Source of the DNA: a virus
Length of the DNA stretch: 64,000 bases
Virus record (IMG/VR): IMGVR_UViG_3300033182_000980
Location: 124,001-188,000 of that record
Reading direction: 5' to 3' (one strand)
Every line of letters begins with the position of its first letter. Within the stretch, counting starts at the first letter, position 1. The translations under genes were made by a program, and so were the position numbers. The notes under the pieces were generated by a model, which ran no database searches, had not been told where the DNA came from, and worked only from the letters and a program-made list of their open reading frames with translations. Shown one piece after another: positions 1 to 64,000 of this stretch.

Positions 1-1338
1 GCGGCAGGTGGTGTGACCTTTAGTGTGACCACAGCAGGTGCTGTCACCTCAATTGGAGGTATTACTGATACCACCGTTGCTTCATCTTTCGCATCGGGAA
101 CTACCCTTGGTAATGTGACTTACAGCAATAATGAGATTGCTGGGGCAGACAATCAAGACTTGACGATTAAATCCGAGCAAGACTTAATCTTCCAAGTAGA
201 CTCCGATCAAGTGGGCGATGTTGCTGGTAATAACTCATTCTTCTTTAAGAATGGTGGTGCTGGTACGATTCTTACTCTTGCAGAGTCGGGTGATCTCACC
301 ACAACAGGTAATCTTACTGTTGCGACCGCTAAGAGCATTACGCTTAATAGTGGTGCGGCAGGTGCAGATGCTGACATCATTGTAGATCGTACAGATGGAA
401 ATAATGCTATCTTACGATGGGTTGAAGCCAATGACCGATTTGAGGTGGATAACGCTACGGGTGCTTTCTACAAGCTCTTAACCGAGAACGATACGCTCTT
501 TAACATTGATGTAGACGGTGATAATAACACCCTTGCAATATCGCAAGACCCCACACACACAATCCTCTTCAAAGGTTCTAATGTTGCGGACAATCAAGGT
601 CTTATCTTTACACTCGATGGGGATACGATTGAGCTTGGTTTTGAAGCTACTGTAAAGATGCCTGGTGCTTTGACACTTGGTGCAGGTGATGTGACTGCTG
701 TCAATGTGGTTGCAACCACTCAATTCTACGGACCAGAAGCGGTATTGACAAATGATCTTCAGATTAGATCGTCTGCTGATAATAGCTCTGCTAAGACTGC
801 AATCCTTCTCAATAGCAATCAAGCAGGCAACCCTGCCGCTACCGAGGATGTTTCGATTGAGGTGGAGCGTGGTGATGACCCTAATGCCAAGTTTACTTGG
901 GATGAGGGTGATTTGCGTTGGACTTTGACTCAAGGTCCAGATGCTTCTCAATATACGAAGGCGATTGTCACAACACAGCGTTCAGAGGGTGCTAGACCAG
1001 AGACTGTTGGCACTTCTAACAATGGAGGTGGTGGTGATCTTGAGTTCGGTACAGCGGTAGCGAATCGTCTTGACCTTACTGCTCAACAGCCTACTGCTAA
1101 TGAGAACGAGCATATCTACTTCCTAGATAACAATGGCACAAGTGGTACTGTTGATCTCTTTACTCTCGCAGGTACAACCTACAATGGCTACAAGATCAAC
1201 TTTGTGAACATTGATACAGTTGATATGGTCATTGACGCTAATGCGGCTCAAACCATTAATGGTCAGCTCACTCAAACCATTCCAGCAGGTGGAAATCTCA
1301 CCATCGTTGCCTTTGGTACTTCTTGGTATATCCTTTAA
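1..1338 (+). CDS. Tail fibre protein, 5' end outside window
   Basis: The reading frame is open from base 1, so the gene starts upstream of the window; a GTG at 13 is only an internal codon. The product is rich in Thr, Asn, Gly and Ala with short beta-prone stretches (for example SITLNSGAAGADADIIVDRT around residues 110-130), as in trimeric beta-fibre phage tail proteins. The last 50 residues (NGYKINFVNIDTVDMVI onward) resemble the C-terminal parts of the two small genes that follow. It lies at the head of a rightward adhesin cluster, so a role as fibre shaft or receptor-binding tip is inferred, not proven. Confidence 0.7.
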   Translation, partial: AAGGVTFSVTTAGAVTSIGGITDTTVASSFASGTTLGNVTYSNNEIAGADNQDLTIKSEQDLIFQVDSDQVGDVAGNNSFFFKNGGAGTILTLAESGDLTTTGNLTVATAKSITLNSGAAGADADIIVDRTDGNNAILRWVEANDRFEVDNATGAFYKLLTENDTLFNIDVDGDNNTLAISQDPTHTILFKGSNVADNQGLIFTLDGDTIELGFEATVKMPGALTLGAGDVTAVNVVATTQFYGPEAVLTNDLQIRSSADNSSAKTAILLNSNQAGNPAATEDVSIEVERGDDPNAKFTWDEGDLRWTLTQGPDASQYTKAIVTTQRSEGARPETVGTSNNGGGGDLEFGTAVANRLDLTAQQPTANENEHIYFLDNNGTSGTVDLFTLAGTTYNGYKINFVNIDTVDMVIDANAAQTINGQLTQTIPAGGNLTIVAFGTSWYIL

Positions 1339-1366
1339 GCAACGATTTAGAATAGGAGGTTGAGAC

Positions 1367-1702
1367 ATGACTTTTTTAATAGATAACAGTCGCATTTCAG
1401 TATCAGAAGTGACCGATGACTATACTTTAGCATTGGGCGATGAGGGTAGTTTGATTCAGATCAACGCAGGTGTCGCTAAGACGATCACTATCCCTCTGAA
1501 CGCTAATGTGGCTTTCCCTATCGGCACTCAGATTAGGTTCTCACGAAAAGGTGCTGGGCAACCGATTATTTCGGGGGGTGGTGTTGTCACCGTAAACTCT
1601 GACGGAAGTCAAAATCAGATTTCTCCACAACACGCAGTAGCGACAATCGTAAAGGTCGATACTGATGAGTGGATCTTGTTTGGCTCTCTAACAGGAGCGT
1701 GA
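1367..1702 (+). CDS. Small tail-fibre-like protein, copy 1
   Basis: A 111-residue protein starting 8 bases after an AGGAGG ribosome site. It is a clear paralogue of the next gene: both begin with M-T-(F/Y)-L, contain DYTLAL/NYTLAL, then KTITIP/RTITVP, a GTQI motif, and end with (S/D)LTGA. The fold is probably all-beta. It resembles the C-terminal end of the preceding fibre, suggesting it is a detached fibre tip or fibre-capping subunit. No known family was recognised with certainty. Confidence 0.65.
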   Translation: MTFLIDNSRISVSEVTDDYTLALGDEGSLIQINAGVAKTITIPLNANVAFPIGTQIRFSRKGAGQPIISGGGVVTVNSDGSQNQISPQHAVATIVKVDTDEWILFGSLTGA

Positions 1703-1705
1703 TAG

Positions 1706-2041
1706 ATGACTTACTTAGTTGAAAAAGAGCGAGTCTCTACCAATACCCAGACTGAAAACTATACCCTTGCCCTCTCTGATGGTGGGGGTTTGGTTGATAT
1801 GAACAATGGTGCGGCTCGGACGATTACTGTTCCTGCTAATGGTACTGTTGCGTTCCCTCTCGGCACTCAGATTATTCTTGTGCGTAAGGGTGATGGTACA
1901 CTTCAAGTGGTGGCGGCAGGTGGAGTGACCATTAACTCTGTAAGTAATAATACTTATATATCTACTCGATATGGAGCGGCAACGCTTGTAAAGATTGCAA
2001 CAAACGAGTGGTACTTATTTGGCGATTTAACTGGAGCGTAA
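1706..2041 (+). CDS. Small tail-fibre-like protein, copy 2
   Basis: A 111-residue paralogue of the preceding gene with identical length and the same motif order (NYTLAL, RTITVP, GTQI, LTGA at the C terminus). The start ATG lies three bases after the upstream stop, so the pair is probably translated together. Tandem duplication followed by divergence is the simple explanation. Role inferred from position among fibre and lectin-like genes. Confidence 0.65.
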   Translation: MTYLVEKERVSTNTQTENYTLALSDGGGLVDMNNGAARTITVPANGTVAFPLGTQIILVRKGDGTLQVVAAGGVTINSVSNNTYISTRYGAATLVKIATNEWYLFGDLTGA

Positions 2042-2050
2042 TGCCTATAA

Positions 2051-2113
2051 GCTGAAACCACTATAAAGGATACTGAATATGATTAAAACATTTCATGGCG
2101 TAGTGGTTTCAGC
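2051..2113 (+). promoter_or_regulatory. 13-bp inverted repeat enclosing a ribosome site and start codon
   Basis: GCTGAAACCACTA at 2051-2063 is perfectly complementary to TAGTGGTTTCAGC at 2101-2113. The 37-base loop holds the AAAGGA ribosome site and the ATG at 2079. In mRNA this would close the translation start of the LamG gene inside a stem-loop. The downstream arm codes for GVVVSA of the protein. Function is inferred. Confidence 0.5.
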
Positions 2114-2795
2114 GAGAGGTAGTTTTAGGGGCATAGTGACGGATAACCTAGTCCTCCACTATAACACCTTTAACACCGACTCATATCAAGACGGAGACGG
2201 TGCTGTCATCACCGACATCTCTGGTAATGGGTTGAATGGGTCGATCTCTGGAGCTCCCAACTTTAGTGGAAGCTATTTCACCTTTGTAAACGACTACATC
2301 ACCACAGCGAATCTGAACACTTCTCTGACAGAGGTTCACTCCACAGAGCTATGGATTTACCCTACGAACAATGGGGTAGTCATGCAAGCCAACGCTCAAG
2401 CCGCACCCAATCAAAACTACCACCACACCTCAATAGAAATCGTGGCTGGTAATCTTGAGTTTGGTTTGTGGAATGGAGTAGGGATAACCTCAACAGGTGC
2501 TACGGATGCGATAGCGTTTAATCAATGGCATCAAGTAGTCTTGACTTATAATGGGGCAACAGTAAAGGGCTACCTTAATGGTGAGTTCTCTGGGTCTGTA
2601 AATGTAGCTTGGGACTCACCCGAAGAAGATACAGGGAACTTCTACTACAACTTTGGTTATCAAGACGCAACTAACCAAGGTGACGGTACGCATTTCGATG
2701 GACGATTTGGGATTATGAGAGTTTACAGCGTGGAACTAACAGCCTCCCAAATTGCTCAAAACTACAACTCGGCCACAGACAATGTGATCGTTTAA
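2079..2795 (+). CDS. LamG/concanavalin-like domain adhesin
   Basis: A 238-residue protein. After a short N terminus (MIKTFHGVVVSARG) shared with the next gene, residues about 25-235 read as a concanavalin-like LamG domain: LVLHYN near the start, DISGNGLNG, the TELWIYP strand, QWHQVVLTYNGATVKGYLNG, and the closing RFGIMRVYSVELTASQIAQN. Such domains bind glycans and are common in phage tail adhesins. The gene sits between fibre genes and a PA14 protein, supporting a receptor-binding role at the tail tip. An inverted repeat surrounds its start. Confidence 0.8.
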   Translation: MIKTFHGVVVSARGSFRGIVTDNLVLHYNTFNTDSYQDGDGAVITDISGNGLNGSISGAPNFSGSYFTFVNDYITTANLNTSLTEVHSTELWIYPTNNGVVMQANAQAAPNQNYHHTSIEIVAGNLEFGLWNGVGITSTGATDAIAFNQWHQVVLTYNGATVKGYLNGEFSGSVNVAWDSPEEDTGNFYYNFGYQDATNQGDGTHFDGRFGIMRVYSVELTASQIAQNYNSATDNVIV

Positions 2796-2807
2796 GGGGT
2801 TATAGAT

Positions 2808-3389
2808 ATGATAAAATCATTACATGGGGTTGTTGCAGTCAGAACACCTTTAACGAACAATGTGACCAATGTGCGTATCTTTAGCACTCACGCAGGAAAT
2901 GGTGCGACTAACCTATATGCAGATTACCCTAATACGACAAACGCCTTTAATAATCTCTTTGACGCAAACAATGCGAACACGAGCTTACATTGGTCGGGTA
3001 GCTTGAGTGGGTCTACCTCTTTGAACTGGAATATCTTCACCACCTTAACAAATGCGGGTGCGAATGTACCAAACGCAGGAAGCTACTTTTCGGTTGAGGT
3101 GACTTTCATCTTCGTCCCTAAAGAGACAGGTACTTACTCTTTCTCGATTGACTCGGATGATGGGTCGGACTTATTTATAGATGGGAATGTGGTAGCCACC
3201 TATTATGGGGGTCATGGTACAGGACAAGGGTTGGGTACAGGCAACTACGCTGTGGTAGCTGGTGAGCGATATACTGTTGTAGCTAGGGCACAGGAGTATG
3301 AAGGTGGGGAAGGTTTGATCGTACAATGGCAACGCCCTTCACAGGGGGCGAGGTCATTACAGACAAGCGAGATATATCAGCCCACTTAA
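2808..3389 (+). CDS. PA14-domain adhesin
   Basis: A 193-residue protein whose N terminus (MIKSLHGVVAVRTP) matches that of the LamG gene before it, suggesting a common anchoring segment. Residues about 20-190 form a PA14-like domain: the strand KETGTYSFSIDSDDGSDLFI followed by DG, the later GERYTVVARAQEYEGGEGL and the final QWQRPSQ. PA14 domains bind carbohydrate, the DxD-type acidic pair helping hold calcium. Likely a tail tip adhesin. Its last 33 bases overlap the convergent gene on the other strand. Confidence 0.8.
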   Translation: MIKSLHGVVAVRTPLTNNVTNVRIFSTHAGNGATNLYADYPNTTNAFNNLFDANNANTSLHWSGSLSGSTSLNWNIFTTLTNAGANVPNAGSYFSVEVTFIFVPKETGTYSFSIDSDDGSDLFIDGNVVATYYGGHGTGQGLGTGNYAVVAGERYTVVARAQEYEGGEGLIVQWQRPSQGARSLQTSEIYQPT

Positions 3390-3815
3390 AGCGACACATG
3401 AGAGCTGGACGATAGTGAGGTGTTTGGTTTCTAATCCCCATGCTTCGCTGTATCTCTTGATGTCGCTTGTAGGGCTAAAGACAAATGAGCCTCTGATCGT
3501 ATCAACCAGCCCTCCCCCGACCAAGATGACCCAGAACAGATCGAGGTCATGGGTGAATGGGAAGAGGATTAAGGCGAGGGCATCTGGTATTCGTGGTGCA
3601 AAAGAAATCCATGCCTTTTGATCTAGGGTCATGGTTTCTTTTTCATACTCGTAGCTCACAGAGGCGAACACAAAGCCGAGTCTTGGGTGGTTATGAGGAT
3701 AGATCCTCATGGTGTAAGACTTGACCCCTACGAGCTTTTTAGCTGTTAGTAGGTGAGCGTACTCGTGTATATAAGCCCAGACGAAATAGGATAGGATAGC
3801 GTACAAAACGAACAT
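3357..3815 (-). CDS. Small membrane protein with HExxH metalloprotease motif
   Basis: A longer frame exists upstream, but the ATG at 3815 has an AGGAGA ribosome site at good spacing, giving 152 residues. The N terminus is a membrane helix running into HEYAH (residues 17-21), a zinc HExxH motif as in intramembrane M50-type peptidases. Further hydrophobic stretches follow (IPDALALILFPF and LDLFWVILVGGGLVDTI), so three or four membrane helices are likely. It could be a true intramembrane protease or an inactive relative; the third zinc ligand is not obvious. It converges on the PA14 gene with a 33-base overlap. Confidence 0.6.
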   Translation of the reverse strand: MFVLYAILSYFVWAYIHEYAHLLTAKKLVGVKSYTMRIYPHNHPRLGFVFASVSYEYEKETMTLDQKAWISFAPRIPDALALILFPFTHDLDLFWVILVGGGLVDTIRGSFVFSPTSDIKRYSEAWGLETKHLTIVQLSCVALSGLIYLACL

Positions 3816-3872
3816 GGGATCTCCTTTTTGTTTGGTTTTGCAGATATGATGGTAATATGGGGGTGCGATTTT

Positions 3873-3886
3873 TAGTTTGTTTATAG
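3873..3886 (+). promoter_or_regulatory. TAGTTT-type promoter motif
   Basis: TAGTTTGTTTATAG lies 47 bases before the ATG at 3933. The same core occurs upstream of at least nine other genes in the window, always in the coding direction. Confidence 0.45.
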
Positions 3887-3932
3887 GTAGAGTATAGACA
3901 ACACTAATACTACACCAATGGAGTATAAATAA

Positions 3933-4889
3933 ATGAGTGACTTTACATTCAAAAAAGGAACATTCGTCCAACTCAAGGCAAACTCAACCATCCATCTTGG
4001 TCGCCTTGAGAGGAACATCTATGAGGGAGACATCGTTGAGTTTGACGGCTTCTCTTTGAAGTTCAATGGTCAGCAGACAGATATGCCAGAGCTTAAGGCA
4101 GGCTTAAAGAGAGGGTGGCTTGCTCTTGTTGAAGAAGGTGCAAGCGAGCCTGTTGCGGAAGTTGCTCCTACTCCTGTCGCTCCAGCTAAGAAGGAGATGC
4201 CTGTTCAGACTGTTTACGATGAGGAAAGGGCTGTTGCAGAGGTCAACCCACAGACAGAGGAAGCACCTAAGAAGTTCCCTCTTGTTGTTGAGAGCCAAGA
4301 TGACGACATCCGACCTGTGGCTAAGGTAGAGAATAAGTCTGGAGCAGACATCGCTGGAGCTTCTAGTGCAGGTGATGGTGTTGCCGAGTCTCAAGGGGCA
4401 GAGTCTGTGAGTGCGATTAAGCTCAAGACAGCGGCGAACACCAAGACTGTAATCTCGGACGGATCACAAGCTAGTGCCGAGATTTCTAAGCTCGACAATA
4501 TGCAAGCATCAGTGACCAAGACTGCGGCTCAAGAGCCTGTCGTTGAGGAAGAAGTCGTTGAGGAGGAGGACGATCTCTTTGCTGACATGGAGATTGAGAT
4601 TGAGGAAGTAGATGAAGTAGATGAGCAAGATTTGGAAAACGCTCAAATCCTTCAAGCGATTGATGGGGATGTTGATCCTGCACAGGGAGCAGTCGCAGTC
4701 GGTAAGGACAACTCAAAGATCAAAGTCTTACCAGGTGGTATCGAGTGGGACACCTCTAAGCACTGGAGCAAGAGAGCTAAGATTGCCCTAGAGATGTACG
4801 GTGATGACCAAGCAACTCTTGATGCAATCATGGCTGTTGAGACTAAGGGTGTTATCACAGCGATCCAAAAGGGTCTTGAGGAGGGCTAA
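3933..4889 (+). CDS. Acidic phage protein of unknown function, probably structural
   Basis: A 318-residue protein with three parts. Residues 1-70 look like a compact beta domain (FKKGTFVQLKANSTIHLGRL, then YEGDIVEFDG). Residues about 70-250 form a long low-complexity linker rich in Ala, Val, Glu and Asp with an extremely acidic end (VVEEEVVEEEDDLFADMEIE). Residues 265-318 form a helical C-terminal domain (IEWDTSKHWSKRAKIALEMY). Such linker-tethered proteins occur among virion and scaffold proteins of large phages, but no family is recognised. Confidence 0.65.
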   Translation: MSDFTFKKGTFVQLKANSTIHLGRLERNIYEGDIVEFDGFSLKFNGQQTDMPELKAGLKRGWLALVEEGASEPVAEVAPTPVAPAKKEMPVQTVYDEERAVAEVNPQTEEAPKKFPLVVESQDDDIRPVAKVENKSGADIAGASSAGDGVAESQGAESVSAIKLKTAANTKTVISDGSQASAEISKLDNMQASVTKTAAQEPVVEEEVVEEEDDLFADMEIEIEEVDEVDEQDLENAQILQAIDGDVDPAQGAVAVGKDNSKIKVLPGGIEWDTSKHWSKRAKIALEMYGDDQATLDAIMAVETKGVITAIQKGLEEG

Positions 4890-5284
4890 GGCTTTCCATT
4901 CTGTTCGTACCATACTTTCCTTAAGTTTATTAAAAACTCTTGGAAGTAAGGTATGAATAGATCATCAACACGCATTTGGTAATGTATCCAGTCATGCTTG
5001 GCTGTTGGGTAGCATACCATATGCGTTTTGATCTCTGTTGAAGCAGAGGTACACACCTTTACTATGGTGGCTTGAACACCATGTATTGAACACGCAAACT
5101 CTTCTGTTGGGGGTTCGTTGTTCGGTTGGGGTATGAGGTTATATGTCGGGTCATATTGTGATCCACATTCCTCGCTGATCTTTATCAGAACCTCTCTAAA
5201 AGAGGGGTTCTTCATTTGCCACCAGCGATAATAGGAATGTTCACATATTACTCGCTTGTTGTCCTCTACTGTGGTTATATCCAT
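4886..5284 (-). CDS. Hypothetical protein
   Basis: 132 residues, no recognised family. The ATG at 5284 has an AGGAAAGAG ribosome site and overlaps the end of the gene upstream on the same strand by 44 bases, indicating coupled translation. The protein contains four cysteines and a Trp-rich N-terminal helix (SYYRWWQMKNPSF). It converges with the acidic protein gene, overlapping by four bases. Confidence 0.6.
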   Translation of the reverse strand: MDITTVEDNKRVICEHSYYRWWQMKNPSFREVLIKISEECGSQYDPTYNLIPQPNNEPPTEEFACSIHGVQATIVKVCTSASTEIKTHMVCYPTAKHDWIHYQMRVDDLFIPYFQEFLINLRKVWYEQNGKP

Positions 5285-5591
5285 TCCACTCTTTCCTATA
5301 TGTGTCTATAAAGTCATTTAGGGTATCTTTCATTGAACCCTTATATGACACACGCTTGCCAAAGACACTTAGGGTGAGGTTTTCGTAGGCATTGTAGGTC
5401 GCAGAGACATGGACACCGTGTAGATCACCTTTGATGTACCAAGGGTCATCTCCCCTTAGAGGTTCAACCCCCTCGGACTCTTCCATACCTAGCTCATAAA
5501 AGAGCTGATCTGTATAGGCATATTTGAAGTGATTGCTGTCAAGCAAATCATTGTCTACCAGTGTTTTTCCATTTTTCTTCGTGGTAATCAT
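5241..5591 (-). CDS. Hypothetical protein
   Basis: 116 residues, unrecognised. A strong AAGGAGG ribosome site precedes the ATG. The central part (YIKGDLHGVHVSATYNAYEN) is beta-prone. It heads a two-gene leftward operon driven by the promoter-like motif at 5616-5633 and is divergent from purB. Confidence 0.6.
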   Translation of the reverse strand: MITTKKNGKTLVDNDLLDSNHFKYAYTDQLFYELGMEESEGVEPLRGDDPWYIKGDLHGVHVSATYNAYENLTLSVFGKRVSYKGSMKDTLNDFIDTYRKEWNGYNHSRGQQASNM

Positions 5592-5615
5592 AAATCGTTC
5601 CTCCTTATGGTTTCA

Positions 5616-5633
5616 TTATAGATAAAGGGTTAC
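5616..5633 (-). promoter_or_regulatory. GTAACCCCTTATCTATAG-type promoter motif
   Basis: On the minus strand the sequence reads GTAACCCTTTATCTATAA, a one- or two-base variant of a motif found at ten places in the window. It is 25 bases ahead of the ATG at 5591. Confidence 0.5.
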
Positions 5634-5637
5634 ACAC

Positions 5638-6912
5638 ATGATAGCTCGATATGCTTGTCCCCAGATTGAAAGTATCTTCAGCCCGATCCATCGTTTGAGG
5701 ATCTTTGTCGAAATCGAGAGACTTTTTTGTTCGAGTCAAGGATGTCCAGATTCAATCCTTGAGGATTTCTCGAAGGTAGACCTTGAACTGCTCCTTAAAG
5801 ATTTGGCTGTTAAGGAAAAAGAAACCCGACATGAGACGGTCGCTTTCATACAGGCTCTAGGGCTTCAGATGAGTAAGGAGTCCTTGCCTTATCTTCATAA
5901 GGGGGCAACCTCGTCTGACATCCTTGACACTTGTCTTGCAACACAGATGATGAACGCTTCTGATGTTGTCATTCAAAAGATTGAGTATCTTCTTGAAACG
6001 CTCAAGAAGAAGGCGATTGAATATAAAGACACTCCCATCTTAGGACGCTCTCATGGGATGTCGGGTGAGATCACGAGCTTTGGGGTTATCTTGCTTGGGT
6101 TTTATTCAGAGTGGACTCGAAACTTAGAACGCATGAAGAGAGCACAAGAAGAAATCTCTGTCGGGAAAGTATCTGGTGCTATGGGGAACTATGTTCATAT
6201 AGACCCTCAAATCGAGAAAACAATATGCAAGGCTCTAGGGCTTGATTTTGAGCCTGTTTCGACTCAAGTAATACCAAGAGATAGACACGCATACTTTATG
6301 AGCGTATTGGGCATTTTAGGGGCATCTATGGAACGCTTATCCATAGAGGTGAGAAACTTATCACAGTCTCTCATACAAGAAGTGGCAGAAGGGTTCGGTA
6401 AAGATCAAACAGGATCATCAGCTATGCCCCATAAAAGAAATCCAATCCTGTCCGAGAACCTAACTGGACTAGCTCGTATGATCCGATCTTATGTTCAGCC
6501 TAGCCTTGAGAATGTATCTCTTTGGTATGAACGAGATATGAGTCATTCATCTGTAGAGCGTATTGCCATAGAGGACTCCCTACATCTCGTTTGCTTTGGT
6601 CTAAGCAGACTTAATGGGGTTATCAAGAACCTTTATGTAGACGCAGACAGGATGGCTCATAATATAGACCAAGTTAAAGGGTCTTATTTGAGTCAGACTT
6701 GTCTCTTGTTCCTCATGGACAAGGGGTACGCTAGAGATGATGCGTATAAGGTAGTCCAAGAGATGACCCTTTATGGTCAGAAAGATCTCCTTGATGTTTT
6801 ACAAGGGGTCAAAGAGGCGGGTCATTTGACGCAAGAGGAGTTAGATCAGATCACTTCGAGAGATCGCTTTTTAGCTCGGACGAGCTTGATCTTCTCTAGG
6901 TTCGGTCTTTGA
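5638..6912 (+). CDS. purB: Adenylosuccinate lyase
   Basis: A 424-residue member of the fumarase/aspartase superfamily, of near-normal length. It shows the PurB-type motif TSSDILDT (residues 91-98), the catalytic histidine region GRSHGMSG (137-143) and the superfamily signature SSAMPHKRNP (260-269) with the catalytic serine loop. PurB cleaves adenylosuccinate to AMP and SAICAR to AICAR, two steps of purine synthesis. As a phage-borne metabolic gene it would raise adenine nucleotide supply in the infected cell. The ATG at 5638 is the first in frame; the ribosome site is weak. Its 3' end is overlapped by a possible tiny gene on the other strand. Confidence 0.93.
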   Translation: MIARYACPQIESIFSPIHRLRIFVEIERLFCSSQGCPDSILEDFSKVDLELLLKDLAVKEKETRHETVAFIQALGLQMSKESLPYLHKGATSSDILDTCLATQMMNASDVVIQKIEYLLETLKKKAIEYKDTPILGRSHGMSGEITSFGVILLGFYSEWTRNLERMKRAQEEISVGKVSGAMGNYVHIDPQIEKTICKALGLDFEPVSTQVIPRDRHAYFMSVLGILGASMERLSIEVRNLSQSLIQEVAEGFGKDQTGSSAMPHKRNPILSENLTGLARMIRSYVQPSLENVSLWYERDMSHSSVERIAIEDSLHLVCFGLSRLNGVIKNLYVDADRMAHNIDQVKGSYLSQTCLLFLMDKGYARDDAYKVVQEMTLYGQKDLLDVLQGVKEAGHLTQEELDQITSRDRFLARTSLIFSRFGL

Positions 6913-6984
6913 TCCACCCTCTTGGTCTGGCTTCTCTTCTTTTTTGGGTTTGTTCATGTGTTTGATTACTTCAAGACACCACAT
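6871..6984 (-). CDS. Possible 37-residue charged protein
   Basis: A short frame reading MWCLEVIKHMNKPKKEEKPD then a Gln/Glu/Gly-rich tail. An AGGAAA element lies 8 bases before the ATG. It overlaps the 3' end of purB on the opposite strand by 42 bases and follows the PAS gene on its own strand. Weakly supported. Confidence 0.3.
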   Translation of the reverse strand: MWCLEVIKHMNKPKKEEKPDQEGGSKTEPREDQARPS

Positions 6985-7006
6985 AAGGCATTTCCTTTCC
7001 GAAAGG

Positions 7007-7750
7007 TTATTTTCCCTTGCCCCCATTACGAGAGTCAAAGACCGAAGCCATAGCTGATCCTAATATACCTGTTAAGACCAATAAAACACGCTCAATCATA
7101 GCCAGAGAGTCTTTCGCTTCATTATTGCCTGTAATCCATGAGGTGATGATGAGCAAACCTAGCATGGTGACTAATCCCACTGTGCCATTGAACAACTGAC
7201 GCAATAGGGTGATCTGTCCAGTCAGCTTCTTCTCTTGTAGTAGGGCATACTCGGCTTTGGATTTATCTTCTTCAGCTTTCTTCTTCATCTCCTCAAGCTC
7301 AAGAAGCGTAGCCTTGTTCTCTTCAATGATCTGCTCAAGCTCGCTTTGTGTCTTTAACTCCTCTGATCTGTCTGCAAAGACAGCGACAAAGTATCTCTCC
7401 TCGCTGTTTTTTATGTCGGCCACATTCGCTTTAACAGGAACAACAGAACCATCTTTTTTGACTGCTTCGAGATTTCTCCAGTTACCCATGATGCCATGAC
7501 GCTTACCATTGGTCGCTCCCTTGTAGCTCTTAACATACCCCCTATGGTTATCCCCTATGTTAGAGGGCATAAGACTTCTAACATCTAAGCCGACCATCTC
7601 TTGATGTAGATAACCGAACATCATTGAAGCTGGTAGGTTAGCGTATCTAATAAATAGATCACCATTGCCCTCTTCTTGAGGATAATCACAAACGACAATA
7701 GCGATCTGTAAACGATCTCCCATCATCTCAAGTGTTTCGATAACTTTCAT
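7007..7750 (-). CDS. PAS-domain sensor fused to coiled coil and holin-like membrane tail
   Basis: 247 residues in three parts. Residues about 12-130 form a PAS domain of the FixL/bacterial sensor type: FGYLHQEMVGLDVRSLMPSN, then NHRGYVKSY, KKDGSVVPVKANV and YFVAVFADRSEE. His69 falls where FixL proteins carry the haem-binding histidine, although many haem-free PAS domains also have a histidine there. Residues 131-180 form a charged coiled coil. Residues 188-207 and 222-237 are two membrane helices followed by FDSRNGGKGK, like the basic tail of small phage holins. No kinase or output domain follows. A role in sensing and lysis timing is inferred; another membrane role is possible. Confidence 0.75.
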   Translation of the reverse strand: MKVIETLEMMGDRLQIAIVVCDYPQEEGNGDLFIRYANLPASMMFGYLHQEMVGLDVRSLMPSNIGDNHRGYVKSYKGATNGKRHGIMGNWRNLEAVKKDGSVVPVKANVADIKNSEERYFVAVFADRSEELKTQSELEQIIEENKATLLELEEMKKKAEEDKSKAEYALLQEKKLTGQITLLRQLFNGTVGLVTMLGLLIITSWITGNNEAKDSLAMIERVLLVLTGILGSAMASVFDSRNGGKGK

Positions 7751-7798
7751 TTGAAGCTCCCTTTGTTTTTTCTAACAAGGGGAGGCTTCATAAACGAG

Positions 7799-8443
7799 TT
7801 ATGAAAGACCTAACACCCCTTCAAGATTAGCACCCTCAAATACCACACCCTCTAAGATAGCACCCTTAAAACTCGTACCCTCTGATTGATAGTCATAATC
7901 CTCTGGACTAGAGCTAAGGTCACAGTCTTTGAAACTCGCCCCTGTAAGATCAGCATCCTCAAACTGTGCATGGGTAAGAGTTAATCCGTCAAACTTAGCA
8001 CCTCGAAGATTACACCCATCAAATAGAAGTCTAGGGTCTTGTAGATAACCATTCATACACTCGGACTCTGACTCCTCAAAGTCGTATACAATCCGAGTGT
8101 AGTCTACATCCTCAATAGTTGACCTTATGAAGTTTCCACCGTTGAACGCTGTCTGATTGAGCTTTACTCCTCTAAGATTACACCCTTCCATAATCGGCTC
8201 ATGGAACTTGGCATTATCAAAGGTTGCTCCTGTGAAGTCAGATCCTGTGAAGTCAACATCTTCTATGATGCAATCATCAAACCTAGCTCCCTTGAGGTTT
8301 AATCCTTTAAGACAGCATCCGATGAATGTTGAACCTCTTAGATCAGCACCCTCAAGGTTGGTATTTACAAAGTCTACATTTCTAAAAGTGCCTTTTCTTA
8401 AGTCAGCCCCTTTAAGATTGAGATTTTCAATCGTGTTGCTCAT
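7799..8443 (-). CDS. Pentapeptide-repeat protein
   Basis: 214 residues made almost wholly of A(D/N)LXX pentapeptide repeats (for example LKGADLRKGTFRNVDFVNTN), predicted to form a right-handed quadrilateral beta helix. A short insert near residues 112-130 (YDFEESESECMNGYLQDPRL) breaks the series. Some such proteins mimic DNA and block gyrase (Qnr/MfpA), so host gyrase modulation is possible but not shown. The gene overlaps the end of the upstream small membrane protein gene by 17 bases. Confidence 0.85.
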   Translation of the reverse strand: MSNTIENLNLKGADLRKGTFRNVDFVNTNLEGADLRGSTFIGCCLKGLNLKGARFDDCIIEDVDFTGSDFTGATFDNAKFHEPIMEGCNLRGVKLNQTAFNGGNFIRSTIEDVDYTRIVYDFEESESECMNGYLQDPRLLFDGCNLRGAKFDGLTLTHAQFEDADLTGASFKDCDLSSSPEDYDYQSEGTSFKGAILEGVVFEGANLEGVLGLS

Positions 8444-8735
8444 CTTTCCTCCAATGTGCTTTCATCTTTTCACGCACATTGGTTATATGTTTTAGTAGCT
8501 CGTCCATTTCTTTAAGTGTCTCAAATAACTCACCACGAGCCATTATGTGTAGAGGAAATACCACTAACCAAATACCTATCAAACAAGGTGCTAGGGTGAT
8601 CGGCACATAGTTCCCCTCGGAGAAAAAATAACACTCAATGAATAAGACAGCACTTAAAAAAACCCAAGCCATCTCCAACTTGAAGATGCGAGACTCGATT
8701 TCTTTTCGTTTACGGTAGAGCTGTTGTAAGGTCAT
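8427..8735 (-). CDS. Two-helix membrane protein
   Basis: 102 residues: an N-terminal charged helix, two membrane helices (MAWVFLSAVLFIECYFF and LAPCLIGIWLVVFPLHIMA), then a charged cytoplasmic helix. Overlaps its neighbours on both sides (17 bases with the pentapeptide gene, 4 bases with the gene upstream), so it is part of a tight leftward operon. A holin-like role is possible on topology alone; no family recognised. Confidence 0.6.
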   Translation of the reverse strand: MTLQQLYRKRKEIESRIFKLEMAWVFLSAVLFIECYFFSEGNYVPITLAPCLIGIWLVVFPLHIMARGELFETLKEMDELLKHITNVREKMKAHWRKDEQHD

Positions 8736-9163
8736 ATTCCATCCTCCTCATAGTGTATCATTGGAGGCGGAATAACTTTTGGCTTTCTTATCCTTCGCTT
8801 TTGAGCGTGATTGATTATCGCCCAGTTGCCTTCCCCTACAAGTATCTCGATCTTTTCCCACTTGAAAAACGACTTTCGATCACCAGCTCTCATACTCGTG
8901 TTCGTAGTCTCGGTTCGTACTCTTAGGTCTTTTAAAGCTGTGATGCGAATGAGGCTACCTACAACTTTTTTAGTATAAAAAGACTTAACCCATTCTTCCC
9001 TTAACTTCCTTGCTGTCTCTTCTGGAAACACCACGACAGGTGGGTGTTCAAGGACAGGCATAGAGGTGTTGTCGGGTAGCTTAGGTAGCTCAAGTGGGGG
9101 CGGACAATACTCTTGAGCGAACGCTGTATTCATCATAAATAGCAAAGCAAATAGGTATCTCAT
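8732..9163 (-). CDS. Exported protein with signal peptide
   Basis: The ATG at 9163 overlaps the stop of the preceding gene in ATGA fashion and gives 143 residues beginning with a Sec signal peptide (MRYLFALLFMMNTAFA, cleavage before QEYC). The mature part starts with a Pro-rich stretch and continues with Lys/Arg-rich beta segments. Periplasmic location is expected. Function unknown; an outer spanin-like role is conceivable because of the proline-rich start but there is no lipobox. Confidence 0.6.
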   Translation of the reverse strand: MRYLFALLFMMNTAFAQEYCPPPLELPKLPDNTSMPVLEHPPVVVFPEETARKLREEWVKSFYTKKVVGSLIRITALKDLRVRTETTNTSMRAGDRKSFFKWEKIEILVGEGNWAIINHAQKRRIRKPKVIPPPMIHYEEDGI

Positions 9164-9510
9164 TGTATATAATCCCATAGGTTGATGAGGTCTTTGACTT
9201 CCATTTCTTTATCGTTAATAAATAAATAAAACTCTGGATGACCCATCCTTACTAAAAGAGTGAAGCTGTCTTTAGTCCATTCATAGCGAGTAAGACCACC
9301 CTCGGTCTTAATCGGTCTATTCAGACTGATGCCGACTTCCTTGAATGACCTGTTTATGAACCAAACCATCTCCATGAGAGTCCATCCACATTCCTCTTCA
9401 AGCAAGTTATTAAAGTGGTCAATGCCAGCTTTGTTCCATACCCTTTTCCCCTCATCATTGATCTCGGTAAGGGCATATTTAGGTAGTCTTAACTCTCTAC
9501 AGAAATCCAT
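9160..9510 (-). CDS. Hypothetical protein
   Basis: 116 residues, mixed alpha/beta, no signal peptide and no recognised motif. Its stop codon overlaps the start of the exported protein gene downstream, indicating coupled translation in the leftward operon. Confidence 0.55.
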   Translation of the reverse strand: MDFCRELRLPKYALTEINDEGKRVWNKAGIDHFNNLLEEECGWTLMEMVWFINRSFKEVGISLNRPIKTEGGLTRYEWTKDSFTLLVRMGHPEFYLFINDKEMEVKDLINLWDYIQ

Positions 9511-9524
9511 TAAATAAATCCGTC

Positions 9525-10112
9525 TTAGGCTGTTCGATCAATGATGTCTCTTTGTGTTGGTGTGGGTACAAAATCAAAGACCTCTTTTGCGGGTATAGAC
9601 GGTGGTCTAAAATCATCTATTGTAGGTCGCTCCACAGGTTTAGACTTACGCTTAGGTTTGCTCTTGCGTTTTACCCTTCTCTTAACAGGTCGTGGCTTCG
9701 GTCGAGATACAGGTGTGAACCTTTTTTGAGCTTCGGTAACACCCTTATTAAGAAGTCTCTCAACCTCTTTTGTTTCAACAGACCTTCTGATTACTGCTCT
9801 TGTCTCTTTATCAAGTTCTCTTTTGATCTTCTCTTGCATAAACTTCTCAGTGTTTTTGATCAGTGTAGAGGACGCTAGGGTGATGATCTGACCCTTGGGA
9901 GTCTTTACACCACCCCTCGTTGATAAGATCGCAATCGCCACTTCCTTTGCGACTCTGACTGCCACCCTTTTTATGTAGGCTTTCTCTTCTTTTGTTAACT
10001 GCTTAGTCTCACCTTGTTGAGCTAAACGATTAAAACGACCCATTGGGGTGTCTTGAGCAAACCCTACATTGGTAGCAAATAACACAGTAAAGGCGATGAG
10101 CAAGTGTCTCAT
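9525..10112 (-). CDS. Exported basic protein with signal peptide
   Basis: 195 residues. A Sec signal peptide (MRHLLIAFTVLFATNVGFAQ) is followed by a helical region with KRVAVRVAKEVAIAIL and then a strongly basic, Pro-rich C-terminal part (KPRPVKRRVKRKSKPKRKSK). A basic low-complexity tail on an exported protein suggests binding to DNA, cell-wall polymers or the outer membrane surface in the periplasm. First gene of the leftward cluster that runs to 7007. Confidence 0.6.
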   Translation of the reverse strand: MRHLLIAFTVLFATNVGFAQDTPMGRFNRLAQQGETKQLTKEEKAYIKRVAVRVAKEVAIAILSTRGGVKTPKGQIITLASSTLIKNTEKFMQEKIKRELDKETRAVIRRSVETKEVERLLNKGVTEAQKRFTPVSRPKPRPVKRRVKRKSKPKRKSKPVERPTIDDFRPPSIPAKEVFDFVPTPTQRDIIDRTA

Positions 10113-10197
10113 ATAAGTCCTTTCGCTAAGGTTAAGTCATGGCAATCCTTATAACTGCCACCTACCTAATCTTATACGAAACGACTTTTATTCACTC

Positions 10198-10215
10198 GGT
10201 GAAATATGTTTCACC
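10198..10215. terminator. Small perfect hairpin at the end of the endonuclease gene
   Basis: GGTGAAA and TTTCACC form a 7-bp stem with a TATG loop that overlaps the stop codon of the gene ending at 10211. No clear T-run follows on either strand, so termination is only a possibility. Confidence 0.3.
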
Positions 10216-11488
10216 CTAAGAACCTTCCTACCTTAACAATCACTGACTCCTCATCCGAACGAATGTCTCCCTCCCAAATCACAAGGCAATCCAGCCCCAC
10301 CTCCGCATAAGCCTCTATCGTATTACGCTCATGCTCCTCTTTACTCATTCCTGTTAACGCTTGTGAGTGCCAATACCTACCAAAACACTCGACCACCTTT
10401 GTAGCACCCCTATAAGGATGTTCGGGATCATCACTCACACAAACTACAAAGTCTGGGTTCTTAAAGCCACCAATCGAACCGTCAAAGTTCTTCTTGCTTG
10501 GAAGAAATCTCCAATATGCCCCATTACCTGTAAAGGTGAGATTGTCGCTATATGAAGCTACCCTCGACTCAAACTTGTTCATCTCTTTCTGACTCATAAG
10601 CAAGATAGGGAACTCCACACCATACCTTGCTTTTAGAGTATCTTGAACCTTACCCCAATGTCCCTCAATAGCACCTGGAAACTCAACCCCATAACGATCC
10701 ATCATCGTAGCCCTAATCTCCCCCTTGCCTTGCTCGGACGCAAAGTAGTGGCTTCCATAGTTTTCAATCATCGTCTTGAGTTGTTTCTGCCTAAACTCCT
10801 CCACAGCACTCGTGTAAGGCACACCGTATCGCTCCATGTTAGTCGCTACAACCTTCTCCATGACTTCTTCACTCATGCTAGGGATCGGCACTCCATAACG
10901 CTCTATATTCGTTGCCTCAATCTTAGCCCTTAGCTCTGCTGACCCGAATAGCGTCCCACCATACCTCTCAAGATTAGTAGCCAATGTCTTAGCCTTGACC
11001 CCATCATTCTGTTGAGGGTTGACTACACCATATTTCTCAAGGTTCGTCTGCTTGATCTTATCCTGTACGCTCTCCCAAGCAAAAGGGTTATCCTTACCCT
11101 TTAAGATTGGACGCTTACCATCAAGAGCCTCTTGCACCTTTTCAAAGACACTACTCTCCTTTGAGAAAGGGTTCTCTGCACCATAACGCTTGAGGTTAGT
11201 CTGTTTACGCTTCTCCACAGACTCTTTGCTGTGGGCAGGATTCTCAACCCCATAACGATTTAACATAGTTTGTTTGCGTCTAAACTTTGAGATCGCTTTC
11301 TTATCTCGACTTTGCCATACCCCACATCCACTCTTATGTCTTTTCATCTGTGAGTTTGAGGTAGATTCATGTCCACAGATACATGGTGTGATTGGTTCGG
11401 GTTTCCAGTTAGGCCAGCACTTTGCCATGTGGCGGCTATTGATTCGATCCCCTTTGAACTCTCTTTTACAGTGAGGGCAAGTAGCCAT
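10211..11488 (-). CDS. Free-standing homing endonuclease, Vsr/EDxHD-like, with zinc fingers and repeats
   Basis: 425 residues. Two N-terminal zinc-finger-like motifs (CPHCKREFKGDRINSRHMAKC and CICGHESTSNSQMKRH) are followed by about eight copies of a 27-30 residue repeat containing T-N-(L/M/I)-E-R-Y-G-V and a following P. The C-terminal 80 residues hold a nuclease fold with NPDFVV (Asp346), VVECFGRYWHS (Glu367, His374) and LVIWEGD, the pattern of very-short-patch-repair-like homing endonucleases. The repeats probably contact a long DNA target. It lies directly after the 3' end of the fractured structural gene, beside degenerate copies of that gene's end, as expected of an intron- or intein-associated mobile endonuclease. 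Ribosome site AAAGGA before the ATG. Confidence 0.8.
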   Translation of the reverse strand: MATCPHCKREFKGDRINSRHMAKCWPNWKPEPITPCICGHESTSNSQMKRHKSGCGVWQSRDKKAISKFRRKQTMLNRYGVENPAHSKESVEKRKQTNLKRYGAENPFSKESSVFEKVQEALDGKRPILKGKDNPFAWESVQDKIKQTNLEKYGVVNPQQNDGVKAKTLATNLERYGGTLFGSAELRAKIEATNIERYGVPIPSMSEEVMEKVVATNMERYGVPYTSAVEEFRQKQLKTMIENYGSHYFASEQGKGEIRATMMDRYGVEFPGAIEGHWGKVQDTLKARYGVEFPILLMSQKEMNKFESRVASYSDNLTFTGNGAYWRFLPSKKNFDGSIGGFKNPDFVVCVSDDPEHPYRGATKVVECFGRYWHSQALTGMSKEEHERNTIEAYAEVGLDCLVIWEGDIRSDEESVIVKVGRFLG

Positions 11489-11549
11489 AAGTAAATCCTT
11501 TCTGCTTGAGTTAGGGTTTACTTATATGAAAAGTAAGCAATCGGTCAAG

Positions 11550-11661
11550 ACTTTTTGTCCTACCCCACAGCCCACATAGGGTTCAAAATATACCCTCAAA
11601 GTACAGATACCAACACCATACTTTCGTTGCTTACCTCAATACGCCTCTGCCTACATAGGGA
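11550..11661 (-). repeat. Two degenerate copies of the 3' end of the adjacent structural gene
   Basis: Reading the minus strand after the stop at 11662, one segment translates as FDPYVGRGVLR and a second as KYGVGICTLRVYFEPYVGCG. Both resemble the true C terminus of the neighbouring product (KYGVGIRSAFGPHVGRGVL). They are not in an open frame with the gene. This looks like decayed duplications left by endonuclease-driven recombination. Confidence 0.5.
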
Positions 11662-12546
11662 TCAAAGAAAGTTTCGAGGTGCTAAAACGCCCCGACCCAC
11701 ATGGGGTCCGAAGGCGGAGCGGATACCCACACCGTACTTGGGCTGTTTTAACCCACGCATATATTTTGTAGTGCGAGCTTTTGCTTCGACAGACATCGAC
11801 CACATTTGCTCGGCAGAGGATTTGAGTCCTTCATACTTGCTTGATCTGTCGATGTTGAGTGAGATGCCACCTATCGAATAGTCAAACTCGTCCACGATCC
11901 AGTTTGCTTGTAGAGCCATAGCCGCAAACTGTATAGCACCTTGAAGGATAGGGGTTCTCCAAGCAGGTTTTTGGTTTACGAGAGCATCGAGGTTTTGGAG
12001 TTCTTCAGTTTCGGGTGGTTGCATATTCCACCAGTCTAAAGCTCGCTCTAGGTACTCTAGGAACTCCTCGTCCTCCCACACTTGACCAAAGACTCGGTTG
12101 TACGAACCGATATTCGCTTCATGCTCTGGTGGTCTGAAGTGATAATACTTGTCTGGGCAGTTGTGGACAACCACATCAGAACCTTCGAGTACAAGGTTAT
12201 GGTTCTCCTCAACAGTAAGGTCGAACATAAAGGGTCTGTTTTCGATGACCTCGATATTGGAAATCTTAGTTGTTCCTTGTGATGTCTGTAAGCTAAGTCC
12301 TACGGACAGCTCTTCTGCTGGAACACAAAGGTTAGGAGACATATAGACTCGGTGTCCACCTGTGATAGTGAGATGTTTACCTTGCTCTGTGGTGATTTTA
12401 TAAATGGGTTCAATAGGTGTAGGGTTCTTATGGGCTTTAGAGATCTGCTTCCAAGAGAAATCACCTTGAGTGTCCATAGATTTGATTGATAGCTTCCCTT
12501 TTTTGAAAGCGTCTTTAATCTTCTGTGTTTGTTCTTGAGATGTCAT
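11662..12546 (-). CDS. C-intein plus C-terminal half of a fractured structural protein
   Basis: 294 residues in two parts. Residues 1-129 (12160-12546) are the C-terminal part of a split intein: they hold the block B motif LTITGGHRVY, and end with block F (FDLTVEENHNLVLEGSDVVV) and the terminal His-Asn followed by Cys130. Residues 130-294 are the C-extein (begins CPDKYYHFRPP), a phage virion-type domain. Splicing in trans with the product of 13405-13905 would join 133 N-extein residues to 165 C-extein residues, giving a 298-residue protein. The start overlaps the nuclease gene by four bases. The extein protein itself is not recognised; it may be a neck or head-completion protein, which is inference. 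Confidence 0.88.
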   Translation of the reverse strand: MTSQEQTQKIKDAFKKGKLSIKSMDTQGDFSWKQISKAHKNPTPIEPIYKITTEQGKHLTITGGHRVYMSPNLCVPAEELSVGLSLQTSQGTTKISNIEVIENRPFMFDLTVEENHNLVLEGSDVVVHNCPDKYYHFRPPEHEANIGSYNRVFGQVWEDEEFLEYLERALDWWNMQPPETEELQNLDALVNQKPAWRTPILQGAIQFAAMALQANWIVDEFDYSIGGISLNIDRSSKYEGLKSSAEQMWSMSVEAKARTTKYMRGLKQPKYGVGIRSAFGPHVGRGVLAPRNFL

Positions 12547-13418
12547 AGTCCCAACTCCTTTTCAGTCCATGTTTGGTAAGACCAACCATTATCTTCAGCA
12601 ACTTTTTGAGACAGGGCTAACCTAGCGATAACATCTTCTCGGTTTAAAGCCCATTGTGGTTTAACTTCAACAAGAGTAGTAGATCCATCTTGATAGTGGA
12701 CAACAAAGTCGGGGAGTATTGTTCTTCCAGCAACTTTGTATATTGGCTCATAGGTATAGCTTTTGACATTAGGGTCTGACTCTAAGATGGAGATTGTCTT
12801 TGCTTCATAGCTTGAGCGAACACGAACCTCATCTTTATTGCCTTTAGGAGTAGCCTCTATTGAGGTTTTGCCTCTAAGGTAAGGTGTTGGGTTCTCTTTC
12901 ATTCTAATCGCTTGATCGTTCGATCTCCTTGCTCTTTCTTCGGGATCGTGGTGAAAGTCCATGAGCTTCTGCTTCACATCTGGATTTCCCCACACATCCT
13001 CTAAACTGTGGGCAGAAGCCTTTGCTTTGGAAATCGGATTGTCCCACCCCTTTTTAAGATTATCACGCTCATGTTGTGGTCGAACTCTCCCCCGATGGAA
13101 GTCAAAGTCTCCTTTAGCCCATTGTTTTTTTAGTTGCTCAGACCTATCCATACCTTTGGTAGATCGACCTGCATTAGCACCTAGCTTCTTGCGTTTGTCT
13201 TGAACTGCTTTACAGCCTTTCGCTTTGGTCAGCCTCTGAATAGACCCGTTGGAAAGACCTGTGATTTCGGTCATCTCTTTCCAAGAGAACCCTTGCTTAT
13301 GGAGATGTGAAACAAGAGCAGAACGCTTTTCTACAATCTCTTTAGCTACTCGACCTTTTTTGTTCAGTTGCTCTATTGTGAGGTCAAACTTAACTAGCAG
13401 TTCTTCAAGCATTTTCAT
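12543..13418 (-). CDS. Homing endonuclease of the PD-(D/E)xK type between split-intein halves
   Basis: 291 residues. Residues about 35-66 form a helix-turn-helix (LHKQGFSWKEMTEITGLSNG), residues 80-180 hold short NUMOD-like DNA-binding segments, and the C terminus is a TnsA-like PD-(D/E)xK nuclease core: RSSYE (Glu205), ILPDFVV (Asp237) and LVEVK (Glu251, Lys253). It overlaps the N-intein gene by 14 bases and the C-intein gene by 4 bases, so it replaces the endonuclease domain normally inserted in an intein. It would cut an intein-less allele and drive homing of the whole cassette. Ribosome site AGGAGA before the ATG at 13418. Confidence 0.85.
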   Translation of the reverse strand: MKMLEELLVKFDLTIEQLNKKGRVAKEIVEKRSALVSHLHKQGFSWKEMTEITGLSNGSIQRLTKAKGCKAVQDKRKKLGANAGRSTKGMDRSEQLKKQWAKGDFDFHRGRVRPQHERDNLKKGWDNPISKAKASAHSLEDVWGNPDVKQKLMDFHHDPEERARRSNDQAIRMKENPTPYLRGKTSIEATPKGNKDEVRVRSSYEAKTISILESDPNVKSYTYEPIYKVAGRTILPDFVVHYQDGSTTLVEVKPQWALNREDVIARLALSQKVAEDNGWSYQTWTEKELGL

Positions 13419-13905
13419 CTCCTATGATGTCATATAGTTCTTCGATAGGGAGTGTGATCTTTTCACCGTCAGCATCAACAGTGACGAGTTCTTCTCCAGC
13501 AAGGCACTGATCTCTAAGGAGCATACGCAACTTATAGATCATTTGTTTTTGACCCTCGGTGAGTTGTAATCCGAGTACAGCGTTCTCTGCGACTACCCCG
13601 AACTCTTGGACAACCGTTTGGGGTTGGCTGTTGACCAACTCTTTGAGCGTCCATCGTATGCGATAGCGACCATAGGTAGCTGTGGTGGGTATGCGTACAG
13701 AGGCATAGTATTCACCAACAGATGGGTTTTCTGGTATGCGAGCAGGATCACCAATGAGTACATCAGTTTCGGGTGGTCCAGGATCAACATAATAAAGTGC
13801 GTAAGTGATCTCGGCGGCGTTTGCGACATTCCCATTTGAGTTTGTGAGGAAGATGTCGAGGTCGCCACGAGAGAGGATTTGATTTCTTTTAAATGCTACA
13901 GCCAT
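13405..13905 (-). CDS. N-terminal half of a fractured structural protein plus short N-intein
   Basis: 166 residues. Residues 1-133 are the N-extein, an all-beta phage domain (NVANAAEITYALYYVDPGPP, GEYYASVRIP). At Cys134 the classic intein block A begins (CLAGEELVTV) and runs 33 residues to the stop (13408-13506). The N-intein is therefore very short, the rest of the intein fold, including block B, lying in the C-part; this is the atypical split position known from AceL-TerL- and VidaL-type inteins. Cys1 and the Asn-Cys C-terminal junction make standard class 1 trans-splicing plausible. The ATG at 13905 has an AGGAGG-type site at good spacing. Confidence 0.88.
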   Translation of the reverse strand: MAVAFKRNQILSRGDLDIFLTNSNGNVANAAEITYALYYVDPGPPETDVLIGDPARIPENPSVGEYYASVRIPTTATYGRYRIRWTLKELVNSQPQTVVQEFGVVAENAVLGLQLTEGQKQMIYKLRMLLRDQCLAGEELVTVDADGEKITLPIEELYDIIGDENA

Positions 13906-14017
13906 GATGTGAGCCTCCTTTAATAAAGGTTGGGTTATAAACGAGCTAAAAATCCTCTTAATATCTTTTATATTGTAGGGGTTTAGTAAGTTATACCAAT
14001 TACAAAGGAGATACCTT

Positions 14018-14545
14018 ATGTGTGTGATTACAGAGGGGATTACAGCTCAACTGCTTAAAGGGGGTCTAGTCCGACTCAATGACGGATCTGTTTATAGGTT
14101 AGAAGACTGCAAGCTAGAAGCAGGGGGTCGTCTTGTTCTTGCTGTGGGTATTAAAAGGGAGAAGCCTAGACCGAAGCCTAGACTAAAAATAGTGGGGGAA
14201 GTGAACCTTGAGGGAGTAGAGGTGAGTTTGGGTGATTTCTCTTTGGAGACACAAGAGATCATCTTACACCCACCTAAAGAGCCACCACCTCCATTTGAAC
14301 CTCCAGCTACTCTTATTCCTTTTAGTGTTGTGGGAGCGACTTTGCTTTATCTGCTCAAGAAGGTGTCTGGTCTTGATCGTAAGTTAAAGCATGGTTCATG
14401 TGAAGTAAGACATCAAGAAGCGATTACTCGTATTGCGAAGTTAGAGGGTAAGGTCTTGAGGAAGCAGGTTGTGGACGGGGGTAAAGCAGTTAAAGCTAAA
14501 CTTGATGAGAGGAAGGCGAATAAGGGTAATGATGGGGGAGTCTAA
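14018..14545 (+). CDS. Single-helix membrane protein with Pro-rich segment
   Basis: 175 residues, unrecognised. A beta-prone N-terminal half is followed by a Pro-rich stretch (HPPKEPPPPFEPP), one membrane helix (ATLIPFSVVGATLLYLLKKV, residues about 103-122) and a basic helical tail. Ribosome site AAAGGAG before the ATG. It precedes the CapA-CHAP gene, so a role in envelope interaction or lysis is possible but only inferred. Confidence 0.6.
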   Translation: MCVITEGITAQLLKGGLVRLNDGSVYRLEDCKLEAGGRLVLAVGIKREKPRPKPRLKIVGEVNLEGVEVSLGDFSLETQEIILHPPKEPPPPFEPPATLIPFSVVGATLLYLLKKVSGLDRKLKHGSCEVRHQEAITRIAKLEGKVLRKQVVDGGKAVKAKLDERKANKGNDGGV

Positions 14546-14601
14546 AGGGCTTAATACTTTTTTTATACTCGTCCATGTAGGTAAACGAAGGAGAACGACT
14601 T

Positions 14602-15987
14602 ATGAAAATACTTGTAGGTGGAGATGTCAGCTTTGGAAGAATCTATGAAGATGAGAGGATTTCTTATTCAGCACCTTTGTGTTTAGCTTCCATAGGCGAG
14701 TTGGAGCGAGATTATTGTATCTTTAATCTTGAGAGCCTTTTTTGCGATGACTGGAAGGCAAATAAAAGAGATGTAGATGAGAAGTGGGGTACGAGCTACA
14801 CCCATGCTAATCCAGAAGATGTGAAGCATCTCATTGAGTGTGATGTAGATCATGTTTCCTTAGCTAACAACCATACACTTGATTGGGGTGAGGCAGGGGT
14901 CGAACAGACCTGTAAAGTCCTCAACAAGTTTGGCATCTCACATTCTGGATGTGGTTCTAATGATAGGACTCACATAGATAAAGAGAAGAAAATAATAGTG
15001 TTCTCGATAGATACGGTTGAGTGCCACTACAAAAAAGAAGATCCTTTAAACTGCAAAGAGGACATCAAAGACTTCTTTAAAGAGGTTAAAGAGCTTAGAG
15101 CAAAGCACGAGGATTACCTTCTGATTTGTTGTGTTCATTGGGGTCGGTTTAGGGTGAGTCCGAACAAGGGTCAGAAATCTATGGGTCGGAAGCTCATCGA
15201 CTGTGGCATTGATGTTGTTTTAGGTAATCATTCACATAAGGTGCAATACTTCGAGATGTACAAGGGTAAGCCTCTGTTTTACTCATTAGGGAACTTGTAC
15301 TTCACTCATAGAAATCCAGAATACAATAAGCCACCAAATGTTCATTACGCTTACCTCTCAACTCTTAACTTTGAGGGGCGAGATTTTAAAGGTGTAGACC
15401 ACCATCAAACTTGGTGTGACGATAAGAAGGTGGTTCTTAAAGAGGAGAAGCCCTCTAATCTTGGATTAGAAGCGTTGAGGTTTGCTCGGAGCTATATTGG
15501 CTTTGGGGAGTCCGAGCATACGACTAATGTTGGTTGGTTTATGAAGCACATAGACGCACCCAATAAGGAGACAGCGGCGTGGTGTGCGAGGTTTGTATTT
15601 TACTGTATTAAGAAAGCCTGTGAAGAGAATGGTATTGATCCAGTCCTAGAGAAGAATGACAAGACTGGATATGCTAAAGAGCTTTATAAGCAGATTGCAG
15701 AGATCGGGTATGTCTCATTAAATCCTATGCCTGGAGACATTATCGTTTGGGACAGGAAAGAGGAAGGAAACAAGAACGGACATATCGGGATAATAGAGTA
15801 TGTAGAGGGAGATAAGATCACAGCCATTGAAGGAAACAGAGCACCAAATCCTGGTTCAAAGGTTGATCGTTTTACTTACTCTTTGAACGAGCTTTTAAAC
15901 TACAAAGAGTGGGATGACGAAGATAAGCATTTCCATCTTTTTGAAGGGTTTGCTCGCCTACCTCATCTTAAAAAGTTGGACAAGTAA
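14602..15987 (+). CDS. CapA-like metallophosphoesterase fused to a CHAP hydrolase
   Basis: 461 residues. Residues 1-275 form a CapA/PgsA-type calcineurin-like domain: GDVSFGR (7-13), SLANNHTLDWG (86-96), CCVHWGR (176-182) and GNHSHKV (208-214) supply metal ligands. Residues about 290-455 form a CHAP cysteine amidase or peptidase: TAAWCARFV with Cys328 as nucleophile and NGHIGII with His394. CHAP domains cut peptidoglycan; CapA domains act in poly-gamma-glutamate or capsule handling. The fusion suggests a lytic or envelope-processing enzyme. No signal peptide is seen. It is followed by a CapA-only paralogue overlapping by one base. Substrates are inferred. Confidence 0.82.
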   Translation: MKILVGGDVSFGRIYEDERISYSAPLCLASIGELERDYCIFNLESLFCDDWKANKRDVDEKWGTSYTHANPEDVKHLIECDVDHVSLANNHTLDWGEAGVEQTCKVLNKFGISHSGCGSNDRTHIDKEKKIIVFSIDTVECHYKKEDPLNCKEDIKDFFKEVKELRAKHEDYLLICCVHWGRFRVSPNKGQKSMGRKLIDCGIDVVLGNHSHKVQYFEMYKGKPLFYSLGNLYFTHRNPEYNKPPNVHYAYLSTLNFEGRDFKGVDHHQTWCDDKKVVLKEEKPSNLGLEALRFARSYIGFGESEHTTNVGWFMKHIDAPNKETAAWCARFVFYCIKKACEENGIDPVLEKNDKTGYAKELYKQIAEIGYVSLNPMPGDIIVWDRKEEGNKNGHIGIIEYVEGDKITAIEGNRAPNPGSKVDRFTYSLNELLNYKEWDDEDKHFHLFEGFARLPHLKKLDK

Positions 15988-16826
15988 TGAAGATACTAGT
16001 TGGAGGAGACATATCCTTTGGTCGTATTTACAAAGGAAAAGAAATCCATTATGGCACTGATGGGTGTCTAACCGAGCTTGCTTTGATCCCTAGAGATTAT
16101 TCTATTTTCAATCTTGAGAGTCCTCTCACAAGGAAACCAAGAGTGAAACTACCTAAGCCACACGCTGGTGTTTATTTGTATGGTGAGATCAGTGATGTTA
16201 GGCATCTTTTAGACTCAGATGTGGACTATCTCTCTCTAGCCAACAATCACGCTATGGACTTTGCTTCAAGTGTCGAAGATACAATCTCCACTCTTGATAA
16301 GGTTGGCATCTCACATTCGGGTACAGGCACAGACTATTTGAAGCCCCATATAGATCACGATCTTGGGTTGGCGATTTTCTCAGCCGACTTAATCGGTAAG
16401 TATGCGTATGAAGATCCTGTCTGTTGTGGCCCTTACTTTCTTGACTTGTTGGTAAAAAAAGTCATCCCTCATTATCGAAAGCTAATTCCCGATTATGCGT
16501 TCCTATGTTGCGTACATTGGGGAGCTGAATATGAAATGCCAACTGAGGAGCAAAAGAGGGTCGGTAAAAGGCTCATTGATTGTGGTGTGGATATGGTTAT
16601 CGGTCATCACCCTCATGTAATACAGCCTATGGAAGTCTATAAAGGTAAGCCTATTTTTTATTCTTTAGGCAACTTGTACTTTACTCATCACAGGAAAGAC
16701 TTAGAAGCGAGGGATGATACACATCTTGGTTGCTTATCTTTAGTTGAAATGAATGGTAGAGAGTATGTAGGGCATACCGATTACCATACATGGACGATAA
16801 GTGGAGAGAGAGTGTTTTTGTTATGA
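15987..16826 (+). CDS. CapA-like metallophosphoesterase, second copy
   Basis: 279 residues, a paralogue of the N-terminal domain of the preceding gene: GDISFGR, SLANNHAMDF, CCVHWGAE and GHHPHVIQ are at matching places, and KGKPIFYSLGNLYFTHH is almost identical in both. It ends at the CapA domain with no CHAP part. The start ATG overlaps the upstream stop (TAATG). Tandem duplication with loss or gain of the CHAP domain is the likely history. Enzyme substrate unknown. Confidence 0.82.
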   Translation: MKILVGGDISFGRIYKGKEIHYGTDGCLTELALIPRDYSIFNLESPLTRKPRVKLPKPHAGVYLYGEISDVRHLLDSDVDYLSLANNHAMDFASSVEDTISTLDKVGISHSGTGTDYLKPHIDHDLGLAIFSADLIGKYAYEDPVCCGPYFLDLLVKKVIPHYRKLIPDYAFLCCVHWGAEYEMPTEEQKRVGKRLIDCGVDMVIGHHPHVIQPMEVYKGKPIFYSLGNLYFTHHRKDLEARDDTHLGCLSLVEMNGREYVGHTDYHTWTISGERVFLL

Positions 16827-17047
16827 GCAAGAAAAAGTACGAGAAGATAGACCACCCCGACCATTATCAAGCAAAGGGGATGGAAGCCATAGATGTGATT
16901 GAGGCTTACAACCTCAACTTTTCGCTTGGGTCTGCGATCAAGTACATCTTGAGAGCTGGAAAGAAACCAGGTGAGAGTTCTATTGAGGACTTGAACAAAG
17001 CGATCTGGTATCTTCAACGAGAGGTAGAGAGACACCAAGAGAGTTGA
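16823..17047 (+). CDS. DUF3310 (SaV-like) protein
   Basis: A 74-residue protein starting at an ATGA overlap with the CapA stop; the longer upstream frame has no ribosome site. The sequence DHPDHYQAKGMEAIDVIEAY, NFSLGSAIKYILRAGKK and LNKAIWYLQRE is the hallmark of the DUF3310 family, frequent in phages and sometimes annotated as nucleotide kinase-like. Its biochemical role is not established. Confidence 0.85.
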   Translation: MSKKKYEKIDHPDHYQAKGMEAIDVIEAYNLNFSLGSAIKYILRAGKKPGESSIEDLNKAIWYLQREVERHQES

Positions 17048-17095
17048 TTTCATATAAGGGGTTATTATCTGACCTCTTTTATGAAAGGACTGCTC

Positions 17096-17548
17096 ATGTC
17101 TAATATGGAGACTTCTCGTGAAGCACTTGAGTCCATTGAGCCTCAAATCACAAACATAACAGATCGGGTTTACCGACACATCCTCTCTAAAGGCGATCAA
17201 GGCATAACAGACGATGAGGGCTTTAGGGCGTTGGGTATGAACCCAAATACATATCGTCCATGTCGGATCAATCTCATGGATAAAGGTCTTGTTCTTAACA
17301 CGAATACTAAGGGCATCACCGAGTCGGGTCGAAAGGCTTGGCGATGGAAGGCTGTGCCAGAGTCTGAAGCTGTGCCTCCAAAGCGAGTAAAAAAGAGACA
17401 ACGAAAGACGCTCCCCTCTGTTGATCCTGTACCTTTGCCCGAAGGATATGACATCAGCCTCAAAGATGCGAGAAATCGTATGCTCGCTAAGTTAGATGTG
17501 GCAGACGAGTGCCGTTGTCCGTGTTGTGGGGTCAGCGTCAGTAAGTAG
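17096..17548 (+). CDS. Winged-helix protein with C-terminal zinc knuckle
   Basis: 150 residues from the ATG at 17096, chosen because GAAAGGA precedes it while the ATG at 17081 has none. Residues about 15-75 resemble a winged helix (RVYRHILSKGDQGITDDEGF, then INLMDKGLVL). A basic linker (KRVKKRQRK) follows, and the C terminus carries CRCPCCG, a zinc-binding cluster. Likely a small DNA-binding regulator. No exact family recognised. Confidence 0.6.
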   Translation: MSNMETSREALESIEPQITNITDRVYRHILSKGDQGITDDEGFRALGMNPNTYRPCRINLMDKGLVLNTNTKGITESGRKAWRWKAVPESEAVPPKRVKKRQRKTLPSVDPVPLPEGYDISLKDARNRMLAKLDVADECRCPCCGVSVSK

Positions 17549-17612
17549 TGTCATTTATTGATGGGTAGTAAGGTATAACCTTTAAATTAAATCCAGAATA
17601 AAGACACTTGAA

Positions 17613-17786
17613 ATGAACCGACAACTTTATTGTGCCTTAGTCAGCCTAGCTTGCTTCTTCTATGCCCGATACCTCAACTCAAAGTCCTCGGAGGGAATGA
17701 GTGATGAAGAGTATCGGGATAGGCTCAATGACATCACATTCTATTCTCTGTTTGGAACGACTGCGTTGTTGTTGAGCTTCTTTTAG
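17613..17786 (+). CDS. 57-residue membrane protein
   Basis: A short frame: MNRQLYCALVSLACFFYARY forms one membrane helix, a charged loop (SSEGMSDEEYRDRLND) follows, and a second helix (FYSLFGTTALLLSFF) ends the protein. The ribosome site is weak. It converges with the next gene, overlapping by four bases. Two-helix proteins of this size are common in phages. Confidence 0.5.
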   Translation: MNRQLYCALVSLACFFYARYLNSKSSEGMSDEEYRDRLNDITFYSLFGTTALLLSFF

Positions 17787-18328
17787 CGTTTGATAGAGAT
17801 GACGAGATCACTGCCCCCTCTAGCTGTGAAGTCAATGCCCCTAGCTAACTTCTCTGCGTCAATGTAATCAACCTCATCGCCTTCATCATAGTTAGCATTT
17901 TGTTCAGCAACCCCTAAGTTATATTCATTAATCCATTCACTATTTTTAAACCCATTAATGAAGGCTGTCTGAAATCGTCCGTCCACTGCAATAAACTTTC
18001 CTGTTTTTGAACAAACAAGCCCAGCCCACCAGCGAGCACTAGGTTTAGTTGCAGGTAAAACATCTACGCCAGAAAGGACAATCTCTCCATGACGCAAAAG
18101 AAAACCTGCCCAGTTATCCCCAAGAGCACGACCAACCTTATTTGAGAGGGTCATTACTTCTTTACGCTTCATACCCTTAGCTTCTTCCCATAAGGGGAGT
18201 TTGATTCTTAGCTGACTAAGAATCTTTACAACCTCGGTGGACTTGATGTGGTTTTCAGACGCTTGTCTTTCGAGCCGAGCGACTCTCATTTCAAGGCTTC
18301 TGATTACTTCACTTGCTGATTTTCTCAT
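17783..18328 (-). CDS. Protein with shared N-terminal SASE module, family member 1
   Basis: 181 residues from the ATG at 18328, which has an ATGGAGAA ribosome site; the frame extends upstream without one. The first 24 residues (RKSASEVIRSLEMRVARLER after the Met) match the N-terminal module found in five other proteins here. The rest is unrelated to those: residues 35-180 are mixed alpha/beta with no recognised family. Its leader carries the same TAGTTT motif and GTGATCTCTTTAACC segment as the genes at 21303 and 21958. Confidence 0.7.
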   Translation of the reverse strand: MRKSASEVIRSLEMRVARLERQASENHIKSTEVVKILSQLRIKLPLWEEAKGMKRKEVMTLSNKVGRALGDNWAGFLLRHGEIVLSGVDVLPATKPSARWWAGLVCSKTGKFIAVDGRFQTAFINGFKNSEWINEYNLGVAEQNANYDEGDEVDYIDAEKLARGIDFTARGGSDLVISIKR

Positions 18329-18378
18329 GGTTTTTTCTCCATTCAAGGTTAAGGTTAAAGAGATCACCAATGAGAAGA

Positions 18379-18391
18379 TATAAACAAACTA
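18379..18391 (-). promoter_or_regulatory. TAGTTT-type promoter motif
   Basis: On the minus strand TAGTTTGTTTATA overlaps the thyX stop codon and lies 50 bases before the ATG at 18328. Confidence 0.5.
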
Positions 18392-19135
18392 TTGGTCTAG
18401 GGGTGGGATCTTCCCATGCTTGACGAAGTTAGCGTGGGCGAGAGGCCATAGCTTTTGGATTTGCCGAGAAATCTCTCTAGCGAGTAGTTTGATCTCCCAT
18501 TGAGCGTCAGCGTGATCTCGTTTAGCAATAAAGCTATTAACCCAGTTGTGGAGAGAACCTGTCGCCCAATAAGTTGTGTATAGGTTCTGTGGAAGAACCA
18601 TACGAGCTTGATCTCTTGCGACCCCTTTTTCGACTAACTGATTATAGAGTCGGATAGATTCAGTCGCATGGTTCTTGATAGCAGAGACAGCATCTAGCTT
18701 GAGGAACTTAGGGAAGTCATTGGGGTCGAACTCAACTACAGGGTTGAAGGTTTCGTCAAGGCTGGCTTGCCTGTTCTTAGTGTCTTGCTTACGCATCTCA
18801 CTTGGGAAGTAAAACTCGATGTCCGAGCTTGTGTATCGCCTAGAAATCTCGTTGTAAGAAAATGTTCTGTGTCTCATCTGTTGTCGTGCAACGAAGAGGG
18901 GGGCTTTGATCCAAAACGATACGACATTATGTTCTGTGGTTGAGGTGTGCCCTTCTTTGATGAGGAAGTTGCAGAGTCGTTCCTCACGCTCACCCATCTC
19001 TGTGCTGACTTGCCCTAGACTCGCCCTAGCACTGTTGACGATTGTGAGGTCATCGCCCATAGCTTGAATGAGGGCTACTCCTCCGATACCGTCATCATAA
19101 ATACTGACCATCTCAGATCTAAAGTCATTCGTCAT
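18389..19135 (-). CDS. thyX: Flavin-dependent thymidylate synthase
   Basis: 248 residues, normal length for ThyX. The signature RHRTFSYNEISRRY (residues 88-101) is the RHRxxSxNExSRRY motif that binds FAD and dUMP. The enzyme converts dUMP to dTMP with methylene-tetrahydrofolate, NADPH and FAD. It works with the UMP-forming enzymes encoded nearby to secure thymidine for phage DNA. ATG at 19135 follows an AAGGA element weakly spaced. The stop codon is overlapped by a promoter-like motif serving the next gene. Confidence 0.96.
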   Translation of the reverse strand: MTNDFRSEMVSIYDDGIGGVALIQAMGDDLTIVNSARASLGQVSTEMGEREERLCNFLIKEGHTSTTEHNVVSFWIKAPLFVARQQMRHRTFSYNEISRRYTSSDIEFYFPSEMRKQDTKNRQASLDETFNPVVEFDPNDFPKFLKLDAVSAIKNHATESIRLYNQLVEKGVARDQARMVLPQNLYTTYWATGSLHNWVNSFIAKRDHADAQWEIKLLAREISRQIQKLWPLAHANFVKHGKIPPLDQ

Positions 19136-19206
19136 AAGTCCACGATCCTTTCGCTATTTGTGGTATTGTTATCTATACCGACAGACCATAAAAAGGAAAG
19201 TGAATA

Positions 19207-19380
19207 ATGCCCTGTTTCCATCCAGATTTAGACAAACAGAATATAGAGCTTAAATGTAAGAGGTGCGATTCACCTTTGCCTTCCGAGGGAGATTCTGCTA
19301 TTTGCCACGAGAGTGGTTTTACCCTTCCTTGTGTGTCTCGATGCAATCGAACACATCAGAGGGGAAAGCAGGCAGAGTAG
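19207..19380 (+). CDS. Small Cys-rich protein
   Basis: 57 residues with an AAGGAAAG ribosome site. Six cysteines, including CKRC (17-20) and CVSRC (42-46), suggest a zinc-binding fold. It overlaps the convergent zinc-ribbon gene on the other strand by 62 bases, so one of the two could be spurious. Confidence 0.45.
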   Translation: MPCFHPDLDKQNIELKCKRCDSPLPSEGDSAICHESGFTLPCVSRCNRTHQRGKQAE

Positions 19381-19564
19381 GTTTGAGGATGCTCTTGACA
19401 GCCGACAGTCTTTTTTCATAGAGCTTCTTGTATTGTACCTTTGATAGAGGTACAGGAGTCTTTCTCTCTCGACTTGTGGGAGAACATTCAATGCAAATGT
19501 TTTCGTTAAAATCTTGAGTCAAGTAGTACAATTTGCAAGACGCACAACGCTCATAGCCAAACAT
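19319..19564 (-). CDS. Small zinc-ribbon protein
   Basis: 81 residues. The N terminus carries CASCKLYYL and CIEC, a four-cysteine zinc ribbon, followed by a basic helical region. GGAG precedes the ATG at 19564. Divergent from the gene at 19588 with a 23-base gap and convergent with the Cys-rich frame at 19207. Confidence 0.55.
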   Translation of the reverse strand: MFGYERCASCKLYYLTQDFNENICIECSPTSRERKTPVPLSKVQYKKLYEKRLSAVKSILKPTLPAFPSDVFDCIETHKEG

Positions 19565-19587
19565 ATAAAAACTCCAGAGGACAAATA

Positions 19588-20172
19588 ATGCGAAGAGATG
19601 GAACAGGGAAGTGTCCTGTAAAGTGGTATATAGACGATCTAGGGAAAAAGAGGTGGGTGTGTTTTGCCCATCTCGCCCCTTATACTAGACATTATGAGTC
19701 CTCTGACCAGTGCTGGTATTCCACCTGTCCTGGCAGGAGCATGGTTGGCTACCCTTTGAGCGATCAAGAGCTTGAGGATCAAAAAGCCGAGCAAGCCCGA
19801 AAGACGATCAAAGAGGTCGAGGAGGTCATTCAGATTGATGAACCTAAGAAATCGACTAAGGAGTGCGACAACTATGGATGCACAAACGAGGTCGCTTTAG
19901 GTCGCAAGAGGTACTGCTCGGACAAGTGTCGTATGCAAAAGGCTCGTGCTGACTATGAGGCACGAAACCCTAATCGAACTCGCACTCGTAAGGTGGAGAC
20001 ATCAGAGAAGAAGCAAACTCCGATCACTCCACCTAAGCCGATTGCTCCAGAGCCGAGCAGTATCTGCACCTCGATCACTTGCTCGAACGAAGTACCTAAG
20101 AACCGAAAGGCTTATTGCTCTGATCCATGTAGGAAAAGAGCATATGTGCAGAGGAAGAGAGGACTAATCTAA
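19588..20172 (+). CDS. Protein with two repeated CxxxC...C...C zinc fingers
   Basis: 194 residues. Two similar modules occur: residues about 91-125 (CDNYGCTNEVALGRKRYCSD then KCRMQKARA) and about 156-190 (CTSITCSNEVPKNRKAYCSD then PCRKRAYVQRK). Each gives four cysteines in the pattern of small zinc fingers found in phage and bacterial DUF2116-like proteins. Basic residues flank both. The N-terminal domain has more Cys and Trp (KWYIDDLGKKRWVCFAHLAP). Probably a nucleic-acid-binding protein. Confidence 0.65.
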   Translation: MRRDGTGKCPVKWYIDDLGKKRWVCFAHLAPYTRHYESSDQCWYSTCPGRSMVGYPLSDQELEDQKAEQARKTIKEVEEVIQIDEPKKSTKECDNYGCTNEVALGRKRYCSDKCRMQKARADYEARNPNRTRTRKVETSEKKQTPITPPKPIAPEPSSICTSITCSNEVPKNRKAYCSDPCRKRAYVQRKRGLI

Positions 20173-20280
20173 CCAAGGTTTTGGTCTTTGAGACTCATCC
20201 CCCCTTTTGTATGCTTTATAGGCTTCTATAAAGTAAACTGAATAGATAAGAGTGGTACAAGAGATAGCAAGAACTGTCAT
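20164..20280 (-). CDS. 38-residue single-helix membrane protein
   Basis: A short frame with a good AAAGGAG ribosome site seven bases before ATG. One membrane helix (MTVLAISCTTLIYSVYFIEA) is followed by a charged tail (YKAYKRGDESQRPKPWLD). It fills the gap before pyrD and overlaps the preceding convergent gene by nine bases. Confidence 0.5.
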   Translation of the reverse strand: MTVLAISCTTLIYSVYFIEAYKAYKRGDESQRPKPWLD

Positions 20281-20360
20281 TTTAAGCTCCTTTGGTGTAT
20301 TTAAGGGTGCGTATATACCACCGACAGTAGCCCCTAGCAAAAAAAATTTGGGTAAAAACT

Positions 20361-21242
20361 ATGCTTCATCTCTTAGACCCCTTTACAGCTCATAAAATAG
20401 CTATTTCTTTACTAAAAAGATCTTTTCCGTATCCGAAAATCCATGACCCACATAATGTATTTGGGTTAGATTTCCCTAATCGGTTAGGTCTTAGTGCTGG
20501 CTTCGATAAAGACGCGGTTGCTTTGAGGGGCTTAAAGTCTTTCGGCTTCGGTCATGTGGAGGTAGGTACAGTCACTCTTGCTATGCAGAGAGGGCACACC
20601 CCTCAGTATATAGAGAGGCAACCAAACGCACTTATCAATAAGCTCGGACTCCCTAATGTCGGGGTGAACCAGATGGTTCAAAACATCAAAAAATGCCGAC
20701 CTAAAGGATTAGTCCTTGGAGGCTCTATCGCTTATGGCGATATGGGAAATCCTGGATATTGTCTCACCGAGATTTATGAGACATTCTCCCGACTGCGTAA
20801 GAGTGTAGATTACATCGTCCTAAATGGGTCTTGTCCGAATGTAGAGACACCAGAGAACATATATAAATGCTTAAACCTCATAGACCATACTGACACCCCT
20901 GTTCTTGTTAAGCTCCACATCATGGAGGACAAGATGAAGTTGATTCACACTTTAAATGTTCTCAAGGAGAGCGGGGTTAAGGGAGTGATCTGTAGCAATA
21001 CGCTCCCCACAGTAAAAGGGGGGTTGTCGGGCAAGCCTCTAACACATATCGGGCATCAGCAGTTAGAATGGGTGAAAGAGAACAGCGACTACCCTGTGAT
21101 TTCTAGTGGAGGTGTGATGACCCCTCAAGATGCTGTTGATCGTATTCGTCTTGGGGCTGATCTCGTACAGGTATATACAGGCTTCGTTTACGGAGGGATA
21201 ACCTTCCCTTATCGAGTGGCTAAGGCGATGAGGGGTTTGTAG
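20361..21242 (+). CDS. pyrD: Dihydroorotate dehydrogenase, class 2-like
   Basis: 293 residues. It oxidises dihydroorotate to orotate, the fourth step of UMP synthesis. Class 2 (quinone-linked) features: LDPFTAHKIAISLL at the N terminus, FGLDFPNRLGLSAGFDKD (34-51), HVEVGTVT and ALINKLGLPN. It is about 40 residues shorter than typical class 2 enzymes. At the catalytic loop it reads NGSCPNV (155-161), with Cys158 where class 2 has Ser; Cys is the class 1 residue. C-terminal phosphate-binding ISSGGV and ADLVQVYTG are intact. Membrane quinone use is inferred. Its stop overlaps the promoter motif of the next gene. Confidence 0.92.
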   Translation: MLHLLDPFTAHKIAISLLKRSFPYPKIHDPHNVFGLDFPNRLGLSAGFDKDAVALRGLKSFGFGHVEVGTVTLAMQRGHTPQYIERQPNALINKLGLPNVGVNQMVQNIKKCRPKGLVLGGSIAYGDMGNPGYCLTEIYETFSRLRKSVDYIVLNGSCPNVETPENIYKCLNLIDHTDTPVLVKLHIMEDKMKLIHTLNVLKESGVKGVICSNTLPTVKGGLSGKPLTHIGHQQLEWVKENSDYPVISSGGVMTPQDAVDRIRLGADLVQVYTGFVYGGITFPYRVAKAMRGL

Positions 21243-21286
21243 TTTCTTTATGCCACTACATAAGTGATCTCTTTAACCCTTAACCA
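21240..21286 (+). promoter_or_regulatory. TAGTTT-type promoter and leader, copy 1
   Basis: TAGTTTCTTTATG at 21240 is followed by a leader (GTGATCTCTTTAACCCTTAA) that is repeated almost exactly at 21896-21942. It lies ahead of the SASE-module gene at 21303 and overlaps the pyrD stop. Confidence 0.55.
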
Positions 21287-21302
21287 TGATGGAGAATGAC
21301 CT

Positions 21303-21884
21303 ATGAGAAGATCAGCCAGTGAGATTATTAACGGCCTTGAAATGAGAATCGCTCGCCTTGAGCGTCAAATGCGTGTGGCGGCTAACTACAACCCAAATGA
21401 CACCTTTGAGATCGTAAAGGGGAAGGGTTTTATTCGTATCTATGTTGGCGGTAAGTATAACGACAAACGCACAATTTTGGATCTCAAAGAGACTTTCAAA
21501 GAGGTCTTTGCCAAGGAGTTCATGGACAGTAATGGTCTACCACCAGATTTTACAGTCGAAAGATGTGTTGAGGATGCCTTTGACAGCTCTAACTTGATTG
21601 AAGATTTGAACCGAGTTGCTCCAGGGAGAGGTGAAAGAGCTATCAATTTTAATCTTTACAACACAGATAAGTTTCTTAAAAATGTTGTGGGAGAGCTTGA
21701 GGATAGCCGAGGTGAATTCGATAATCCAGATCACGGTAATCCGGAATGGGAAGATTATTTTCTTGAATGGTCTGATGAATATGAAGCAGACACTGCTGTT
21801 AAGAAAGCTGTAAAAGCACTTATGGATAAGTATGGGAAAGTCAATCCAAACAGGATCGACCCTCGCACTTATCGCCTGTCCTAA
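21303..21884 (+). CDS. Protein with shared N-terminal SASE module, family member 2
   Basis: 193 residues. The N terminus (RRSASEIINGLEMRIARLER after Met) is the shared module. The remainder begins with a beta-rich part (FEIVKGKGFIRIYVGGKY) and continues with acidic helices; no family recognised. A TGGAGAATGACCT ribosome site precedes the ATG. Leader and module are both near-copies of those of the next gene, yet the rest of the proteins differ. Confidence 0.7.
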   Translation: MRRSASEIINGLEMRIARLERQMRVAANYNPNDTFEIVKGKGFIRIYVGGKYNDKRTILDLKETFKEVFAKEFMDSNGLPPDFTVERCVEDAFDSSNLIEDLNRVAPGRGERAINFNLYNTDKFLKNVVGELEDSRGEFDNPDHGNPEWEDYFLEWSDEYEADTAVKKAVKALMDKYGKVNPNRIDPRTYRLS

Positions 21885-21895
21885 GACAGTATTTG

Positions 21896-21942
21896 TAGTT
21901 TCTTTATGCCACTACATAAGTGATCTCTTTAACCCTTAACCA
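21896..21942 (+). promoter_or_regulatory. TAGTTT-type promoter and leader, copy 2
   Basis: TAGTTTCTTTATGCCACTAC and the following leader match the copy at 21240-21286 for about 46 bases with no visible change. It precedes the SASE-module gene at 21958. Confidence 0.55.
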
Positions 21943-21957
21943 AATGGAGAACATACC

Positions 21958-22773
21958 ATGAGAAGATCAGCAAGTGAGGTCATCAGCGACCTTGAAATGA
22001 GAATCGCTCGCCTTGAGAAATCAGCGGCTCGCCATGAGCTACCTAAAAAAGTGTTGGCAGAGCTTGAAGATCTGCTTAGTGAAGATCCCTTCTATGAGAA
22101 TGACATGGAGGATTATTGGTTTACTATTAAGGTAAACAAAGCTAAAGAGATTGGCTACAGGGAAGAAATGAGTTCATACTCGGAAAACTTTCATGTATAC
22201 GAGTATGAGGTCGAAGCTACAGTCACTCTCAATGACTTGATCGTTGATGACGCTACGATTGAGGATCCTCGTTCAAGGCTATACCACTTTGTTTATGAGG
22301 CACTTGAACAGGCTGACTTTTCTGGTGTGCGAGTGTTGAAAGACGCTGGTTTTGATGTCAAAAAGGTTGGGACTCCCAAACTTACCACTAGAAGTGGTTA
22401 TCCTTCTAAGCTAGAAGTTCCTGTTAAAATCGTTTGTGTTGCGGACGGTAGGTCTGATTTTTTTCTAGTTAATAGAAGGGCAAACAGCCGTCTTGCTTCT
22501 ACTCGTAAGGTTGCTGGACACATAGTTCTCGCAGGTACTGTAAATGTTCGTCAGCTTAGACGAGATCTTGAGGACACCTTCGGCATTGAGGACATCGAGA
22601 TTGAAGATGGTGTTCTTACTTTCCTCATGTCAACAATGGATAACAAGCAGGTGGAGAAGCAAGTTAAATCACTTGCTAAGAAGCATGATGTGAAGTTTGA
22701 AAAGGGTGAGTTCACCGATGGTCTTGGAATGATCTACACCAAGAACGCTTCACGCAGAAATCGTATGCGTTAA
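21958..22773 (+). CDS. Protein with shared N-terminal SASE module, family member 3
   Basis: 271 residues. N-terminal module RRSASEVISDLEMRIARLEK after Met, then an acidic alpha/beta region (ELEDLLSEDPFYENDMEDYW), a beta domain around residues 60-170, and a C-terminal basic stretch (NASRRNRMR). No recognised family. The ribosome site is ATGGAGAA. Converges with the secreted protein gene, overlapping by four bases. Confidence 0.7.
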   Translation: MRRSASEVISDLEMRIARLEKSAARHELPKKVLAELEDLLSEDPFYENDMEDYWFTIKVNKAKEIGYREEMSSYSENFHVYEYEVEATVTLNDLIVDDATIEDPRSRLYHFVYEALEQADFSGVRVLKDAGFDVKKVGTPKLTTRSGYPSKLEVPVKIVCVADGRSDFFLVNRRANSRLASTRKVAGHIVLAGTVNVRQLRRDLEDTFGIEDIEIEDGVLTFLMSTMDNKQVEKQVKSLAKKHDVKFEKGEFTDGLGMIYTKNASRRNRMR

Positions 22774-23153
22774 GTCTTGATGACTAATACAAGCGTGTCA
22801 TTACCCTCAACCTTATGAGACAAGACACGCTTACCCCCGACCACCTTTAACAAAGTAAACCCAGCGTACTCTAACAGACTTACATTGGGGCTTACTTGAA
22901 TGTGGTCTTGGTTTATATATGAACCATATAGACGCACCTCTAAGACACCTCTAAGTGCCTTAGAGGTGATCTCTATACCTTTGGGTGCATCTATACTTAA
23001 ACGCACAATGAGGGTGTCTTTAAGACGCTCTGTGGTTGCTGTATGGATTTGAGTGTATCCTTCAGCGTCTATACAGCCATAGACCTCTGCATATGAAGGT
23101 GTGGAAAAGAACAACAGACTAGCTAAGGCCAGCTTCCTTTTTATATCGAGCAT
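22770..23153 (-). CDS. Exported beta-rich protein
   Basis: 127 residues with a Sec signal peptide (KRKLALASLLFFSTPSYA) and predicted cleavage before EVYGC. The mature part is all-beta. It overlaps the end of the HTH gene by 35 bases and has an AAGGAAACG ribosome site. Periplasmic location is expected; function unknown. Confidence 0.6.
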   Translation of the reverse strand: MLDIKRKLALASLLFFSTPSYAEVYGCIDAEGYTQIHTATTERLKDTLIVRLSIDAPKGIEITSKALRGVLEVRLYGSYINQDHIQVSPNVSLLEYAGFTLLKVVGGKRVLSHKVEGNDTLVLVIKT

Positions 23154-23724
23154 ATCGTTTCCTTACTGAACTCTCGGTGCGTGATAGTTTCTTTGCAATA
23201 GCTTTATATGACATACCATTTAGTCTGCCCTCATGTAGTAGCTTTAAATCTTTAGTTGTCCAATCTCTCCTCTGTTCAAGATTAAGCCCAAGTTCACTCG
23301 CTTTCTTCCGACAAGCGTCCTCGGTTCTACCTACCTTTTCGGCTATCTCTTCCCAGTCGCATAGATGAAGGGATTTCTCAAGCCTTTCCATCTCGCCCTC
23401 TGTCCATAAACGATACTTTTTTGTTCTTAGACTCACACCCATCCGAGCGGCTTTGAGCTTCACTCTGTTGACAGGCATCTTTAACAGGCGAGCTATAGAT
23501 TTTGTGCTTTGATTTCCAGCCTTCATCTTTAAGAGTTTTTCCATCTCCTTTGTCCACACTCGGTTAGGGTATATGTTCTTCTTCTTGATCCCTAGCGTTT
23601 GGAGTCTGGACTTAACGCTCCCCACAGACCTATTAAGTCTCTCGGCTAACTGTTCGCATGATTCTTGATCGCACCAGACCCTAAGTATCGTATCTTCCAC
23701 ATGATCCCATCGCTTATATCCCAT
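23119..23724 (-). CDS. DNA-binding protein with four tandem SANT/Myb-like helix-turn-helix units
   Basis: 201 residues from the ATG at 23724, which has GGATC ahead; an upstream ATG at 23736 has no ribosome site. Four units of about 50 residues each begin with a Trp and acidic helix and end with an HTH: RWDHVEDTILRVWC, VWTKEMEKLLKMKAG, LWTEGEMERLEKSL and DWTTKDLKLLHEGR, with SIARLLKMP, EIAEKVGRTED and AIAKKLSRTESSVRKR as the recognition parts. This resembles GcrA/SANT-like phage regulators. Probably binds DNA as a transcription or packaging factor. Confidence 0.75.
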   Translation of the reverse strand: MGYKRWDHVEDTILRVWCDQESCEQLAERLNRSVGSVKSRLQTLGIKKKNIYPNRVWTKEMEKLLKMKAGNQSTKSIARLLKMPVNRVKLKAARMGVSLRTKKYRLWTEGEMERLEKSLHLCDWEEIAEKVGRTEDACRKKASELGLNLEQRRDWTTKDLKLLHEGRLNGMSYKAIAKKLSRTESSVRKRYARYKKEAGLS

Positions 23725-23742
23725 AATCAGATCCATATTTTT

Positions 23743-23756
23743 TAGTTTGTTTATAA
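23743..23756 (+). promoter_or_regulatory. TAGTTT-type promoter motif
   Basis: TAGTTTGTTTATAA lies 40 bases before the ATG at 23797 of a SASE-module gene. Confidence 0.5.
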
Positions 23757-23796
23757 CTACCTTGTAGTGTCTTACTTATATGAATGGAGAACTGTA

Positions 23797-24489
23797 ATGA
23801 GAAGATCAGCATCAGAAGTCATTAGCGACCTTGAAGCTCGTGTAGCTCGCCTTGAAAAGCAGGCTAAAAAGGTAACGATTGCAAGCGAAGAAAAGCTAGT
23901 TGAGCGATATATTAAATCAACAAGGGGTGTTCTTGATGTTTCTGTCGATTTATCGAAGCGAGACAGGATAACAATGGATATAGACTTTCATGGAACAGTT
24001 TTCCATTTCGAGGGGGAGTGCGATCAAGACATGGAAAGGATCTATGGAGGGTCTAAGACTGCAAATCCTGGAGCTTTGGGTGCATTTTTTATGATGAATG
24101 CCTTAAGACCACGAAGGAGAGGTCGTGGTCGAAGTCGTCATGTTGGAAACACATACACATTCAGACACCCTCATCCTTTTCCTCGCTCAAGGTGGGATTC
24201 TCCAACTATTTATGTCTTTACTCAGTTTGGTGATCTCTATGGTGGTGGTGGCACTAAAGATATTTATGAAACGCTTAAGGATTTGCATAATAACACAATG
24301 AAGAAAAAGCAAATGGATGAGGAGCAAAGGCAAAGAGACGAAGAACTTCGTATCGAGCGTAAAAGGAGTGAGGAGGCTCAAGCTCATGGGGAAAGGATCA
24401 GATTAGAGCGTGAAGAGAGGAAGCGTAAGAAAAGGGAGATGTATGAGGCGAACCGAGCTAGGAATGAAGAAAGACGAAGAAATAGGTGA
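23797..24489 (+). CDS. Protein with shared N-terminal SASE module, family member 4
   Basis: 230 residues from the ATG at 23797, supported by ATGGAGAACTGTA and by the module (RRSASEVISDLEARVARLEK). The middle region has a Gly/Met-rich hydrophobic segment (GALGAFFMMNALRP) and a basic part (RRRGRGRSRH). The C-terminal 60 residues are a highly charged helix (RQRDEELRIERKRSEEAQAH) ending KREMYEANRARNEERRRNR. Suggests nucleic acid or capsid interaction. No family recognised. Confidence 0.7.
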   Translation: MRRSASEVISDLEARVARLEKQAKKVTIASEEKLVERYIKSTRGVLDVSVDLSKRDRITMDIDFHGTVFHFEGECDQDMERIYGGSKTANPGALGAFFMMNALRPRRRGRGRSRHVGNTYTFRHPHPFPRSRWDSPTIYVFTQFGDLYGGGGTKDIYETLKDLHNNTMKKKQMDEEQRQRDEELRIERKRSEEAQAHGERIRLEREERKRKKREMYEANRARNEERRRNR

Positions 24490-24515
24490 GTAGGAGGCTC
24501 GGCAACAGGGTCTGA

Positions 24516-24525
24516 AATCATATAA
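24516..24525 (+). promoter_or_regulatory. AATCATATAA promoter-like motif
   Basis: AATCATATAA 29 bases before the ATG at 24555. The same decamer occurs ahead of several other genes and tRNAs and could serve as a -10 element. Confidence 0.4.
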
Positions 24526-24554
24526 CTCTGTATAAACGACTATATGGAGTAAAT

Positions 24555-25085
24555 ATGCACTATGCTGGAATAGGTAGTAGGAAAACACCACAAGCCTGTC
24601 TTGACTTTATGACTAAGGTAGGTCGAGTCTGTACTAAGAAAGACTTGATCCTACGCTCTGGTGGAGCTGTCGGTGCTGACCAAGCCTTTGAGCGAGGGTG
24701 CGATCTTGAAGGTGGCCAGAAAGAAATCTTTACACCCAAGAGCCAATACATCGTTGAGCATGAATGGGCTGTCGAGAAAGCTAAGGCTGTGTGTTGGGAA
24801 TACCCTTTACACAAGATGAAGCCTTACACACGCTCTCTCATTATACGCAATATGTATCAGATCTTTGGTGATGACCCAGAACACCTCAAGCCTGTTAAGT
24901 TTGTGGTGTTCTATTGTGAGGGCGATCCACTTATGCAAGGAAAGTTATCGGGGGGTACGAGGTATGCAGTAAGGGCGGCTCATAACTACAACATCCCTCA
25001 TTACAACCTACGCACCCATCAAGTACACTTTGCGAATGTGCTTAAAGCGTTCCCCGATGTTTGGGATGACCCCAACCCATTTTAG
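24555..25085 (+). CDS. SLOG-fold (DprA/LOG-like) nucleotide-binding protein
   Basis: 176 residues. The N terminus YAGIGSRKTPQACLDFM and the later LRSGGAVGADQAFERGC are the glycine-rich motifs of the SLOG Rossmann-like superfamily, which bind nucleotides or nucleotide-derived ligands. LSGGTRYAVRAAHNYNIP near residue 138 is the second phosphate-side motif. Phage members are common but unassigned; relatives include DNA-protecting DprA, cytokinin-releasing LOG enzymes and ligand sensors of defence systems. Close to pyrimidine genes, so a nucleotide-related role is possible. Confidence 0.8.
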   Translation: MHYAGIGSRKTPQACLDFMTKVGRVCTKKDLILRSGGAVGADQAFERGCDLEGGQKEIFTPKSQYIVEHEWAVEKAKAVCWEYPLHKMKPYTRSLIIRNMYQIFGDDPEHLKPVKFVVFYCEGDPLMQGKLSGGTRYAVRAAHNYNIPHYNLRTHQVHFANVLKAFPDVWDDPNPF

Positions 25086-25648
25086 CGTTTTACAACCCTT
25101 CTGGTATCTACATTCACTTCGTAGGTATTGACCCAAGAGCCACCTTCGGCACTCTCCCATTTCACCTCAAAAGTGAGTGTGTTTCCGTTGATGCCTTTGT
25201 ATCTCATATCATCAGTATAACGCATTTCACCGTCCCACCACTCATTCCTCTCGGCAAGGTCGCTAAGGTATTGACTAAGCACACCCTCCCCAATCGGAAT
25301 AAGTTGATTACGAGCTTCATTTGGGTTCGGTTGGCTTTTGAGGAGTCTTTGAACCTCTCCCTTAAAACTGACACCTGATGGTAGAGAAGGGACAGCGTGT
25401 TCGTAGTCATTATGCTTTCTGTAGATGATCTTACGAAGGGTACGAGATTGCTTCTCGCTCAACGCAGTAGCTGGCTCAATTCCTCTGCGTCTGTTGAGTA
25501 TTCTTAGCATATCACTGACAAACCCACGCTCAAACTTGTTGAGTGTTTCGCAGTTATCGAGGATGATTCTCAAAAGGTGAGAGATCTTACCTTGACGATC
25601 ACTCGCCTTTTCGTTTCTTGGTGGCCATTGTGTAGCTGTTCTTCTCAT
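25082..25648 (-). CDS. Hypothetical protein, mostly helical N-terminal half
   Basis: 188 residues, unrecognised. Begins MRRTATQWPPRNEKASDRQG, loosely like but not the shared SASE module. Residues 20-110 are helical with basic patches (ILNRRRGIEPATALSEKQSR), and the last 40 are beta. Ribosome site AAGGAGAA. It has its own promoter-like motif at 25671-25688 and overlaps the SLOG gene by four bases at their 3' ends. Confidence 0.6.
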   Translation of the reverse strand: MRRTATQWPPRNEKASDRQGKISHLLRIILDNCETLNKFERGFVSDMLRILNRRRGIEPATALSEKQSRTLRKIIYRKHNDYEHAVPSLPSGVSFKGEVQRLLKSQPNPNEARNQLIPIGEGVLSQYLSDLAERNEWWDGEMRYTDDMRYKGINGNTLTFEVKWESAEGGSWVNTYEVNVDTRRVVKR

Positions 25649-25670
25649 GGTTCATTCTCCTTACATGATG

Positions 25671-25688
25671 TAATAAATAAGGGGTTAC
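25671..25688 (-). promoter_or_regulatory. GTAACCCCTTATCTATAG-type promoter motif
   Basis: On the minus strand GTAACCCCTTATTTATTA, 23 bases ahead of the ATG at 25648. Confidence 0.5.
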
Positions 25689-25719
25689 ACTAGGTCGTCC
25701 ATAAATGTGCTACAAATCT

Positions 25720-25953
25720 TTATCTAATGTTTTCTACAAGCACTTCACAAGACATCTCTAGTATCTTATCCGCGTATGATTGAGAGCAACTAACGAAAGG
25801 TGCTATTCGTACCCCTTTTCGTTCGTATGCACATTCGTTCAAATAACGATGAGCTAGATCGCATGAGTCTTTCCTTATGCGTTCTAACTTTTCCTCTTTC
25901 GTTTCAAACTTACAACCACTAAACAGGATGGTAATAATAATCAACGCTCTCAT
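25720..25953 (-). CDS. Small lipoprotein
   Basis: 77 residues with a short hydrophobic leader and lipobox (LIIITILFSGC, Cys14), then a charged helical mature part with four more cysteines. Predicted membrane-anchored lipoprotein in a Gram-negative envelope. Divergent from pyrFE with a 23-base gap. Some phage lipoproteins block superinfection, but nothing specific supports that here. Confidence 0.65.
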   Translation of the reverse strand: MRALIIITILFSGCKFETKEEKLERIRKDSCDLAHRYLNECAYERKGVRIAPFVSCSQSYADKILEMSCEVLVENIR

Positions 25954-25976
25954 GTTAAACTCCTCAAGGGATTACA

Positions 25977-27158
25977 ATGTTTTTTAAAAACTTAAAGTCA
26001 TTAGCTAGGTCAAAGAAATCTAGCCTCTGTGTTGGTCTTGACGATCCGAATGAAAGCCAAAGGGTAGAGAGAGTCTGCTCAATCATAGATCAGACTGAAC
26101 CTTATGTGGTCTGCTACAAGTTAAACCCAGCTTTCTATCATGGTAATGCAGAGCATATAAAAGCTATTACAGATTACATGAATGAGAGAGGTCTACTCTG
26201 GATCTACGATGGGAAGCTCGGAGATGTGCCTCATACAAACACCGAGTATGCCAAGTATGTTTATGATGTCTTAGGGGCGAGTGCCATGACAGCCCACCCT
26301 TATTGTGGATATGACTCCCTCACTCACCTCATTCGTAAAGATAAAGGTCTATTCGTCTTAGCGAGGACTACAAACCCTTATGCGTATAAGATACAGAGTC
26401 GGGTTCAAGATCACCTCTATGAGTGGTGTAGTCGTTCTAAAGAGATGGGTCTTGTTGTAGCTGGTAATAAAGAGGCTTTCCTACATGAGATTAGAAAGAA
26501 CCTTCCGAACACTTGGTTCTTATCACCAGGCATCGGGGCACAAGGTGGGGGGATCAGATATGCTGTTCCAAACACTCTGTATTCAATGAGTCGGACGATC
26601 CTAAACGCATCCAATCCTGCTGAAGTGGCGAAGGAATATGGTAGGCAGTCTTACTTTGATTTAGAGATTGAGCTTGAACACCACGAACTCATCAAGAGGG
26701 GAGAGTTCACATTAGCGAGTGGTCAGAAATCTAACCTGTATATTGACCTCAAGGGAGTGAGTGGAGTACCCGAACTATTTGATCGCATCGTTCACGAGCT
26801 GATTGAACTTCTCCCCACATCACATCAGATTGTGGGGATGGCAACTGCGGGTATCTCTTTCGCTTCTGTAATGGGTTCTTACCTCAATCGACCTTTTGGG
26901 TATGCGAGATCAGAGATCAAGTCGCATGGTACAGGGAAGATCATTGAGGGTAATGTTCAAAAGGGAGTGCCGATTGTCCTCATTGAAGATGTGGTATCGA
27001 CAGGGGGTTCATTGATTAAGGCTATCCTTGCCCTTAGAGAGCAAGGATATGAGGTTAATCAAGCGATTTCTGTAGTGGACAGGGGTATGGGTGGGTCAGA
27101 GGCATTAAAGGCAATAGGGGTTGATTTAAAGAGCCTTCTTAGTATGCACGATGTTTAA
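25977..27158 (+). CDS. pyrFE: Bifunctional OMP decarboxylase-orotate phosphoribosyltransferase
   Basis: 393 residues. Residues 1-220 are OMP decarboxylase: LCVGLD (17-22), the DGKLGDVPHT active-site loop (78-87, pattern DxKxxD) and FLSPGIGAQGG (181-191) for phosphate binding. Residues 225-393 are orotate phosphoribosyltransferase: the GEFTLASGQKSNLYIDLKG stretch and the PRPP loop VLIEDVVSTGGS (334-345). Together they convert orotate to OMP and then UMP. The order, decarboxylase first, is the reverse of animal UMP synthase. It completes the pathway after pyrD in the same region. Its 3' end overlaps the convergent fibre gene by 20 bases. Confidence 0.94.
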   Translation: MFFKNLKSLARSKKSSLCVGLDDPNESQRVERVCSIIDQTEPYVVCYKLNPAFYHGNAEHIKAITDYMNERGLLWIYDGKLGDVPHTNTEYAKYVYDVLGASAMTAHPYCGYDSLTHLIRKDKGLFVLARTTNPYAYKIQSRVQDHLYEWCSRSKEMGLVVAGNKEAFLHEIRKNLPNTWFLSPGIGAQGGGIRYAVPNTLYSMSRTILNASNPAEVAKEYGRQSYFDLEIELEHHELIKRGEFTLASGQKSNLYIDLKGVSGVPELFDRIVHELIELLPTSHQIVGMATAGISFASVMGSYLNRPFGYARSEIKSHGTGKIIEGNVQKGVPIVLIEDVVSTGGSLIKAILALREQGYEVNQAISVVDRGMGGSEALKAIGVDLKSLLSMHDV

Positions 27159-29679
27159 GTACATAATGGATATGTAAAGACTCGGTAGTACCTGAACCAT
27201 TCACATCAATACCTTGTGTACCAGTGTCTGAAAATACAAGCCTTAAATAAGGTGTGCCGCCGAGTGTTGCTATATCAACATTTAAGATTGGGAACTTCCA
27301 ATAGTCGTAATCTGTAAACGGTGCAGAAGAGTTTACGGTTAGTTCCACAGATACACTAAGGTTTGTGGGGGTTATCCAACTTTGGAGATTTGCACCACTC
27401 CAAATGTTCTTTCCACTATAGCTCTCGTATAAGCTCGCATAAGTCTCTCCAGTACCTATTGTAAGATCAAGATCAGAACCCCCCACATTAGTTTCTTCAT
27501 CTTTAAAGAAAAGAGGGATATAGCTTATTTCATCTCCAGCTGATGGTGTGCCGATTACAACGGTTCCATACCCAAGAGTTTGAATGTTAAGAGTGCTTAT
27601 AGTCCCAGTTCCATTTAGCCCAAAAAACCTGTTGTAAGTTGTTGGGTTAGAAATCTTTGTGGCTGAACTATCGTCAATTTCTATGTTTCCACCAGGAGCA
27701 CTTATGGCCATGTTGCCCCCACTAGTTGAGTATTCGTGATCTCCTGGTGCAACAGAGCTGAACTTGTCGGTCGCAGAGTCGATATGTACATAGGTAGTAT
27801 TTTTTAATGTGCCATCTGCTTTTGCTAAAAGCATCCGATCTTCTGTGCCAGCATAAGTTGGGGTTGAATTGGAAACAACCTTGACCTCACCCCTTGTGGT
27901 AGTTCCTGTTCCTGTTGTGAGGTTGATGTCTCCAGAGTTGTTTGCGTTCCCTGTACTAATGCTGACATTACCACTATCTTGACCGCCCGCATTTCCAGAT
28001 TTAAGGTAGGTATCACCACTCGCACCCGCTGATGTGTTTCCACTTTGGATACCAAGCTCGCCCGAACCAGAGGAAGCGTCCGAGTTTCCTGTAGAGATAT
28101 AAATAGCTCCACTCGTTCCCACAGCTCCACCATTCAAGCCTGTGTAGATCATTATCTCGCCAGTAGAACCTGTGTCTGTGCCAGATGTGTAAAGGTCAAT
28201 GCCTCCACTATTTCCATTTGTAGGTTCACTTGTGGAAATGGAAATGCCCCCTGTGGAAGTACCAGTCCCACTTTTAATCACTACTCCACCACTACCCCCA
28301 CCTGCGTTATTGCCTGTTGCTATGGTGATAATGCCACTTGTTAATCCATCTGTAGTGCCTGTGCTAATAGAAATCTCACCACTAGGCCCCGAACTGCCAC
28401 TTGCACCCGTGTTATTTCCTGTACTTAGTGTAAGATCTCCCGACCTTACATTACTTGTTTCTGTTTTAAGGGTAGCATCACCACTAGCCCCTCCTGTGCC
28501 AACACCCGACTTGAGAGAAACATTACCACTAGCTCCATTAGTGGCTGTACCAGAGTAGAGGTTTAAAGCACCCGATGTCGTGTGCCCTTGGCCACTGTAA
28601 ATAGAAATCGCACCACTCGAATGAGTGTTGTTCGTGGCATTGCCTGTGTAGAGGTTAATTGCTCCACTATCCCCATTGATAGTAGAGATGCCTGTTCTCA
28701 TCTCAAGATCACCTGTATTTCTCCCTGCATTTGAGGAGAATAAATACACAGTACCACTATCTACTGTAGCCGAAGAACCAGACTTTATAAAGACTGAACC
28801 ACTACTACCTGTTGACGCTTGCCCCGACTCTAATAGTAGTGATCCACTATCTCCACTACCTTGTGGGTTGCCACTCTTTAAGGTTACATTACCACTAGTT
28901 GCTTCTTCTGATTCACCGCTTTGAATCGTGACTGCTCCACTAATGTTTGCAAGTCTAGTAGAACCAGAACTCATTGTGATCGAACCCGTATTGCCTTCAG
29001 TTGAATCACCTGTAAACAAAACAAGTGTGCCAGAAGTAGCAGTTGTAGTTGAACCTGTGTTGACGAGGACATTCCCACTTGGTGCAGTGCTTGTCTCACC
29101 TGTTCTCATCGTTATTCGGCCTGACTCGTCAGTACCTCCAGACCCTGTGTATAGAAATAAGTTGCCCGAATGTCCTGCGTTTGCAGTCGAGCTTGTACCT
29201 CCACTTTCAATCCTTATATTTCCACTATAAGAGTTAGTATGGTCATGTGGTGTGCCTGTTTGAATGGTGATTGGGCCAGAGTATTTTTCAGCAGTGACCC
29301 CTCCTGTGTTGATAACCACAGCCCCTGTATGCTCGGAACTAGATTGACTCTCACCCCCTGTGGATATAAGCACATTCCCATATAAGTTGGGGGCAGGGTC
29401 AGTTAAACTCTCTCCCCCAAAGATGGTTATTGACCCTCCAAAATCACCATCTCCAGACCTTATGGTGACATCTCCACCTCGTTTGCCATGACCACTATCG
29501 CCAGCCTCAACAGTAACAGACCCCGAATAGACACCTGTTGTTCCATTTGATCCAGATACGAGGACTCCGACTTCTCTTTCATCAACGAGAGAGGTGTCGG
29601 CAGAGTTAGGCTCAACTTTGACAGCTTTTGCTTTGTTTTGAGCTTCTATAGTTTTTTGTATCGCAGAAATCGTAGACAT
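27139..29679 (-). CDS. Repetitive beta-solenoid fibre protein
   Basis: 846 residues. Residues about 60-640 consist of some thirty repeats of 18-22 residues with the core S-G-(x)-(I/V/L)-x-(L/I)-x-(T/S)-G (for example SGAINLYTG and SGNVTLKSG), rich in Ser, Gly and Thr, as expected for a beta-helical shaft. The C-terminal 200 residues are non-repetitive beta domain, probably the receptor-binding tip. The N terminus is helical (TISAIQKTIEAQNKAK), possibly the attachment end. Likely a tail fibre or capsid decoration. Nothing enzymatic is seen. Convergent with pyrFE. Confidence 0.75.
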   Translation of the reverse strand: MSTISAIQKTIEAQNKAKAVKVEPNSADTSLVDEREVGVLVSGSNGTTGVYSGSVTVEAGDSGHGKRGGDVTIRSGDGDFGGSITIFGGESLTDPAPNLYGNVLISTGGESQSSSEHTGAVVINTGGVTAEKYSGPITIQTGTPHDHTNSYSGNIRIESGGTSSTANAGHSGNLFLYTGSGGTDESGRITMRTGETSTAPSGNVLVNTGSTTTATSGTLVLFTGDSTEGNTGSITMSSGSTRLANISGAVTIQSGESEEATSGNVTLKSGNPQGSGDSGSLLLESGQASTGSSGSVFIKSGSSATVDSGTVYLFSSNAGRNTGDLEMRTGISTINGDSGAINLYTGNATNNTHSSGAISIYSGQGHTTSGALNLYSGTATNGASGNVSLKSGVGTGGASGDATLKTETSNVRSGDLTLSTGNNTGASGSSGPSGEISISTGTTDGLTSGIITIATGNNAGGGSGGVVIKSGTGTSTGGISISTSEPTNGNSGGIDLYTSGTDTGSTGEIMIYTGLNGGAVGTSGAIYISTGNSDASSGSGELGIQSGNTSAGASGDTYLKSGNAGGQDSGNVSISTGNANNSGDINLTTGTGTTTRGEVKVVSNSTPTYAGTEDRMLLAKADGTLKNTTYVHIDSATDKFSSVAPGDHEYSTSGGNMAISAPGGNIEIDDSSATKISNPTTYNRFFGLNGTGTISTLNIQTLGYGTVVIGTPSAGDEISYIPLFFKDEETNVGGSDLDLTIGTGETYASLYESYSGKNIWSGANLQSWITPTNLSVSVELTVNSSAPFTDYDYWKFPILNVDIATLGGTPYLRLVFSDTGTQGIDVNGSGTTESLHIHYVLKHRAY

Positions 29680-29731
29680 GATGTACTCTCCTTAAAAGGT
29701 GATCTTTACATCATACTACACAATAAAAGAT

Positions 29732-30034
29732 TTATGAGAGTACAGCCTCTACGATTTCTTCTGTAATTTGAGAGACATTCTTACTCCGACCTTTTTCGAT
29801 AAAGGCTTTTCTTTTGTTTACTTGGACGACCCACACATCTTGTTTGATAGCATAGCTATAGGAGAAGTTAACCACACCTTTGTCGAGATGTACCTTAAAG
29901 GATCTGTTAGAGACTCTTTGGAAAGTAGAACTCTCTGGTCTGTTCTTAAAGAACACCATGACTTCGTGTGCAATAAGAGCGTGGATCTCCCCCAATCCTT
30001 CAAGGATATATTCATTTAGGTTTACATTATTCAT
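29732..30034 (-). CDS. Hypothetical protein
   Basis: 100 residues, unrecognised, with a helical start (LNEYILEGLGEIHALIAHEV) and a beta half (FKVHLDKGVVNFSYSYA). Only three bases separate it from the ParB-like gene upstream, so they form an operon. Confidence 0.55.
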   Translation of the reverse strand: MNNVNLNEYILEGLGEIHALIAHEVMVFFKNRPESSTFQRVSNRSFKVHLDKGVVNFSYSYAIKQDVWVVQVNKRKAFIEKGRSKNVSQITEEIVEAVLS

Positions 30035-30037
30035 TTT

Positions 30038-30604
30038 TTAAACACCGTCTAAAGGATGTCGGAAGTCGTATTCTTTCATCTGCTCGTACTCCATCACAGC
30101 TTGTACGATCTGTACCATATCCTTATTCGTCCAAGGTATGTTTGTGTTATTCTCTATGGGATCAAGATCAGTCTCCTCATCTGGAGGAGGCATATTGATG
30201 ATGACCCTTGCCTTGATTGTCTTTTGGTTTTTAGCGAGTGCTTTGATTGTTCGGTGACAGCCGTCAATGACTGCACCGTCCCAAACCAATATCGGATATG
30301 ACAAGTCCGCGTTAAGGCAACGCTCCAAATGATTTGAGGGGTGTGTCTGACCCCAATTCCATTCTTCCTTAAATGACTCTGGTATTTCCCAATCCACGGA
30401 CTCAAGAGACTCAAACTCGACCCATAGCTTCTCTACATCCCAAGCCATTCTTATATCATCAACATTCACACTAAACTTTGAACTATTCATATCTTCATAC
30501 CCTGTAAACTCAAGTGCTTCGCTTCCATAAACGACAACAGGCTTTGGTGTTAGAATATACCTAAAAAGGAATACACTTATGATACCGAGAAGATATGAGA
30601 TCAT
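30038..30604 (-). CDS. ParB/Srx-like domain protein with N-terminal membrane anchor
   Basis: 188 residues. A membrane helix (MISYLLGIISVFLFRYILTP) starts the protein. Residues about 95-135 hold LSYPILVWDGAVIDGCHRTI then KALAKNQKT, the GxxIxDGxHR motif of ParB/sulfiredoxin-like nuclease or CTPase folds, seen in many phage proteins. The rest of the ParB box is not clear. The membrane anchor on such a domain is unusual. It lies two bases downstream of the Ntn-hydrolase gene. Confidence 0.65.
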   Translation of the reverse strand: MISYLLGIISVFLFRYILTPKPVVVYGSEALEFTGYEDMNSSKFSVNVDDIRMAWDVEKLWVEFESLESVDWEIPESFKEEWNWGQTHPSNHLERCLNADLSYPILVWDGAVIDGCHRTIKALAKNQKTIKARVIINMPPPDEETDLDPIENNTNIPWTNKDMVQIVQAVMEYEQMKEYDFRHPLDGV

Positions 30605-30606
30605 AT

Positions 30607-32031
30607 TCAGACCCTTATTTTGTAATGCTTGATGAGATCTTCTCTAATCTTAGTCACATAAGCATCATCACAGGTTTCATTGATAAGTGCGTTTCTTAGA
30701 CTTCTAAGGTATTTAACTATCCTATCGTCCTCGTGCTTTTTACTAAGCTCTTTTAAGAGTGCATGGTGATCCCACTCACCTGTGTATTTTTTGCTCTCTT
30801 CATTCGTAAGATACACGACACATAAGACACCATAAGGGTATTTCTCGGAGTAAGCTCTCATAACGCTTCGTATGTAGGTGTTTTCTTCGCTAGGTCTGCC
30901 ATGCTTGTAGCCTTCTCGCTTGTCCAATGTCTTTAGGACTTTTTCAAGAGACTCCACAGGGTACTCAAGCACTAAACCTTGCATAGACCCACCTGGTTTA
31001 GTTCCTATGACTAAGTGTCCGTTATTTTCTGACACTACATTGAAAGACCTAGAAATTGAGTTAATATGTCCTTTCCAACTGTTTGTGATGAGATCCTCAT
31101 GTTCTGGATCACTCATAAGCGTTCCGTAAGCAAAGACCCTAAACACTTTTTCATTCGGAGGAGGTGTTTCTACCACTTCCTCTTTGACTTCAATCTCTTC
31201 AATGACGACTTTGTTTTCCTTGTTCGAGGTGACTCGTTTGACTTCGAGCTTGCATCTCGCAGGCTTCTTGAAGTGCTTTTCATACCCTACAAACTCGGAG
31301 TCGTGATCGACTAAGTACATAGTCATTGTTCGTGTTTTTGCATCGAACAGGAACTGATTTGATGTGAACATATTGTCGGTTTTACGGACAACATTGTTAG
31401 GGTTCGGCACATCTTTGAGCCTAAGAGCGAAGAGTTTCTTGATGATGTCCTCTGATTTCTTGGGGCCACTTTCAAGGACTTTCATCATGGTTTCATATCG
31501 TGTTTCGGAGGACTCACGATCATCACCAGATATATAACCTGCGTCTGAATAGAAGATCCCATGATTTGTCCGAACAAAGTTCTTTTCTAGGATCTCGTCT
31601 ACTTTAGCCTCGTGTTTTGAGGTTTGCTCTATAACGAAAGCGTGTCTCTCATCCGAGATCATCGTATGCCCTTTAACACCTGTTTTGAGGTGTGTGAGGA
31701 TATGCAACGCTTGTAAGAGGGAGGTACATTCTAAAGCAGAGATGATCCGATGGGCATCTTGGGAAAATCGGATCGCTTTAGATTTCTTTTTTGTACCCTC
31801 TTTTTCATCTTCGAGAACCATTAGGGCCGCGTTAGATACAACAATCCCATGCTCATTGATGCCTTCAACCCAACCTGTACGCTCATCTTTGAAATACAGG
31901 ATCTCAACCCCATTCTCAGAGATGATGTGGTGTACTCGAATGTCGGGGATATAGTTTCTGTCTCTATTTTTAAAGACCCACTTTTTATCGCCAATATGGG
32001 TGATAGCGATTACACAGGATTGCTTTTTCAT
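30607..32031 (-). CDS. Ntn-hydrolase (C45/NRDE-like) fused to a gamma-glutamylcyclotransferase-like domain
   Basis: 474 residues. Residues 1-260 resemble acyltransferase/hydrolase Ntn families: Cys6 as possible nucleophile, VFKNRDRNY (19-27, the NRD motif), GWVEGINEHGIVVSNAAL (53-70) and HTMISDERHAFVIE. Residues 290-474 form a GGCT/AIG2-like domain: FAYGTLM (300-306) for the substrate amide and DKREGY with its catalytic-type glutamate. Both domains act on amide or gamma-glutamyl bonds in other proteins. The fusion is uncommon. Substrate is unknown. Ribosome site weak. It begins a leftward three-gene run. Confidence 0.72.
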   Translation of the reverse strand: MKKQSCVIAITHIGDKKWVFKNRDRNYIPDIRVHHIISENGVEILYFKDERTGWVEGINEHGIVVSNAALMVLEDEKEGTKKKSKAIRFSQDAHRIISALECTSLLQALHILTHLKTGVKGHTMISDERHAFVIEQTSKHEAKVDEILEKNFVRTNHGIFYSDAGYISGDDRESSETRYETMMKVLESGPKKSEDIIKKLFALRLKDVPNPNNVVRKTDNMFTSNQFLFDAKTRTMTMYLVDHDSEFVGYEKHFKKPARCKLEVKRVTSNKENKVVIEEIEVKEEVVETPPPNEKVFRVFAYGTLMSDPEHEDLITNSWKGHINSISRSFNVVSENNGHLVIGTKPGGSMQGLVLEYPVESLEKVLKTLDKREGYKHGRPSEENTYIRSVMRAYSEKYPYGVLCVVYLTNEESKKYTGEWDHHALLKELSKKHEDDRIVKYLRSLRNALINETCDDAYVTKIREDLIKHYKIRV

Positions 32032-32043
32032 AACTAAACCTCT

Positions 32044-33495
32044 TTATACATGAGCGAGCGAGTAGGCTCGCCTAAACCTAGTATTTTCACGAAGCATTTG
32101 TTGGATCTGTCGTACAGCCGCTCGCCTAAAGAGCTTCTTGAAGAGTGATCTACCACCCTCCCATATGCTCTTTGCGATCCCACCCAAGAACTTGAAGCTC
32201 CGAGCAAGGTCTTTAAATACAGCCGGAGCGAGAGCGGCTGCTGAAACACCTAACTTACGCACAATCTGTGCTGTGGCTTTTGTGTCTGTGAGGATACAGA
32301 TCAGTAAGATCACAGCGAGGACTTTAACAATCCCTGCTCCGACAACAGCGAGTCCTGTTTTCATCAACAATGCTAGAGCAGAAACCTTAAGGATAGAAAG
32401 ACCGAGCTTAACTACGATGAGTTTATGGTCTGGTATGCCCTTTGCAATGTAGTTATTGAGATCTTCCCATTTAGTTAATCCCCAGTTAGCGAGAGTGACA
32501 TCTTTAGGGTCAATCCCCATCATGTCTCTTAGGTCATCAATCCCAACTCCCGCTACCTTTGCGACTTGGTGTGGTGTTCTAGCAGATATTAACTGACCCA
32601 TCATTTTAAGGGTTGCACTAAAGTTTCCAGCCTTTTGCAGACGGCTCTGGATCAAACGCTCATATTCAGTCTTAGGCTTAGTACCTGCGTCTACAAGAAC
32701 ATGGAGCTTATTTGTTAGACCTTTTGCTTTAAGGACATTCCCAATGAGAGTGAACTCACCTTTATGGATGCCAAATAGCTTCTCTTTAAAGTTATTGATG
32801 ATCTCGGAGAAATAGCTCAAACCTACTTGGTCTTTGACCTTTGGGTCATCGAGCTGATCCATCATATCGTCCATTGGGACAGCACCAGCGAAGGCAGTCT
32901 TTGAGTTGCTAAGGATCGCAGAGTAAACCCTACGCATACGCTCAAACTCTCTAGCGTTCCCTGTGGCTAAGATAGCCCTACGGATCATCTGATTCTGCTG
33001 ATGTGCTACCAATACATTATGGATGCTTGCTTGACGATTTCTCATTCGAGAACCTTCTTTCTTCTTAGTGTGTTTCTTTTTCCATGCCTTCCACTTAGCG
33101 TGTTGAGGGCTTGATTTGAGTGAGGGGTCATGCCCCCAGTTGCGTAGGCTGATTTCCCACTTGGACATACCCGATCCACCGATAGGATCTCCTGGCTTCC
33201 CTCCGAGCATACGAGAGTTAAAGCCATTTTCTTGAGAAGCATTGTCGAAGTCGTCTGCTGACCAGTCCTCGAACTTTTTCGCCTTTCGCCTTTTGATACG
33301 ATGGAATGAGTCATACCCCGACTGTATTCCACCTTCTTCTTTAGCTTTGCTACGATTAATAGATGCTAGAAGTCGGTGGTCATTAACAGCCCATTCGTCA
33401 AGTGCCTTCTGACTCATGTTAATGAGTTTATGCCACTTGTCGTATATCTCTTTTTTTTCCTCGTCCGAGCGAGGTTTTGCGTATCTATAAGGCAT
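32044..33495 (-). CDS. Large protein with DUF3140-like N terminus and membrane helices
   Basis: 483 residues. Residues about 15-140 resemble DUF3140-like sequences (KWHKLINMSQKALDEWAVND, later GMSKWEISLRNWGHDP). The middle is helical and basic. Residues about 365-410 form two or three hydrophobic segments (LGLSILKVSALALLMKTGLA, VKVLAVILLICIL). The C terminus is Arg-rich. Such a combination could be a virion protein ejected with DNA or a membrane-interacting factor; unproven. A TAGTTT-type motif lies 35 bases upstream. Confidence 0.6.
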   Translation of the reverse strand: MPYRYAKPRSDEEKKEIYDKWHKLINMSQKALDEWAVNDHRLLASINRSKAKEEGGIQSGYDSFHRIKRRKAKKFEDWSADDFDNASQENGFNSRMLGGKPGDPIGGSGMSKWEISLRNWGHDPSLKSSPQHAKWKAWKKKHTKKKEGSRMRNRQASIHNVLVAHQQNQMIRRAILATGNAREFERMRRVYSAILSNSKTAFAGAVPMDDMMDQLDDPKVKDQVGLSYFSEIINNFKEKLFGIHKGEFTLIGNVLKAKGLTNKLHVLVDAGTKPKTEYERLIQSRLQKAGNFSATLKMMGQLISARTPHQVAKVAGVGIDDLRDMMGIDPKDVTLANWGLTKWEDLNNYIAKGIPDHKLIVVKLGLSILKVSALALLMKTGLAVVGAGIVKVLAVILLICILTDTKATAQIVRKLGVSAAALAPAVFKDLARSFKFLGGIAKSIWEGGRSLFKKLFRRAAVRQIQQMLRENTRFRRAYSLAHV

Positions 33496-33529
33496 TACGA
33501 TAACTCCTGTTCTTCCATATAGTTTGGTC

Positions 33530-33542
33530 GATAAATAAACTA
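33530..33542 (-). promoter_or_regulatory. TAGTTT-type promoter motif
   Basis: Minus strand TAGTTTATTTATC, 35 bases before the ATG at 33495. Confidence 0.45.
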
Positions 33543-33555
33543 TAACAGAGAGATC

Positions 33556-33573
33556 GTAACCCCTTATCTATAG
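33556..33573 (+). promoter_or_regulatory. GTAACCCCTTATCTATAG promoter motif
   Basis: Exact consensus copy, 34 bases before the ATG at 33608. Divergent from the TAGTTT-type motif just upstream. Confidence 0.55.
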
Positions 33574-33607
33574 ACCTATGTAATCGACACTCTTAAAGGA
33601 GAACACT

Positions 33608-33835
33608 ATGTCTCGAACACACAATCACCGAAAACCAGCTTACGAAGGGGGAGTGCCTAAGTCATGGCACTCTCGATGGACTTGCCCTCGCCTTGTAAGC
33701 TCGGCTCGTAAGCAAGACCAAAACAAGACTCGCTCTATGTGGAAGGTCGCTCTTGAGCAACTTCCTACAGAGGCTTGGGAGGACGGTGTCGTCCTCAAGT
33801 TTGGTCGTCCAAACTTTCCTGGTCATATCCACTAA
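33608..33835 (+). CDS. Small basic phage protein
   Basis: 75 residues, His/Arg-rich start (MSRTHNHRKPAYEGGVPKSW) and a Trp-containing helix. AAAGGAGAAC ribosome site. First of a run of short rightward genes behind a consensus promoter motif, typical of early phage genes. No family recognised. Confidence 0.65.
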   Translation: MSRTHNHRKPAYEGGVPKSWHSRWTCPRLVSSARKQDQNKTRSMWKVALEQLPTEAWEDGVVLKFGRPNFPGHIH

Positions 33836-33846
33836 GGGGGTGCTGT

Positions 33847-34053
33847 ATGAAAACTTGTGATCGCTGTGGTGTTGCCACCAAGACATGGACTTGTTCTATG
33901 TTCAATACGCAAGAGATCTGTCTTGTATGCAAAGAACAAGAGCGTAAGCACCCTCGCTACCAAGAGGCTTGCGAAGCAGACAGAGAAGCCATTAAGCGAG
34001 GCGACTACAACTTTAAGGGCATCGGTTGGACTGCCCCACACTCAAGTAAGTAG
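33847..34053 (+). CDS. Small zinc-finger phage protein
   Basis: 68 residues from the ATG at 33847. Two CxxC pairs (CDRCG at 4-8 and CLVC at 26-29) with TCSMFNTQEIC between form a zinc ribbon, followed by EQERKHPRYQEACEADREAI and FKGIGW. This layout is widespread among small phage proteins of unknown role. Eleven bases after the preceding stop. Confidence 0.75.
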   Translation: MKTCDRCGVATKTWTCSMFNTQEICLVCKEQERKHPRYQEACEADREAIKRGDYNFKGIGWTAPHSSK

Positions 34054-34134
34054 GAGCGAGGGGGGGGTGAAACCCGAACCTTATAATGAGGGGTTGATAT
34101 GACCCTCGACTAACATCTCTTGAAAGGAGAACCA

Positions 34135-34641
34135 ATGAAGATCAAAGGATCAATGAAAACAGGGATCAGTAAGCCAGCTATTAGAGCGTGGCTGAGAGCT
34201 TCGGAGACTGTTCTTCGATACCACAACCGAGATGTCAACCTTGATGATTGGACAATCGAGATCAAGGATCTGTCTAAGCGAAAGCTCAAGAAAGCCCAAG
34301 GAAATGTTTGGGGTACTTGTAATAGAAGCAGTAAGACTATCAAGCTACATGAGGGCATCCCTACCATCGACCAGCTAGGTACTGTCATTTTGCATGAGGT
34401 CGTTCATGCAGGGTTCTCGTGGGCTGATCAAACGGATGAGAAGTGTACCTCGACCCTCACAGGAAAGCTCAAGCCTACAGTAGCTATCCTTGCTCAAGCT
34501 ATGCTTGATAATACCTTCAAGAATGCGGCTCACATCGCCCATACTCGTGAGGGAATGGCATACGAGAACACAGAGGGAGATGACTACTACGACAAAGACC
34601 AGTGGGGCAAAGTCGGTGCTACCGACAAATATGCCCGATAA
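34135..34641 (+). CDS. SprT-like zinc metallopeptidase
   Basis: 168 residues from the ATG at 34135 with a TTGAAAGGAGAACC ribosome site. HEVVH (residues 87-91) preceded by GTVIL is the zinc motif of SprT/WSS-type peptidases; the WGTCN segment (59-63) and LHEGIP fit the family's beta region before the active helix. A third ligand may be one of the later histidines. SprT-like enzymes cut DNA-protein crosslinks in eukaryotes; in phages the role is unclear. Confidence 0.78.
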   Translation: MKIKGSMKTGISKPAIRAWLRASETVLRYHNRDVNLDDWTIEIKDLSKRKLKKAQGNVWGTCNRSSKTIKLHEGIPTIDQLGTVILHEVVHAGFSWADQTDEKCTSTLTGKLKPTVAILAQAMLDNTFKNAAHIAHTREGMAYENTEGDDYYDKDQWGKVGATDKYAR

Positions 34642-34698
34642 ATGTAAGCCTTTGACAAGAAACATATAACCCCACCTGTCTCTTGAAAGGAGAACCCA

Positions 34699-35073
34699 AT
34701 GACTACAACCTCAACCTCAACCTCAACATCAACCTCAACCCCCCTTTGGCCCCACAATCCGAATGGTGAGACTCACCCAGACAAGATCGACTGGAAGTCA
34801 GACTCCGTTGAAAACCTCAACATCAACTGGAGCAAGATCGACTTTCTTGTCGCTACAAAGCGAGATGATGGAACGGTTGTTGTTCATCGCCACCCCAAAG
34901 TGCCCCAGATCGGGGGGCTAGGGGCGATCATCGCTTATCAGTCCAACCTCGTTCGCTTCATGCAAGATAAGGTAGGGGGAGGTGATGAGTTTATCAAGGA
35001 AGCAGAGAAGCATGGAGTCCTCTTTAACATCGCTCATATGCTTACCAATGGTGGTGAGCTACCCCTTAACTAA
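34699..35073 (+). CDS. Hypothetical protein with Thr-Ser repeat at N terminus
   Basis: 124 residues. After Met the protein has about six Thr-Ser dipeptides coded by a CAACCT hexanucleotide tract. The body contains DKIDWKSDSVENLNINWSKI and a helical C-terminal half. Ribosome site TTGAAAGGAGAACCC. Role unknown. Confidence 0.65.
   Translation: MTTTSTSTSTSTSTPLWPHNPNGETHPDKIDWKSDSVENLNINWSKIDFLVATKRDDGTVVVHRHPKVPQIGGLGAIIAYQSNLVRFMQDKVGGGDEFIKEAEKHGVLFNIAHMLTNGGELPLN
34706..34740 (+). repeat. Hexanucleotide microsatellite inside coding sequence
   Basis: Around six tandem units of CAACCT/CAACAT, coding Thr-Ser pairs at the start of the gene at 34699. Being hexameric, copy changes keep the frame and alter only the length of a flexible tail. 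Confidence 0.7.
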
Positions 35074-35096
35074 AGTCTCTTGAAAGGAGAACTGTA

Positions 35097-35906
35097 ATGG
35101 CAACGACAGCAATCGAATGGGCTACTCATACAATGAACCATCAAGCAGGGTGTACGAAGGCTTCGCCAGCCTGTAAACACTGCTACGCTATCCCCTTGAG
35201 CGTTCGTATCAAGAACATGGGGAACAGCACTCGCTATGACGGAGTGACGAACAATGACTTGAAGAACCCGAAATGGACAGGGGTGGTCAAAGCAGACTTG
35301 ACTAAGCTGAAGTCAAACTTTGCCGAGATCAAGAACGCTACTAAGTCTCGTAGGACTTTCTATGGGTCTATGACTGACCTGTTCCATGAGTCTCTTGAGG
35401 TGGAGAGTGATGAGCTTAAGGCTCTTGCTGATGAGGTGCGAGGGCTTGACGGAAACTGTAAGGCAGACCAAGTGGTGATGATCTTGACTAAGCGTCCTCA
35501 GAAGCTCTTAGATTGGCAACAACACTACTTCCCTCAAGGTTTGCCGAAAGAGGTGTGGGTTGGGGCTACAATCGAGGATCAGAAGCGAGCTGATGAGCGT
35601 ATGCCTATCTTGACTAAAGTTAAGGCTAGTGTGCGTTATCTGTCTTGTGAGCCTCTTTTTGAGCGTGTTGTCCTCAAGGATGAGTGGTTGACGAATACCG
35701 AGTGGATCATCGCTGGTGGTGAGTCGGGTCATCATGCTCGTGTAGCCGATCCCGATTGGTTTAGATCGTTGCGAGATCAGTCGGTCAACGCTGGTATCCC
35801 ATTCCACTTTAAGCAGTGGGGAGAGTGGGACGAGCGTATGGTGCGTATCGGCAAAAAGAAGGCTGGTCGTGTGCTTGATGGTCGTACTTGGGATGAGCAT
35901 CCTTAG
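35097..35906 (+). CDS. DUF5131 (Gp37/Gp68-like) three-cysteine protein
   Basis: 269 residues. IEWATHTMNHQAGCTKASPA then CKHCYA places Cys19, Cys26 and Cys29 in a CxxxxxxCxxC layout; further marks are YGSMTDLFHE, DQVVMILTKRPQKL, VWVGATIEDQKRADERM and IIAGGESGHHARV. This is the DUF5131 phage family with radical-SAM-like barrel features; the cysteines probably hold an iron-sulfur cluster. The family is known to sit near three-Cys-motif partner proteins. Reaction unknown. Ribosome site TTGAAAGGAGAACTG. Confidence 0.85.
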   Translation: MATTAIEWATHTMNHQAGCTKASPACKHCYAIPLSVRIKNMGNSTRYDGVTNNDLKNPKWTGVVKADLTKLKSNFAEIKNATKSRRTFYGSMTDLFHESLEVESDELKALADEVRGLDGNCKADQVVMILTKRPQKLLDWQQHYFPQGLPKEVWVGATIEDQKRADERMPILTKVKASVRYLSCEPLFERVVLKDEWLTNTEWIIAGGESGHHARVADPDWFRSLRDQSVNAGIPFHFKQWGEWDERMVRIGKKKAGRVLDGRTWDEHP

Positions 35907-35909
35907 ACC

Positions 35910-35927
35910 GTAACCCCTTATCTATAG
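35910..35927 (+). promoter_or_regulatory. GTAACCCCTTATCTATAG promoter motif
   Basis: Exact consensus, 36 bases before the ATG at 35964. Confidence 0.55.
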
Positions 35928-35963
35928 GTTCATATAAGCCAATACTCTTGAAAGGAGAATGAC

Positions 35964-36371
35964 ATGGCATACGAAACAATCACACAACTCGCGGGTAAGG
36001 TCCTTTCTCGTGTAGAGAAACAAGACAAGTATGATGATCAGTTGTGGTTCTACACCACAGACAACAAGGCTGTGAAGATGTATCACAGCCAAGACTGTTG
36101 TGAGAGCGTCTATATCGAGGACATCACAGGTGATCTCAATGACCTTGTAGGTAGTCCGATCCTCCGAGCAGAGGTTCGTACAGAGGACGGTGAGGCTGAC
36201 TATGGAGATCTGACCTACACCTACTATGAGCTGGCTACCATTAAGGGTAGCGTGACGATCCGATGGTATGGCTCATCAAATGGCTACTACTCTACTAGAG
36301 TCTACCTTGCCGAGTACGATGTAGATGAAGATGGTGATATTGTTTGGTCTAGTGAAGATATAGACTGGTGA
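35964..36371 (+). CDS. DUF7448-like phage protein
   Basis: 135 residues, all-beta and acidic. The segment DCCESVYIEDITGDLNDLVG followed by SPILRAEV is typical of a phage family seen in many tailed phages (DUF7448-like). Function unknown. Ribosome site TTGAAAGGAGAATG. Confidence 0.7.
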   Translation: MAYETITQLAGKVLSRVEKQDKYDDQLWFYTTDNKAVKMYHSQDCCESVYIEDITGDLNDLVGSPILRAEVRTEDGEADYGDLTYTYYELATIKGSVTIRWYGSSNGYYSTRVYLAEYDVDEDGDIVWSSEDIDW

Positions 36372-36374
36372 TCT

Positions 36375-38006
36375 ATGAGTTATAAAGACATACACCCACA
36401 CAATCCTCAGAAAAGGAGTTTACATCGACTTGTTTTAGGTCGGAAGATAAAGAACTCTAGGAATACAGATCCTTGCATTGCTGTTTGTATGCCAGGTAAA
36501 AGCTGTTGGGATATAGGCTTCTTATCTAAGTATGATTACAGGACTAACTCAAAGCCTTATGGACGCAGGTTCAAGAAGATCATTGCTATTGAGCGAGATG
36601 AAGGTACAGCAGATTTAATACGAGAAAAAACGAAGGATAACGATTTAGTTGAAGTTCATTGCTGTACAGTAGCAGAGTTTTTTAACGCTTATGAGGGCGA
36701 GAAGATCGGCTTTGTCTTTTTAGACTACTATTCTTCATTATCTCCTGTGATGATGCAAGACATTGAAGTGATTATTGAGCGTGGACTCTTAGAAAATGGT
36801 GCTAATCTCATACTTAATTTTTTTGGTGGTCGTGAAATAAAAGTTAATCAAATACGACAACAACGGCTTTTTAGGGCTTTGATTAAATCAATGGGTTCTG
36901 ATGAGACTTGGGAGAAAGCTGGTAAGGACAGGAGAAGGTGTCTCGCATTCAATGGGTTTTTAAGGAAAACAGCGAACAGTTTAACAGAGCAAGGAACATA
37001 CTCATCAGTCATGCCCCCTACTTGGTATAGGTATAAGACGCTCAAGGGTTTAACTATGCTCACTTGTGCCTTTTCGTTTTTGAAGCAAAGAGGCCACAAA
37101 AAGACCTCGACTAAAGCTACAGAAAAATGGCTCTTACTTGGTTCAGATGGGCTAAAAGAACATAAGACGAATGTAGTTTGTAGAGATATGTTTGAAGTGG
37201 AATACTTGGTGAGTAGCTTTTATGATAAGTATCATTATACACCACAGCCAAGAAACTTGGGGGTAGCTTCGGATACGAGACTTGGGATTGCAATAGACAA
37301 TCTTGGTCTTTGTCCTCGATCACTCCCAACTATAGATCAAATCAAAGGTGAGCTTGGACGCATCTATCAAAGGGAGGGTTATATCTCAATGCACTTTCTG
37401 TACAAGGCAAAGTTGCCTGTGACTTGGAAGGCTTTTAAGGTGGCAGATTATGCTTCTTTGTGTGATGAGATGAACATCCCACATCGCCTCTATGTTCAGT
37501 TAGTGAACAAAATGAGAACTAGGTATGAAACCTTTGTGGAGTATCTTGACCACAGGAAAAGGGGAGGTCGTATCACAGACTTTAAGAGAGATAATCTTCG
37601 TAAGCAGATTGGGGGTCGCAAACTTAAATCTACCCCTCTTTCATACTTTGAAGATGAGCTTACAGATATGCAGTCCTGGTTCCAACAAAGAGGTCTTAAC
37701 TTGGATGGTAGCTTACCTTTTTCGTATTCCGAGGACGAGATAAAGCAACGATACTTGGAGGGAGAAGCTGTGAAAAGCCTCGCCTCTTATTACATCTTGA
37801 CCGAGAGAAGGGTGAAGGAGGTCTTGAAAAGTCTGTCTGTAGATCGGTTGACTAGATCTGATCGCATCTACGAGATGACGGAAGATATACTTTTTGACTA
37901 CGAGCTTGGTTTTACTATCAATCAGTTAGGGGCAAAATACGATTTGCCTTTTGCTACTGTAAAGAGTGTTTTGGGTTCAAATCATATAAGTAACCTAACC
38001 CACTAA
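36375..38006 (+). CDS. Large protein with methyltransferase-like N terminus and HTH tail
   Basis: 543 residues. Residues about 65-170 resemble a Rossmann methyltransferase core (KKIIAIERDEGTADLIREKT, then KIGFVFLDYYSSL and GLLENGANLILNFFGG), but a clear glycine-rich SAM loop is not seen. Residues about 260-420 contain two homing-type or HTH-like segments, and the last 90 residues hold HTH-like units (IKQRYLEGEAVKSLASYYIL and DYELGFTINQLGAKYDLPFA). It follows the DUF5131 gene region, where SAM-dependent partners are known, so it may be a distant partner. Function uncertain. Confidence 0.6.
   Translation: MSYKDIHPHNPQKRSLHRLVLGRKIKNSRNTDPCIAVCMPGKSCWDIGFLSKYDYRTNSKPYGRRFKKIIAIERDEGTADLIREKTKDNDLVEVHCCTVAEFFNAYEGEKIGFVFLDYYSSLSPVMMQDIEVIIERGLLENGANLILNFFGGREIKVNQIRQQRLFRALIKSMGSDETWEKAGKDRRRCLAFNGFLRKTANSLTEQGTYSSVMPPTWYRYKTLKGLTMLTCAFSFLKQRGHKKTSTKATEKWLLLGSDGLKEHKTNVVCRDMFEVEYLVSSFYDKYHYTPQPRNLGVASDTRLGIAIDNLGLCPRSLPTIDQIKGELGRIYQREGYISMHFLYKAKLPVTWKAFKVADYASLCDEMNIPHRLYVQLVNKMRTRYETFVEYLDHRKRGGRITDFKRDNLRKQIGGRKLKSTPLSYFEDELTDMQSWFQQRGLNLDGSLPFSYSEDEIKQRYLEGEAVKSLASYYILTERRVKEVLKSLSVDRLTRSDRIYEMTEDILFDYELGFTINQLGAKYDLPFATVKSVLGSNHISNLTH
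37980..37989 (+). promoter_or_regulatory. AATCATATAA promoter-like motif
   Basis: Decamer overlapping the end of the preceding gene, 32 bases before the ATG at 38022. Confidence 0.35.
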
Positions 38007-38021
38007 GGTTAGGAGAACCCT

Positions 38022-38426
38022 ATGAAAATACCCCCTTGGAAAGATGCCTTTCACCAATACTTGAACTCAATTGAGGAGCGTGAGCGAGAGGCTTATTCCA
38101 CCATATTCAACTCGGAGCTTGGACTAAGGGTTGATCTATCACACCCACTCAAAGGCGTGACTTCTATTAAGTTTGAAGGCACTCCAGAGAGCATTGAGAA
38201 GATTGAGGGCATCTGTGATGTGGTTAAAAACTATGTCCGAGTCTATACGATCACAAATCGTGGTAGAAATCTGTTAGATACCATGCCCATTTACGACTTT
38301 GATAACATCGTCTGTGATAAAGACACGCTCAAGGCTTTTATTGCCGAGAACAAGACGAGGTATCCAAACTACAATCACTTGGTAGACTTTTATCAAGTGG
38401 TCATTTCTGGGTTGAGAGGATATTGA
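38022..38426 (+). CDS. Hypothetical protein
   Basis: 134 residues, unrecognised, helical N terminus (FHQYLNSIEEREREAYSTIF) and alpha/beta remainder. TTAGGAGAACC ribosome site. Followed after one base by the next gene's start region. Confidence 0.6.
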   Translation: MKIPPWKDAFHQYLNSIEEREREAYSTIFNSELGLRVDLSHPLKGVTSIKFEGTPESIEKIEGICDVVKNYVRVYTITNRGRNLLDTMPIYDFDNIVCDKDTLKAFIAENKTRYPNYNHLVDFYQVVISGLRGY

Positions 38427-38427
38427 T

Positions 38428-38781
38428 ATGTATACGACTGATAAATGTGTTGAGGACGAGGTTTACTGCAATGTCAGTATGCTCATGGCAGAAATCTTAA
38501 AGAACTCCGATGCTGTGGAGTCCGAGTGGTATGAGGAGCTGTTCTATGTCCTTCAAGACATGGAGGAGGTGGAGTCCATGCGTGAGAATGGGGATTGCTA
38601 TGTTGAGCCATTGAGCTTCTGGGCGATCTCGGAGCGTCTAGCCGTGTTCTTGAAGCTAGAGGGCCATCCTGTCACGAACTACTTTGGTACATGGATTTGG
38701 GGTCGCCCCACACATGGACAGTTGATTAAGTGCGATGGTGTGATTGAGAAGTTTGTTGAGGAGGTCAACGCTTCTCTTTAA
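38428..38781 (+). CDS. Hypothetical acidic protein
   Basis: 117 residues, strongly acidic and helical (YEELFYVLQDMEEVESMREN). Start one base after the stop of the preceding gene, with GAGAGGA as ribosome site inside it, so the two are co-translated. Unrecognised. Confidence 0.6.
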   Translation: MYTTDKCVEDEVYCNVSMLMAEILKNSDAVESEWYEELFYVLQDMEEVESMRENGDCYVEPLSFWAISERLAVFLKLEGHPVTNYFGTWIWGRPTHGQLIKCDGVIEKFVEEVNASL

Positions 38782-38795
38782 TAGTTTCTTTATAG
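38782..38795 (+). promoter_or_regulatory. TAGTTT-type promoter motif
   Basis: TAGTTTCTTTATAG begins right after the preceding stop, 35 bases before the ATG at 38831 of a SASE-module gene. Confidence 0.5.
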
Positions 38796-38830
38796 GCTTC
38801 TCATAAGTAATCGACAAAGGAGAATGACTT

Positions 38831-39253
38831 ATGAAGAGAAACGCATCTGAACTGATAAGAAATCTTGAACAACGAGTAGCTAGACTTGAGCAAACAAAAA
38901 CTGCTGGTGGTCTGCCTCTTGAGTTACACTTTTACGAGGGCAAGGTAGGAGTTGCTGTGGACTCGGACACCCCCGCTTCTACCGAACTTAAAAGCCTCTA
39001 CCATTCTGATGTTAAAGAGCAATCACTAGGGTATGAGATTGTTTATTTCAAAGAGCCACGACTTACTACACAGGGCGTTGATACACTTCGGATATGGGGT
39101 GGTGGAAAAACCATATCGAGAGGGAAGCTGACTCCCAAAAACAGCTCGGTAGATCAAAGGGATCTCGTTCTAAAGTTGTACTTGAACCCTATGCTTTATA
39201 CATACCTCAAAAAGCTATTTGATCTTACTACGACCGAGATTACTATCTACTAA
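38831..39253 (+). CDS. Protein with shared N-terminal SASE module, family member 5
   Basis: 140 residues. The module reads KRNASELIRNLEQRVARLEQ after Met, somewhat diverged from the others. The rest is a beta-rich domain (LELHFYEGKVGVAVDSDTPA) with a basic segment. Ribosome site AAAGGAGAATG. No family recognised. Confidence 0.65.
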   Translation: MKRNASELIRNLEQRVARLEQTKTAGGLPLELHFYEGKVGVAVDSDTPASTELKSLYHSDVKEQSLGYEIVYFKEPRLTTQGVDTLRIWGGGKTISRGKLTPKNSSVDQRDLVLKLYLNPMLYTYLKKLFDLTTTEITIY

Positions 39254-39257
39254 AGGT

Positions 39258-39752
39258 CTACCTCAGCCATGAGGGGATTCTCTTGGTGTACTTATCTGCT
39301 AACTTAGAAGCACACCAAGCGTTCGGTTTAACCTCTACACTATCGTAGCCATACCCTCTCACCATAGCGACAAGAGAACGAGAGAACCTACCTGTTTTGT
39401 GGCTTGTGTTCTCATGGCTAACATCTAGGTGGATAGAGATGTTAGCGTGTGGGATTGCCTCTGTGATCTGACAAGCGATTTCTATTGTTGATTGAGCTTC
39501 GGAGAACACACGCTCATAGAGGCTGTGATGCTTTGGGCGTTCTTTATGTTCTAGGTAAAAGTATCGGCAGTGGTATTCTGGATCATCGCAGAGGACTGCG
39601 ATCACAGAGACTAAAAAAGTACCAGAGTTGAATGGCTGGCTATCAGTTCCTAAAACGATCTCGTGTTCGTGCCGAGATGCTTTTTTTAGGAACTGGATAA
39701 TACAGTCATACTCTATGATTTTTTTAGTGCCTGTTTTCCACATCACCTCCAC
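39258..39752 (-). CDS. YkuK/DUF458-like RNase H-fold protein
   Basis: 164 residues. GTDSQ (35-39), the strand HCRYFYLEHKER, SLYERVFSEAQSTIEIA (77-93), ISIHLDVS (105-112) and KPNAWCASKLADKYTKR (142-158) match the YkuK-type ribonuclease H-like family. The acidic residues at D37, D110 and D153 could coordinate metals. Substrate unknown; RNA or DNA processing is the family-based guess. Converges with the SASE-module gene. Confidence 0.8.
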   Translation of the reverse strand: MEVMWKTGTKKIIEYDCIIQFLKKASRHEHEIVLGTDSQPFNSGTFLVSVIAVLCDDPEYHCRYFYLEHKERPKHHSLYERVFSEAQSTIEIACQITEAIPHANISIHLDVSHENTSHKTGRFSRSLVAMVRGYGYDSVEVKPNAWCASKLADKYTKRIPSWLR

Positions 39753-39758
39753 CTTTCA

Positions 39759-39772
39759 TTATTTGTTTATAG
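39759..39772 (+). promoter_or_regulatory. TAGTTT-type promoter motif, variant
   Basis: TTATTTGTTTATAG, 30 bases before the ATG at 39803, the first gene of the tail module. Confidence 0.4.
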
Positions 39773-39802
39773 TTAATCATACCATATAAAGGAGGGCTAC
39801 TT

Positions 39803-40909
39803 ATGTTTCACCATTTAACCTTAGCTGTAAGAGACAGAATGATCAAAGAGCTACAAGAGTATTGGCAGGATCACCCTCGATACAAGACTCTTGCTCAAAA
39901 CATCCAAGGGAAATATGCCTTTGATGAGCGACCCCAGTTTGGGATGGTGGTCAAGACAGGGGGTGCTAGTAATGTTGTCCTTAGTCCAGATAACTTTATA
40001 GCCACCGTCAAAGGTTCAGTTGTTTTAGCGAGTGTGCTTGGCAAGAAAAGCGTAGCGATTGAGTGGGTGAGGGAGTCCACTTTTGAGACACCGAGAAAAG
40101 GGGTGTATCATTTTAAGTTTGCTAAAGCACAAGGCACAGACCCTAATAAATATGTCATCACACAGGATATATATCAGTACCAAAAAGAGGATGTGCTGAT
40201 CTTTACGAACCCGACTACGATTGAGCTACTTGAAGAACCAGTAGCTAACTCGTTTAGGTTGATAGAAGATCCTTCAGGTCGTCTGTTGGAATCAACAGAG
40301 TATACTCGTAATGGCACAACAGTCACTTTGGCTGAAGAAGTACCTAGAGGCTTAAGTCTAAGAGCACAATACACATATAAAGAGGCAGATGCTCCCGACC
40401 CTTACACAGTATATCCCGATCAAGTGTATCGAGAAATCATACCTGGTTGCCTTATAGCGATTGGGAGATGGATTGAAGATGGAGATGAACAGATCATAGT
40501 GGTAGAGGAATCACAGCAAGCTACCTATCACGAGTACGGAGGTCGCTGGGATATAAGCGTAGACATTGATCTTGTGACTAGGGATGTTCATAGCCAAGCC
40601 GACATAGCCGATAGGACTGTTGTTTGGCTTTGGTCTAGCCTTAGACCTAAGCTCGCCAATCTAGGGTTAGAGGTTTCGGATGTGAGCTTGGGTGGTGAGG
40701 GTGAAGAGGTATATGACGATAACGCTGACGATTATTTTTACACAGCGAGCATGAGTCTATCTATCCAAGCGGATTGGTTTGTTCACTTCCCACTGGTCAT
40801 ACCTTTGTTGAGGTATAACTTAGAGGGCGTTGTGCCTGTTAAAGAGATTATCACCTCACCCGTAGCTGGTATCGGGTCTGATACTGATTTCTTACAGAGG
40901 CTTCTTTAA
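39803..40909 (+). CDS. Tail-associated structural protein
   Basis: 368 residues, mixed beta with an N-terminal helix (FHHLTLAVRDRMIKELQEYW). The central section has SFRLIEDPSGRLLESTEYTR then a short GTTVTLAE strand, and the C-terminal half (RWDISVDIDLVTRDVHSQAD, WFVHFPLVIPLLRYN) resembles tail-completion or sheath-terminator proteins. It stands two genes ahead of the tail sheath, so a tail terminator or connector role is inferred. AAAGGAGGGC ribosome site. Confidence 0.65.
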   Translation: MFHHLTLAVRDRMIKELQEYWQDHPRYKTLAQNIQGKYAFDERPQFGMVVKTGGASNVVLSPDNFIATVKGSVVLASVLGKKSVAIEWVRESTFETPRKGVYHFKFAKAQGTDPNKYVITQDIYQYQKEDVLIFTNPTTIELLEEPVANSFRLIEDPSGRLLESTEYTRNGTTVTLAEEVPRGLSLRAQYTYKEADAPDPYTVYPDQVYREIIPGCLIAIGRWIEDGDEQIIVVEESQQATYHEYGGRWDISVDIDLVTRDVHSQADIADRTVVWLWSSLRPKLANLGLEVSDVSLGGEGEEVYDDNADDYFYTASMSLSIQADWFVHFPLVIPLLRYNLEGVVPVKEIITSPVAGIGSDTDFLQRLL

Positions 40910-40922
40910 TAGTTTATTTATG
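40910..40922 (+). promoter_or_regulatory. TAGTTT-type promoter motif
   Basis: TAGTTTATTTATG overlapping the preceding stop, 31 bases before the ATG at 40954. Confidence 0.45.
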
Positions 40923-40953
40923 AATCAACTTATACAAGAGAAAGGGTCTATTT

Positions 40954-41385
40954 ATGCCTATCCTAAAGTTCCAATGCACAAGTTGTGGTTTCTCACAGCG
41001 TAAAAGAGTCTCACGAGGTACTGATAGTATATCATGTACTTGTGGGGAAAGTGCATTTGCTGAAGGCTCTCCTAACCTCACAGTTGGCTTTCAAGCTGAT
41101 GTCTCTCAATCAATGCGTGTTCAAGACTCTGGAATAGAGTCTTTCGACATGGATTATGATCGAGTCATCGGTGAAGATGCCAAAGCGAAGTGGGATATAG
41201 TCTATAGGAGAAATCGGGATAAATGGGACATCTTACATTCTACGGGTGACTCTGGGAATGACATAATGAGATTACCCGATGGGTCATACGATTCTTTGCC
41301 AGATCCAGCGAAGGTTTATCGTGAGACTCGTCTGGATGGAATGAATAAACTTGAACAACAAAGATCATCCTCAACTAAGGAGTAA
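40954..41385 (+). CDS. Zinc-ribbon protein upstream of the tail sheath
   Basis: 143 residues. N-terminal zinc ribbon: CTSCG (8-12) and CTCG (28-31), followed by an acidic helical part with the repeated tryptophan pattern KWDIVYRRNRDKWDILHSTG. A six-base gap separates it from the sheath gene. Similar zinc-ribbon proteins occur among structural genes of large phages but the role is unknown. Confidence 0.65.
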   Translation: MPILKFQCTSCGFSQRKRVSRGTDSISCTCGESAFAEGSPNLTVGFQADVSQSMRVQDSGIESFDMDYDRVIGEDAKAKWDIVYRRNRDKWDILHSTGDSGNDIMRLPDGSYDSLPDPAKVYRETRLDGMNKLEQQRSSSTKE

Positions 41386-41390
41386 AGCTC

Positions 41391-44300
41391 ATGGCTATTG
41401 AAGGCGGCTACGCACCACCTGGTGTTTACACCCGAACAATTTTTGAAGATACCAATACTAATCTCGCTCAGCTACAAGGGAAAGTACCTACCCTCATTGG
41501 TGTAGGTAAACAAACCTTTTCTGTGACTGGTAGTGAGTTAGTGAGGGGGTCTTCTGCAACCATAGATCAAAGGATTGTAGAAGAAGATCCTACAGGTCGA
41601 ATGATTGCTGACACAAACCCCGATGGTTCTTTTGTCCTCTCTGACTTTGATGGTGTCTTGACAGAAGTATATGTGAGACACTTCCCAATCGTAACTGGAG
41701 ACGGATCGGGAACTACCTCAAATACCCCTAGCTCTGTATCAGCGACTATCAATGGCAACGCTACTGTTATCCTTGAGGTTGATGGTGCGAATGGGAAAAT
41801 TCGTCTCGCAGAAGCACCGAGTCAAGGTGATGATGTTAGGATTTCTTACTTCTTCAATCGTACAGATACTTTTGTTGAAGATGAGGTTTTAACCTCACAG
41901 GTTTCTGATTTCCAAACAGAGATCAGAGGTTCTGCTTCTACTTTTGTGATCACTGCCGAGACTAATACTCTTATCCTCACTTGTGACGGTGAGACTCAAG
42001 TCCTCACACTTGGTGTTGAAGCAAATAGAGCCGACTCTCTCGATAAGGTTCAGAACATCATTAATGGTGCGAGTATTGGATCACTTGAGGCAAGCACCTA
42101 TGTAGACCAAGACGGCTCGGAGAACCTTCTTCTTTCTGCTGATGGCGAAATCATCGTAGGTGCAGGTTCTGCTAACCTCGCTCTTGGTATTTACACCAAT
42201 CAGAGAGGCACAGCTAGAAATCGTACCTTCTTCACCACGAACGGACCGATTGTTGACGGAACAAACGCTGGTGTCATCACTACTGATGTTAGCCTCATCA
42301 CAGTTAAAGTAAATAACGCTGTCGTTCAAGCCGAGTCTGTTGACGGTGCAAATGGGTCGTTTACTCTTGCGAGTCCTCCATCGGTTGGCTCGACAGTAAG
42401 TGTTTCTTACTACCACAACACATTCCGAGATCAGTTCGATTACATCCCTGGTCGTGATGTTAAATCACTTGATCGTGTTTCACTTGTTGCGAGTGGTGGA
42501 GGAGCGGCAGCTCAGTTCATTCAAGATGTAGATTTCGTACTACATGACGATAAGATCGTTTGGGGTACTGCTTCAATCGTATCTCAAGGTGATATCCAGA
42601 CTGGTAATACTGCATTCGGCACTACTCAAGTTTCAGCCCTTCTTCGTGATGAGCGTGGGTATCTCTTAGAGTGTTCTCCTGTTGTTAACACTAGCGTGAT
42701 CCCACCAAGAGTCCTAGCAAATACCTTTAAACTCCCTTATCAGCCTGTGGACGGTACAGGGTCGGGTATTCCTAGCTCTAATCCAGCTCTTATCCAAGTA
42801 CGCACAGGCGTTTCATTTGCTGACGCACTAGAAAACCCTGTAGCGACTGTGACTAGAGTTGATCCAGCTACTTCACAGATTACTCTTGCGACAGCACCAC
42901 CTACAAACCACAAGGTGTTCGCTACATTCTTCTATAGCATCCTCCAAGATCGCTTTGATCTTAATGCTTATAATGTGGCAGTTGAAACCGTTGGTGCAAG
43001 TGGTATTGGTACATACACCCTTACTTCTGGTACGACATCATTCTTCGGAGCAGAGCTTACAGCTAAGGGGGCTGATCTCTCCGAGGTTGTGGTCGAGTTC
43101 CCAAGTGGTTCAGAAGCTCTTATCGGCACTCGTTTCTCTGGTGGTGTTCCTGTAGAGGAGACTATCACACTTGAGTTTGGTGATTTTGAGGCTACTCCAG
43201 CAGTCTTCTTTGCCGAGGGGTCAGCTTCTTATTACCTTGTTCAAGGTCAGAGCGACACTCTTAATATCACAGTAGATGCACAGCCTGTGGTTGTTGAGTT
43301 CGATCAGCCTACCGAGGGTGGTCGTACAGGACACATCACACACCAAGTTGGTGAGGTTCTTCCTTACACAGCAGAGTCAAACAACGCTGATCTTGGTACA
43401 GGGATTTCTACTTCGGTTGATCTCGTTGTTGATGGTAAGGCACTTGCTTCGGCTACTGTTGCTGGTGATGACAAGACTGTCGATCACCTTATCACAGAAA
43501 TCAACACACAGGCAGAGGCTGTTCCAGCTTCTTACACTGCCATGTCCCCATTCGGATCATGGGAGGCTAAGAACAACACCTTTAAGTCGTTCGAGTTTAG
43601 GTATGTAGGTTCTACGAGTGGGCCTTCTGCAACTTTGACAGCTACCATTGCCGAAGCAGTTTATGGTAATGCGTCTGCTCTTGCAGGTGACTCTGACCTA
43701 GCTGATGTAAATAACTCGACAGGTGTCAATAAAGCGATTCAGACAGCGATTGAGACTTATGTTGCAGGTGCAGGAGCCGCTGTCTTTGATGGTCTTGAGA
43801 TCACAGTAAGTGCTGATACAAGCAACCGTCTTGTTTTCTCACTTGTTGGCGTTCCTAATGTTGCAGATGGTGCAGGTGGGGATGACGATTTCGGATATGT
43901 GGAGTTCATTGGTGCTGATGATGATACCTTCCTATCAGTAGCTGGTATCGACTATGATGTTGCAGGTGGTACTCAGTCTAAGTGGGGTCAGCTACCTGTA
44001 GCTTCTAAGGTTTCCACAGCTCTTGGTGGTGGTGCTCTTAGAGATCGTTTGATTCTCAAGAACCGAACCTTTGTAGGTAATAACTACTACCCACCTGTTG
44101 ATCTTGGCTTGAGCGTCACCACTGGTACTAACCTTGATCTTATGGGTATTTCACCTACCCTTAATGTTGTAGGCACTCGTACCTCAATCCTCGATAAACC
44201 TTCTATCCGACTTACAGTTGGATGGGACGAGGTTGACGCTAACGGTATTCCAGCTAAGATTCTTTACAATGGTGATACAGAGGATGCTAATAACATCCTT

Positions 44301-46250
44301 TCATTGACCATTGATGGCACACCGATTTCTGTGAACTTGCTTCACACTCAACTTAACGCTTATGTAGATGGTGACACTCTTGATGTGGCTGACATTGTAG
44401 ATCAGTTAAACGATGGAGTGGAAGGTCTTATCCATGCGACAGCGTATGTTGAGGGTCAGTACATTCGTATCGTGAGCAACAAAAACACCACTACCTCTTA
44501 CATTAAGGTTGGTTCAGGTTCAGCTAACACAGCCTTTGGGTTGACCGAGAATACTGTTGTAGCGACTAAGGGTCTTTCAGCTCAGTCGCTATCAGATGCT
44601 CTTATGAGTAGTCTTGAGGCTAATGCTGATATTAAGGACGCTCTATTCTCCACAGATCAGACTGGTGGTGCGGCTGATAAGTTTGGTACTAACGCTGTAG
44701 CTCTTATCCACACAGATGCTGTTGGGAAACAGTATCTTGGATTCGAGTCTCTTTCAGTAGGTGTGGCGAGTATTCTTGATGTGACTGGTGGTAATGTTGC
44801 CACCACTAAGGGTACAGGTCTAAAGATCACCGCCGATTCGGGTGCTGTTGGGGAAGCCTCTTATCAAGGCTATAACCTCTCATCAAACAATCCTAATGGT
44901 ACAGGTTCAGCAGGCACTTCTACCCTCAAGGATGGTGTAGGTGCAGACGGTCGTATCAGTCAGACTTATGTTGACTCTGTGACAGGGTTCTCAATCACTA
45001 TCCTCCCTAGAGAGGGTGGTATAGAGTACCCGACAGGTGCAGATGCGACTATGACCTTTAATGTAAGCTCTAGCCTTAAGACTAATGCGAACATTCCACA
45101 GTACGCTATTCCAGGTGTCTCATTGGTTGTTTCTAACACCCTTGATACAGCGATTGGTGATAACGCACTTGTAGAGACTTTCTACAAGGGTGGTAAAGAG
45201 CCTACTATCGGTCAGACTTATTACATCGACTTCACTAGAGATCGCTCGAACTTCAACACTCGTACCTTCTCTAACCTTGCCGATGTGGTTCGCACTTATG
45301 GTGAGATTTCTCTTGAGAACACCTTATCAATGGGTGCATTCCTTGCGTTCTCGAATGGGGCGACAGCACTTGCTTGTAAGCAGATCCAACTTGATGTTAA
45401 TCAGACTGCCCCTACCGAAGATCAGATGGTGACAGCACTTCAAGAGATTGAGGGTGAGATTGTGCCAGGTCTTTCACCAAGTGTGGTCGTACCTCTCATG
45501 CCTGCTTCGACAGCCCTTCTCTCAGCGATTTCTAATCACTGTGATGTTCAGTCCTCGCTTCGTTATCGTTCAGAGCGTAGAGCTGTTCTCGGTTGTGCAG
45601 TTGGTACTCAACCTCGTGATGCTCAAGCTCTCGCTCAAGCGACAGGGAACTCTCGTGTATGTTTGATTTATCCAGACATTGCAAACATTCGTTTCACCGA
45701 CTCTCAAGGTGTGTCTCAGAGCTACTTCGTAGGTGGTGAGATGATCGCAGTTGCAGTTGCGATGGCTACTTCTAATCCAGCACTAGACTCGGCTACTCCT
45801 TGGACTAACCGATCTGTTAATGGGTTCACTGATCTTGGTCGTATCCTTGATGATGTTGATGCGAATACCACAGCGAATGCAGGTATTACTGTCCTCAAGC
45901 AGACTCCACAAGGCATCCAGGTTCGTCATGGTCTAACCACCAATATGACTTCTGTGTTGACCAAGACCCCGACAGTCGTTCAGATCGCTGACGATGTTCA
46001 CTTGCGAGTACGCAATCTCTGTAATCGTTATATCGGTCAAAAGTTTGTTCCGAATACGATTTCTCAGATTGAGGGTCGTGTGAATGGACTCTTTAAGCAG
46101 TTGGTTCGAGATCAGATCATCTCGACTTACACAGGTCTTACTGTAGCGACTGACCCGAATGACCCAACAGGTCTTTTGGTTGATGTGTTCTACAAGCCTG
46201 TATATCCTCTCCTTTACATTCAGTTTACCTTTACTGTTCAAGGTAGCTGA
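41391..46250 (+). CDS. Contractile tail sheath protein, very large
   Basis: 1619 residues, more than twice the T4 gp18 size. The N terminus (GGYAPPGVYTRTIFED) and the last 300 residues carry sheath features: DVNQTAPTEDQMVTALQEIE, VVVPLMPASTALLSAISNHC, VCLIYPDIANIRF, QGIQVRHGLTTNM and the C-terminal FYKPVYPLLYIQFTFTV strand used in sheath interlocking. The middle 1100 residues hold repeated beta-sandwich insertions; DGANGKIRLAEAPSQGDDVR and DGANGSFTLASPPSVGSTVS show two copies of one Ig-like or fibre-like unit. The tail is therefore contractile, with decorated sheath subunits. ATG has an AAGGAG site. Confidence 0.88.
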   Translation: MAIEGGYAPPGVYTRTIFEDTNTNLAQLQGKVPTLIGVGKQTFSVTGSELVRGSSATIDQRIVEEDPTGRMIADTNPDGSFVLSDFDGVLTEVYVRHFPIVTGDGSGTTSNTPSSVSATINGNATVILEVDGANGKIRLAEAPSQGDDVRISYFFNRTDTFVEDEVLTSQVSDFQTEIRGSASTFVITAETNTLILTCDGETQVLTLGVEANRADSLDKVQNIINGASIGSLEASTYVDQDGSENLLLSADGEIIVGAGSANLALGIYTNQRGTARNRTFFTTNGPIVDGTNAGVITTDVSLITVKVNNAVVQAESVDGANGSFTLASPPSVGSTVSVSYYHNTFRDQFDYIPGRDVKSLDRVSLVASGGGAAAQFIQDVDFVLHDDKIVWGTASIVSQGDIQTGNTAFGTTQVSALLRDERGYLLECSPVVNTSVIPPRVLANTFKLPYQPVDGTGSGIPSSNPALIQVRTGVSFADALENPVATVTRVDPATSQITLATAPPTNHKVFATFFYSILQDRFDLNAYNVAVETVGASGIGTYTLTSGTTSFFGAELTAKGADLSEVVVEFPSGSEALIGTRFSGGVPVEETITLEFGDFEATPAVFFAEGSASYYLVQGQSDTLNITVDAQPVVVEFDQPTEGGRTGHITHQVGEVLPYTAESNNADLGTGISTSVDLVVDGKALASATVAGDDKTVDHLITEINTQAEAVPASYTAMSPFGSWEAKNNTFKSFEFRYVGSTSGPSATLTATIAEAVYGNASALAGDSDLADVNNSTGVNKAIQTAIETYVAGAGAAVFDGLEITVSADTSNRLVFSLVGVPNVADGAGGDDDFGYVEFIGADDDTFLSVAGIDYDVAGGTQSKWGQLPVASKVSTALGGGALRDRLILKNRTFVGNNYYPPVDLGLSVTTGTNLDLMGISPTLNVVGTRTSILDKPSIRLTVGWDEVDANGIPAKILYNGDTEDANNILSLTIDGTPISVNLLHTQLNAYVDGDTLDVADIVDQLNDGVEGLIHATAYVEGQYIRIVSNKNTTTSYIKVGSGSANTAFGLTENTVVATKGLSAQSLSDALMSSLEANADIKDALFSTDQTGGAADKFGTNAVALIHTDAVGKQYLGFESLSVGVASILDVTGGNVATTKGTGLKITADSGAVGEASYQGYNLSSNNPNGTGSAGTSTLKDGVGADGRISQTYVDSVTGFSITILPREGGIEYPTGADATMTFNVSSSLKTNANIPQYAIPGVSLVVSNTLDTAIGDNALVETFYKGGKEPTIGQTYYIDFTRDRSNFNTRTFSNLADVVRTYGEISLENTLSMGAFLAFSNGATALACKQIQLDVNQTAPTEDQMVTALQEIEGEIVPGLSPSVVVPLMPASTALLSAISNHCDVQSSLRYRSERRAVLGCAVGTQPRDAQALAQATGNSRVCLIYPDIANIRFTDSQGVSQSYFVGGEMIAVAVAMATSNPALDSATPWTNRSVNGFTDLGRILDDVDANTTANAGITVLKQTPQGIQVRHGLTTNMTSVLTKTPTVVQIADDVHLRVRNLCNRYIGQKFVPNTISQIEGRVNGLFKQLVRDQIISTYTGLTVATDPNDPTGLLVDVFYKPVYPLLYIQFTFTVQGS

Positions 46251-46259
46251 TTAAAGGAA

Positions 46260-46301
46260 AGTCCTCTCTAAGAGCCATTCTCGCAACTCTTAGAGAGGAC
46301 T
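46260..46301. terminator. 15-bp perfect hairpin between convergent genes
   Basis: AGTCCTCTCTAAGAG at 46260-46274 pairs perfectly with CTCTTAGAGAGGACT at 46287-46301 around a 12-base loop. It sits just after the sheath stop and just before the convergent gene's stop. No T-run, but position and strength fit a bidirectional terminator or transcript stabiliser. Confidence 0.6.
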
Positions 46302-46304
46302 AGG

Positions 46305-46565
46305 TTAGGCGAACTTCCTGTTCACTATTGCTGATGCTAGGGTTTGGGCGAAGGACTCTTGGGTCGCAAGGTTCTGCCGAACAAAGTCCTTTGCTTCCTT
46401 GAGTGATGGTGGTGCGGAGACTGTGATGCCACAGTCTTTGTAGTAGTCGATCTCAAGAGCCACATGGTAGTTGCTCCCGTACTTCTTGATGAACCCCAAT
46501 GGAGTGTCGTCAAGGTAGATGTTCCATCGTCCTCTGCGATTTTTTGTTTCGATCTTAAGAGTCAT
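46305..46565 (-). CDS. Hypothetical protein
   Basis: 86 residues with a beta start (LKIETKNRRGRWNIYLDDTP) and helical end (SLKEAKDFVRQNLATQESFA). The ATG overlaps the end of the small gene upstream by 11 bases and has AAGGAGAACC as ribosome site. Role unknown. Confidence 0.65.
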   Translation of the reverse strand: MTLKIETKNRRGRWNIYLDDTPLGFIKKYGSNYHVALEIDYYKDCGITVSAPPSLKEAKDFVRQNLATQESFAQTLASAIVNRKFA

Positions 46566-46725
46566 GCTGGTTCTCCTTCCAAGCGTTCATAGCGGCCATA
46601 GCCTCCTCTTCTGTCATGTGTGCCGAGAGGATGTCTCCACCTACCTCGAACACCCACACATCAGAGCCATCAATGTCCAGCCCTTCCCAATAGACTGAAC
46701 AAACACATCGTAAAGTATCTTTCAT
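46555..46725 (-). CDS. 56-residue hypothetical protein
   Basis: Starts at an ATG with a strong AAAGGAGAATAAG ribosome site and ends inside the following gene's start, so the pair is coupled. Sequence begins MKDTLRCVCSVYWEGLDIDG and ends with a helical Met/Ala-rich segment (MTEEEAMAAMNAWKENQHDS). No family recognised. Confidence 0.65.
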   Translation of the reverse strand: MKDTLRCVCSVYWEGLDIDGSDVWVFEVGGDILSAHMTEEEAMAAMNAWKENQHDS

Positions 46726-46746
46726 CTTATTCTCCTTTAGTTTCGA

Positions 46747-47211
46747 TTATCGGTGGCGTAGACCCATGAGGTCAGCCTCTTGAGCCTCCCACTCAAGCCA
46801 GAGGTCATTCTTGGCTCGCTCCTCTGTGGAGATCCAATGGGGGTTGCCACACCACACTTGCCATGCCTCCTCCTCTGCCTCAAGTGCCTCCACACGCTTA
46901 CGCTCCTCTTCCTCAAGACGATCCTCTTCCTCAAGAGCCTTTTGAAGCTCCTCTCCCTCAAGGTGAGCAAGGTGTTGGTGGTTAGCCCAGAAGATTTGCT
47001 CATCCTTCAACCTCTCACTCTCGTCTTGAGCAAAGCGTAGCTCTTGGTAATAAGCGAGGTACGCCTCCTCGCTCTCAAAGAGCGTAGGCACGGGGGTCTT
47101 TCGTGCCTCAAGACGATCCTGCCAGCTCGCATACTGAACCCGTGCGTTCATCTCGCACTGAAAGACTGAAGTGAAGTCAGAGAAGGTGTTGTGAGTAGTA
47201 GCGTTGAACAT
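46747..47211 (-). CDS. Acidic coiled-coil protein
   Basis: 154 residues, almost entirely helical and strongly acidic (EELQKALEEEDRLEEEERKR), with many Trp. Strong AAAGGAGACAAG ribosome site; a consensus promoter motif on the same strand lies 64 bases upstream. Function unknown. Confidence 0.65.
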   Translation of the reverse strand: MFNATTHNTFSDFTSVFQCEMNARVQYASWQDRLEARKTPVPTLFESEEAYLAYYQELRFAQDESERLKDEQIFWANHQHLAHLEGEELQKALEEEDRLEEEERKRVEALEAEEEAWQVWCGNPHWISTEERAKNDLWLEWEAQEADLMGLRHR

Positions 47212-47274
47212 GGCTTGTCTCCTTTGGAAGTGATTTGGGGGGGGTCGTGAGGTTATCTGCTCCTCACACTAGGG

Positions 47275-47291
47275 TATAGATAAGGGGTTAC
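47275..47291 (-). promoter_or_regulatory. GTAACCCCTTATCTATA promoter motif
   Basis: Exact consensus on the minus strand, ahead of the leftward operon 47211-46305. It is back-to-back with a rightward copy at 47345. Confidence 0.55.
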
Positions 47292-47344
47292 AAGATCGGC
47301 AAGTTTGTCGGGAAGCTCAAGAAAAGCAATACTTTAAGCGAGCT

Positions 47345-47362
47345 GTAACCCCTTATCTATAG
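47345..47362 (+). promoter_or_regulatory. GTAACCCCTTATCTATAG promoter motif
   Basis: Exact consensus, 40 bases before the ATG at 47403. Confidence 0.55.
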
Positions 47363-47402
47363 TGATTGTGTAGCCCGATCAACTCTTGAAAGGAGAACAA
47401 CA

Positions 47403-47576
47403 ATGGCTCGCAAGAACAAAGCACGAAACCTCCACACCGAAACCAAAGCTGCCGCTCGTAAGGCTCACTTCGAGTCGGGTGGGTCTGCTTCCAAGTGGAT
47501 GGGTAAGGGTGCTCGCCACAAGGATAACAAGAAGCAAGCTAACAAGAAGGCTTGCCGAAGAAAGGTACAGTGGTAA
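47403..47576 (+). CDS. 57-residue basic phage protein
   Basis: Starts at the ATG after TTGAAAGGAGAACAACA. The product is Lys/Arg-rich (MARKNKARNLHTETKAAARK, then AHFESGGSASKWMGKGARHK and a final CRRKVQW). This short basic type is repeatedly found in phages; nucleic-acid binding is likely from charge. A competing longer frame at 47386 ignores the ribosome site and is judged a shadow. Confidence 0.75.
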   Translation: MARKNKARNLHTETKAAARKAHFESGGSASKWMGKGARHKDNKKQANKKACRRKVQW

Positions 47577-47587
47577 TCTCTGACCCT

Positions 47588-47605
47588 GTAACCCCTAATC
47601 TATAA
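47588..47605 (+). promoter_or_regulatory. GTAACCCCTTATCTATAG promoter motif, one-base variant
   Basis: GTAACCCCTAATCTATAA, 40 bases before the ligase ATG at 47646. Confidence 0.5.
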
Positions 47606-47645
47606 CACTACATCAATCACACTCACTCTCTGAAAGGAGAACATC

Positions 47646-48593
47646 ATGCCAAAGGCAATCAATCTAACAAGCCCATGCGGTACTTTTAACTTCCTTCGCC
47701 CCCAGTTAGCTAAGGGCAGTCATAAGGGCAAGAATGTCCTAGAGAATATCGCTGGTTCATCTCAATGGGTGGGCGAGATGAAGCTCGATGGACACCGTAT
47801 GCTCGTATCGTCAACTTGTGCTTGGAGTCGGATCGGAAAGGACATCGCTCGTATGGATCACATCCAAAACGAGTGTCCTGTGGGTACGCTCTTGGACGGT
47901 GAGATCCTTCCAAAGCAAGGTGCAGAGGGATCAGATCGTGTCTCTAACCTCCGAGCAGATGACCCTACAGCGTTGGGCTTTGTTGCCTTTGACATCCTCT
48001 ACCATGAGGGTCAGTATGTCGGAGATCTCTCTTGGGATAAGCGTAGGGCTATCCTTGAGTCTGTCATCGAGGACAGCATGGAGCATATCAGCTTGAGTCA
48101 GCTCTACTACATGAACGAGTGGACTACGGAACAGCTCATGGAGATCGCTTCTGATAGAGGGCATGAGGGTATCATGCTCAAGAAGGTAAACGCTCCATAC
48201 AAGGCAAACTCACGCTCTGCATGGGTGAAGCACAAGTTCACCGACACCCATGATGTGGTGATCGTGGACGCAAACGCAAAGCCTAGTGAGTGGCGAGTCC
48301 GACCAGGTGAGGTCTATCGTCAAGATGGGAAGCTCTATCCCGAAGGTCTGCATACCGATCCTTGGCTCAAGGGATATGTCGGGCTTAACTATGGCTTCTA
48401 TGATCAGAATGGAACGCTCCGTATCGTAGGCTCTCTTGGTGAGACTGGTCCTCGTGAAGATATGGAAAAGTTTGTCGGTAGGGTAGCCGAGATCAAGGCT
48501 TATGGACAATACCCTACAGGAGCGTTGCGACACCCTGTCCTAGAGCGTTGGCGAGAGGACAAGCTACCAGAGGACTGTACCTTTGACTTTTAA
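47646..48593 (+). CDS. ATP-dependent DNA ligase
   Basis: 315 residues. The adenylation site GEMKLDGHR places Lys46 as the nucleotidyl-lysine (motif KxDGxR). Other nucleotidyltransferase motifs: LLDGEILP (III), GFVAFDILY (IIIa), GHEGIMLKK (IV) and WVKHKF (V). The C-terminal part has an OB-fold-like region with an added insert. Seals nicks in phage DNA replication and repair. Own promoter motif and a GAAAGGAGAAC ribosome site. Shorter than T4 ligase, similar to compact phage ligases. Confidence 0.92.
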   Translation: MPKAINLTSPCGTFNFLRPQLAKGSHKGKNVLENIAGSSQWVGEMKLDGHRMLVSSTCAWSRIGKDIARMDHIQNECPVGTLLDGEILPKQGAEGSDRVSNLRADDPTALGFVAFDILYHEGQYVGDLSWDKRRAILESVIEDSMEHISLSQLYYMNEWTTEQLMEIASDRGHEGIMLKKVNAPYKANSRSAWVKHKFTDTHDVVIVDANAKPSEWRVRPGEVYRQDGKLYPEGLHTDPWLKGYVGLNYGFYDQNGTLRIVGSLGETGPREDMEKFVGRVAEIKAYGQYPTGALRHPVLERWREDKLPEDCTFDF

Positions 48594-48604
48594 GGAGACT
48601 ATAT

Positions 48605-48904
48605 ATGAAGAAGCCAGGACTTTTAGTCGTGAAGAGCCGAGTAAAGATCGACCCGACACTTGAGAACCATGTCGGGTATATCGACTTCAGCTTCGCTAAC
48701 CGAGAATACAAAAAGTTTGAGAACATCTATCTCAAGTCTTTTAATCGTAAGAAGAACCCGCCACCAACATTTAGAGCGAGTCTAACTCAAAGTAAGACAA
48801 AGCTCACGAATACCATCTCAATGAGTTTATCCGACTACTCTGGCTTTGATGTAAACTCATTCCTTGAGAGCTTAGAGTCAGTTTTCAATGTGGTCGAGGG
48901 ATGA
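48605..48904 (+). CDS. Hypothetical protein
   Basis: 99 residues, basic, beta-prone (GYIDFSFANREYKKFENIYL). Eleven bases after the ligase stop with AAGGAGAC as ribosome site, so co-transcribed with ligase. Unrecognised. Confidence 0.6.
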   Translation: MKKPGLLVVKSRVKIDPTLENHVGYIDFSFANREYKKFENIYLKSFNRKKNPPPTFRASLTQSKTKLTNTISMSLSDYSGFDVNSFLESLESVFNVVEG

Positions 48905-49141
48905 CTTAGAGACATATAGGGGAGTGTTCTCACCGAGATATGAACCGAGTACATTGTATTCGTACCACTCCCAAGCCATCTCCGAGGCTCGTTCTTCATC
49001 AGTATCGCAGTCTTGAAACTCTTTGGTCCAGTAAGAAATCATGGCATCGAGGTCATATACTATGGCGTAAGGTCTTGAAGCTACACCGATAATCATTTCA
49101 TCAAAGACATTTCTTGGTTCGAGGTAGATAAGTTCGTCCAT
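48878..49141 (-). CDS. Hypothetical protein
   Basis: 87 residues from the ATG at 49141, which follows GAAAGGAAC; the frame is open further up without a site. Acidic, helical, with SYWTKEFQDCDTDEERASEM. Converges with the preceding gene, overlapping by 27 bases. Role unknown. Confidence 0.55.
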   Translation of the reverse strand: MDELIYLEPRNVFDEMIIGVASRPYAIVYDLDAMISYWTKEFQDCDTDEERASEMAWEWYEYNVLGSYLGENTPLYVSKSSLDHIEN

Positions 49142-49199
49142 TTTTTTGTTCCTTTCGAGTGTGCTTTTGTATAATACCCATGTGAGCGTCAATGGACGC

Positions 49200-49229
49200 T
49201 TGACATTCATCTTTGAAAACTCGTGTGAT
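49200..49229 (+). promoter_or_regulatory. Possible sigma70-type promoter of the tRNA array
   Basis: TTGACA at 49200-49205 and TGTGAT at 49224-49229 are 18 bases apart, ten bases before the first tRNA-like element. A small hairpin (AGCGTC/GACGCT) sits just upstream. Confidence 0.4.
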
Positions 49230-49238
49230 CTTAACTTG

Positions 49239-49301
49239 AGTCAAGTCGTTTAACGGCAAGACACCATTTGGTGATGTGAGGTTCGAGTCCTCGCCTTGGC
49301 T
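49239..49301 (+). tRNA. Aberrant tRNA-Gln-like element lacking a normal anticodon arm
   Basis: Acceptor strands AGTCAAG and CTTGGCT pair, the D region (TCGTTTAACGGCAAGAC) and T-arm (GAGGTTCGAGTCCTC) are canonical, but the whole element is only 63 bases. Where the anticodon arm should be there is a CACC-ATTT-GGTG hairpin with a four-base loop. A TTG triplet is present but cannot sit in a seven-base loop with a full stem. Likely a degenerate or specialised tRNA-like RNA. Confidence 0.5.
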
Positions 49302-49375
49302 TTATGATCTCCCCTATCTACCTCTTTTACTGGGTGTGTAGGTAAGCGTTGCTGGACAAGGGGAAGATCAGCTTT

Positions 49376-49449
49376 GCACCCATAGCTCAGCTGGATAGAG
49401 CACCACTTTCCTAAAGTGGGTGTCGCAGGTTCGAGTCCTGCTGGGTGTA
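49376..49449 (+). tRNA. tRNA-Arg (CCT)
   Basis: 74 bases. Acceptor GCACCCA/TGGGTGT, anticodon stem CCACT/AGTGG with loop TTCCTAA giving anticodon CCT, T-arm GCAGGTTCGAGTCCTGC. Reads AGG. No encoded CCA. Confidence 0.92.
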
Positions 49450-50097
49450 CTAGGTTCTCCCACCATTCCTTTATTTTAACTAGGGGAAATTAGGCTTACA
49501 ATGGTGGGAGGGTCTTATCCTAGACAATAACCTTAGAAAATAAAGAACTGCTTACAAGTCTAGGAGTAAGCCTGTAATCCCTCAAAATCTACCATGTGGG
49601 GGGTCGCCGTGAGATAATGTGGTGGGGTGATTCTCTCTGACCTAGTTAGTCCAAACTTGAGAGATTTCTATTGATAATCATGGAGTATAGTCATGGGAAA
49701 CCCTAACTATCCATCCAAGTCCGGAAACCCAAGTGGTGGTGGACGCGGAAATACCCCGAAGTCTAAATGAGACTTGACAAGATCAACCTTGACCTCTTAA
49801 ATGAGGTCGTGTTGAACAATGCCTTGTGTCTTACCCAGACATTCCTTACCCTTTGATCTGTGGGGTAGGCAAATCAGATCAGCTCTTTCTTCTTTGGAAG
49901 ATACTCCCCCTAGTTGTTCCGTAGGGTAGAGCGAAAACGGAACGCTTAATATGTCTGACTCCTCTTGGTGGAGCTTGTCGGGTTCGACTCCCACAGATGT
50001 ACTAGACCCTCATATCTTTTTCATTCTACATATTAACTTAGCTTTTATGTTGAATGGTGTATTGGGATAAAGTATGAGTTTTTGAGGGTCTAACTTT
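49450..50097 (+). ncRNA. Long structured non-coding segment between two tRNA-Arg genes (ROOL/GOLLD-like candidate)
   Basis: About 650 bases with very dense pairing. CTCCCACCATT (49457-49467) pairs with AATGGTGGGAG (49500-49510), 11 bp. Its loop segment AGGCTTAC (49492-49499) is complementary to GTAAGCCT (49566-49573), a possible pseudoknot. TCCTAGAC (49518-49525) pairs with GTCTAGGA (49558-49565). Local hairpins follow (AAGTCT/AGACTT, GACCTC/GAGGTC, GTTCCGT/ACGGAAC). TAGACCCTCA (50003-50012) pairs with TGAGGGTCTA (50083-50092), with CATTC-containing inner helix. Setting inside a phage tRNA array is what is known for large ornate phage RNAs. Family assignment is inference. Confidence 0.6.
49693..49770 (+). 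CDS. Possible 25-residue Gly/Asn/Pro-rich peptide
   Basis: ATG after TGGAGTATAGTC. Product reads MGNPNYPSKSGNPSGGGRGN then TPKSK. Compositionally like small phage peptides, but it lies wholly inside the structured RNA segment, so it may be a chance frame or a short ORF carried by that RNA. Confidence 0.35.
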   Translation: MGNPNYPSKSGNPSGGGRGNTPKSK

Positions 50098-50171
50098 GCA
50101 CCAGTAGCTCAGTTGGATAGAGCAGTGGCCTTCTAAGCCATTGGTCGTAGGTTCGAGTCCTACCTGGTGCG
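50098..50171 (+). tRNA. tRNA-Arg (TCT)
   Basis: 74 bases. Acceptor GCACCAG/CTGGTGC, anticodon loop CTTCTAA in a GTGGC/GCCAT stem giving TCT, T-arm GTAGGTTCGAGTCCTAC. Reads AGA and AGG. The upstream helix of the long RNA ends five bases before it. Confidence 0.92.
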
Positions 50172-50173
50172 TT

Positions 50174-50272
50174 TGCTTGATTGGTATTCAACCTCTTATT
50201 GGAGAGTCATCTCTAATAGGGTTGGTGCTTCTTTAAGAGGTTCAAACTCTGGTTCGATTCCAGATCAAGCAA
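50174..50272 (+). tRNA. tRNA-like element with no D arm and an enlarged anticodon-side arm
   Basis: Acceptor TGCTTGA (50174-50180) pairs with TCAAGCA (50265-50271), and the T-arm TCTGG-TTCGATT-CCAGA (50248-50264) is contiguous with it, with a normal five-base variable region. But only nine bases separate the acceptor from a 9-bp helix AACCTCTTA/TAAGAGGTT (50190-50198 with 50234-50242), whose 35-base loop holds another hairpin. No D arm and no usable anticodon loop. Not an ordinary tRNA; layout recalls a minimal tmRNA-like domain. Confidence 0.5.
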
Positions 50273-50595
50273 CCACTCCCTGTTCCTAATAGGAACTCTT
50301 CAAACGGACGCATAGAGGGAATGGGGAAACAGACAAGCGTTTGCCGAAAGGGTCTTGTCTGGGGGATGCTTACGCTTCTGATTGCCACCGTAGATGAAGA
50401 TGTAGCTCTTGGGGAACTATGGTTTCGCAACATAACCTAACCAAGAGGGGAGTATTCCAAAAATGTTTAAAGGTGAAGCGAGGGCATTACACCAATGCGA
50501 ATACGGTATCGGGGAAGTCTGCTCATTCCTCTCGTTCACATCTCATCTATCTTTGGTAGAAGGGGTGTGAGCCAATCTTATGTCAAAAAGGAATG
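50273..50595 (+). ncRNA. Structured non-coding segment between tRNA-like element and membrane gene
   Basis: No credible gene. Helices: CCACTCCCT (50273-50281) with AGGGAATGG (50316-50324, one mismatch), GTTCCT-AAT-AGGAAC (50282-50296), CAGACAAG (50330-50337) with CTTGTCTG (50354-50361), and CACATCTC (50537-50544) with GGGGTGTG (50572-50579). May be an extension of the structured RNA to the left or a separate RNA. Confidence 0.4.
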
Positions 50596-50599
50596 TGTC

Positions 50600-50872
50600 A
50601 TGTCTAAGAGAGTAGAAGATCTAAGAATTCTTGTGAACAAGAAAATGAAGCTCGATAAATACTTGAGTATCTGTGAGGGGCTTCATTATGTTTGTTTTTT
50701 CATGCTCATCTTCTATGTAGTCACATTCAAGAATGGAGACACACCTTATTTGATTTCTTGGGCGTTTCTTGCACTTATTGGTTGGGTAGCTACAACGATA
50801 CTTGAGAAGAAGATAGTCCAAGTGAAACTAGAAATGACATCAGAGTTGTTTGAAAGTAAATCGCAAGAGTAG
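50600..50872 (+). CDS. Two-helix membrane protein within the tRNA array
   Basis: 90 residues from the ATG at 50600, which has AAAAAGGAATG at good spacing; the frame continues upstream without a site. A basic helix (SKRVEDLRILVNKKMKLDKY) precedes two membrane helices (GLHYVCFFMLIFYVVTF and YLISWAFLALIGWVATTIL) and a charged tail. Its stop codon lies inside the tRNA-Gly gene, an unusual overlap of coding and tRNA sequence. Function unknown. Confidence 0.65.
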   Translation: MSKRVEDLRILVNKKMKLDKYLSICEGLHYVCFFMLIFYVVTFKNGDTPYLISWAFLALIGWVATTILEKKIVQVKLEMTSELFESKSQE

Positions 50873-50935
50873 CTCAGTCGGTAGAGCGTCAGCCTTCCAA
50901 GCTGAATGTCGCGGGTTCGAGACCCGTCTCTTGCT
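50863..50935 (+). tRNA. tRNA-Gly (TCC)
   Basis: 73 bases. Acceptor GCAAGAG/CTCTTGC, anticodon loop CTTCCAA in a TCAGC/GCTGA stem, T-arm CGGGTTCGAGACCCG. Its first ten bases contain the end and stop codon of the membrane protein gene at 50600. Confidence 0.92.
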
Positions 50936-51005
50936 TTGACCCCAAGTTCATTTCCTTTTTCGATTTGAGCGTTGACCTTTGGGTTATGGTCTTGGGGTTT
51001 CTTTT

Positions 51006-51079
51006 GCTCACTTAGCTCAGTTGGTTAGAGCAACGGACTGTTAATCCGTGGGTCCAAGGTTCAAATCCTTGAGTGAGCG
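51006..51079 (+). tRNA. tRNA-Asn (GTT)
   Basis: 74 bases. Acceptor GCTCACT/AGTGAGC, anticodon loop CTGTTAA in an ACGGA/TCCGT stem, T-arm CAAGGTTCAAATCCTTG. About 70 bases further on, GATCCCT and AGGGATC form a 7-bp closing pair without a T-arm, not assigned. Confidence 0.92.
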
Positions 51080-51187
51080 TACCTCCTTTGGTTGGTGGTT
51101 AAGAGCAACCATGATCCCTCATGTAAATGGGTTGTGCAAAGATAGCTTCTAGGTTGTTGGTCGCTTCTTTGTTTAGGGATCGCTTAT

Positions 51188-51259
51188 GTACCTGTAGCTC
51201 AACGAACAGAGCCTCATCGTTGTAGATGAGAGGTCTAGGTGTAAGTCCTAGTGGGTACA
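51188..51259 (+). tRNA. Divergent tRNA, possibly Thr (TGT), with six-base anticodon loop and altered T-loop
   Basis: 72 bases. Acceptor GTACCTG/TGGGTAC and D-arm (TAGCTCAACGAACAGAGC) are good. The anticodon stem TCATC/GATGA closes a loop of only six bases (GTTGTA). The T-stem CTAGG/CCTAG is intact but its loop is TGTAAGT instead of the universal TTCRA form. If the loop is read from its T33 the anticodon is TGT. Function doubtful; possibly a modified or decaying tRNA. Confidence 0.55.
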
Positions 51260-51265
51260 AGTTGG

Positions 51266-51655
51266 AGTTAAGTAAGTGTCTGCTGTCGGGGGTTCGTTAA
51301 CATTTCCCTTCCGACAGAAGTCTCCCCATTACTAAGCTAGTCGAAACCCACCACATGGGGTGGCGTAAATGACATATTACTTAACTTGAGTAGTGATACT
51401 CTACATATACCAGCAAATGGTATATGTAGAATCCTACCCTTACAGGAGAAATCCTGTAAGCAGTTATACTAATGAAAATGTTAGCATTGGGCTTTACGCT
51501 GATGGTGGTATGCACTTGGAGGGTCTAAGCCTACCCTACCCTGAGACTCATTCAACCCTTATTCGTTTAAGGGGAGTGTACTCATAGTAGAAATGACTAG
51601 AACTGGTCTAGGATTTCCCTAGACCTTACTACTATGGGTAGATTAGGTCTACCCG
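51266..51655 (+). ncRNA. Second long structured non-coding segment (ROOL/GOLLD-like candidate)
   Basis: AGTTAAGTAA (51266-51275) pairs with TTACTTAACT (51377-51386), enclosing CTGTCGG/CCGACAG. A 12-bp perfect hairpin (51401-51429), a 9-bp hairpin with a GAAA tetraloop (51439-51460), and a two-level helix (CATAGTAG 51583 with CTACTATG 51629; GGTCTAGG 51605 with CCTAGACC 51618) follow, then GGTAGA/TCTACC just before tRNA-Tyr. A frame at 51393 crosses these hairpins without a ribosome site and is ignored. Confidence 0.55.
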
Positions 51656-51659
51656 CTTT

Positions 51660-51742
51660 GGACAGGTGGCCGAGTGGTTAAAGGCATCAGACTGTAAATC
51701 TGACCTCGTGAGAGTACGCAGGTTCAAATCCTGCCCTGTCCA
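51660..51742 (+). tRNA. tRNA-Tyr (GTA)
   Basis: 83 bases with a long variable arm. Acceptor GGACAGG/CCTGTCC, anticodon loop CTGTAAA in a TCAGA/TCTGA stem, T-arm GCAGGTTCAAATCCTGC. Confidence 0.92.
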
Positions 51743-51762
51743 CTATCAAGGAGTTTCAACAC

Positions 51763-52023
51763 ATGAGTACAAAAGCTACCATCGCACATGGTGATGATTT
51801 CCATGTCTACCAGGAGATGTTTGAGGGTGATGCAGTCTACCTCCAAATAGATAAGCATGGTGGGTTCGTTCAGATCATTGGCGATAGAGTCACTATAAGC
51901 CTACCTCCAGAGCTTTTAGACAAGATCGCAAGGGGTTGGCTAGAGAACCGAGAAAAGTTCGATACAGAGCCAAATACAGAGCTTAATCTTGAGGGGTTGA
52001 AGAAGCTACGATCAGAGTCGTAA
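51763..52023 (+). CDS. Hypothetical protein
   Basis: 86 residues with a CAAGGAGTTTC ribosome site. Beta N-terminal half (DDFHVYQEMFEGDAVYLQID), then a helix-rich end (LPPELLDKIARGWLENREKF). Small proteins with this ending are frequent in phages; role unknown. Last base of its stop region overlaps the next promoter motif. Confidence 0.65.
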   Translation: MSTKATIAHGDDFHVYQEMFEGDAVYLQIDKHGGFVQIIGDRVTISLPPELLDKIARGWLENREKFDTEPNTELNLEGLKKLRSES

Positions 52024-52037
52024 CCCCTTATTTATAG
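52020..52037 (+). promoter_or_regulatory. GTAACCCCTTATCTATAG-type promoter motif
   Basis: GTAACCCCTTATTTATAG, overlapping the preceding stop codon, 31 bases before the ATG at 52069. Confidence 0.5.
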
Positions 52038-52068
52038 CCTAGTGTATCAACAACCACTAGGAGCAAGA

Positions 52069-52152
52069 ATGAGCTTTGTAATCATGTCCGTCATCTTCGC
52101 TATGGTGTTCGCACCAGCGTTTGATTTACACCTCTACTTGAACAAGGTGTAA
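52069..52152 (+). CDS. 27-residue membrane peptide
   Basis: ATG with TAGGAGCAAGA ahead. One hydrophobic helix (MSFVIMSVIFAMVFAPAFDL) with a short tail. It lies exactly between two promoter motifs, which supports a real transcript. Confidence 0.45.
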   Translation: MSFVIMSVIFAMVFAPAFDLHLYLNKV

Positions 52153-52166
52153 CCCCTTATCTATAT
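52149..52166 (+). promoter_or_regulatory. GTAACCCCTTATCTATAG-type promoter motif
   Basis: GTAACCCCTTATCTATAT, 22 bases before the ATG at 52189. Confidence 0.5.
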
Positions 52167-52188
52167 CACTTCGTAAAGGAGAACAAAA

Positions 52189-52541
52189 ATGCCATACGAC
52201 TTAAACTACAACCACTTCAACTATGTCCGGTCTTTTGAGCGTGAGATCAAGTCTCACCTTGAGAACCCCGACCTCCCCTTCCTTGCTCGGCAGTTTGCCA
52301 TGATGGGCTGTGGGAGAAACTACCTCGATGGGACTCTCGTCTGGCCCCATGAGAGCCTTGATCGGTCCATCATCTCCTCAAAGAGTATAAGCTCTTAGAC
52401 ACGCTTCGAGGCTTCTTCGAGTATGACTGTCGGTTGTCCGAGGAGAGCGATCTCAAGGTGCTTAGTAAGGGGGCTGATGAGGACATCGTGGCTTTCCTTG
52501 TGGAGAACCCCGATCCACGCTACTTCACACTCCCCGACTAA
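52189..52541 (+). pseudogene. Hypothetical gene interrupted by a frameshift
   Basis: From the ATG at 52189 (AAAGGAGAAC site) 69 residues are read before a TAG at 52396. The reading frame one base back, open from 52362, continues as HHLLKEYKLLDTLRGFFEYD and on to FLVENPDPRYFTLPD, stop at 52541, with no start codon of its own. The two parts together look like one protein of about 117 residues. A single-base deletion, a sequencing error or, less likely, programmed shifting explains it. No typical slippery heptamer is seen. Confidence 0.55.
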
Positions 52542-52565
52542 AAAAACTTGCAAGGTAGCCTTTAG

Positions 52566-52574
52566 ATCATATAA
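52566..52574 (+). promoter_or_regulatory. ATCATATAA promoter-like motif before tRNA-Glu
   Basis: ATCATATAA with TTGCAA 17-18 bases ahead of its TATAAA part, 23 bases before the tRNA-Glu gene. Confidence 0.4.
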
Positions 52575-52597
52575 AAGACTCACCCCACCACACTTAC

Positions 52598-52669
52598 GGT
52601 CCATTCGTCTAGTGGTAAGGACTCCGGCCTTTCACGCCGGCAACACGGGTTCAAATCCCGTATGGATCA
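52598..52669 (+). tRNA. tRNA-Glu (TTC)
   Basis: 72 bases. Acceptor GGTCCAT/ATGGATC, anticodon loop CTTTCAC in a CCGGC/GCCGG stem, T-arm ACGGGTTCAAATCCCGT. Confidence 0.92.
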
Positions 52670-52756
52670 TTAGGTGGGTTAAGCCAAGCAGATAGGGTAG
52701 TTTGAATACCTATACTGACTGGCCCCTAATGCGTTTAACCCTTATGTGAGTCCATT

Positions 52757-52972
52757 ATGAAAAAAGTTAAGTTCACCAAGAAAGACGGCAAGAAATCGTA
52801 CATTGAGGTCGATCAGTCTTTGCTCAAGAATAAGATCATTTCCCTGTATGCTGATAACAAGCCCTATTCATTGCAGAGCTTTCTAAGCAATCCCATGTCC
52901 TTTTCAGTAGAGCGTGTTAACTATCAGAGGTTCAACTATTCGGACGGGAGTTTTGAATACAAGGAGATGTGA
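52757..52972 (+). CDS. Hypothetical protein
   Basis: 71 residues, basic (KKVKFTKKDGKKSYIEVDQS), unrecognised. First of four short genes overlapping end to start (52757, 52972, 53187, 53321), so a translationally coupled operon. Confidence 0.6.
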   Translation: MKKVKFTKKDGKKSYIEVDQSLLKNKIISLYADNKPYSLQSFLSNPMSFSVERVNYQRFNYSDGSFEYKEM

Positions 52973-53190
52973 TGTTTAAAGACAAGTGGGTTGAAAAGAG
53001 GGATAAAGCTCGTGCGTATAAGGTCTTGTCTTTGAACCACCTCACCGACAAGGTGGCAGACCCTGTAGATAAAGCTAAACTTAAAGAGCTGATCTCAGTT
53101 TATTTAGATGCCCATGACTTTACGACTAGGGTAGGTTTAGAGATCGCTAAGTATGAAGATAAATACTCTGTTAAAAAGGAGAAAGAATGA
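52972..53190 (+). CDS. Hypothetical helical protein
   Basis: 72 residues from the ATG at 52972 (AAGGAGATGTG ahead). Highly charged helices (DKWVEKRDKARAYKVLSLNH). Overlaps the preceding stop by one base and the next start by four. Unrecognised. Confidence 0.6.
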   Translation: MFKDKWVEKRDKARAYKVLSLNHLTDKVADPVDKAKLKELISVYLDAHDFTTRVGLEIAKYEDKYSVKKEKE

Positions 53191-53324
53191 TGTTTGGAGA
53201 CAGAACGATTTACTGTCCTCGATGTAAGCGAGAGACTTGGGACGGAGCTTCTTGTCCAGCGACCAACAGGACTAAAAAGTGTCAAGACTCCGAGGTTGAA
53301 AAGACTCGGAAGCCTAAGACATGA
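53187..53324 (+). CDS. 45-residue zinc-ribbon protein
   Basis: ATGA overlap with the preceding stop and AAGGAGAAAG ahead. TIYCPRCKRETWDGASCPAT shows a CxxC plus later Cys pattern, a small zinc knuckle, followed by a Lys-rich tail. Ends in an ATGA overlap with the next gene. Confidence 0.6.
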   Translation: MMFGDRTIYCPRCKRETWDGASCPATNRTKKCQDSEVEKTRKPKT

Positions 53325-53554
53325 AGTGGTGGTACTTTCAGAGGGTGGGCGAGAAACTGAAACTTGCACCTTTAGATTTCTTTACATATCGCCCCTCTGA
53401 TGCTACCCCTTCGGATAACCCTATGACCCCTTGGTATGACCTCTACAATCACATTGATGAGGTTCATGTTCATGTGCAAGCAGAAACCTACGAAATCGCC
53501 TTAGCTTTAGCCTACCTCATGGTTAAGGAAAAAGAGGCTTCAATCGAGGTATAA
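53321..53554 (+). CDS. Hypothetical protein
   Basis: 77 residues, beginning MKWWYFQRVGEKLKLAPLDF. Start coupled to the zinc-ribbon gene by an ATGA overlap. The central part has DLYNHIDEVHVHVQAETYEI, alpha/beta. No family recognised. Confidence 0.6.
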   Translation: MKWWYFQRVGEKLKLAPLDFFTYRPSDATPSDNPMTPWYDLYNHIDEVHVHVQAETYEIALALAYLMVKEKEASIEV

Positions 53555-53564
53555 AGAGACTCCC

Positions 53565-53574
53565 AATCATATAA
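53565..53574 (+). promoter_or_regulatory. AATCATATAA promoter-like motif before tRNA-Lys
   Basis: Decamer 11 bases before the tRNA-Lys gene, a spacing fitting a -10 box with start near the tRNA. Confidence 0.45.
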
Positions 53575-53585
53575 GAGTGGCATGA

Positions 53586-53658
53586 GGGCTGTTAGCTCAA
53601 TCGGTAGAGCACCGGACTTTTAATCCGTTGGTTCTGGGTTCGAGTCCCAGACGGCCCA
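53586..53658 (+). tRNA. tRNA-Lys (TTT)
   Basis: 73 bases. Acceptor GGGCTGT/ACGGCCC, anticodon loop CTTTTAA in a CGGA/TCCG-based stem, T-arm CTGGGTTCGAGTCCCAG. Confidence 0.92.
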
Positions 53659-53686
53659 TTATTTAAACACTCTTGTATGATTGGAG

Positions 53687-54013
53687 ATGTCAGTGATCTA
53701 TGACAAGACTAAACTAGATGGGCATTGGTATTGCTCTACCCAGTTTCAAAAGGTGGGGGAGTTTGTGTTCTCCCTCCTCCATAATGACTTTGACCCCGAA
53801 GAAGCAGGTCGGGTGATCTATTGGGCGATTTGTAATCTTGCCGATACTGGATATGTGCGAAAGGGTATGTTGACCACCCTTGATGGGATGCTCGCAGACG
53901 AGGGCATATCTGTTGAAGATAAAAGGTATGCTCGGCTCGTAAGGGGGTATGTGGACAACTATGACTTTGGTTTGGAGCGTACCCCTAAGAACTGGCATAG
54001 GAGTACAAAATGA
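53687..54013 (+). CDS. Hypothetical protein
   Basis: 108 residues from the ATG at 53687; a TTG two codons upstream is an alternative since the spacing from TTGGAG to the ATG is very short. Helical, with GEFVFSLLHNDFDPEEAGRV and VIYWAICNLADTGYVRKGML. The last feature resembles the gene at 55570 (IGAIMWWVCENNLFLKRDI), suggesting distant paralogy. Overlaps the next start by four bases. Confidence 0.6.
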   Translation: MSVIYDKTKLDGHWYCSTQFQKVGEFVFSLLHNDFDPEEAGRVIYWAICNLADTGYVRKGMLTTLDGMLADEGISVEDKRYARLVRGYVDNYDFGLERTPKNWHRSTK

Positions 54014-54585
54014 GTGATAAATCTGATCTTAAAATGCTGGTCAAGGTGGTGAACACCTTACAAGAGGAATCCGACAATCGTTTCATCAAGGGCATGATTA
54101 CTCGGATACAGGGATTGATTGAGACAATGGAGCAAGACCTTAACCTCAAGGTTGAGACTACAGACACCTATGCTCGTAAGGAATACTTTAAGGACTATGT
54201 GGTCAACAGATATAGCCCTATCATCAACCAAGAGGTTTATGCCTATGAGTTTGTGCGTGGGAAGATCCGAAAGAAGTTTCCAATCGTATTGAAAGAAATC
54301 ACTAAGGAGATCATTAGGGTGAGTCGTGATGGCTACCTTGCTTCCGAGCTACCTCAACACAGCTCTTATTGGAGGGATTGTCATTGTGTAGCTGGAGAAG
54401 ATCCTTATGAGAACCTTGATAACTGTCGTGCTCATTATTGGCGTGAATATCGTACAGATAAAGACCCAGTAGAGTGGTGGAGTAAAGAGCCATTCTTAGG
54501 TCGTAAGGTTCGAGTATGGAAGAAAGATTTAGCTCTGCCAGAGCCTTCATTAAGTGAAAAAATGCAGTCAGTTAAGAAGGCATAA
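54010..54585 (+). CDS. Hypothetical protein
   Basis: 191 residues, coupled to the preceding gene by an ATGA overlap. N-terminal helix pair (DLKMLVKVVNTLQEESDNRF), central basic part (YEFVRGKIRKKFPIVLKEIT) and a Cys/His/Trp-rich section (SSYWRDCHCVAGEDPYENLD, CRAHYWREY). A metal site is possible. No family recognised. Confidence 0.6.
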   Translation: MSDKSDLKMLVKVVNTLQEESDNRFIKGMITRIQGLIETMEQDLNLKVETTDTYARKEYFKDYVVNRYSPIINQEVYAYEFVRGKIRKKFPIVLKEITKEIIRVSRDGYLASELPQHSSYWRDCHCVAGEDPYENLDNCRAHYWREYRTDKDPVEWWSKEPFLGRKVRVWKKDLALPEPSLSEKMQSVKKA

Positions 54586-54593
54586 TCATATAA
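54584..54593 (+). promoter_or_regulatory. AATCATATAA promoter-like motif
   Basis: Decamer overlapping the preceding stop, 39 bases before the ATG at 54633. Confidence 0.4.
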
Positions 54594-54632
54594 TAGATAT
54601 GTGTTCTTAACGAGTGTCATAAGGAGTTGAAT

Positions 54633-54794
54633 ATGACCCTACAACTATTTGTAACCTTCGCTATCTGCTTCATGTCTGGTGGCATACACTTTTCAAACTA
54701 CAAGCTGTCGAGATCAACTTGGACCTGGTATGTGATTGCAGTCCTGTTCTCAATCCCAGCTTTTACTAAAGTCATCACAATGGCTCAAGGATAA
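54633..54794 (+). CDS. 53-residue two-helix membrane protein
   Basis: ATG after ATAAGGAGTTGAAT. Two membrane helices (LQLFVTFAICFMSGGIHF and WTWYVIAVLFSIPAFTKVI) joined by a basic loop. Five bases before the next gene. Unrecognised. Confidence 0.65.
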   Translation: MTLQLFVTFAICFMSGGIHFSNYKLSRSTWTWYVIAVLFSIPAFTKVITMAQG

Positions 54795-54799
54795 GAATA

Positions 54800-55105
54800 A
54801 TGAGCGAGAAAAAAGTCTATACGATAAGAAGAAAATATGGTTGGGATGTCTATTCTTACTATGAGGGTTGGAAAGAGATTGAGCTAACCGAGGAGCAAAT
54901 CGCAGAGGTTCGTGCTAACCCAGACTTGCTTGATGATGATGAATGGTTAAATAAAGCCTTTGATTGGGTGGATATGGATGAGGAGGAGCTGGTCACAGAC
55001 TCTTGGTGTAAGGGTAGTGTTGACCAAATGCCCCTAGAGACTGAGTTTGATTTCTACATTGAGGATCTTACAGGAGAAGAGGATGAGTCGGAAGATCAAG
55101 GTTAA
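54800..55105 (+). CDS. Acidic protein, tandem paralogue 1
   Basis: 101 residues. Begins KKVYTIRRKYGWDVYSYYEG then WKEIELTEEQ, later ELVTDSWCKGSVDQMPLETE and an acidic tail. The next gene is a clear paralogue (KYEWTIWAHYEGYKEIDVDE, SDEWCKG). AAAATAATG start with weak site, coupled to the upstream gene. Confidence 0.6.
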   Translation: MSEKKVYTIRRKYGWDVYSYYEGWKEIELTEEQIAEVRANPDLLDDDEWLNKAFDWVDMDEEELVTDSWCKGSVDQMPLETEFDFYIEDLTGEEDESEDQG

Positions 55106-55398
55106 ATACGAGTGGACAATCTGGGCTCACTACGAAGGGTATAAAGAGATTGATGTTGATGAACACCCAGAGCTTTTAGAGAAGATCAAAGACAACTTTG
55201 AATCTGTCGAGGACTTACAAACTGACATGAATACATGGGACTATGTATGTGAGGATATTTGTGAGATCGAAGGTGAACATCTTGTATCTGATGAGTGGTG
55301 TAAGGGTGGGGGTTAATCAGATGCCATTCAAGATTGAACTGACAAACATTGAGTTTGATGAACTGTTGCATCCAGAGGAGGATGAAGAAGATGAGTAA
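55083..55398 (+). pseudogene. Acidic protein, tandem paralogue 2, with a frameshift in a G run
   Basis: From the ATG at 55083 the frame reads 77 residues to a TAA at 55314-55316. Right before the stop is a run of five G (55308-55312). With one G fewer the frame would continue WCKGGVNQMPFKIELTNIEF and end at 55398, aligning with WCKGSVDQMPLETEFDFYIE of paralogue 1. The tail could also be made as a separate 25-residue frame from the ATG at 55321. Indel in a homopolymer, true or from sequencing. Confidence 0.55.
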
Positions 55399-55573
55399 TG
55401 AAGTAAACCTATACGCTATCTTGTCGGATAAGGGAGAGGTGATTAAGACCTCACATGGATTGTACTACTTTACGAGGTCAAAGGCTCGTGAAGCTCGGAA
55501 AGAGGTTGAGGGTAAGGCTCGCATTGTGAAGCGTTCTTATAATGCCAACAGCACATGGGTGACAGCAAAATGA
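55391..55573 (+). CDS. Hypothetical basic protein
   Basis: 60 residues from the ATG at 55391, preceded by GAGGAGGATG at suitable spacing. Sequence SNEVNLYAILSDKGEVIKTS and YYFTRSKAREARKEVEGKAR suggests a small alpha/beta domain seen in short phage proteins. ATGA overlap to the next gene. Confidence 0.6.
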   Translation: MSNEVNLYAILSDKGEVIKTSHGLYYFTRSKAREARKEVEGKARIVKRSYNANSTWVTAK

Positions 55574-55797
55574 GAGCACTTGAGCGACAACATCTAGGTC
55601 AGCTTTTCATTTACTGCATCAACAATGATGTACCTAAAGAAGAAATCGGTGCAATCATGTGGTGGGTGTGTGAGAACAACTTGTTCTTAAAGAGAGACAT
55701 TCAGAGCAAGCTCTCCAAAGAGCCTTTGAAAGACCACCCTTATGCCTTGATTGTGCGTGAAGCAGAAGATTGCAACGCATTTGGTATAAGAGGGTAG
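55570..55797 (+). CDS. Hypothetical protein
   Basis: 75 residues from the ATG at 55570 (ATGA overlap with the preceding stop). Helical, HLGQLFIYCINNDVPKEEIG and IMWWVCENNLFLKRDI, resembling part of the protein at 53687. Unrecognised. Confidence 0.6.
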   Translation: MRALERQHLGQLFIYCINNDVPKEEIGAIMWWVCENNLFLKRDIQSKLSKEPLKDHPYALIVREAEDCNAFGIRG

Positions 55798-55840
55798 TAG
55801 ACAAGCCACATTGTCTTGTATAGTGTGGCATTCAAGCGAT

Positions 55841-55922
55841 GCCTAGATGGTGGAATCGGTATACACAGGAGACTTAAAATCTCCCGACTTCGGTCTTGTG
55901 GGTTCGAGTCCCACTCTAGGTA
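55841..55922 (+). tRNA. tRNA-Leu (TAA)
   Basis: 82 bases with a long variable arm. Acceptor GCCTAGA/TCTAGGT, anticodon loop CTTAAAA in a GGAGA/TCTCC stem, T-arm GTGGGTTCGAGTCCCAC. Confidence 0.92.
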
Positions 55923-55927
55923 TTTAA

Positions 55928-56000
55928 GGGCCTGTAGCTCAGTGGTCAGAGCGACCGTCTCATAAACGGTTGGTCATGGGTTCAATCCCCATCGGGCCCA
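55928..56000 (+). tRNA. tRNA with CAT anticodon (Met, or Ile2)
   Basis: 73 bases. Acceptor GGGCCTG/CGGGCCC, anticodon loop CTCATAA in an ACCGT/ACGGT stem, T-arm ATGGGTTCAATCCCCAT. A CAT anticodon may be Met or, if the host's TilS modifies it, Ile for ATA codons; sequence alone does not decide. Confidence 0.9.
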
Positions 56001-56024
56001 CTATTTATCTACTCGCTAAATGCT

Positions 56025-56034
56025 AATCATATAA
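56025..56034 (+). promoter_or_regulatory. AATCATATAA promoter-like motif
   Basis: Decamer 40 bases before the ATG at 56075. Confidence 0.4.
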
Positions 56035-56074
56035 AGGTGGGTGTAAAAAAAACTACAAGATGAAAGGTGATTGT

Positions 56075-56812
56075 ATGAGGGTCTTATTTTTCTCTGTTCT
56101 ACTTATGGCGTGTGGCGAGATTGAGGAGAACGAACCTCCTGTCATAGAGGGGGATAGGTACTTTACAGCTCCCTTCTGTTTGGACACTGACGGGTACTAC
56201 CCACCCGCAGATTTCGTTAGCGGACGGGGCTACAATTGTGAAGCCACTCGTATTGAGCTTGTTAGCCCATGTAAAGGGGACGAGATCTATACATTCGCCA
56301 CAACACAGGACACCCCTTATTTGAACCAGTTTGTCTATTGTGAATATGACGCACAAGGTAGACCTACTAGGGAAGTAGGTCTTGGTTTCTCAGCGGCATA
56401 TTCGGGGTTTGGTCTTTGGGAATACTATCCTTCTTCCTATAATGACGAGAGGGAACGACAACGCCCGTCATTCAAGGATTACCTTGATTATCGTTGGGAT
56501 TATGAGTGCGTGTCTCAATGCTATACAGATGACCTTTCTAGGCAAGATTACCGAGGTTGTATTGCAGATTGGGCAGAGGCTGATGTGTCCTGGTCTTTAG
56601 ATCGTATTGACGGTTGTGGTGTGGGTACTGCTTACTACCTCTATGACTATGATTGGTATGATGACAAGGTGGTTAGACACCTAAGAAACTACAACATCGA
56701 CCGTAGTATCGTAGATGATATGGGTAATATCGTCTTGGAGTATGGTGCTATTAACTATGATCTACCGTATGGTTCTGGAACTAACCTACCCGTAGCATTT
56801 TATAAGGAGTAA
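56075..56812 (+). CDS. Lipoprotein, Tyr/Cys-rich
   Basis: 245 residues from the ATG at 56075. Signal with lipobox (MRVLFFSVLLMACGE, lipidated Cys13). The mature part is rich in Tyr, Asp and Cys (about ten cysteines, likely disulfide bonded in the periplasm), for example DYRWDYECVSQCYTDDLSRQ. Outer-membrane or surface lipoprotein expected; may alter phage receptor access, which is speculation. Three bases before the next gene. Confidence 0.65.
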   Translation: MRVLFFSVLLMACGEIEENEPPVIEGDRYFTAPFCLDTDGYYPPADFVSGRGYNCEATRIELVSPCKGDEIYTFATTQDTPYLNQFVYCEYDAQGRPTREVGLGFSAAYSGFGLWEYYPSSYNDERERQRPSFKDYLDYRWDYECVSQCYTDDLSRQDYRGCIADWAEADVSWSLDRIDGCGVGTAYYLYDYDWYDDKVVRHLRNYNIDRSIVDDMGNIVLEYGAINYDLPYGSGTNLPVAFYKE

Positions 56813-56815
56813 AAC

Positions 56816-57253
56816 ATGAATAAGTTCGTATCAAAGCTAGGTCGCTTTAACTTCACAATCCACAATGTTGTCGCTCACCCCTTAATGGAGGTTTTACACC
56901 TTGTAGGTCTTACGGAGTGGGGGGATAAGGTACATGACGCTACTTACCCCATTCGTGAGGAAGATGATGAACCTCTAACAGCGATTGAGGCAGTGGTCAT
57001 TGAGAATCCAGAAGAAATCGAGTCAGCTCAACCCAAGCCACAATCAGAGGTTTCTGTTGATCACCATGAGACTATTCGTTTGTTCTCGGAGTGGTGTCAA
57101 TGTATGGGTGTAGAAATCCCATTTGACTGGCAGAAGACCCCACATCAGATCAACGAACAGATGCAACAGCTTGTGATCGAGTATAAGACAATGGTGGAGC
57201 GAGGGACAATCATGGAGGCTCGCCAAGCGTTCAAGGACTCTATTAGTCTTTAA
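56816..57253 (+). CDS. Conserved phage protein, IHNVVAHPLMEV type
   Basis: 145 residues. The N terminus NFTIHNVVAHPLMEVLHLVG then LTEWGDKVHDATYP is a pattern found in many tailed phages; its function is not known. The C-terminal half has HHETIRLFSEWCQCMGVEIP and a helical end. ATAAGGAGTAAAAC ribosome site. Convergent with the lipoprotein gene, overlapping by four bases. Confidence 0.7.
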   Translation: MNKFVSKLGRFNFTIHNVVAHPLMEVLHLVGLTEWGDKVHDATYPIREEDDEPLTAIEAVVIENPEEIESAQPKPQSEVSVDHHETIRLFSEWCQCMGVEIPFDWQKTPHQINEQMQQLVIEYKTMVERGTIMEARQAFKDSISL

Positions 57254-57744
57254 TCGACACAGATAAGACCGAAGAAGAAGCAAACAGGAATGCCTTGTGC
57301 TCGTTGTGGTTGATCTTGGTAGGGTTGACCACCTTGTCGTTGTTGCTGTCGTTGCTGGATCTGTTGTTGCATTTGGATTCTTTGATTTAGTTTTTGAAGG
57401 CAAGCCACATCACCTCTACAAGCGAGTCTTTCAGCTTCTTCGTCTGTCAGCTCGCATTGGGGGCTGACATAGCTTTCGGGGGGTAAAACCTTTGGCTCAT
57501 GCTCGTATGGGAAACGCTCTGGTGGAATCACTTCATACCCATCCTCGTAAAGATCCCAAGGATCATCCGACAGCAAGATTTCTAATAGCTCATCGTTTGT
57601 AGGCTTCATTTCAAATCTGCATAGGGGGTTTGGGTCATATTCAACTGTCTTACATCCCCAAGCATCACAAGGTAGTTTTTGAGGATTAGCCCCACAAGAT
57701 GAAAGGGTTAGAGCTAAAAGCGTAAGAGTTATGACTTTTTGCAT
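57250..57744 (-). CDS. Lipoprotein, Pro/Gln-rich
   Basis: 164 residues with lipobox (LLALTLSSCGA, Cys17). The mature part is Pro/Glu-rich, followed by a Gln-rich coiled stretch (RIQMQQQIQQRQQQRQGGQP). Six cysteines. AAAGGAAATGTC ribosome site. Outer spanin-like size and Pro-richness are noted, but there is no adjacent inner spanin. Confidence 0.6.
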   Translation of the reverse strand: MQKVITLTLLALTLSSCGANPQKLPCDAWGCKTVEYDPNPLCRFEMKPTNDELLEILLSDDPWDLYEDGYEVIPPERFPYEHEPKVLPPESYVSPQCELTDEEAERLACRGDVACLQKLNQRIQMQQQIQQRQQQRQGGQPYQDQPQRAQGIPVCFFFGLICVD

Positions 57745-57804
57745 GACATTTCCTTTATTGTAGTATCTACTGTTTTATACCCAATAGGTTATAAAGGAAC
57801 TACA

Positions 57805-58074
57805 ATGAAACCAGACTACGATCATGGTGACATCTTAATCAAGCGAGTAGCTAACGGATGGCTTGTCGTATCCGGATCAGAACACGAAGAGGGTGCTACA
57901 CAAGTCTTTGTTTATGAGGACAAAGAGAACCCTAATTGGATAGCCGAGTCTCTTTATAATCTCTTACTTGATCAGTTCGCCCCTTATATGCAATCAAAGA
58001 GGTCGGCTGGTATTAAAATGAGCTTTTCGCATAAAACGAAGGAGGAAGAAGATGGAGATAACGAGACAACTTGA
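57805..58074 (+). CDS. Hypothetical protein
   Basis: 89 residues from the ATG at 57805, preceded by AAAGGAAC; an upstream in-frame ATG has none. Alpha/beta (YDHGDILIKRVANGWLVVSG), Lys/Glu-rich end. Overlaps the next gene by 23 bases. Confidence 0.6.
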   Translation: MKPDYDHGDILIKRVANGWLVVSGSEHEEGATQVFVYEDKENPNWIAESLYNLLLDQFAPYMQSKRSAGIKMSFSHKTKEEEDGDNETT

Positions 58075-58309
58075 AGAGTTTGAGGCTGTACAATACATAG
58101 GTGATAACGCGGATGAGGTGATCACCTTTATCGGCCTTGAAGCTAAGGTCAATGACAACTGCATTACAGTCATTGACCCTACAGGGGAATGGTCAGTTTT
58201 CGTTGACCAATGGGTCTTGAGAACCCTCGACCAAGAAATCTTAGGTACTGTGGATAAAGATCACTTTTGGGAGAGCTTCGCTACAGTAGATGAGCCTTTA
58301 GAAGATTAG
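58052..58309 (+). CDS. Small conserved phage protein
   Basis: 85 residues with GAAGGAGGAAGAAG ahead. FEAVQYIGDNADEVITFIGL followed by IDPTGEWSVFVDQWVLR is a pattern common in short phage proteins of unknown role. Overlaps the convergent gene by four bases. Confidence 0.7.
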   Translation: MEITRQLEEFEAVQYIGDNADEVITFIGLEAKVNDNCITVIDPTGEWSVFVDQWVLRTLDQEILGTVDKDHFWESFATVDEPLED

Positions 58310-59088
58310 TAAGTCTTGCTAGAAAGGTTCATTAAAGCTCTCTCTCTGTTAAGTCGATCAAGTCTATTATCGAGCTTCTTGATCTCTTTTTTTAGAGCGT
58401 TCAGTCCAAGATCCTTCCATCTTGAATACTCACCCTCATCTGGTTCGAAGATTTCGATCTCCTCATAGAGTTTGGAGTATTGATCGTATGCTTTATCAAA
58501 CTCCCTCTCGGCATAAGAGTCCATTTCTCTCATCTTGTGATACTCTTCGGGATCTTCCCACTCGGTTCTACCGTAGTCTCGGCTTTCAAGGTAAGACATA
58601 TCAAGATCCTCTTCTCGGAGATCCTTTTTCAAAGCACGATCATTAAAGTGATTGAACCCTCGTGGGTTTAAGTGCTTCTTTAAGAGGTCGATCTTTGTGT
58701 CCGACTTATCACCTACGATGAACCTTTCAACTTGAGGTCGTCTACCCGACATATCTACAAGAGCGAAAGCGTTATTGATGTAGCTACCTCCTGGAGACTC
58801 GTACATATCGGGAGCTTCGACCTCATATGTAGCACCTACACCAAAGACAACCACATATCCTTGCCCCTGTGAAACAGCGACAATTTGAGGGTCTATTAAG
58901 TCCTCAAATGGTTTTGGTGCGAAGTGCTCCATCTCATCCATTTCCGACATTTTAAAGTGATCTAGCAAGCGATCAAGTCCAAGAACTTGAAGTTGCTTGA
59001 GTTCGCTTCGCTTGTACACATGGTCATAAAATGACTCAAGAGCACTGATGATTTGTTTTACGGTTTTACGGTTGATGTTCATATTCAT
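58306..59088 (-). CDS. Hypothetical acidic protein
   Basis: 260 residues. N-terminal helix (KTVKQIISALESFYDHVYKR), beta centre (GQGYVVVFGVGATYEVEAPD) and a long charged coiled coil at the C terminus (ALKKEIKKLDNRLDRLNRER). Six bases downstream of the next gene on the same strand; AAAGGAGATGAATATG ribosome site. No family recognised. Confidence 0.6.
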   Translation of the reverse strand: MNMNINRKTVKQIISALESFYDHVYKRSELKQLQVLGLDRLLDHFKMSEMDEMEHFAPKPFEDLIDPQIVAVSQGQGYVVVFGVGATYEVEAPDMYESPGGSYINNAFALVDMSGRRPQVERFIVGDKSDTKIDLLKKHLNPRGFNHFNDRALKKDLREEDLDMSYLESRDYGRTEWEDPEEYHKMREMDSYAEREFDKAYDQYSKLYEEIEIFEPDEGEYSRWKDLGLNALKKEIKKLDNRLDRLNRERALMNLSSKTY

Positions 59089-59094
59089 CTCCTT

Positions 59095-59814
59095 TTAGAT
59101 TCGGTACTGCAAACGCAAAGCGTTGTAGGTTCGTTGTTCTTGTTTTGAGGGTGCAATACCATCACGAGCTTTTAGACCTAAGTCTTTGATTGTTTCCATG
59201 TCATCACGATTGCCCTCAGATCGTGCCTTGCGATAGAGATCACGCAACTTCTCTACATCGAGTGCGTTTGAGGTTGTAGAGGTAGATCGAGTACGATTAG
59301 CTTTGACAGCCTCAAGGATATAACGCTCTTGGTTAGCCCATAGAACGCTTCCACCTTCAAGGGCATCTCGGCTTTTGATGATCTCCCTATCAGAACCACC
59401 GTTCGGGAGAGAGTCGATCATGCCGAGCCACTTGGCTTTATATCCAGCTCGGTCAGCGATCTTCTCATAAAACTCGTCTTTGTCCTCATAGATTGAGATC
59501 CAATGATCGACACCTTTCTTCCAAGTCACTTTCCAGTTCTTGGTGCGTTGGAAGTATTTGCGATCACGAGCCTTACGGTTCAACAAAGACCCATCCACAC
59601 GAGAGACAAGACTAAGGTTCATTGAAGCATTACCTTTAGATACTGAACCACCTGTATCTTTTTGTGTTGATGAGAGCTTCACAGCTACACGATCTGACAG
59701 GTGGATTAGATATACACCTGCTCTGCCTGCAACTCGACTCCATGAGCCGAAGCTAGATGAGAGCCAACCTTCAAGGTCTTGTCTGCTGATATTTACATAG
59801 TCTTGCCGAGCCAT
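59095..59814 (-). CDS. Hypothetical basic protein
   Basis: 239 residues, basic. Begins MARQDYVNISRQDLEGWLSS and contains RVAGRAGVYLIHLSDRVAVK and a basic helical C-terminal half (KLRDLYRKARSEGNRDDMET). TAGGAGAACAG ribosome site and a consensus promoter motif at 59853. A virion or DNA-associated role is possible from charge only. Confidence 0.6.
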   Translation of the reverse strand: MARQDYVNISRQDLEGWLSSSFGSWSRVAGRAGVYLIHLSDRVAVKLSSTQKDTGGSVSKGNASMNLSLVSRVDGSLLNRKARDRKYFQRTKNWKVTWKKGVDHWISIYEDKDEFYEKIADRAGYKAKWLGMIDSLPNGGSDREIIKSRDALEGGSVLWANQERYILEAVKANRTRSTSTTSNALDVEKLRDLYRKARSEGNRDDMETIKDLGLKARDGIAPSKQEQRTYNALRLQYRI

Positions 59815-59852
59815 ACTCTGTTCTCCTAAGTTTATTCGTTGGTGGGACTAGT

Positions 59853-59870
59853 CTATAGATAAGGGGTTAC
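59853..59870 (-). promoter_or_regulatory. GTAACCCCTTATCTATAG promoter motif
   Basis: Exact consensus on the minus strand, 38 bases before the ATG at 59814. A TAGTTT-like variant (TAACTTATTTATAG) lies just behind it. Confidence 0.55.
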
Positions 59871-59975
59871 GACTATAATCCGACTATAAATAAGTTATTA
59901 AAGTTGTTCGGGGGGTAGAGTAAGGGCAGAAGAAGTCATATAATGTACATAGTTCAATCTTTTACGGAGCTACTT

Positions 59976-60674
59976 ATGGTTCACTACTTGTTTTCTTTTA
60001 TCTTCCTTTTAACGAGCGTTTCAGCCTATGCACTAGAGTGTGCAGAAGATGTTGAAGTGTTAAATGCCACATCGTCTTGTCAGACCTCGTACTATAAGTA
60101 TGCACCTACCTGTAAGTTTGGTGACGGTCTTTGTCTCTCGCTTGTCCTTCAAGGTCTTGTGTCCAAAAATCTTTTCGACTACCGACCCGACATACGAAGG
60201 GTCTACAACACACCTTTGAAAAGAAAGGTGTTCTCAAGGACAGAGGAGTACAAAAGGCTTTACCGAGCTATGCTTTCTGACTTGAGAGAGGCATCTTCAG
60301 CCGAGTTTTGTTCAACAATGAATACTTACTGGCTTTATGATGTGAACTTTGGCGGATTTACTTTCTTGCCGAACACACTCATACCTAAAGGCAGACTTTA
60401 TCGACTGACCAATATCTCAAAAGTGGCGAACTACGATATTATTAGGACATCCGAGTCCACAGCGACAGACATAGAGTCTTGGGAAACACAGGCTTCAATG
60501 AAGCTGGCTTTCTTCAAGCTGAGTAAGCAAACGAGTGGTTATGTAGATGTTGCTTTAACTCACTTTGTATGGCTTATTCCTACTGTCTCTTATGATTATG
60601 AGGGTGAGATACAGATTTCTTATGAGGAGGGTTGTAGATCACCCTCTTATTATCTTTTTAAGGTAGGTCAATGA
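59976..60674 (+). CDS. Exported protein with signal peptide
   Basis: 232 residues from the ATG at 59976, which has ACGGAGC ahead and gives a clean signal peptide (MVHYLFSFIFLLTSVSAYAL). The mature part holds six cysteines and beta segments. Periplasmic. Overlaps the next gene's start by four bases; the pair is co-translated. Confidence 0.6.
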   Translation: MVHYLFSFIFLLTSVSAYALECAEDVEVLNATSSCQTSYYKYAPTCKFGDGLCLSLVLQGLVSKNLFDYRPDIRRVYNTPLKRKVFSRTEEYKRLYRAMLSDLREASSAEFCSTMNTYWLYDVNFGGFTFLPNTLIPKGRLYRLTNISKVANYDIIRTSESTATDIESWETQASMKLAFFKLSKQTSGYVDVALTHFVWLIPTVSYDYEGEIQISYEEGCRSPSYYLFKVGQ

Positions 60675-61066
60675 AGAACCAGAATGCAGTCTTTGCAGTT
60701 ATGATGTTGCTTTTGATGTCTATGTTATTCTTTCTAACGAAGAATAACGCACCTAAATATAAGGTAGCTTTATGGAACATACCTTTGTCAAAAGGCTGTG
60801 TGTGGCCTATAAGACAAGTCAAGCACACTAAGACCGAGATCAAGCATATTGTGCCAGTGGCTCAAATCTACAAGTGCTCTTATGATAAGATCCATCGCTT
60901 AGTAAAGGTGAGCACCTTTGACTTTGAGCGAGGGTATCAAATGAAGATACCTACCGAAGAGGTTTTATACGAGTGGGATAAACTTAGGTTAACCCAGTAT
61001 TCTATTCGGAAGGCATCTCATGGTAATGGAGAGGTTGATGTAGAAATCTACACACTCCATCGCTGA
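60671..61066 (+). CDS. Membrane-anchored protein
   Basis: 131 residues: one N-terminal membrane helix (AVFAVMMLLLMSMLFFLT) and a basic periplasmic beta domain. Coupled to the exported protein gene by ATGA overlap. A joint envelope role of the two is inferred. Confidence 0.6.
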   Translation: MKNQNAVFAVMMLLLMSMLFFLTKNNAPKYKVALWNIPLSKGCVWPIRQVKHTKTEIKHIVPVAQIYKCSYDKIHRLVKVSTFDFERGYQMKIPTEEVLYEWDKLRLTQYSIRKASHGNGEVDVEIYTLHR

Positions 61067-61540
61067 TTACTTACGATTGCAAGGACCTCTTCCGCCACCT
61101 GGCTTTGGGCAGATTTTTCTCTTGTAAGTGGGTGAGTCCATGAAGTTTTCACGATACTTTTTATTGTACTTAGCTCTTTCGGGAGAACCTGGTTTTCCTG
61201 AATTTGCTTCTCCGTACTCATGGTGGAGTCGGTAGCAAGTCACACCATCACCAGGCTTGCCAAGACCTTCAAGGTTATCTTTGGTGTAGCAGTCTGCTTG
61301 GTTCTTGGGAGCAGGTGGGCTGTTATAATCGTTTTGGTTTTTGCTGTCCCCACCCCAAGGATTTCTCCCTGCTACTATGTCATCAGCCATGAACATACCA
61401 GCATCAATGTCGGCTTGTAGTTCAGCTAAGAAGGGGTCTGCATAGCGACTTGAGGCACTACGATTTGAGGGTGCTTGCCTCTCAAGGCGAGCCACACGAG
61501 CTTCAAGCTCACGAATAACTTCTGATGCTAATCTTCTCAT
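61067..61540 (-). CDS. Protein with shared N-terminal SASE module, family member 6
   Basis: 157 residues. Module RRLASEVIRELEARVARLER after Met. The C-terminal part (residues 60-157) is rich in Lys, Pro, Tyr and Cys (PERAKYNKKYRENFMDSPTY, ending GGGRGPCNRK). AAAGGAGATTGCT ribosome site, TAGTTT-type variant motif upstream. Convergent with the membrane protein gene without overlap. Confidence 0.7.
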   Translation of the reverse strand: MRRLASEVIRELEARVARLERQAPSNRSASSRYADPFLAELQADIDAGMFMADDIVAGRNPWGGDSKNQNDYNSPPAPKNQADCYTKDNLEGLGKPGDGVTCYRLHHEYGEANSGKPGSPERAKYNKKYRENFMDSPTYKRKICPKPGGGRGPCNRK

Positions 61541-61581
61541 AGCAATCTCCTTTGTGTGAATATGGACACAATAAGATTAAG

Positions 61582-61596
61582 TATAAATAAGTTATT
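61582..61596 (-). promoter_or_regulatory. TAGTTT-type promoter motif, variant
   Basis: Minus strand TAATAACTTATTTATAC, about 42 bases before the ATG at 61540 of a SASE-module gene. Confidence 0.4.
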
Positions 61597-61855
61597 AAAA
61601 ATCTTCTTTCGCCATATAAGTCAGAGATTTCATTGATCTTATCTCATCTACAAAGGTCAGAGCTGGTACTCTTGAGGTACGATTAAAGTATTCTCTTTTA
61701 AGGTCTTTGAATGTGTGGTGCTTTTCAAAGACGAAGATCACTTTACGCCCCTCAAGCTCTGTTTTTAATAGCTCCATACCTGTGGTCTTTAAGTAAGCCG
61801 CAAAGTATAGATCAGAAGTCTTGTAAAGAGGTTCTGGCTTTATATCGGTATCCAT
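61595..61855 (-). CDS. Hypothetical protein
   Basis: 86 residues, alpha/beta (LKTTGMELLKTELEGRKVIF), unrecognised. No strong ribosome site, but the frame fits the gene spacing of the cluster. Confidence 0.5.
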   Translation of the reverse strand: MDTDIKPEPLYKTSDLYFAAYLKTTGMELLKTELEGRKVIFVFEKHHTFKDLKREYFNRTSRVPALTFVDEIRSMKSLTYMAKEDF

Positions 61856-61909
61856 AGTGTACGCCTTTGGTATTAAGGGTGATTTAACGCAACCCTATGA
61901 TACCAAAGA

Positions 61910-62131
61910 CTACTCTAAAAGAGAGGATAAAGCTGTCTGTGCTTTACGAACACCCTTATCGCTTGAGGGGATTTGAATGAGCTTATCTTTCTTATCCCAT
62001 TTAGCGATAAGGGGTCGATCACCCCATGTACCTCTTAGTTCATCACCGTCTGTGGTAAGTACACGCCCCTCGAAAGAGGAACGCTTTAAGAAAGCACCGA
62101 GAACTTTTTTATCTGAAAGGGCGATCTTCAC
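61910..62131 (-). CDS. Hypothetical basic protein
   Basis: 73 residues with AGGAGATGAG ahead. SFEGRVLTTDGDELRGTWGD suggests a small beta barrel. Adjacent to the virion protein family. Unrecognised. Confidence 0.55.
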   Translation of the reverse strand: MKIALSDKKVLGAFLKRSSFEGRVLTTDGDELRGTWGDRPLIAKWDKKDKLIQIPSSDKGVRKAQTALSSLLE

Positions 62132-62159
62132 CTTATCTCATCTCCTATTGAGTTTATGA

Positions 62160-62837
62160 TTATTGTGCAACGCCTGCACCATCATATACTACCACATAAG
62201 GATCAAGAGTAACATTATCAACTACTCGACTGCTCTTAAGTCCGAGGAGATCACCCTGTGCGAGAGAAATCCAAAAGCTAGAATCCTCTTCAACGATTGG
62301 GTTGAAGAAAGCACTAAAGCTAGATGCTTGATCTTCAACAGAGAGCCACTGTGGGTTGTTAACATTGTCCTCAAGGTCATAACCTGCTGGTACTGTAAAG
62401 GTAGCACCACCAAGAATCTGAAGGATGTTATTTACAGTAGCAGTTGAAGCTCCAAGACCAATGCCTGTACCTGCAAGACCTGGTAAAGCTGTGATGATTG
62501 GGTTGATGTCGCCAACTTCAAGATCGTTGCCTGCTCTCATCTCGGAAATCAAAGCCTCTGCAATAAGAACAGACTCGGCAGGTGTGATGTTTGCACCTAA
62601 AGCACCTTGGTCAAAAGTGACCAAGCAATAAGCGGCAAGACCACTTACAGTGCGAGAAACTACAGTACCATTAAGTACAGGTAGGGTAGGTGTCTCTACA
62701 ACACGAAGGTAGCGAGGACCTTGTGGTGCAGGGTCAACTACAGGGTTCGCCTGTGATCTGTTAGGCCACATATCTTTAACGATGAGTTGACCATTTGAAA
62801 TAGCTGTATCACGAATACAAATTACTGGACTAGCCAT
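62160..62837 (-). CDS. Virion structural protein, tandem family member
   Basis: 225 residues. Paralogous to the two genes to its right: shared marks are GP(R/Q)YL near residue 41, a DxxSxxxxxxI helix (AESVLIAEALISEMRAGNDL), DINPIITALPGLAG, a LQILGGATFTVPAGYDLED strand and the final DPYVVVYDGAGVAQ. Alternating turn-rich beta and helix pattern. Tandem families of this type are virion proteins in large phages; exact location in the particle unknown. AAGGAGAT ribosome site. Confidence 0.65.
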   Translation of the reverse strand: MASPVICIRDTAISNGQLIVKDMWPNRSQANPVVDPAPQGPRYLRVVETPTLPVLNGTVVSRTVSGLAAYCLVTFDQGALGANITPAESVLIAEALISEMRAGNDLEVGDINPIITALPGLAGTGIGLGASTATVNNILQILGGATFTVPAGYDLEDNVNNPQWLSVEDQASSFSAFFNPIVEEDSSFWISLAQGDLLGLKSSRVVDNVTLDPYVVVYDGAGVAQ

Positions 62838-62849
62838 GAGTTAATCTCC

Positions 62850-63569
62850 TTATTGAATGAGTGAACCATCGTCTGCATAGCAAACAACGATTGGGTCTGG
62901 GTTGCCGTCTGAGTCCACAGCGGTTTGAGCCTTCTTGAGCTGACCCTTACGAGCAGAGATATAGAAGGAATCATAGAACTTGTTAAACAAGCTACTCGCA
63001 TCTGCTGGGTCAGAGAACCCATTGGCTACAGGTGCCGCAAGATCAGCTTCGGTAAATGCACCTGCGGCTGTCTCCACACGAGTGTTAGCAGGCAAGGTGA
63101 AAACCTTGTAACCCGAAACGATCTGCAAGATTTCTAATACAGTTGCAAAGGAATCCCCGTTACTTAGACCAGCACCAGCATCAACACCGTTAATGATGGC
63201 ATTGATGTCTTCTGCTGTAAGGCTTTGACCACTCCGAGTACGAGCGATGATCTGTGTAGCCATGTTGCTTGCGTCAGCAACAGCAGTAGCACCACCAGCC
63301 GCTGACTCAATAGTGCCAAGAAGGTAAGCCGCTAGACCTTGATACTCTGCGTCAGTCTCAACATCGTTATTTCCACGAAGCTGTGTGGCAACATCTTCGG
63401 TCACATCACGACCATGTGCGTAGAGGTACTGTGGTCCTTGGAAGTTAGGAGTGTAAACAGCACTTGATTGAGTCTTGTGAGGGAACAGATCGGTGATCTG
63501 AACAGCAACACGATGTTGACGCTCACCAGCAACCGAGTTAAGAACTTTATTAGCGATAAGAAATGGCAT
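62850..63569 (-). CDS. Virion structural protein, tandem family member
   Basis: 239 residues, paralogue of its neighbours: FQGPQYLYAHGRDV, then YQGLAAYLLGTIE, ARTRSGQSLTAEDINAIING, VLEILQIVSGYKVFTLPANT and the closing DPIVVCYADDGSLIQ. TAGGAGATAAACC ribosome site. Twelve bases separate it from the next copy. Role inferred from family and position. Confidence 0.65.
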   Translation of the reverse strand: MPFLIANKVLNSVAGERQHRVAVQITDLFPHKTQSSAVYTPNFQGPQYLYAHGRDVTEDVATQLRGNNDVETDAEYQGLAAYLLGTIESAAGGATAVADASNMATQIIARTRSGQSLTAEDINAIINGVDAGAGLSNGDSFATVLEILQIVSGYKVFTLPANTRVETAAGAFTEADLAAPVANGFSDPADASSLFNKFYDSFYISARKGQLKKAQTAVDSDGNPDPIVVCYADDGSLIQ

Positions 63570-63582
63570 GGTTTATCTCCTA

Positions 63583-64000
63583 TTATCCTGCGTAGATTGT
63601 ACCGTCATCATTGTAGACGGTAAGTAGAGGGGTAGCAGACTTAACACCTGCAAAAGCAAGGTTAGCGTTCTGAGCACCGACAAGACCTGAGAGTACACCC
63701 TCGGAGAAAGAAATCTTCCAAGAGCTATCTTGGGGAACAAGAGTTCTCATGGTTGTGCCAAGAGTACCAGGAGCGATGACAGGGGCAAAGACACCACCAG
63801 CAGTCTGAATAGCAACACCACCGTTGATGATGTAATCTTCACCTGCAAGGATAGCGAGGACTTCTACAAGTGATCCTGTAGAGTTTGAGTTTCCTGCCGC
63901 TCCATCGAGGTCAGTAGCTCCACCAGCAACTGCTGTGAGGTCAGCGTTTACATTAGCGAGAGTAACAGTCCCACCTGCTCGAACACGAGCGAGGATACGA
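63583..64000 (-). CDS. Virion structural protein, tandem family member, N terminus outside window
   Basis: The minus-strand frame is open to the right edge of the window. The visible 138 residues start RILARVRAGGTVTLANVNAD, continue VEVLAILAGEDYIINGG, and end TPLLTVYNDDGTIYAG, aligning with the C-terminal halves of the two paralogues on its left. Truncated by the window, not by mutation. Confidence 0.65.
   Translation of the reverse strand, partial: RILARVRAGGTVTLANVNADLTAVAGGATDLDGAAGNSNSTGSLVEVLAILAGEDYIINGGVAIQTAGGVFAPVIAPGTLGTTMRTLVPQDSSWKISFSEGVLSGLVGAQNANLAFAGVKSATPLLTVYNDDGTIYAG

What the first reader, a model, noticed from the sequence alone, without database searches (positions are those of the whole stretch)
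11662..13905. Fractured phage gene joined by an atypically split intein
An intein block A (CLAGEELVTV) begins at Cys134 of one gene, and blocks B and F, ending His-Asn-Cys, begin the next product. The N-intein is only 33 residues and the C-intein 129, so the split is far upstream of the usual site, as in the short-N-intein class. Splicing would give a 298-residue virion-type protein from two separate genes. Natural short-N-intein pairs are few, and this one is intact on both sides.
Basis: partly seen in the sequence, partly recalled or inferred. Interest (0 to 1): 0.9.

Follow-up and report, generated by a model that had tools for sequence, protein, structure and literature searches.

The report
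Split-intein-fractured phage connector gene
A giant phage's connector-like virion gene has been broken in two by a mobile DNA-cutting gene flanked by the halves of a self-splicing protein (a split intein), whose predicted job is to glue the two proteins back into the normal 298-residue protein; related phages carry the same gene intact, re-fused, or even broken into three pieces.

Summary
On the minus strand, ORF N (13405-13905) holds a 133-aa N-extein plus a 33-aa N-intein; ORF C (11662-12546) holds a 129-aa C-intein plus a 165-aa C-extein. Between them lies a 291-aa HTH plus TnsA-like PD-(D/E)XK nuclease, overlapping both. Joined exteins match intact 298-aa phage proteins end to end (up to 99%). 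The joined intein fills the intein N-terminal profile (41.7 bits; C-part alone 24.3). Window and L042 exteins are saturated at synonymous sites while the cassette is 94-98% identical, with edges at the splice junctions: a homing signature. This is a fractured gene with an atypically split (short-N) intein, a known kind. New features: a connector-like extein, a TnsA-type nuclease, and a series of states at one gene: empty, split with nuclease, split with the nuclease shrunk to 33 codons, and contiguous mini-intein. In relatives a second, Ser1 split intein with a Vsr-like nuclease sits at residue 225; two phages therefore encode the protein in three pieces. Splicing and cleavage themselves are untested.

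The parts
13405..13905 (-). ORF N: N-extein (13507-13905, 133 aa) followed by N-intein (13408-13506, 33 aa, Cys1 codon at 13504-13506) and stop
   Evidence: the N-intein supplies positions 1-14 of NCBIfam TIGR01445 that ORF C lacks; Shine-Dalgarno-like AAAGGAGG at 13914-13921
12543..13418 (-). Free-standing putative homing endonuclease: HTH plus TnsA-like PD-(D/E)XK nuclease (E205, D237, E251-x-K253); overlaps the end of ORF N and the start of ORF C (ATGA). The likely start is the in-frame Met3 at 13412, since AGGAG abuts the first ATG
   Evidence: Pfam PF08722 E 6.6e-9; NCBIfam TnsA_like E 7.4e-10, below cut-off; Foldseek best match TnsA 1t0f, E 1.5e-3, prob 1.00, from a medium-confidence model; catalytic residues invariant in five homologues
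11662..12546 (-). ORF C: C-intein (12160-12546, 129 aa: block B TGGH, block F, HN end) followed by C-extein (11665-12159, 165 aa, Cys+1) and stop
   Evidence: Pfam PF14890 and NCBIfam TIGR01443 above cut-off; profile matches to solved inteins, best 2jmz E 3.7e-11
12160..13506 (-). The mobile cassette as a unit (N-intein + nuclease + C-intein, 1,347 bp) inserted at extein codon 134
   Evidence: Absent from intact allele L006; 94-98% DNA identity to L042 within, about 65-83% in the flanking extein windows
10211..11488 (-). Neighbouring free-standing DUF7487 homing endonuclease; a separate element, not part of the intein cassette
   Evidence: Pfam PF24308 E 1.6e-36, phrog_3339 homing endonuclease; also present beside intein-free alleles; its own high-identity block in the L042 comparison

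Best explanation
A fractured gene. A mobile cassette (33-aa N-intein, TnsA-like homing endonuclease, 129-aa C-intein) sits at codon 134 of a conserved jumbo-phage connector-like virion gene. The two halves are translated separately from closely packed, overlapping genes. The intein halves associate, Cys1 and Cys+1 carry out class-1 trans-splicing, and the 298-residue protein is restored with Cys in place of the Asn134 of empty alleles. The nuclease is predicted to cut empty alleles so that the cassette spreads during co-infection. Shown: the anatomy, the intact homologues, purifying selection on both intein halves, and horizontal transfer of the cassette with its edges at the splice junctions. 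Inferred: association, splicing, nuclease cleavage and its target.
For: Intein profiles above cut-off and completed by the N-part. Intact 298-aa homologues aligned 1-298. Window against L042: exteins pS 0.75 and 0.89, cassette dS 0.05-0.13, identity step at both junctions. Window against L044, which has lost the nuclease: dN/dS 0.098 (N-intein) and 0.080 (C-intein). The same split pair in divergent relatives L044, L052, L053, L069, L155, L156, L157, with Cys1, block B T-x-G-H and Asn followed by Cys/Ser kept. Ten rows occupied at site 134 on the extein tree need ten changes among 55 empty rows. Nuclease with intact PD-(D/E)XK motif. Codon 134 is TGC in the window against AAT in L006.
Against: No splicing, expression or cleavage data. 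The restored protein carries Cys at a position that is Asn in all sampled empty alleles. The extein's virion role rests on weak profile hits and an uncertain model (mean pLDDT 74). Three relatives (L155-L157) have Ser where the penultimate His is expected, so not every member need splice at full efficiency.
Confidence: 0.92

Rival explanations
1. Genes in pieces: the nuclease gene broke the gene and the two products work together without covalent joining, the intein remnants being passengers or docking domains.
For: A known precedent is the nuclease-split ribonucleotide reductase that keeps its function as two peptides (cited in PMC10448857). Splicing is untested here.
Against: Splice residues Cys1, block B T-x-G-H, final Asn and Cys/Ser+1 are kept across relatives 32-50% identical in the C-intein, and dN/dS is about 0.08-0.10 in both halves. 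A docking-only role would not need Cys1 or a +1 nucleophile, yet carriers replace Asn134 by Cys or Ser.
Confidence: 0.05
2. A decaying gene: the insertion killed it and the pieces are drifting pseudogenes.
For: In L044 the nuclease has collapsed to a 33-codon remnant.
Against: Both halves are open and under purifying selection; extein dN/dS against intact L006 is about 0.02; L044 kept the intein halves after losing the nuclease; the gene is otherwise conserved.
Confidence: 0.02
3. A self-splicing RNA intron removes the interval and the intein-like peptides are incidental.
For: Huge phages often carry group I introns (PMC12363816).
Against: No Rfam match in 11400-14200 at E up to 1; intein motifs abut the exact extein boundaries on both sides; a contiguous, fully translated mini-intein occupies the same site in L040.
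Confidence: 0.01
4. An assembly artefact or chimera.
For: The window is one virus record from IMG/VR-type data.
Against: The same arrangement occurs in a second contig with identical proteins (L035), in relatives L042/L043 with a 93%-identical nuclease, and in the published 485-kb phage record LR745208.1.
Confidence: 0.01

Closest known systems
Fractured genes with split inteins and a free-standing homing endonuclease (Dassa et al. 2009, doi 10.1093/nar/gkp095; paper not held, content from own knowledge)
   Same: A conserved phage gene broken by a split intein with a separate nuclease gene in between, closely packed.
   Different: There the exteins were DNA synthesis and repair enzymes and about half the nucleases were Vsr-like (own knowledge). 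Here the extein is connector-like and the inserted nuclease is TnsA-like; the Vsr-like type occurs only at the second site (225) in relatives.
Atypically split inteins: AceL-TerL (N 25 aa), GOS-TerL (N 37 aa), PolB16 OarG (N 15 aa) (PMC11766414, PMC10189870)
   Same: Split between block A and block B, giving a short N-part (33 aa here) and a long C-part (129 aa).
   Different: Different extein gene and low sequence similarity; the solved VidaL intein is only a marginal hit (E 0.25). Contiguous and split alleles of one site are seen side by side here.
AceL NrdHF split intein (PMC7891396)
   Same: Fractured gene from a probable phage with a nuclease gene between the halves.
   Different: Class 3 intein, typical split (98 + 48 aa), GIY-YIG nuclease.
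Jug phage fragmented genes (PMC12363816)
   Same: Huge phage genes broken into several pieces by nuclease genes, introns and putative inteins; nrdD in 4 fragments.
   Different: There RNA splicing explains many breaks; no defined pair of split inteins in one virion gene is described in the passages read.
TnsA of Tn7
   Same: PD-(D/E)XK nuclease fold; best PDB fold match.
   Different: Stand-alone gene with an N-terminal HTH inside an intein cassette; no transposase partner seen among the neighbouring ORFs.

Membership tests
Class 1 intein | Nucleophile (Cys/Ser/Thr) at intein residue 1 | tested here: met
   Cys1 in the window and all site-134 relatives read
Class 1 intein | Block B Thr-x-x-His | tested here: met
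   TGGH in ORF C, invariant in A6; TWGH in L156
Class 1 intein | C-terminal Asn, penultimate His, +1 Cys/Ser/Thr | tested here: met
   His-Asn then Cys in the window. In relatives L155-L157 the penultimate residue is Ser
Class 1 intein | Splicing activity | not testable with these tools
   Needs expression and mass spectrometry
Atypically split (short-N) intein | Split between block A and block B, N-part in the published 15-37 aa range | tested here: met
   33 aa; ORF C carries TIGR01445 positions 15-82, the N-part supplies positions 1-14; range from PMC11766414 and PMC10189870
Atypically split (short-N) intein | Same sequence clade as the TerL short-N inteins | tested here: inconclusive
   TerL split inteins (L054, L055) appear only at 27-32% identity; no tree with them was built
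Fractured gene (Dassa type) | Conserved gene broken by split-intein halves with a free-standing endonuclease gene between them | tested here: met
   Anatomy; intact homologues
Fractured gene (Dassa type) | Sign of homing: cassette less diverged than its exteins | tested here: met
   Window against L042
Vsr-like (EDxHD) homing endonuclease | Vsr-like nuclease in the inserted gene | tested here: not met
   The window's nuclease is TnsA-like; the Vsr/DUF559-like type sits at the second site in relatives L031 and L157
TnsA-like nuclease | Fold match and catalytic PD-(D/E)XK residues | tested here: met
   the NCBIfam TnsA_like model is below its whole-protein cut-off (38.7 against 110 bits)
Homing endonuclease | Cuts the empty allele | not testable with these tools
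   Needs a cleavage assay
Phage head-tail connector | Homology to connector proteins | tested here: inconclusive
   phrog_17327 best E 8.5e-4 in 3 of 6 members; Tunturi_5 annotation; no PDB match at E up to 0.001

The most novel reading that the evidence does not exclude
This connector-like gene is a hot spot where two different short-N split inteins, each with its own kind of nuclease (TnsA-like at residue 134, Vsr-like at residue 225), have fractured it independently. In L157 and L044 the protein is encoded in three pieces and must be assembled by two trans-splicing reactions, a natural counterpart of engineered three-segment ligation. Splitting is reversible: at site 225 of L042 the nuclease is deleted and the two halves are fused into a contiguous mini-intein.
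Probability: 0.7. Interest if true: 0.78.

Novelty: new variant of a known kind. Interest (0 to 1): 0.66.

Why it matters
How split inteins arise, and whether a split gene can be re-fused, is hard to study because the states are usually seen in unrelated genes. Here one gene shows empty, split with nuclease, split with a shrunken nuclease, contiguous, and double-split states, including close relatives (window, L042, L044 and intact L006). That makes the order of events testable. It also adds a family of short-N split inteins (N-parts of 30-37 aa), and a Ser1 pair at the second site, that could serve as ligation tools, and it suggests that TnsA-type nucleases act in homing.

Tried and rejected
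RNA intron: no Rfam match. Chance ORFs: rejected by profile scores and intact homologues. Loci L125-L129 and L144, whose long tblastn spans looked like inserts, hold uninterrupted copies of about 294-303 aa; the span began upstream of the ORF. The 8-residue overlap (218-225) at the second site in tblastn was a chance alignment of intein end residues, not a duplication. The DUF7487 gene was considered as the cassette's nuclease and rejected: it also sits beside intein-free alleles. Mixed alignments A8 and A9 for a whole-precursor model misplaced the C-inteins and were not used for prediction. No relative of the C-intein was found in bacterial or archaeal genomes. Extein against PDB: no match at E up to 0.001. 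Literature searches for two natural split inteins in one gene returned nothing relevant, but most subscription papers are not held.

Full report
WHAT IS THERE. The window is bases 124001-188000 of a 375,691-bp virus record. On the minus strand three ORFs are packed together. ORF N (13405-13905, 166 aa) ends in CLAGEELVTVDADGEKITLPIEELYDIIGDENA. A 291-aa ORF (12543-13418) follows, and ORF C (11662-12546, 294 aa) begins with a 129-aa segment ending VVVHN before Cys. The nuclease ORF overlaps the end of ORF N, and its stop overlaps the ATG of ORF C (ATGA). Shine-Dalgarno-like sequences precede ORF N and ORF C; that of the nuclease fits Met3 (13412) better than Met1.

IS IT AN INTEIN. ORF C hits Pfam Intein_splicing (38.5 bits, cut-off 35.8) and NCBIfam intein_Cterm (28 bits, cut-off 15.6). 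NCBIfam intein_Nterm covers only positions 15-82 of 83 in ORF C. Joining the 33-aa N-part gives positions 1-82 and raises the score from 24.3 to 41.7 bits; the same 33-mer reversed gives 25.0. The split therefore lies inside the N-terminal splicing region, between block A and block B. A profile of six C-inteins finds solved inteins (2jmz E 3.7e-11; RadA, DnaX and others).

IS THE GENE BROKEN. The joined exteins (298 aa) align end to end with intact proteins, the closer ones at 72-99% identity, in viral contigs. In the closest, L006, the cassette is simply absent. Every empty site matched in the survey has Asn at 134; carriers have Cys or Ser there. In L006 codon 134 is AAT, in the window TGC. 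So the cassette brings its own +1 nucleophile, and the spliced product would differ from the empty allele at this residue. The extein is probably a head-tail connector or related virion protein: phrog_17327 in 3 of 6 members (best E 8.5e-4), an annotated homologue in phage Tunturi_5, and fold matches to phage proteins including Bacillus phage G gp165. The model (mean pLDDT 74) has a beta-rich part at 1-110, and both intein sites fall at the ends of long helices (117-133 and 198-223).

THE NUCLEASE. Pfam TnsA-like N (E 6.6e-9); the best solved fold is TnsA (1t0f, E 1.5e-3, prob 1.00) from a model of modest overall confidence (pLDDT 69.7). E205, D237, E251 and K253 are invariant in five homologues, three of them about 40% identical to the window.

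MOBILITY. Between the window and L042, the exteins are saturated at synonymous sites (pS 0.75 for the N-extein, 0.89 for the first 90 codons of the C-extein), but N-intein, nuclease and C-intein are 98.0, 94.4 and 97.4% identical in DNA (dS 0.045, 0.128, 0.088). The step in identity coincides with the N-junction within a few codons and with the C-junction within about ten codons. On an extein tree of 65 rows, the 10 rows occupied at site 134 need 10 changes. This is what repeated horizontal gain and loss would give.

SELECTION. Window against L044: dN/dS 0.098 for the N-intein and 0.080 for the C-intein, although L044 has lost the nuclease. The N-intein value rests on only 33 codons. Selection therefore appears to act on splicing, not only on mobility.

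A SERIES OF STATES. Site 134: split with nuclease in the window, L035 (identical proteins), L042/L043, L052, L053, L069 (LR745208.1, 485 kb), L155, L156, L157. In L044 the nuclease is reduced to a 33-codon ORF that joins its first codons to its last few and still overlaps ORF C. L040 has one 450-aa ORF with a 154-aa contiguous intein. Site 225: a second intein, Ser1 and Ser or Thr at +1, split around a Vsr/DUF559-like nuclease in L031/L045, L033/L034, L044 and L157; in L042/L043 it is contiguous, read as IIKEE-R-MMDN, consistent with deletion of the nuclease gene and fusion. L044 and L157 carry split inteins at both sites, so three separate polypeptides must be joined. L053 has a contiguous intein at a third site near residue 285. 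In the intein tree the site-134 and site-225 inteins fall into separate groups; the contiguous L042 site-225 copy lies among split ones, while the place of L040 is not firm.

WHAT IS KNOWN. Fractured genes were described in 2009 (Dassa et al., not held; own knowledge). Atypically split inteins have N-parts of 15 to 37 aa. A fractured nrdHF with a GIY-YIG nuclease is published. Three-segment ligation with two split inteins is presented as an engineered scheme, and huge phages can have genes in 4 fragments. I found no report of a TnsA-like nuclease in a split-intein gene (no paper in the library holds all three terms) or of two natural split inteins in one gene, but the library is incomplete.

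LIMITS. No experiment shows splicing, nuclease cleavage or particle assembly. The connector assignment is weak. Duplicate contigs (L042/L043, L033/L034, L031/L045, LR745208.1/L154) are near-copies and should not be counted as independent. The survey lists at most 80 loci per scan, so frequencies are not estimates.

Noticed in passing
17783-18370, 21303-21884, 21958-22773, 23767-24489, 38831-39253, 61067-61540: Six otherwise different window proteins begin with nearly the same ~23-aa peptide (MRRSASEVISDLEARVARLEKQA). A search of the 375,691-bp record finds 29 places at E below 1e-3 (31 listed). It could be a capsid-targeting or protease-processed signal; this is worth a study of its own.
   Followed up: partly
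10211-11488: DUF7487 homing endonuclease directly downstream of the gene. The same gene sits beside many intein-free alleles too and forms its own high-identity block with L042, so it moves independently.
   Followed up: partly
G000 contig 5,070-8,462 and 85,781-88,960 (L003, L004): The same phage has contiguous inteins in terminase-like (two) and ribonucleotide-reductase-like genes.
   Followed up: partly
5638-6912, 18389-19135, 20361-21242, 25977-27158: Nucleotide biosynthesis genes: adenylosuccinate lyase, ThyX, dihydroorotate dehydrogenase, and an OMP decarboxylase plus phosphoribosyltransferase fusion.
   Followed up: partly
14602-15987 and 15987-16826: Two tandem capsule-synthesis-like (PGA_cap) genes, the first with a CHAP domain.
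   Followed up: no
L155, L156, L157: Site-134 C-inteins end Ser-Asn instead of His-Asn: a natural variant of the penultimate His.
   Followed up: no
L054, L055, L056: Other likely short-N split inteins in terminase-like and SbcC-like genes of phages, the terminase ones with Vsr-like nuclease ORFs nearby.
   Followed up: no
L053, contiguous intein at extein residue ~285: A third intein site in the same extein gene, Ser1 and Ser+1.
   Followed up: no
41391-46250: A 1,619-aa ORF whose C-terminus resembles the phage tail sheath (below cut-off).
   Followed up: no
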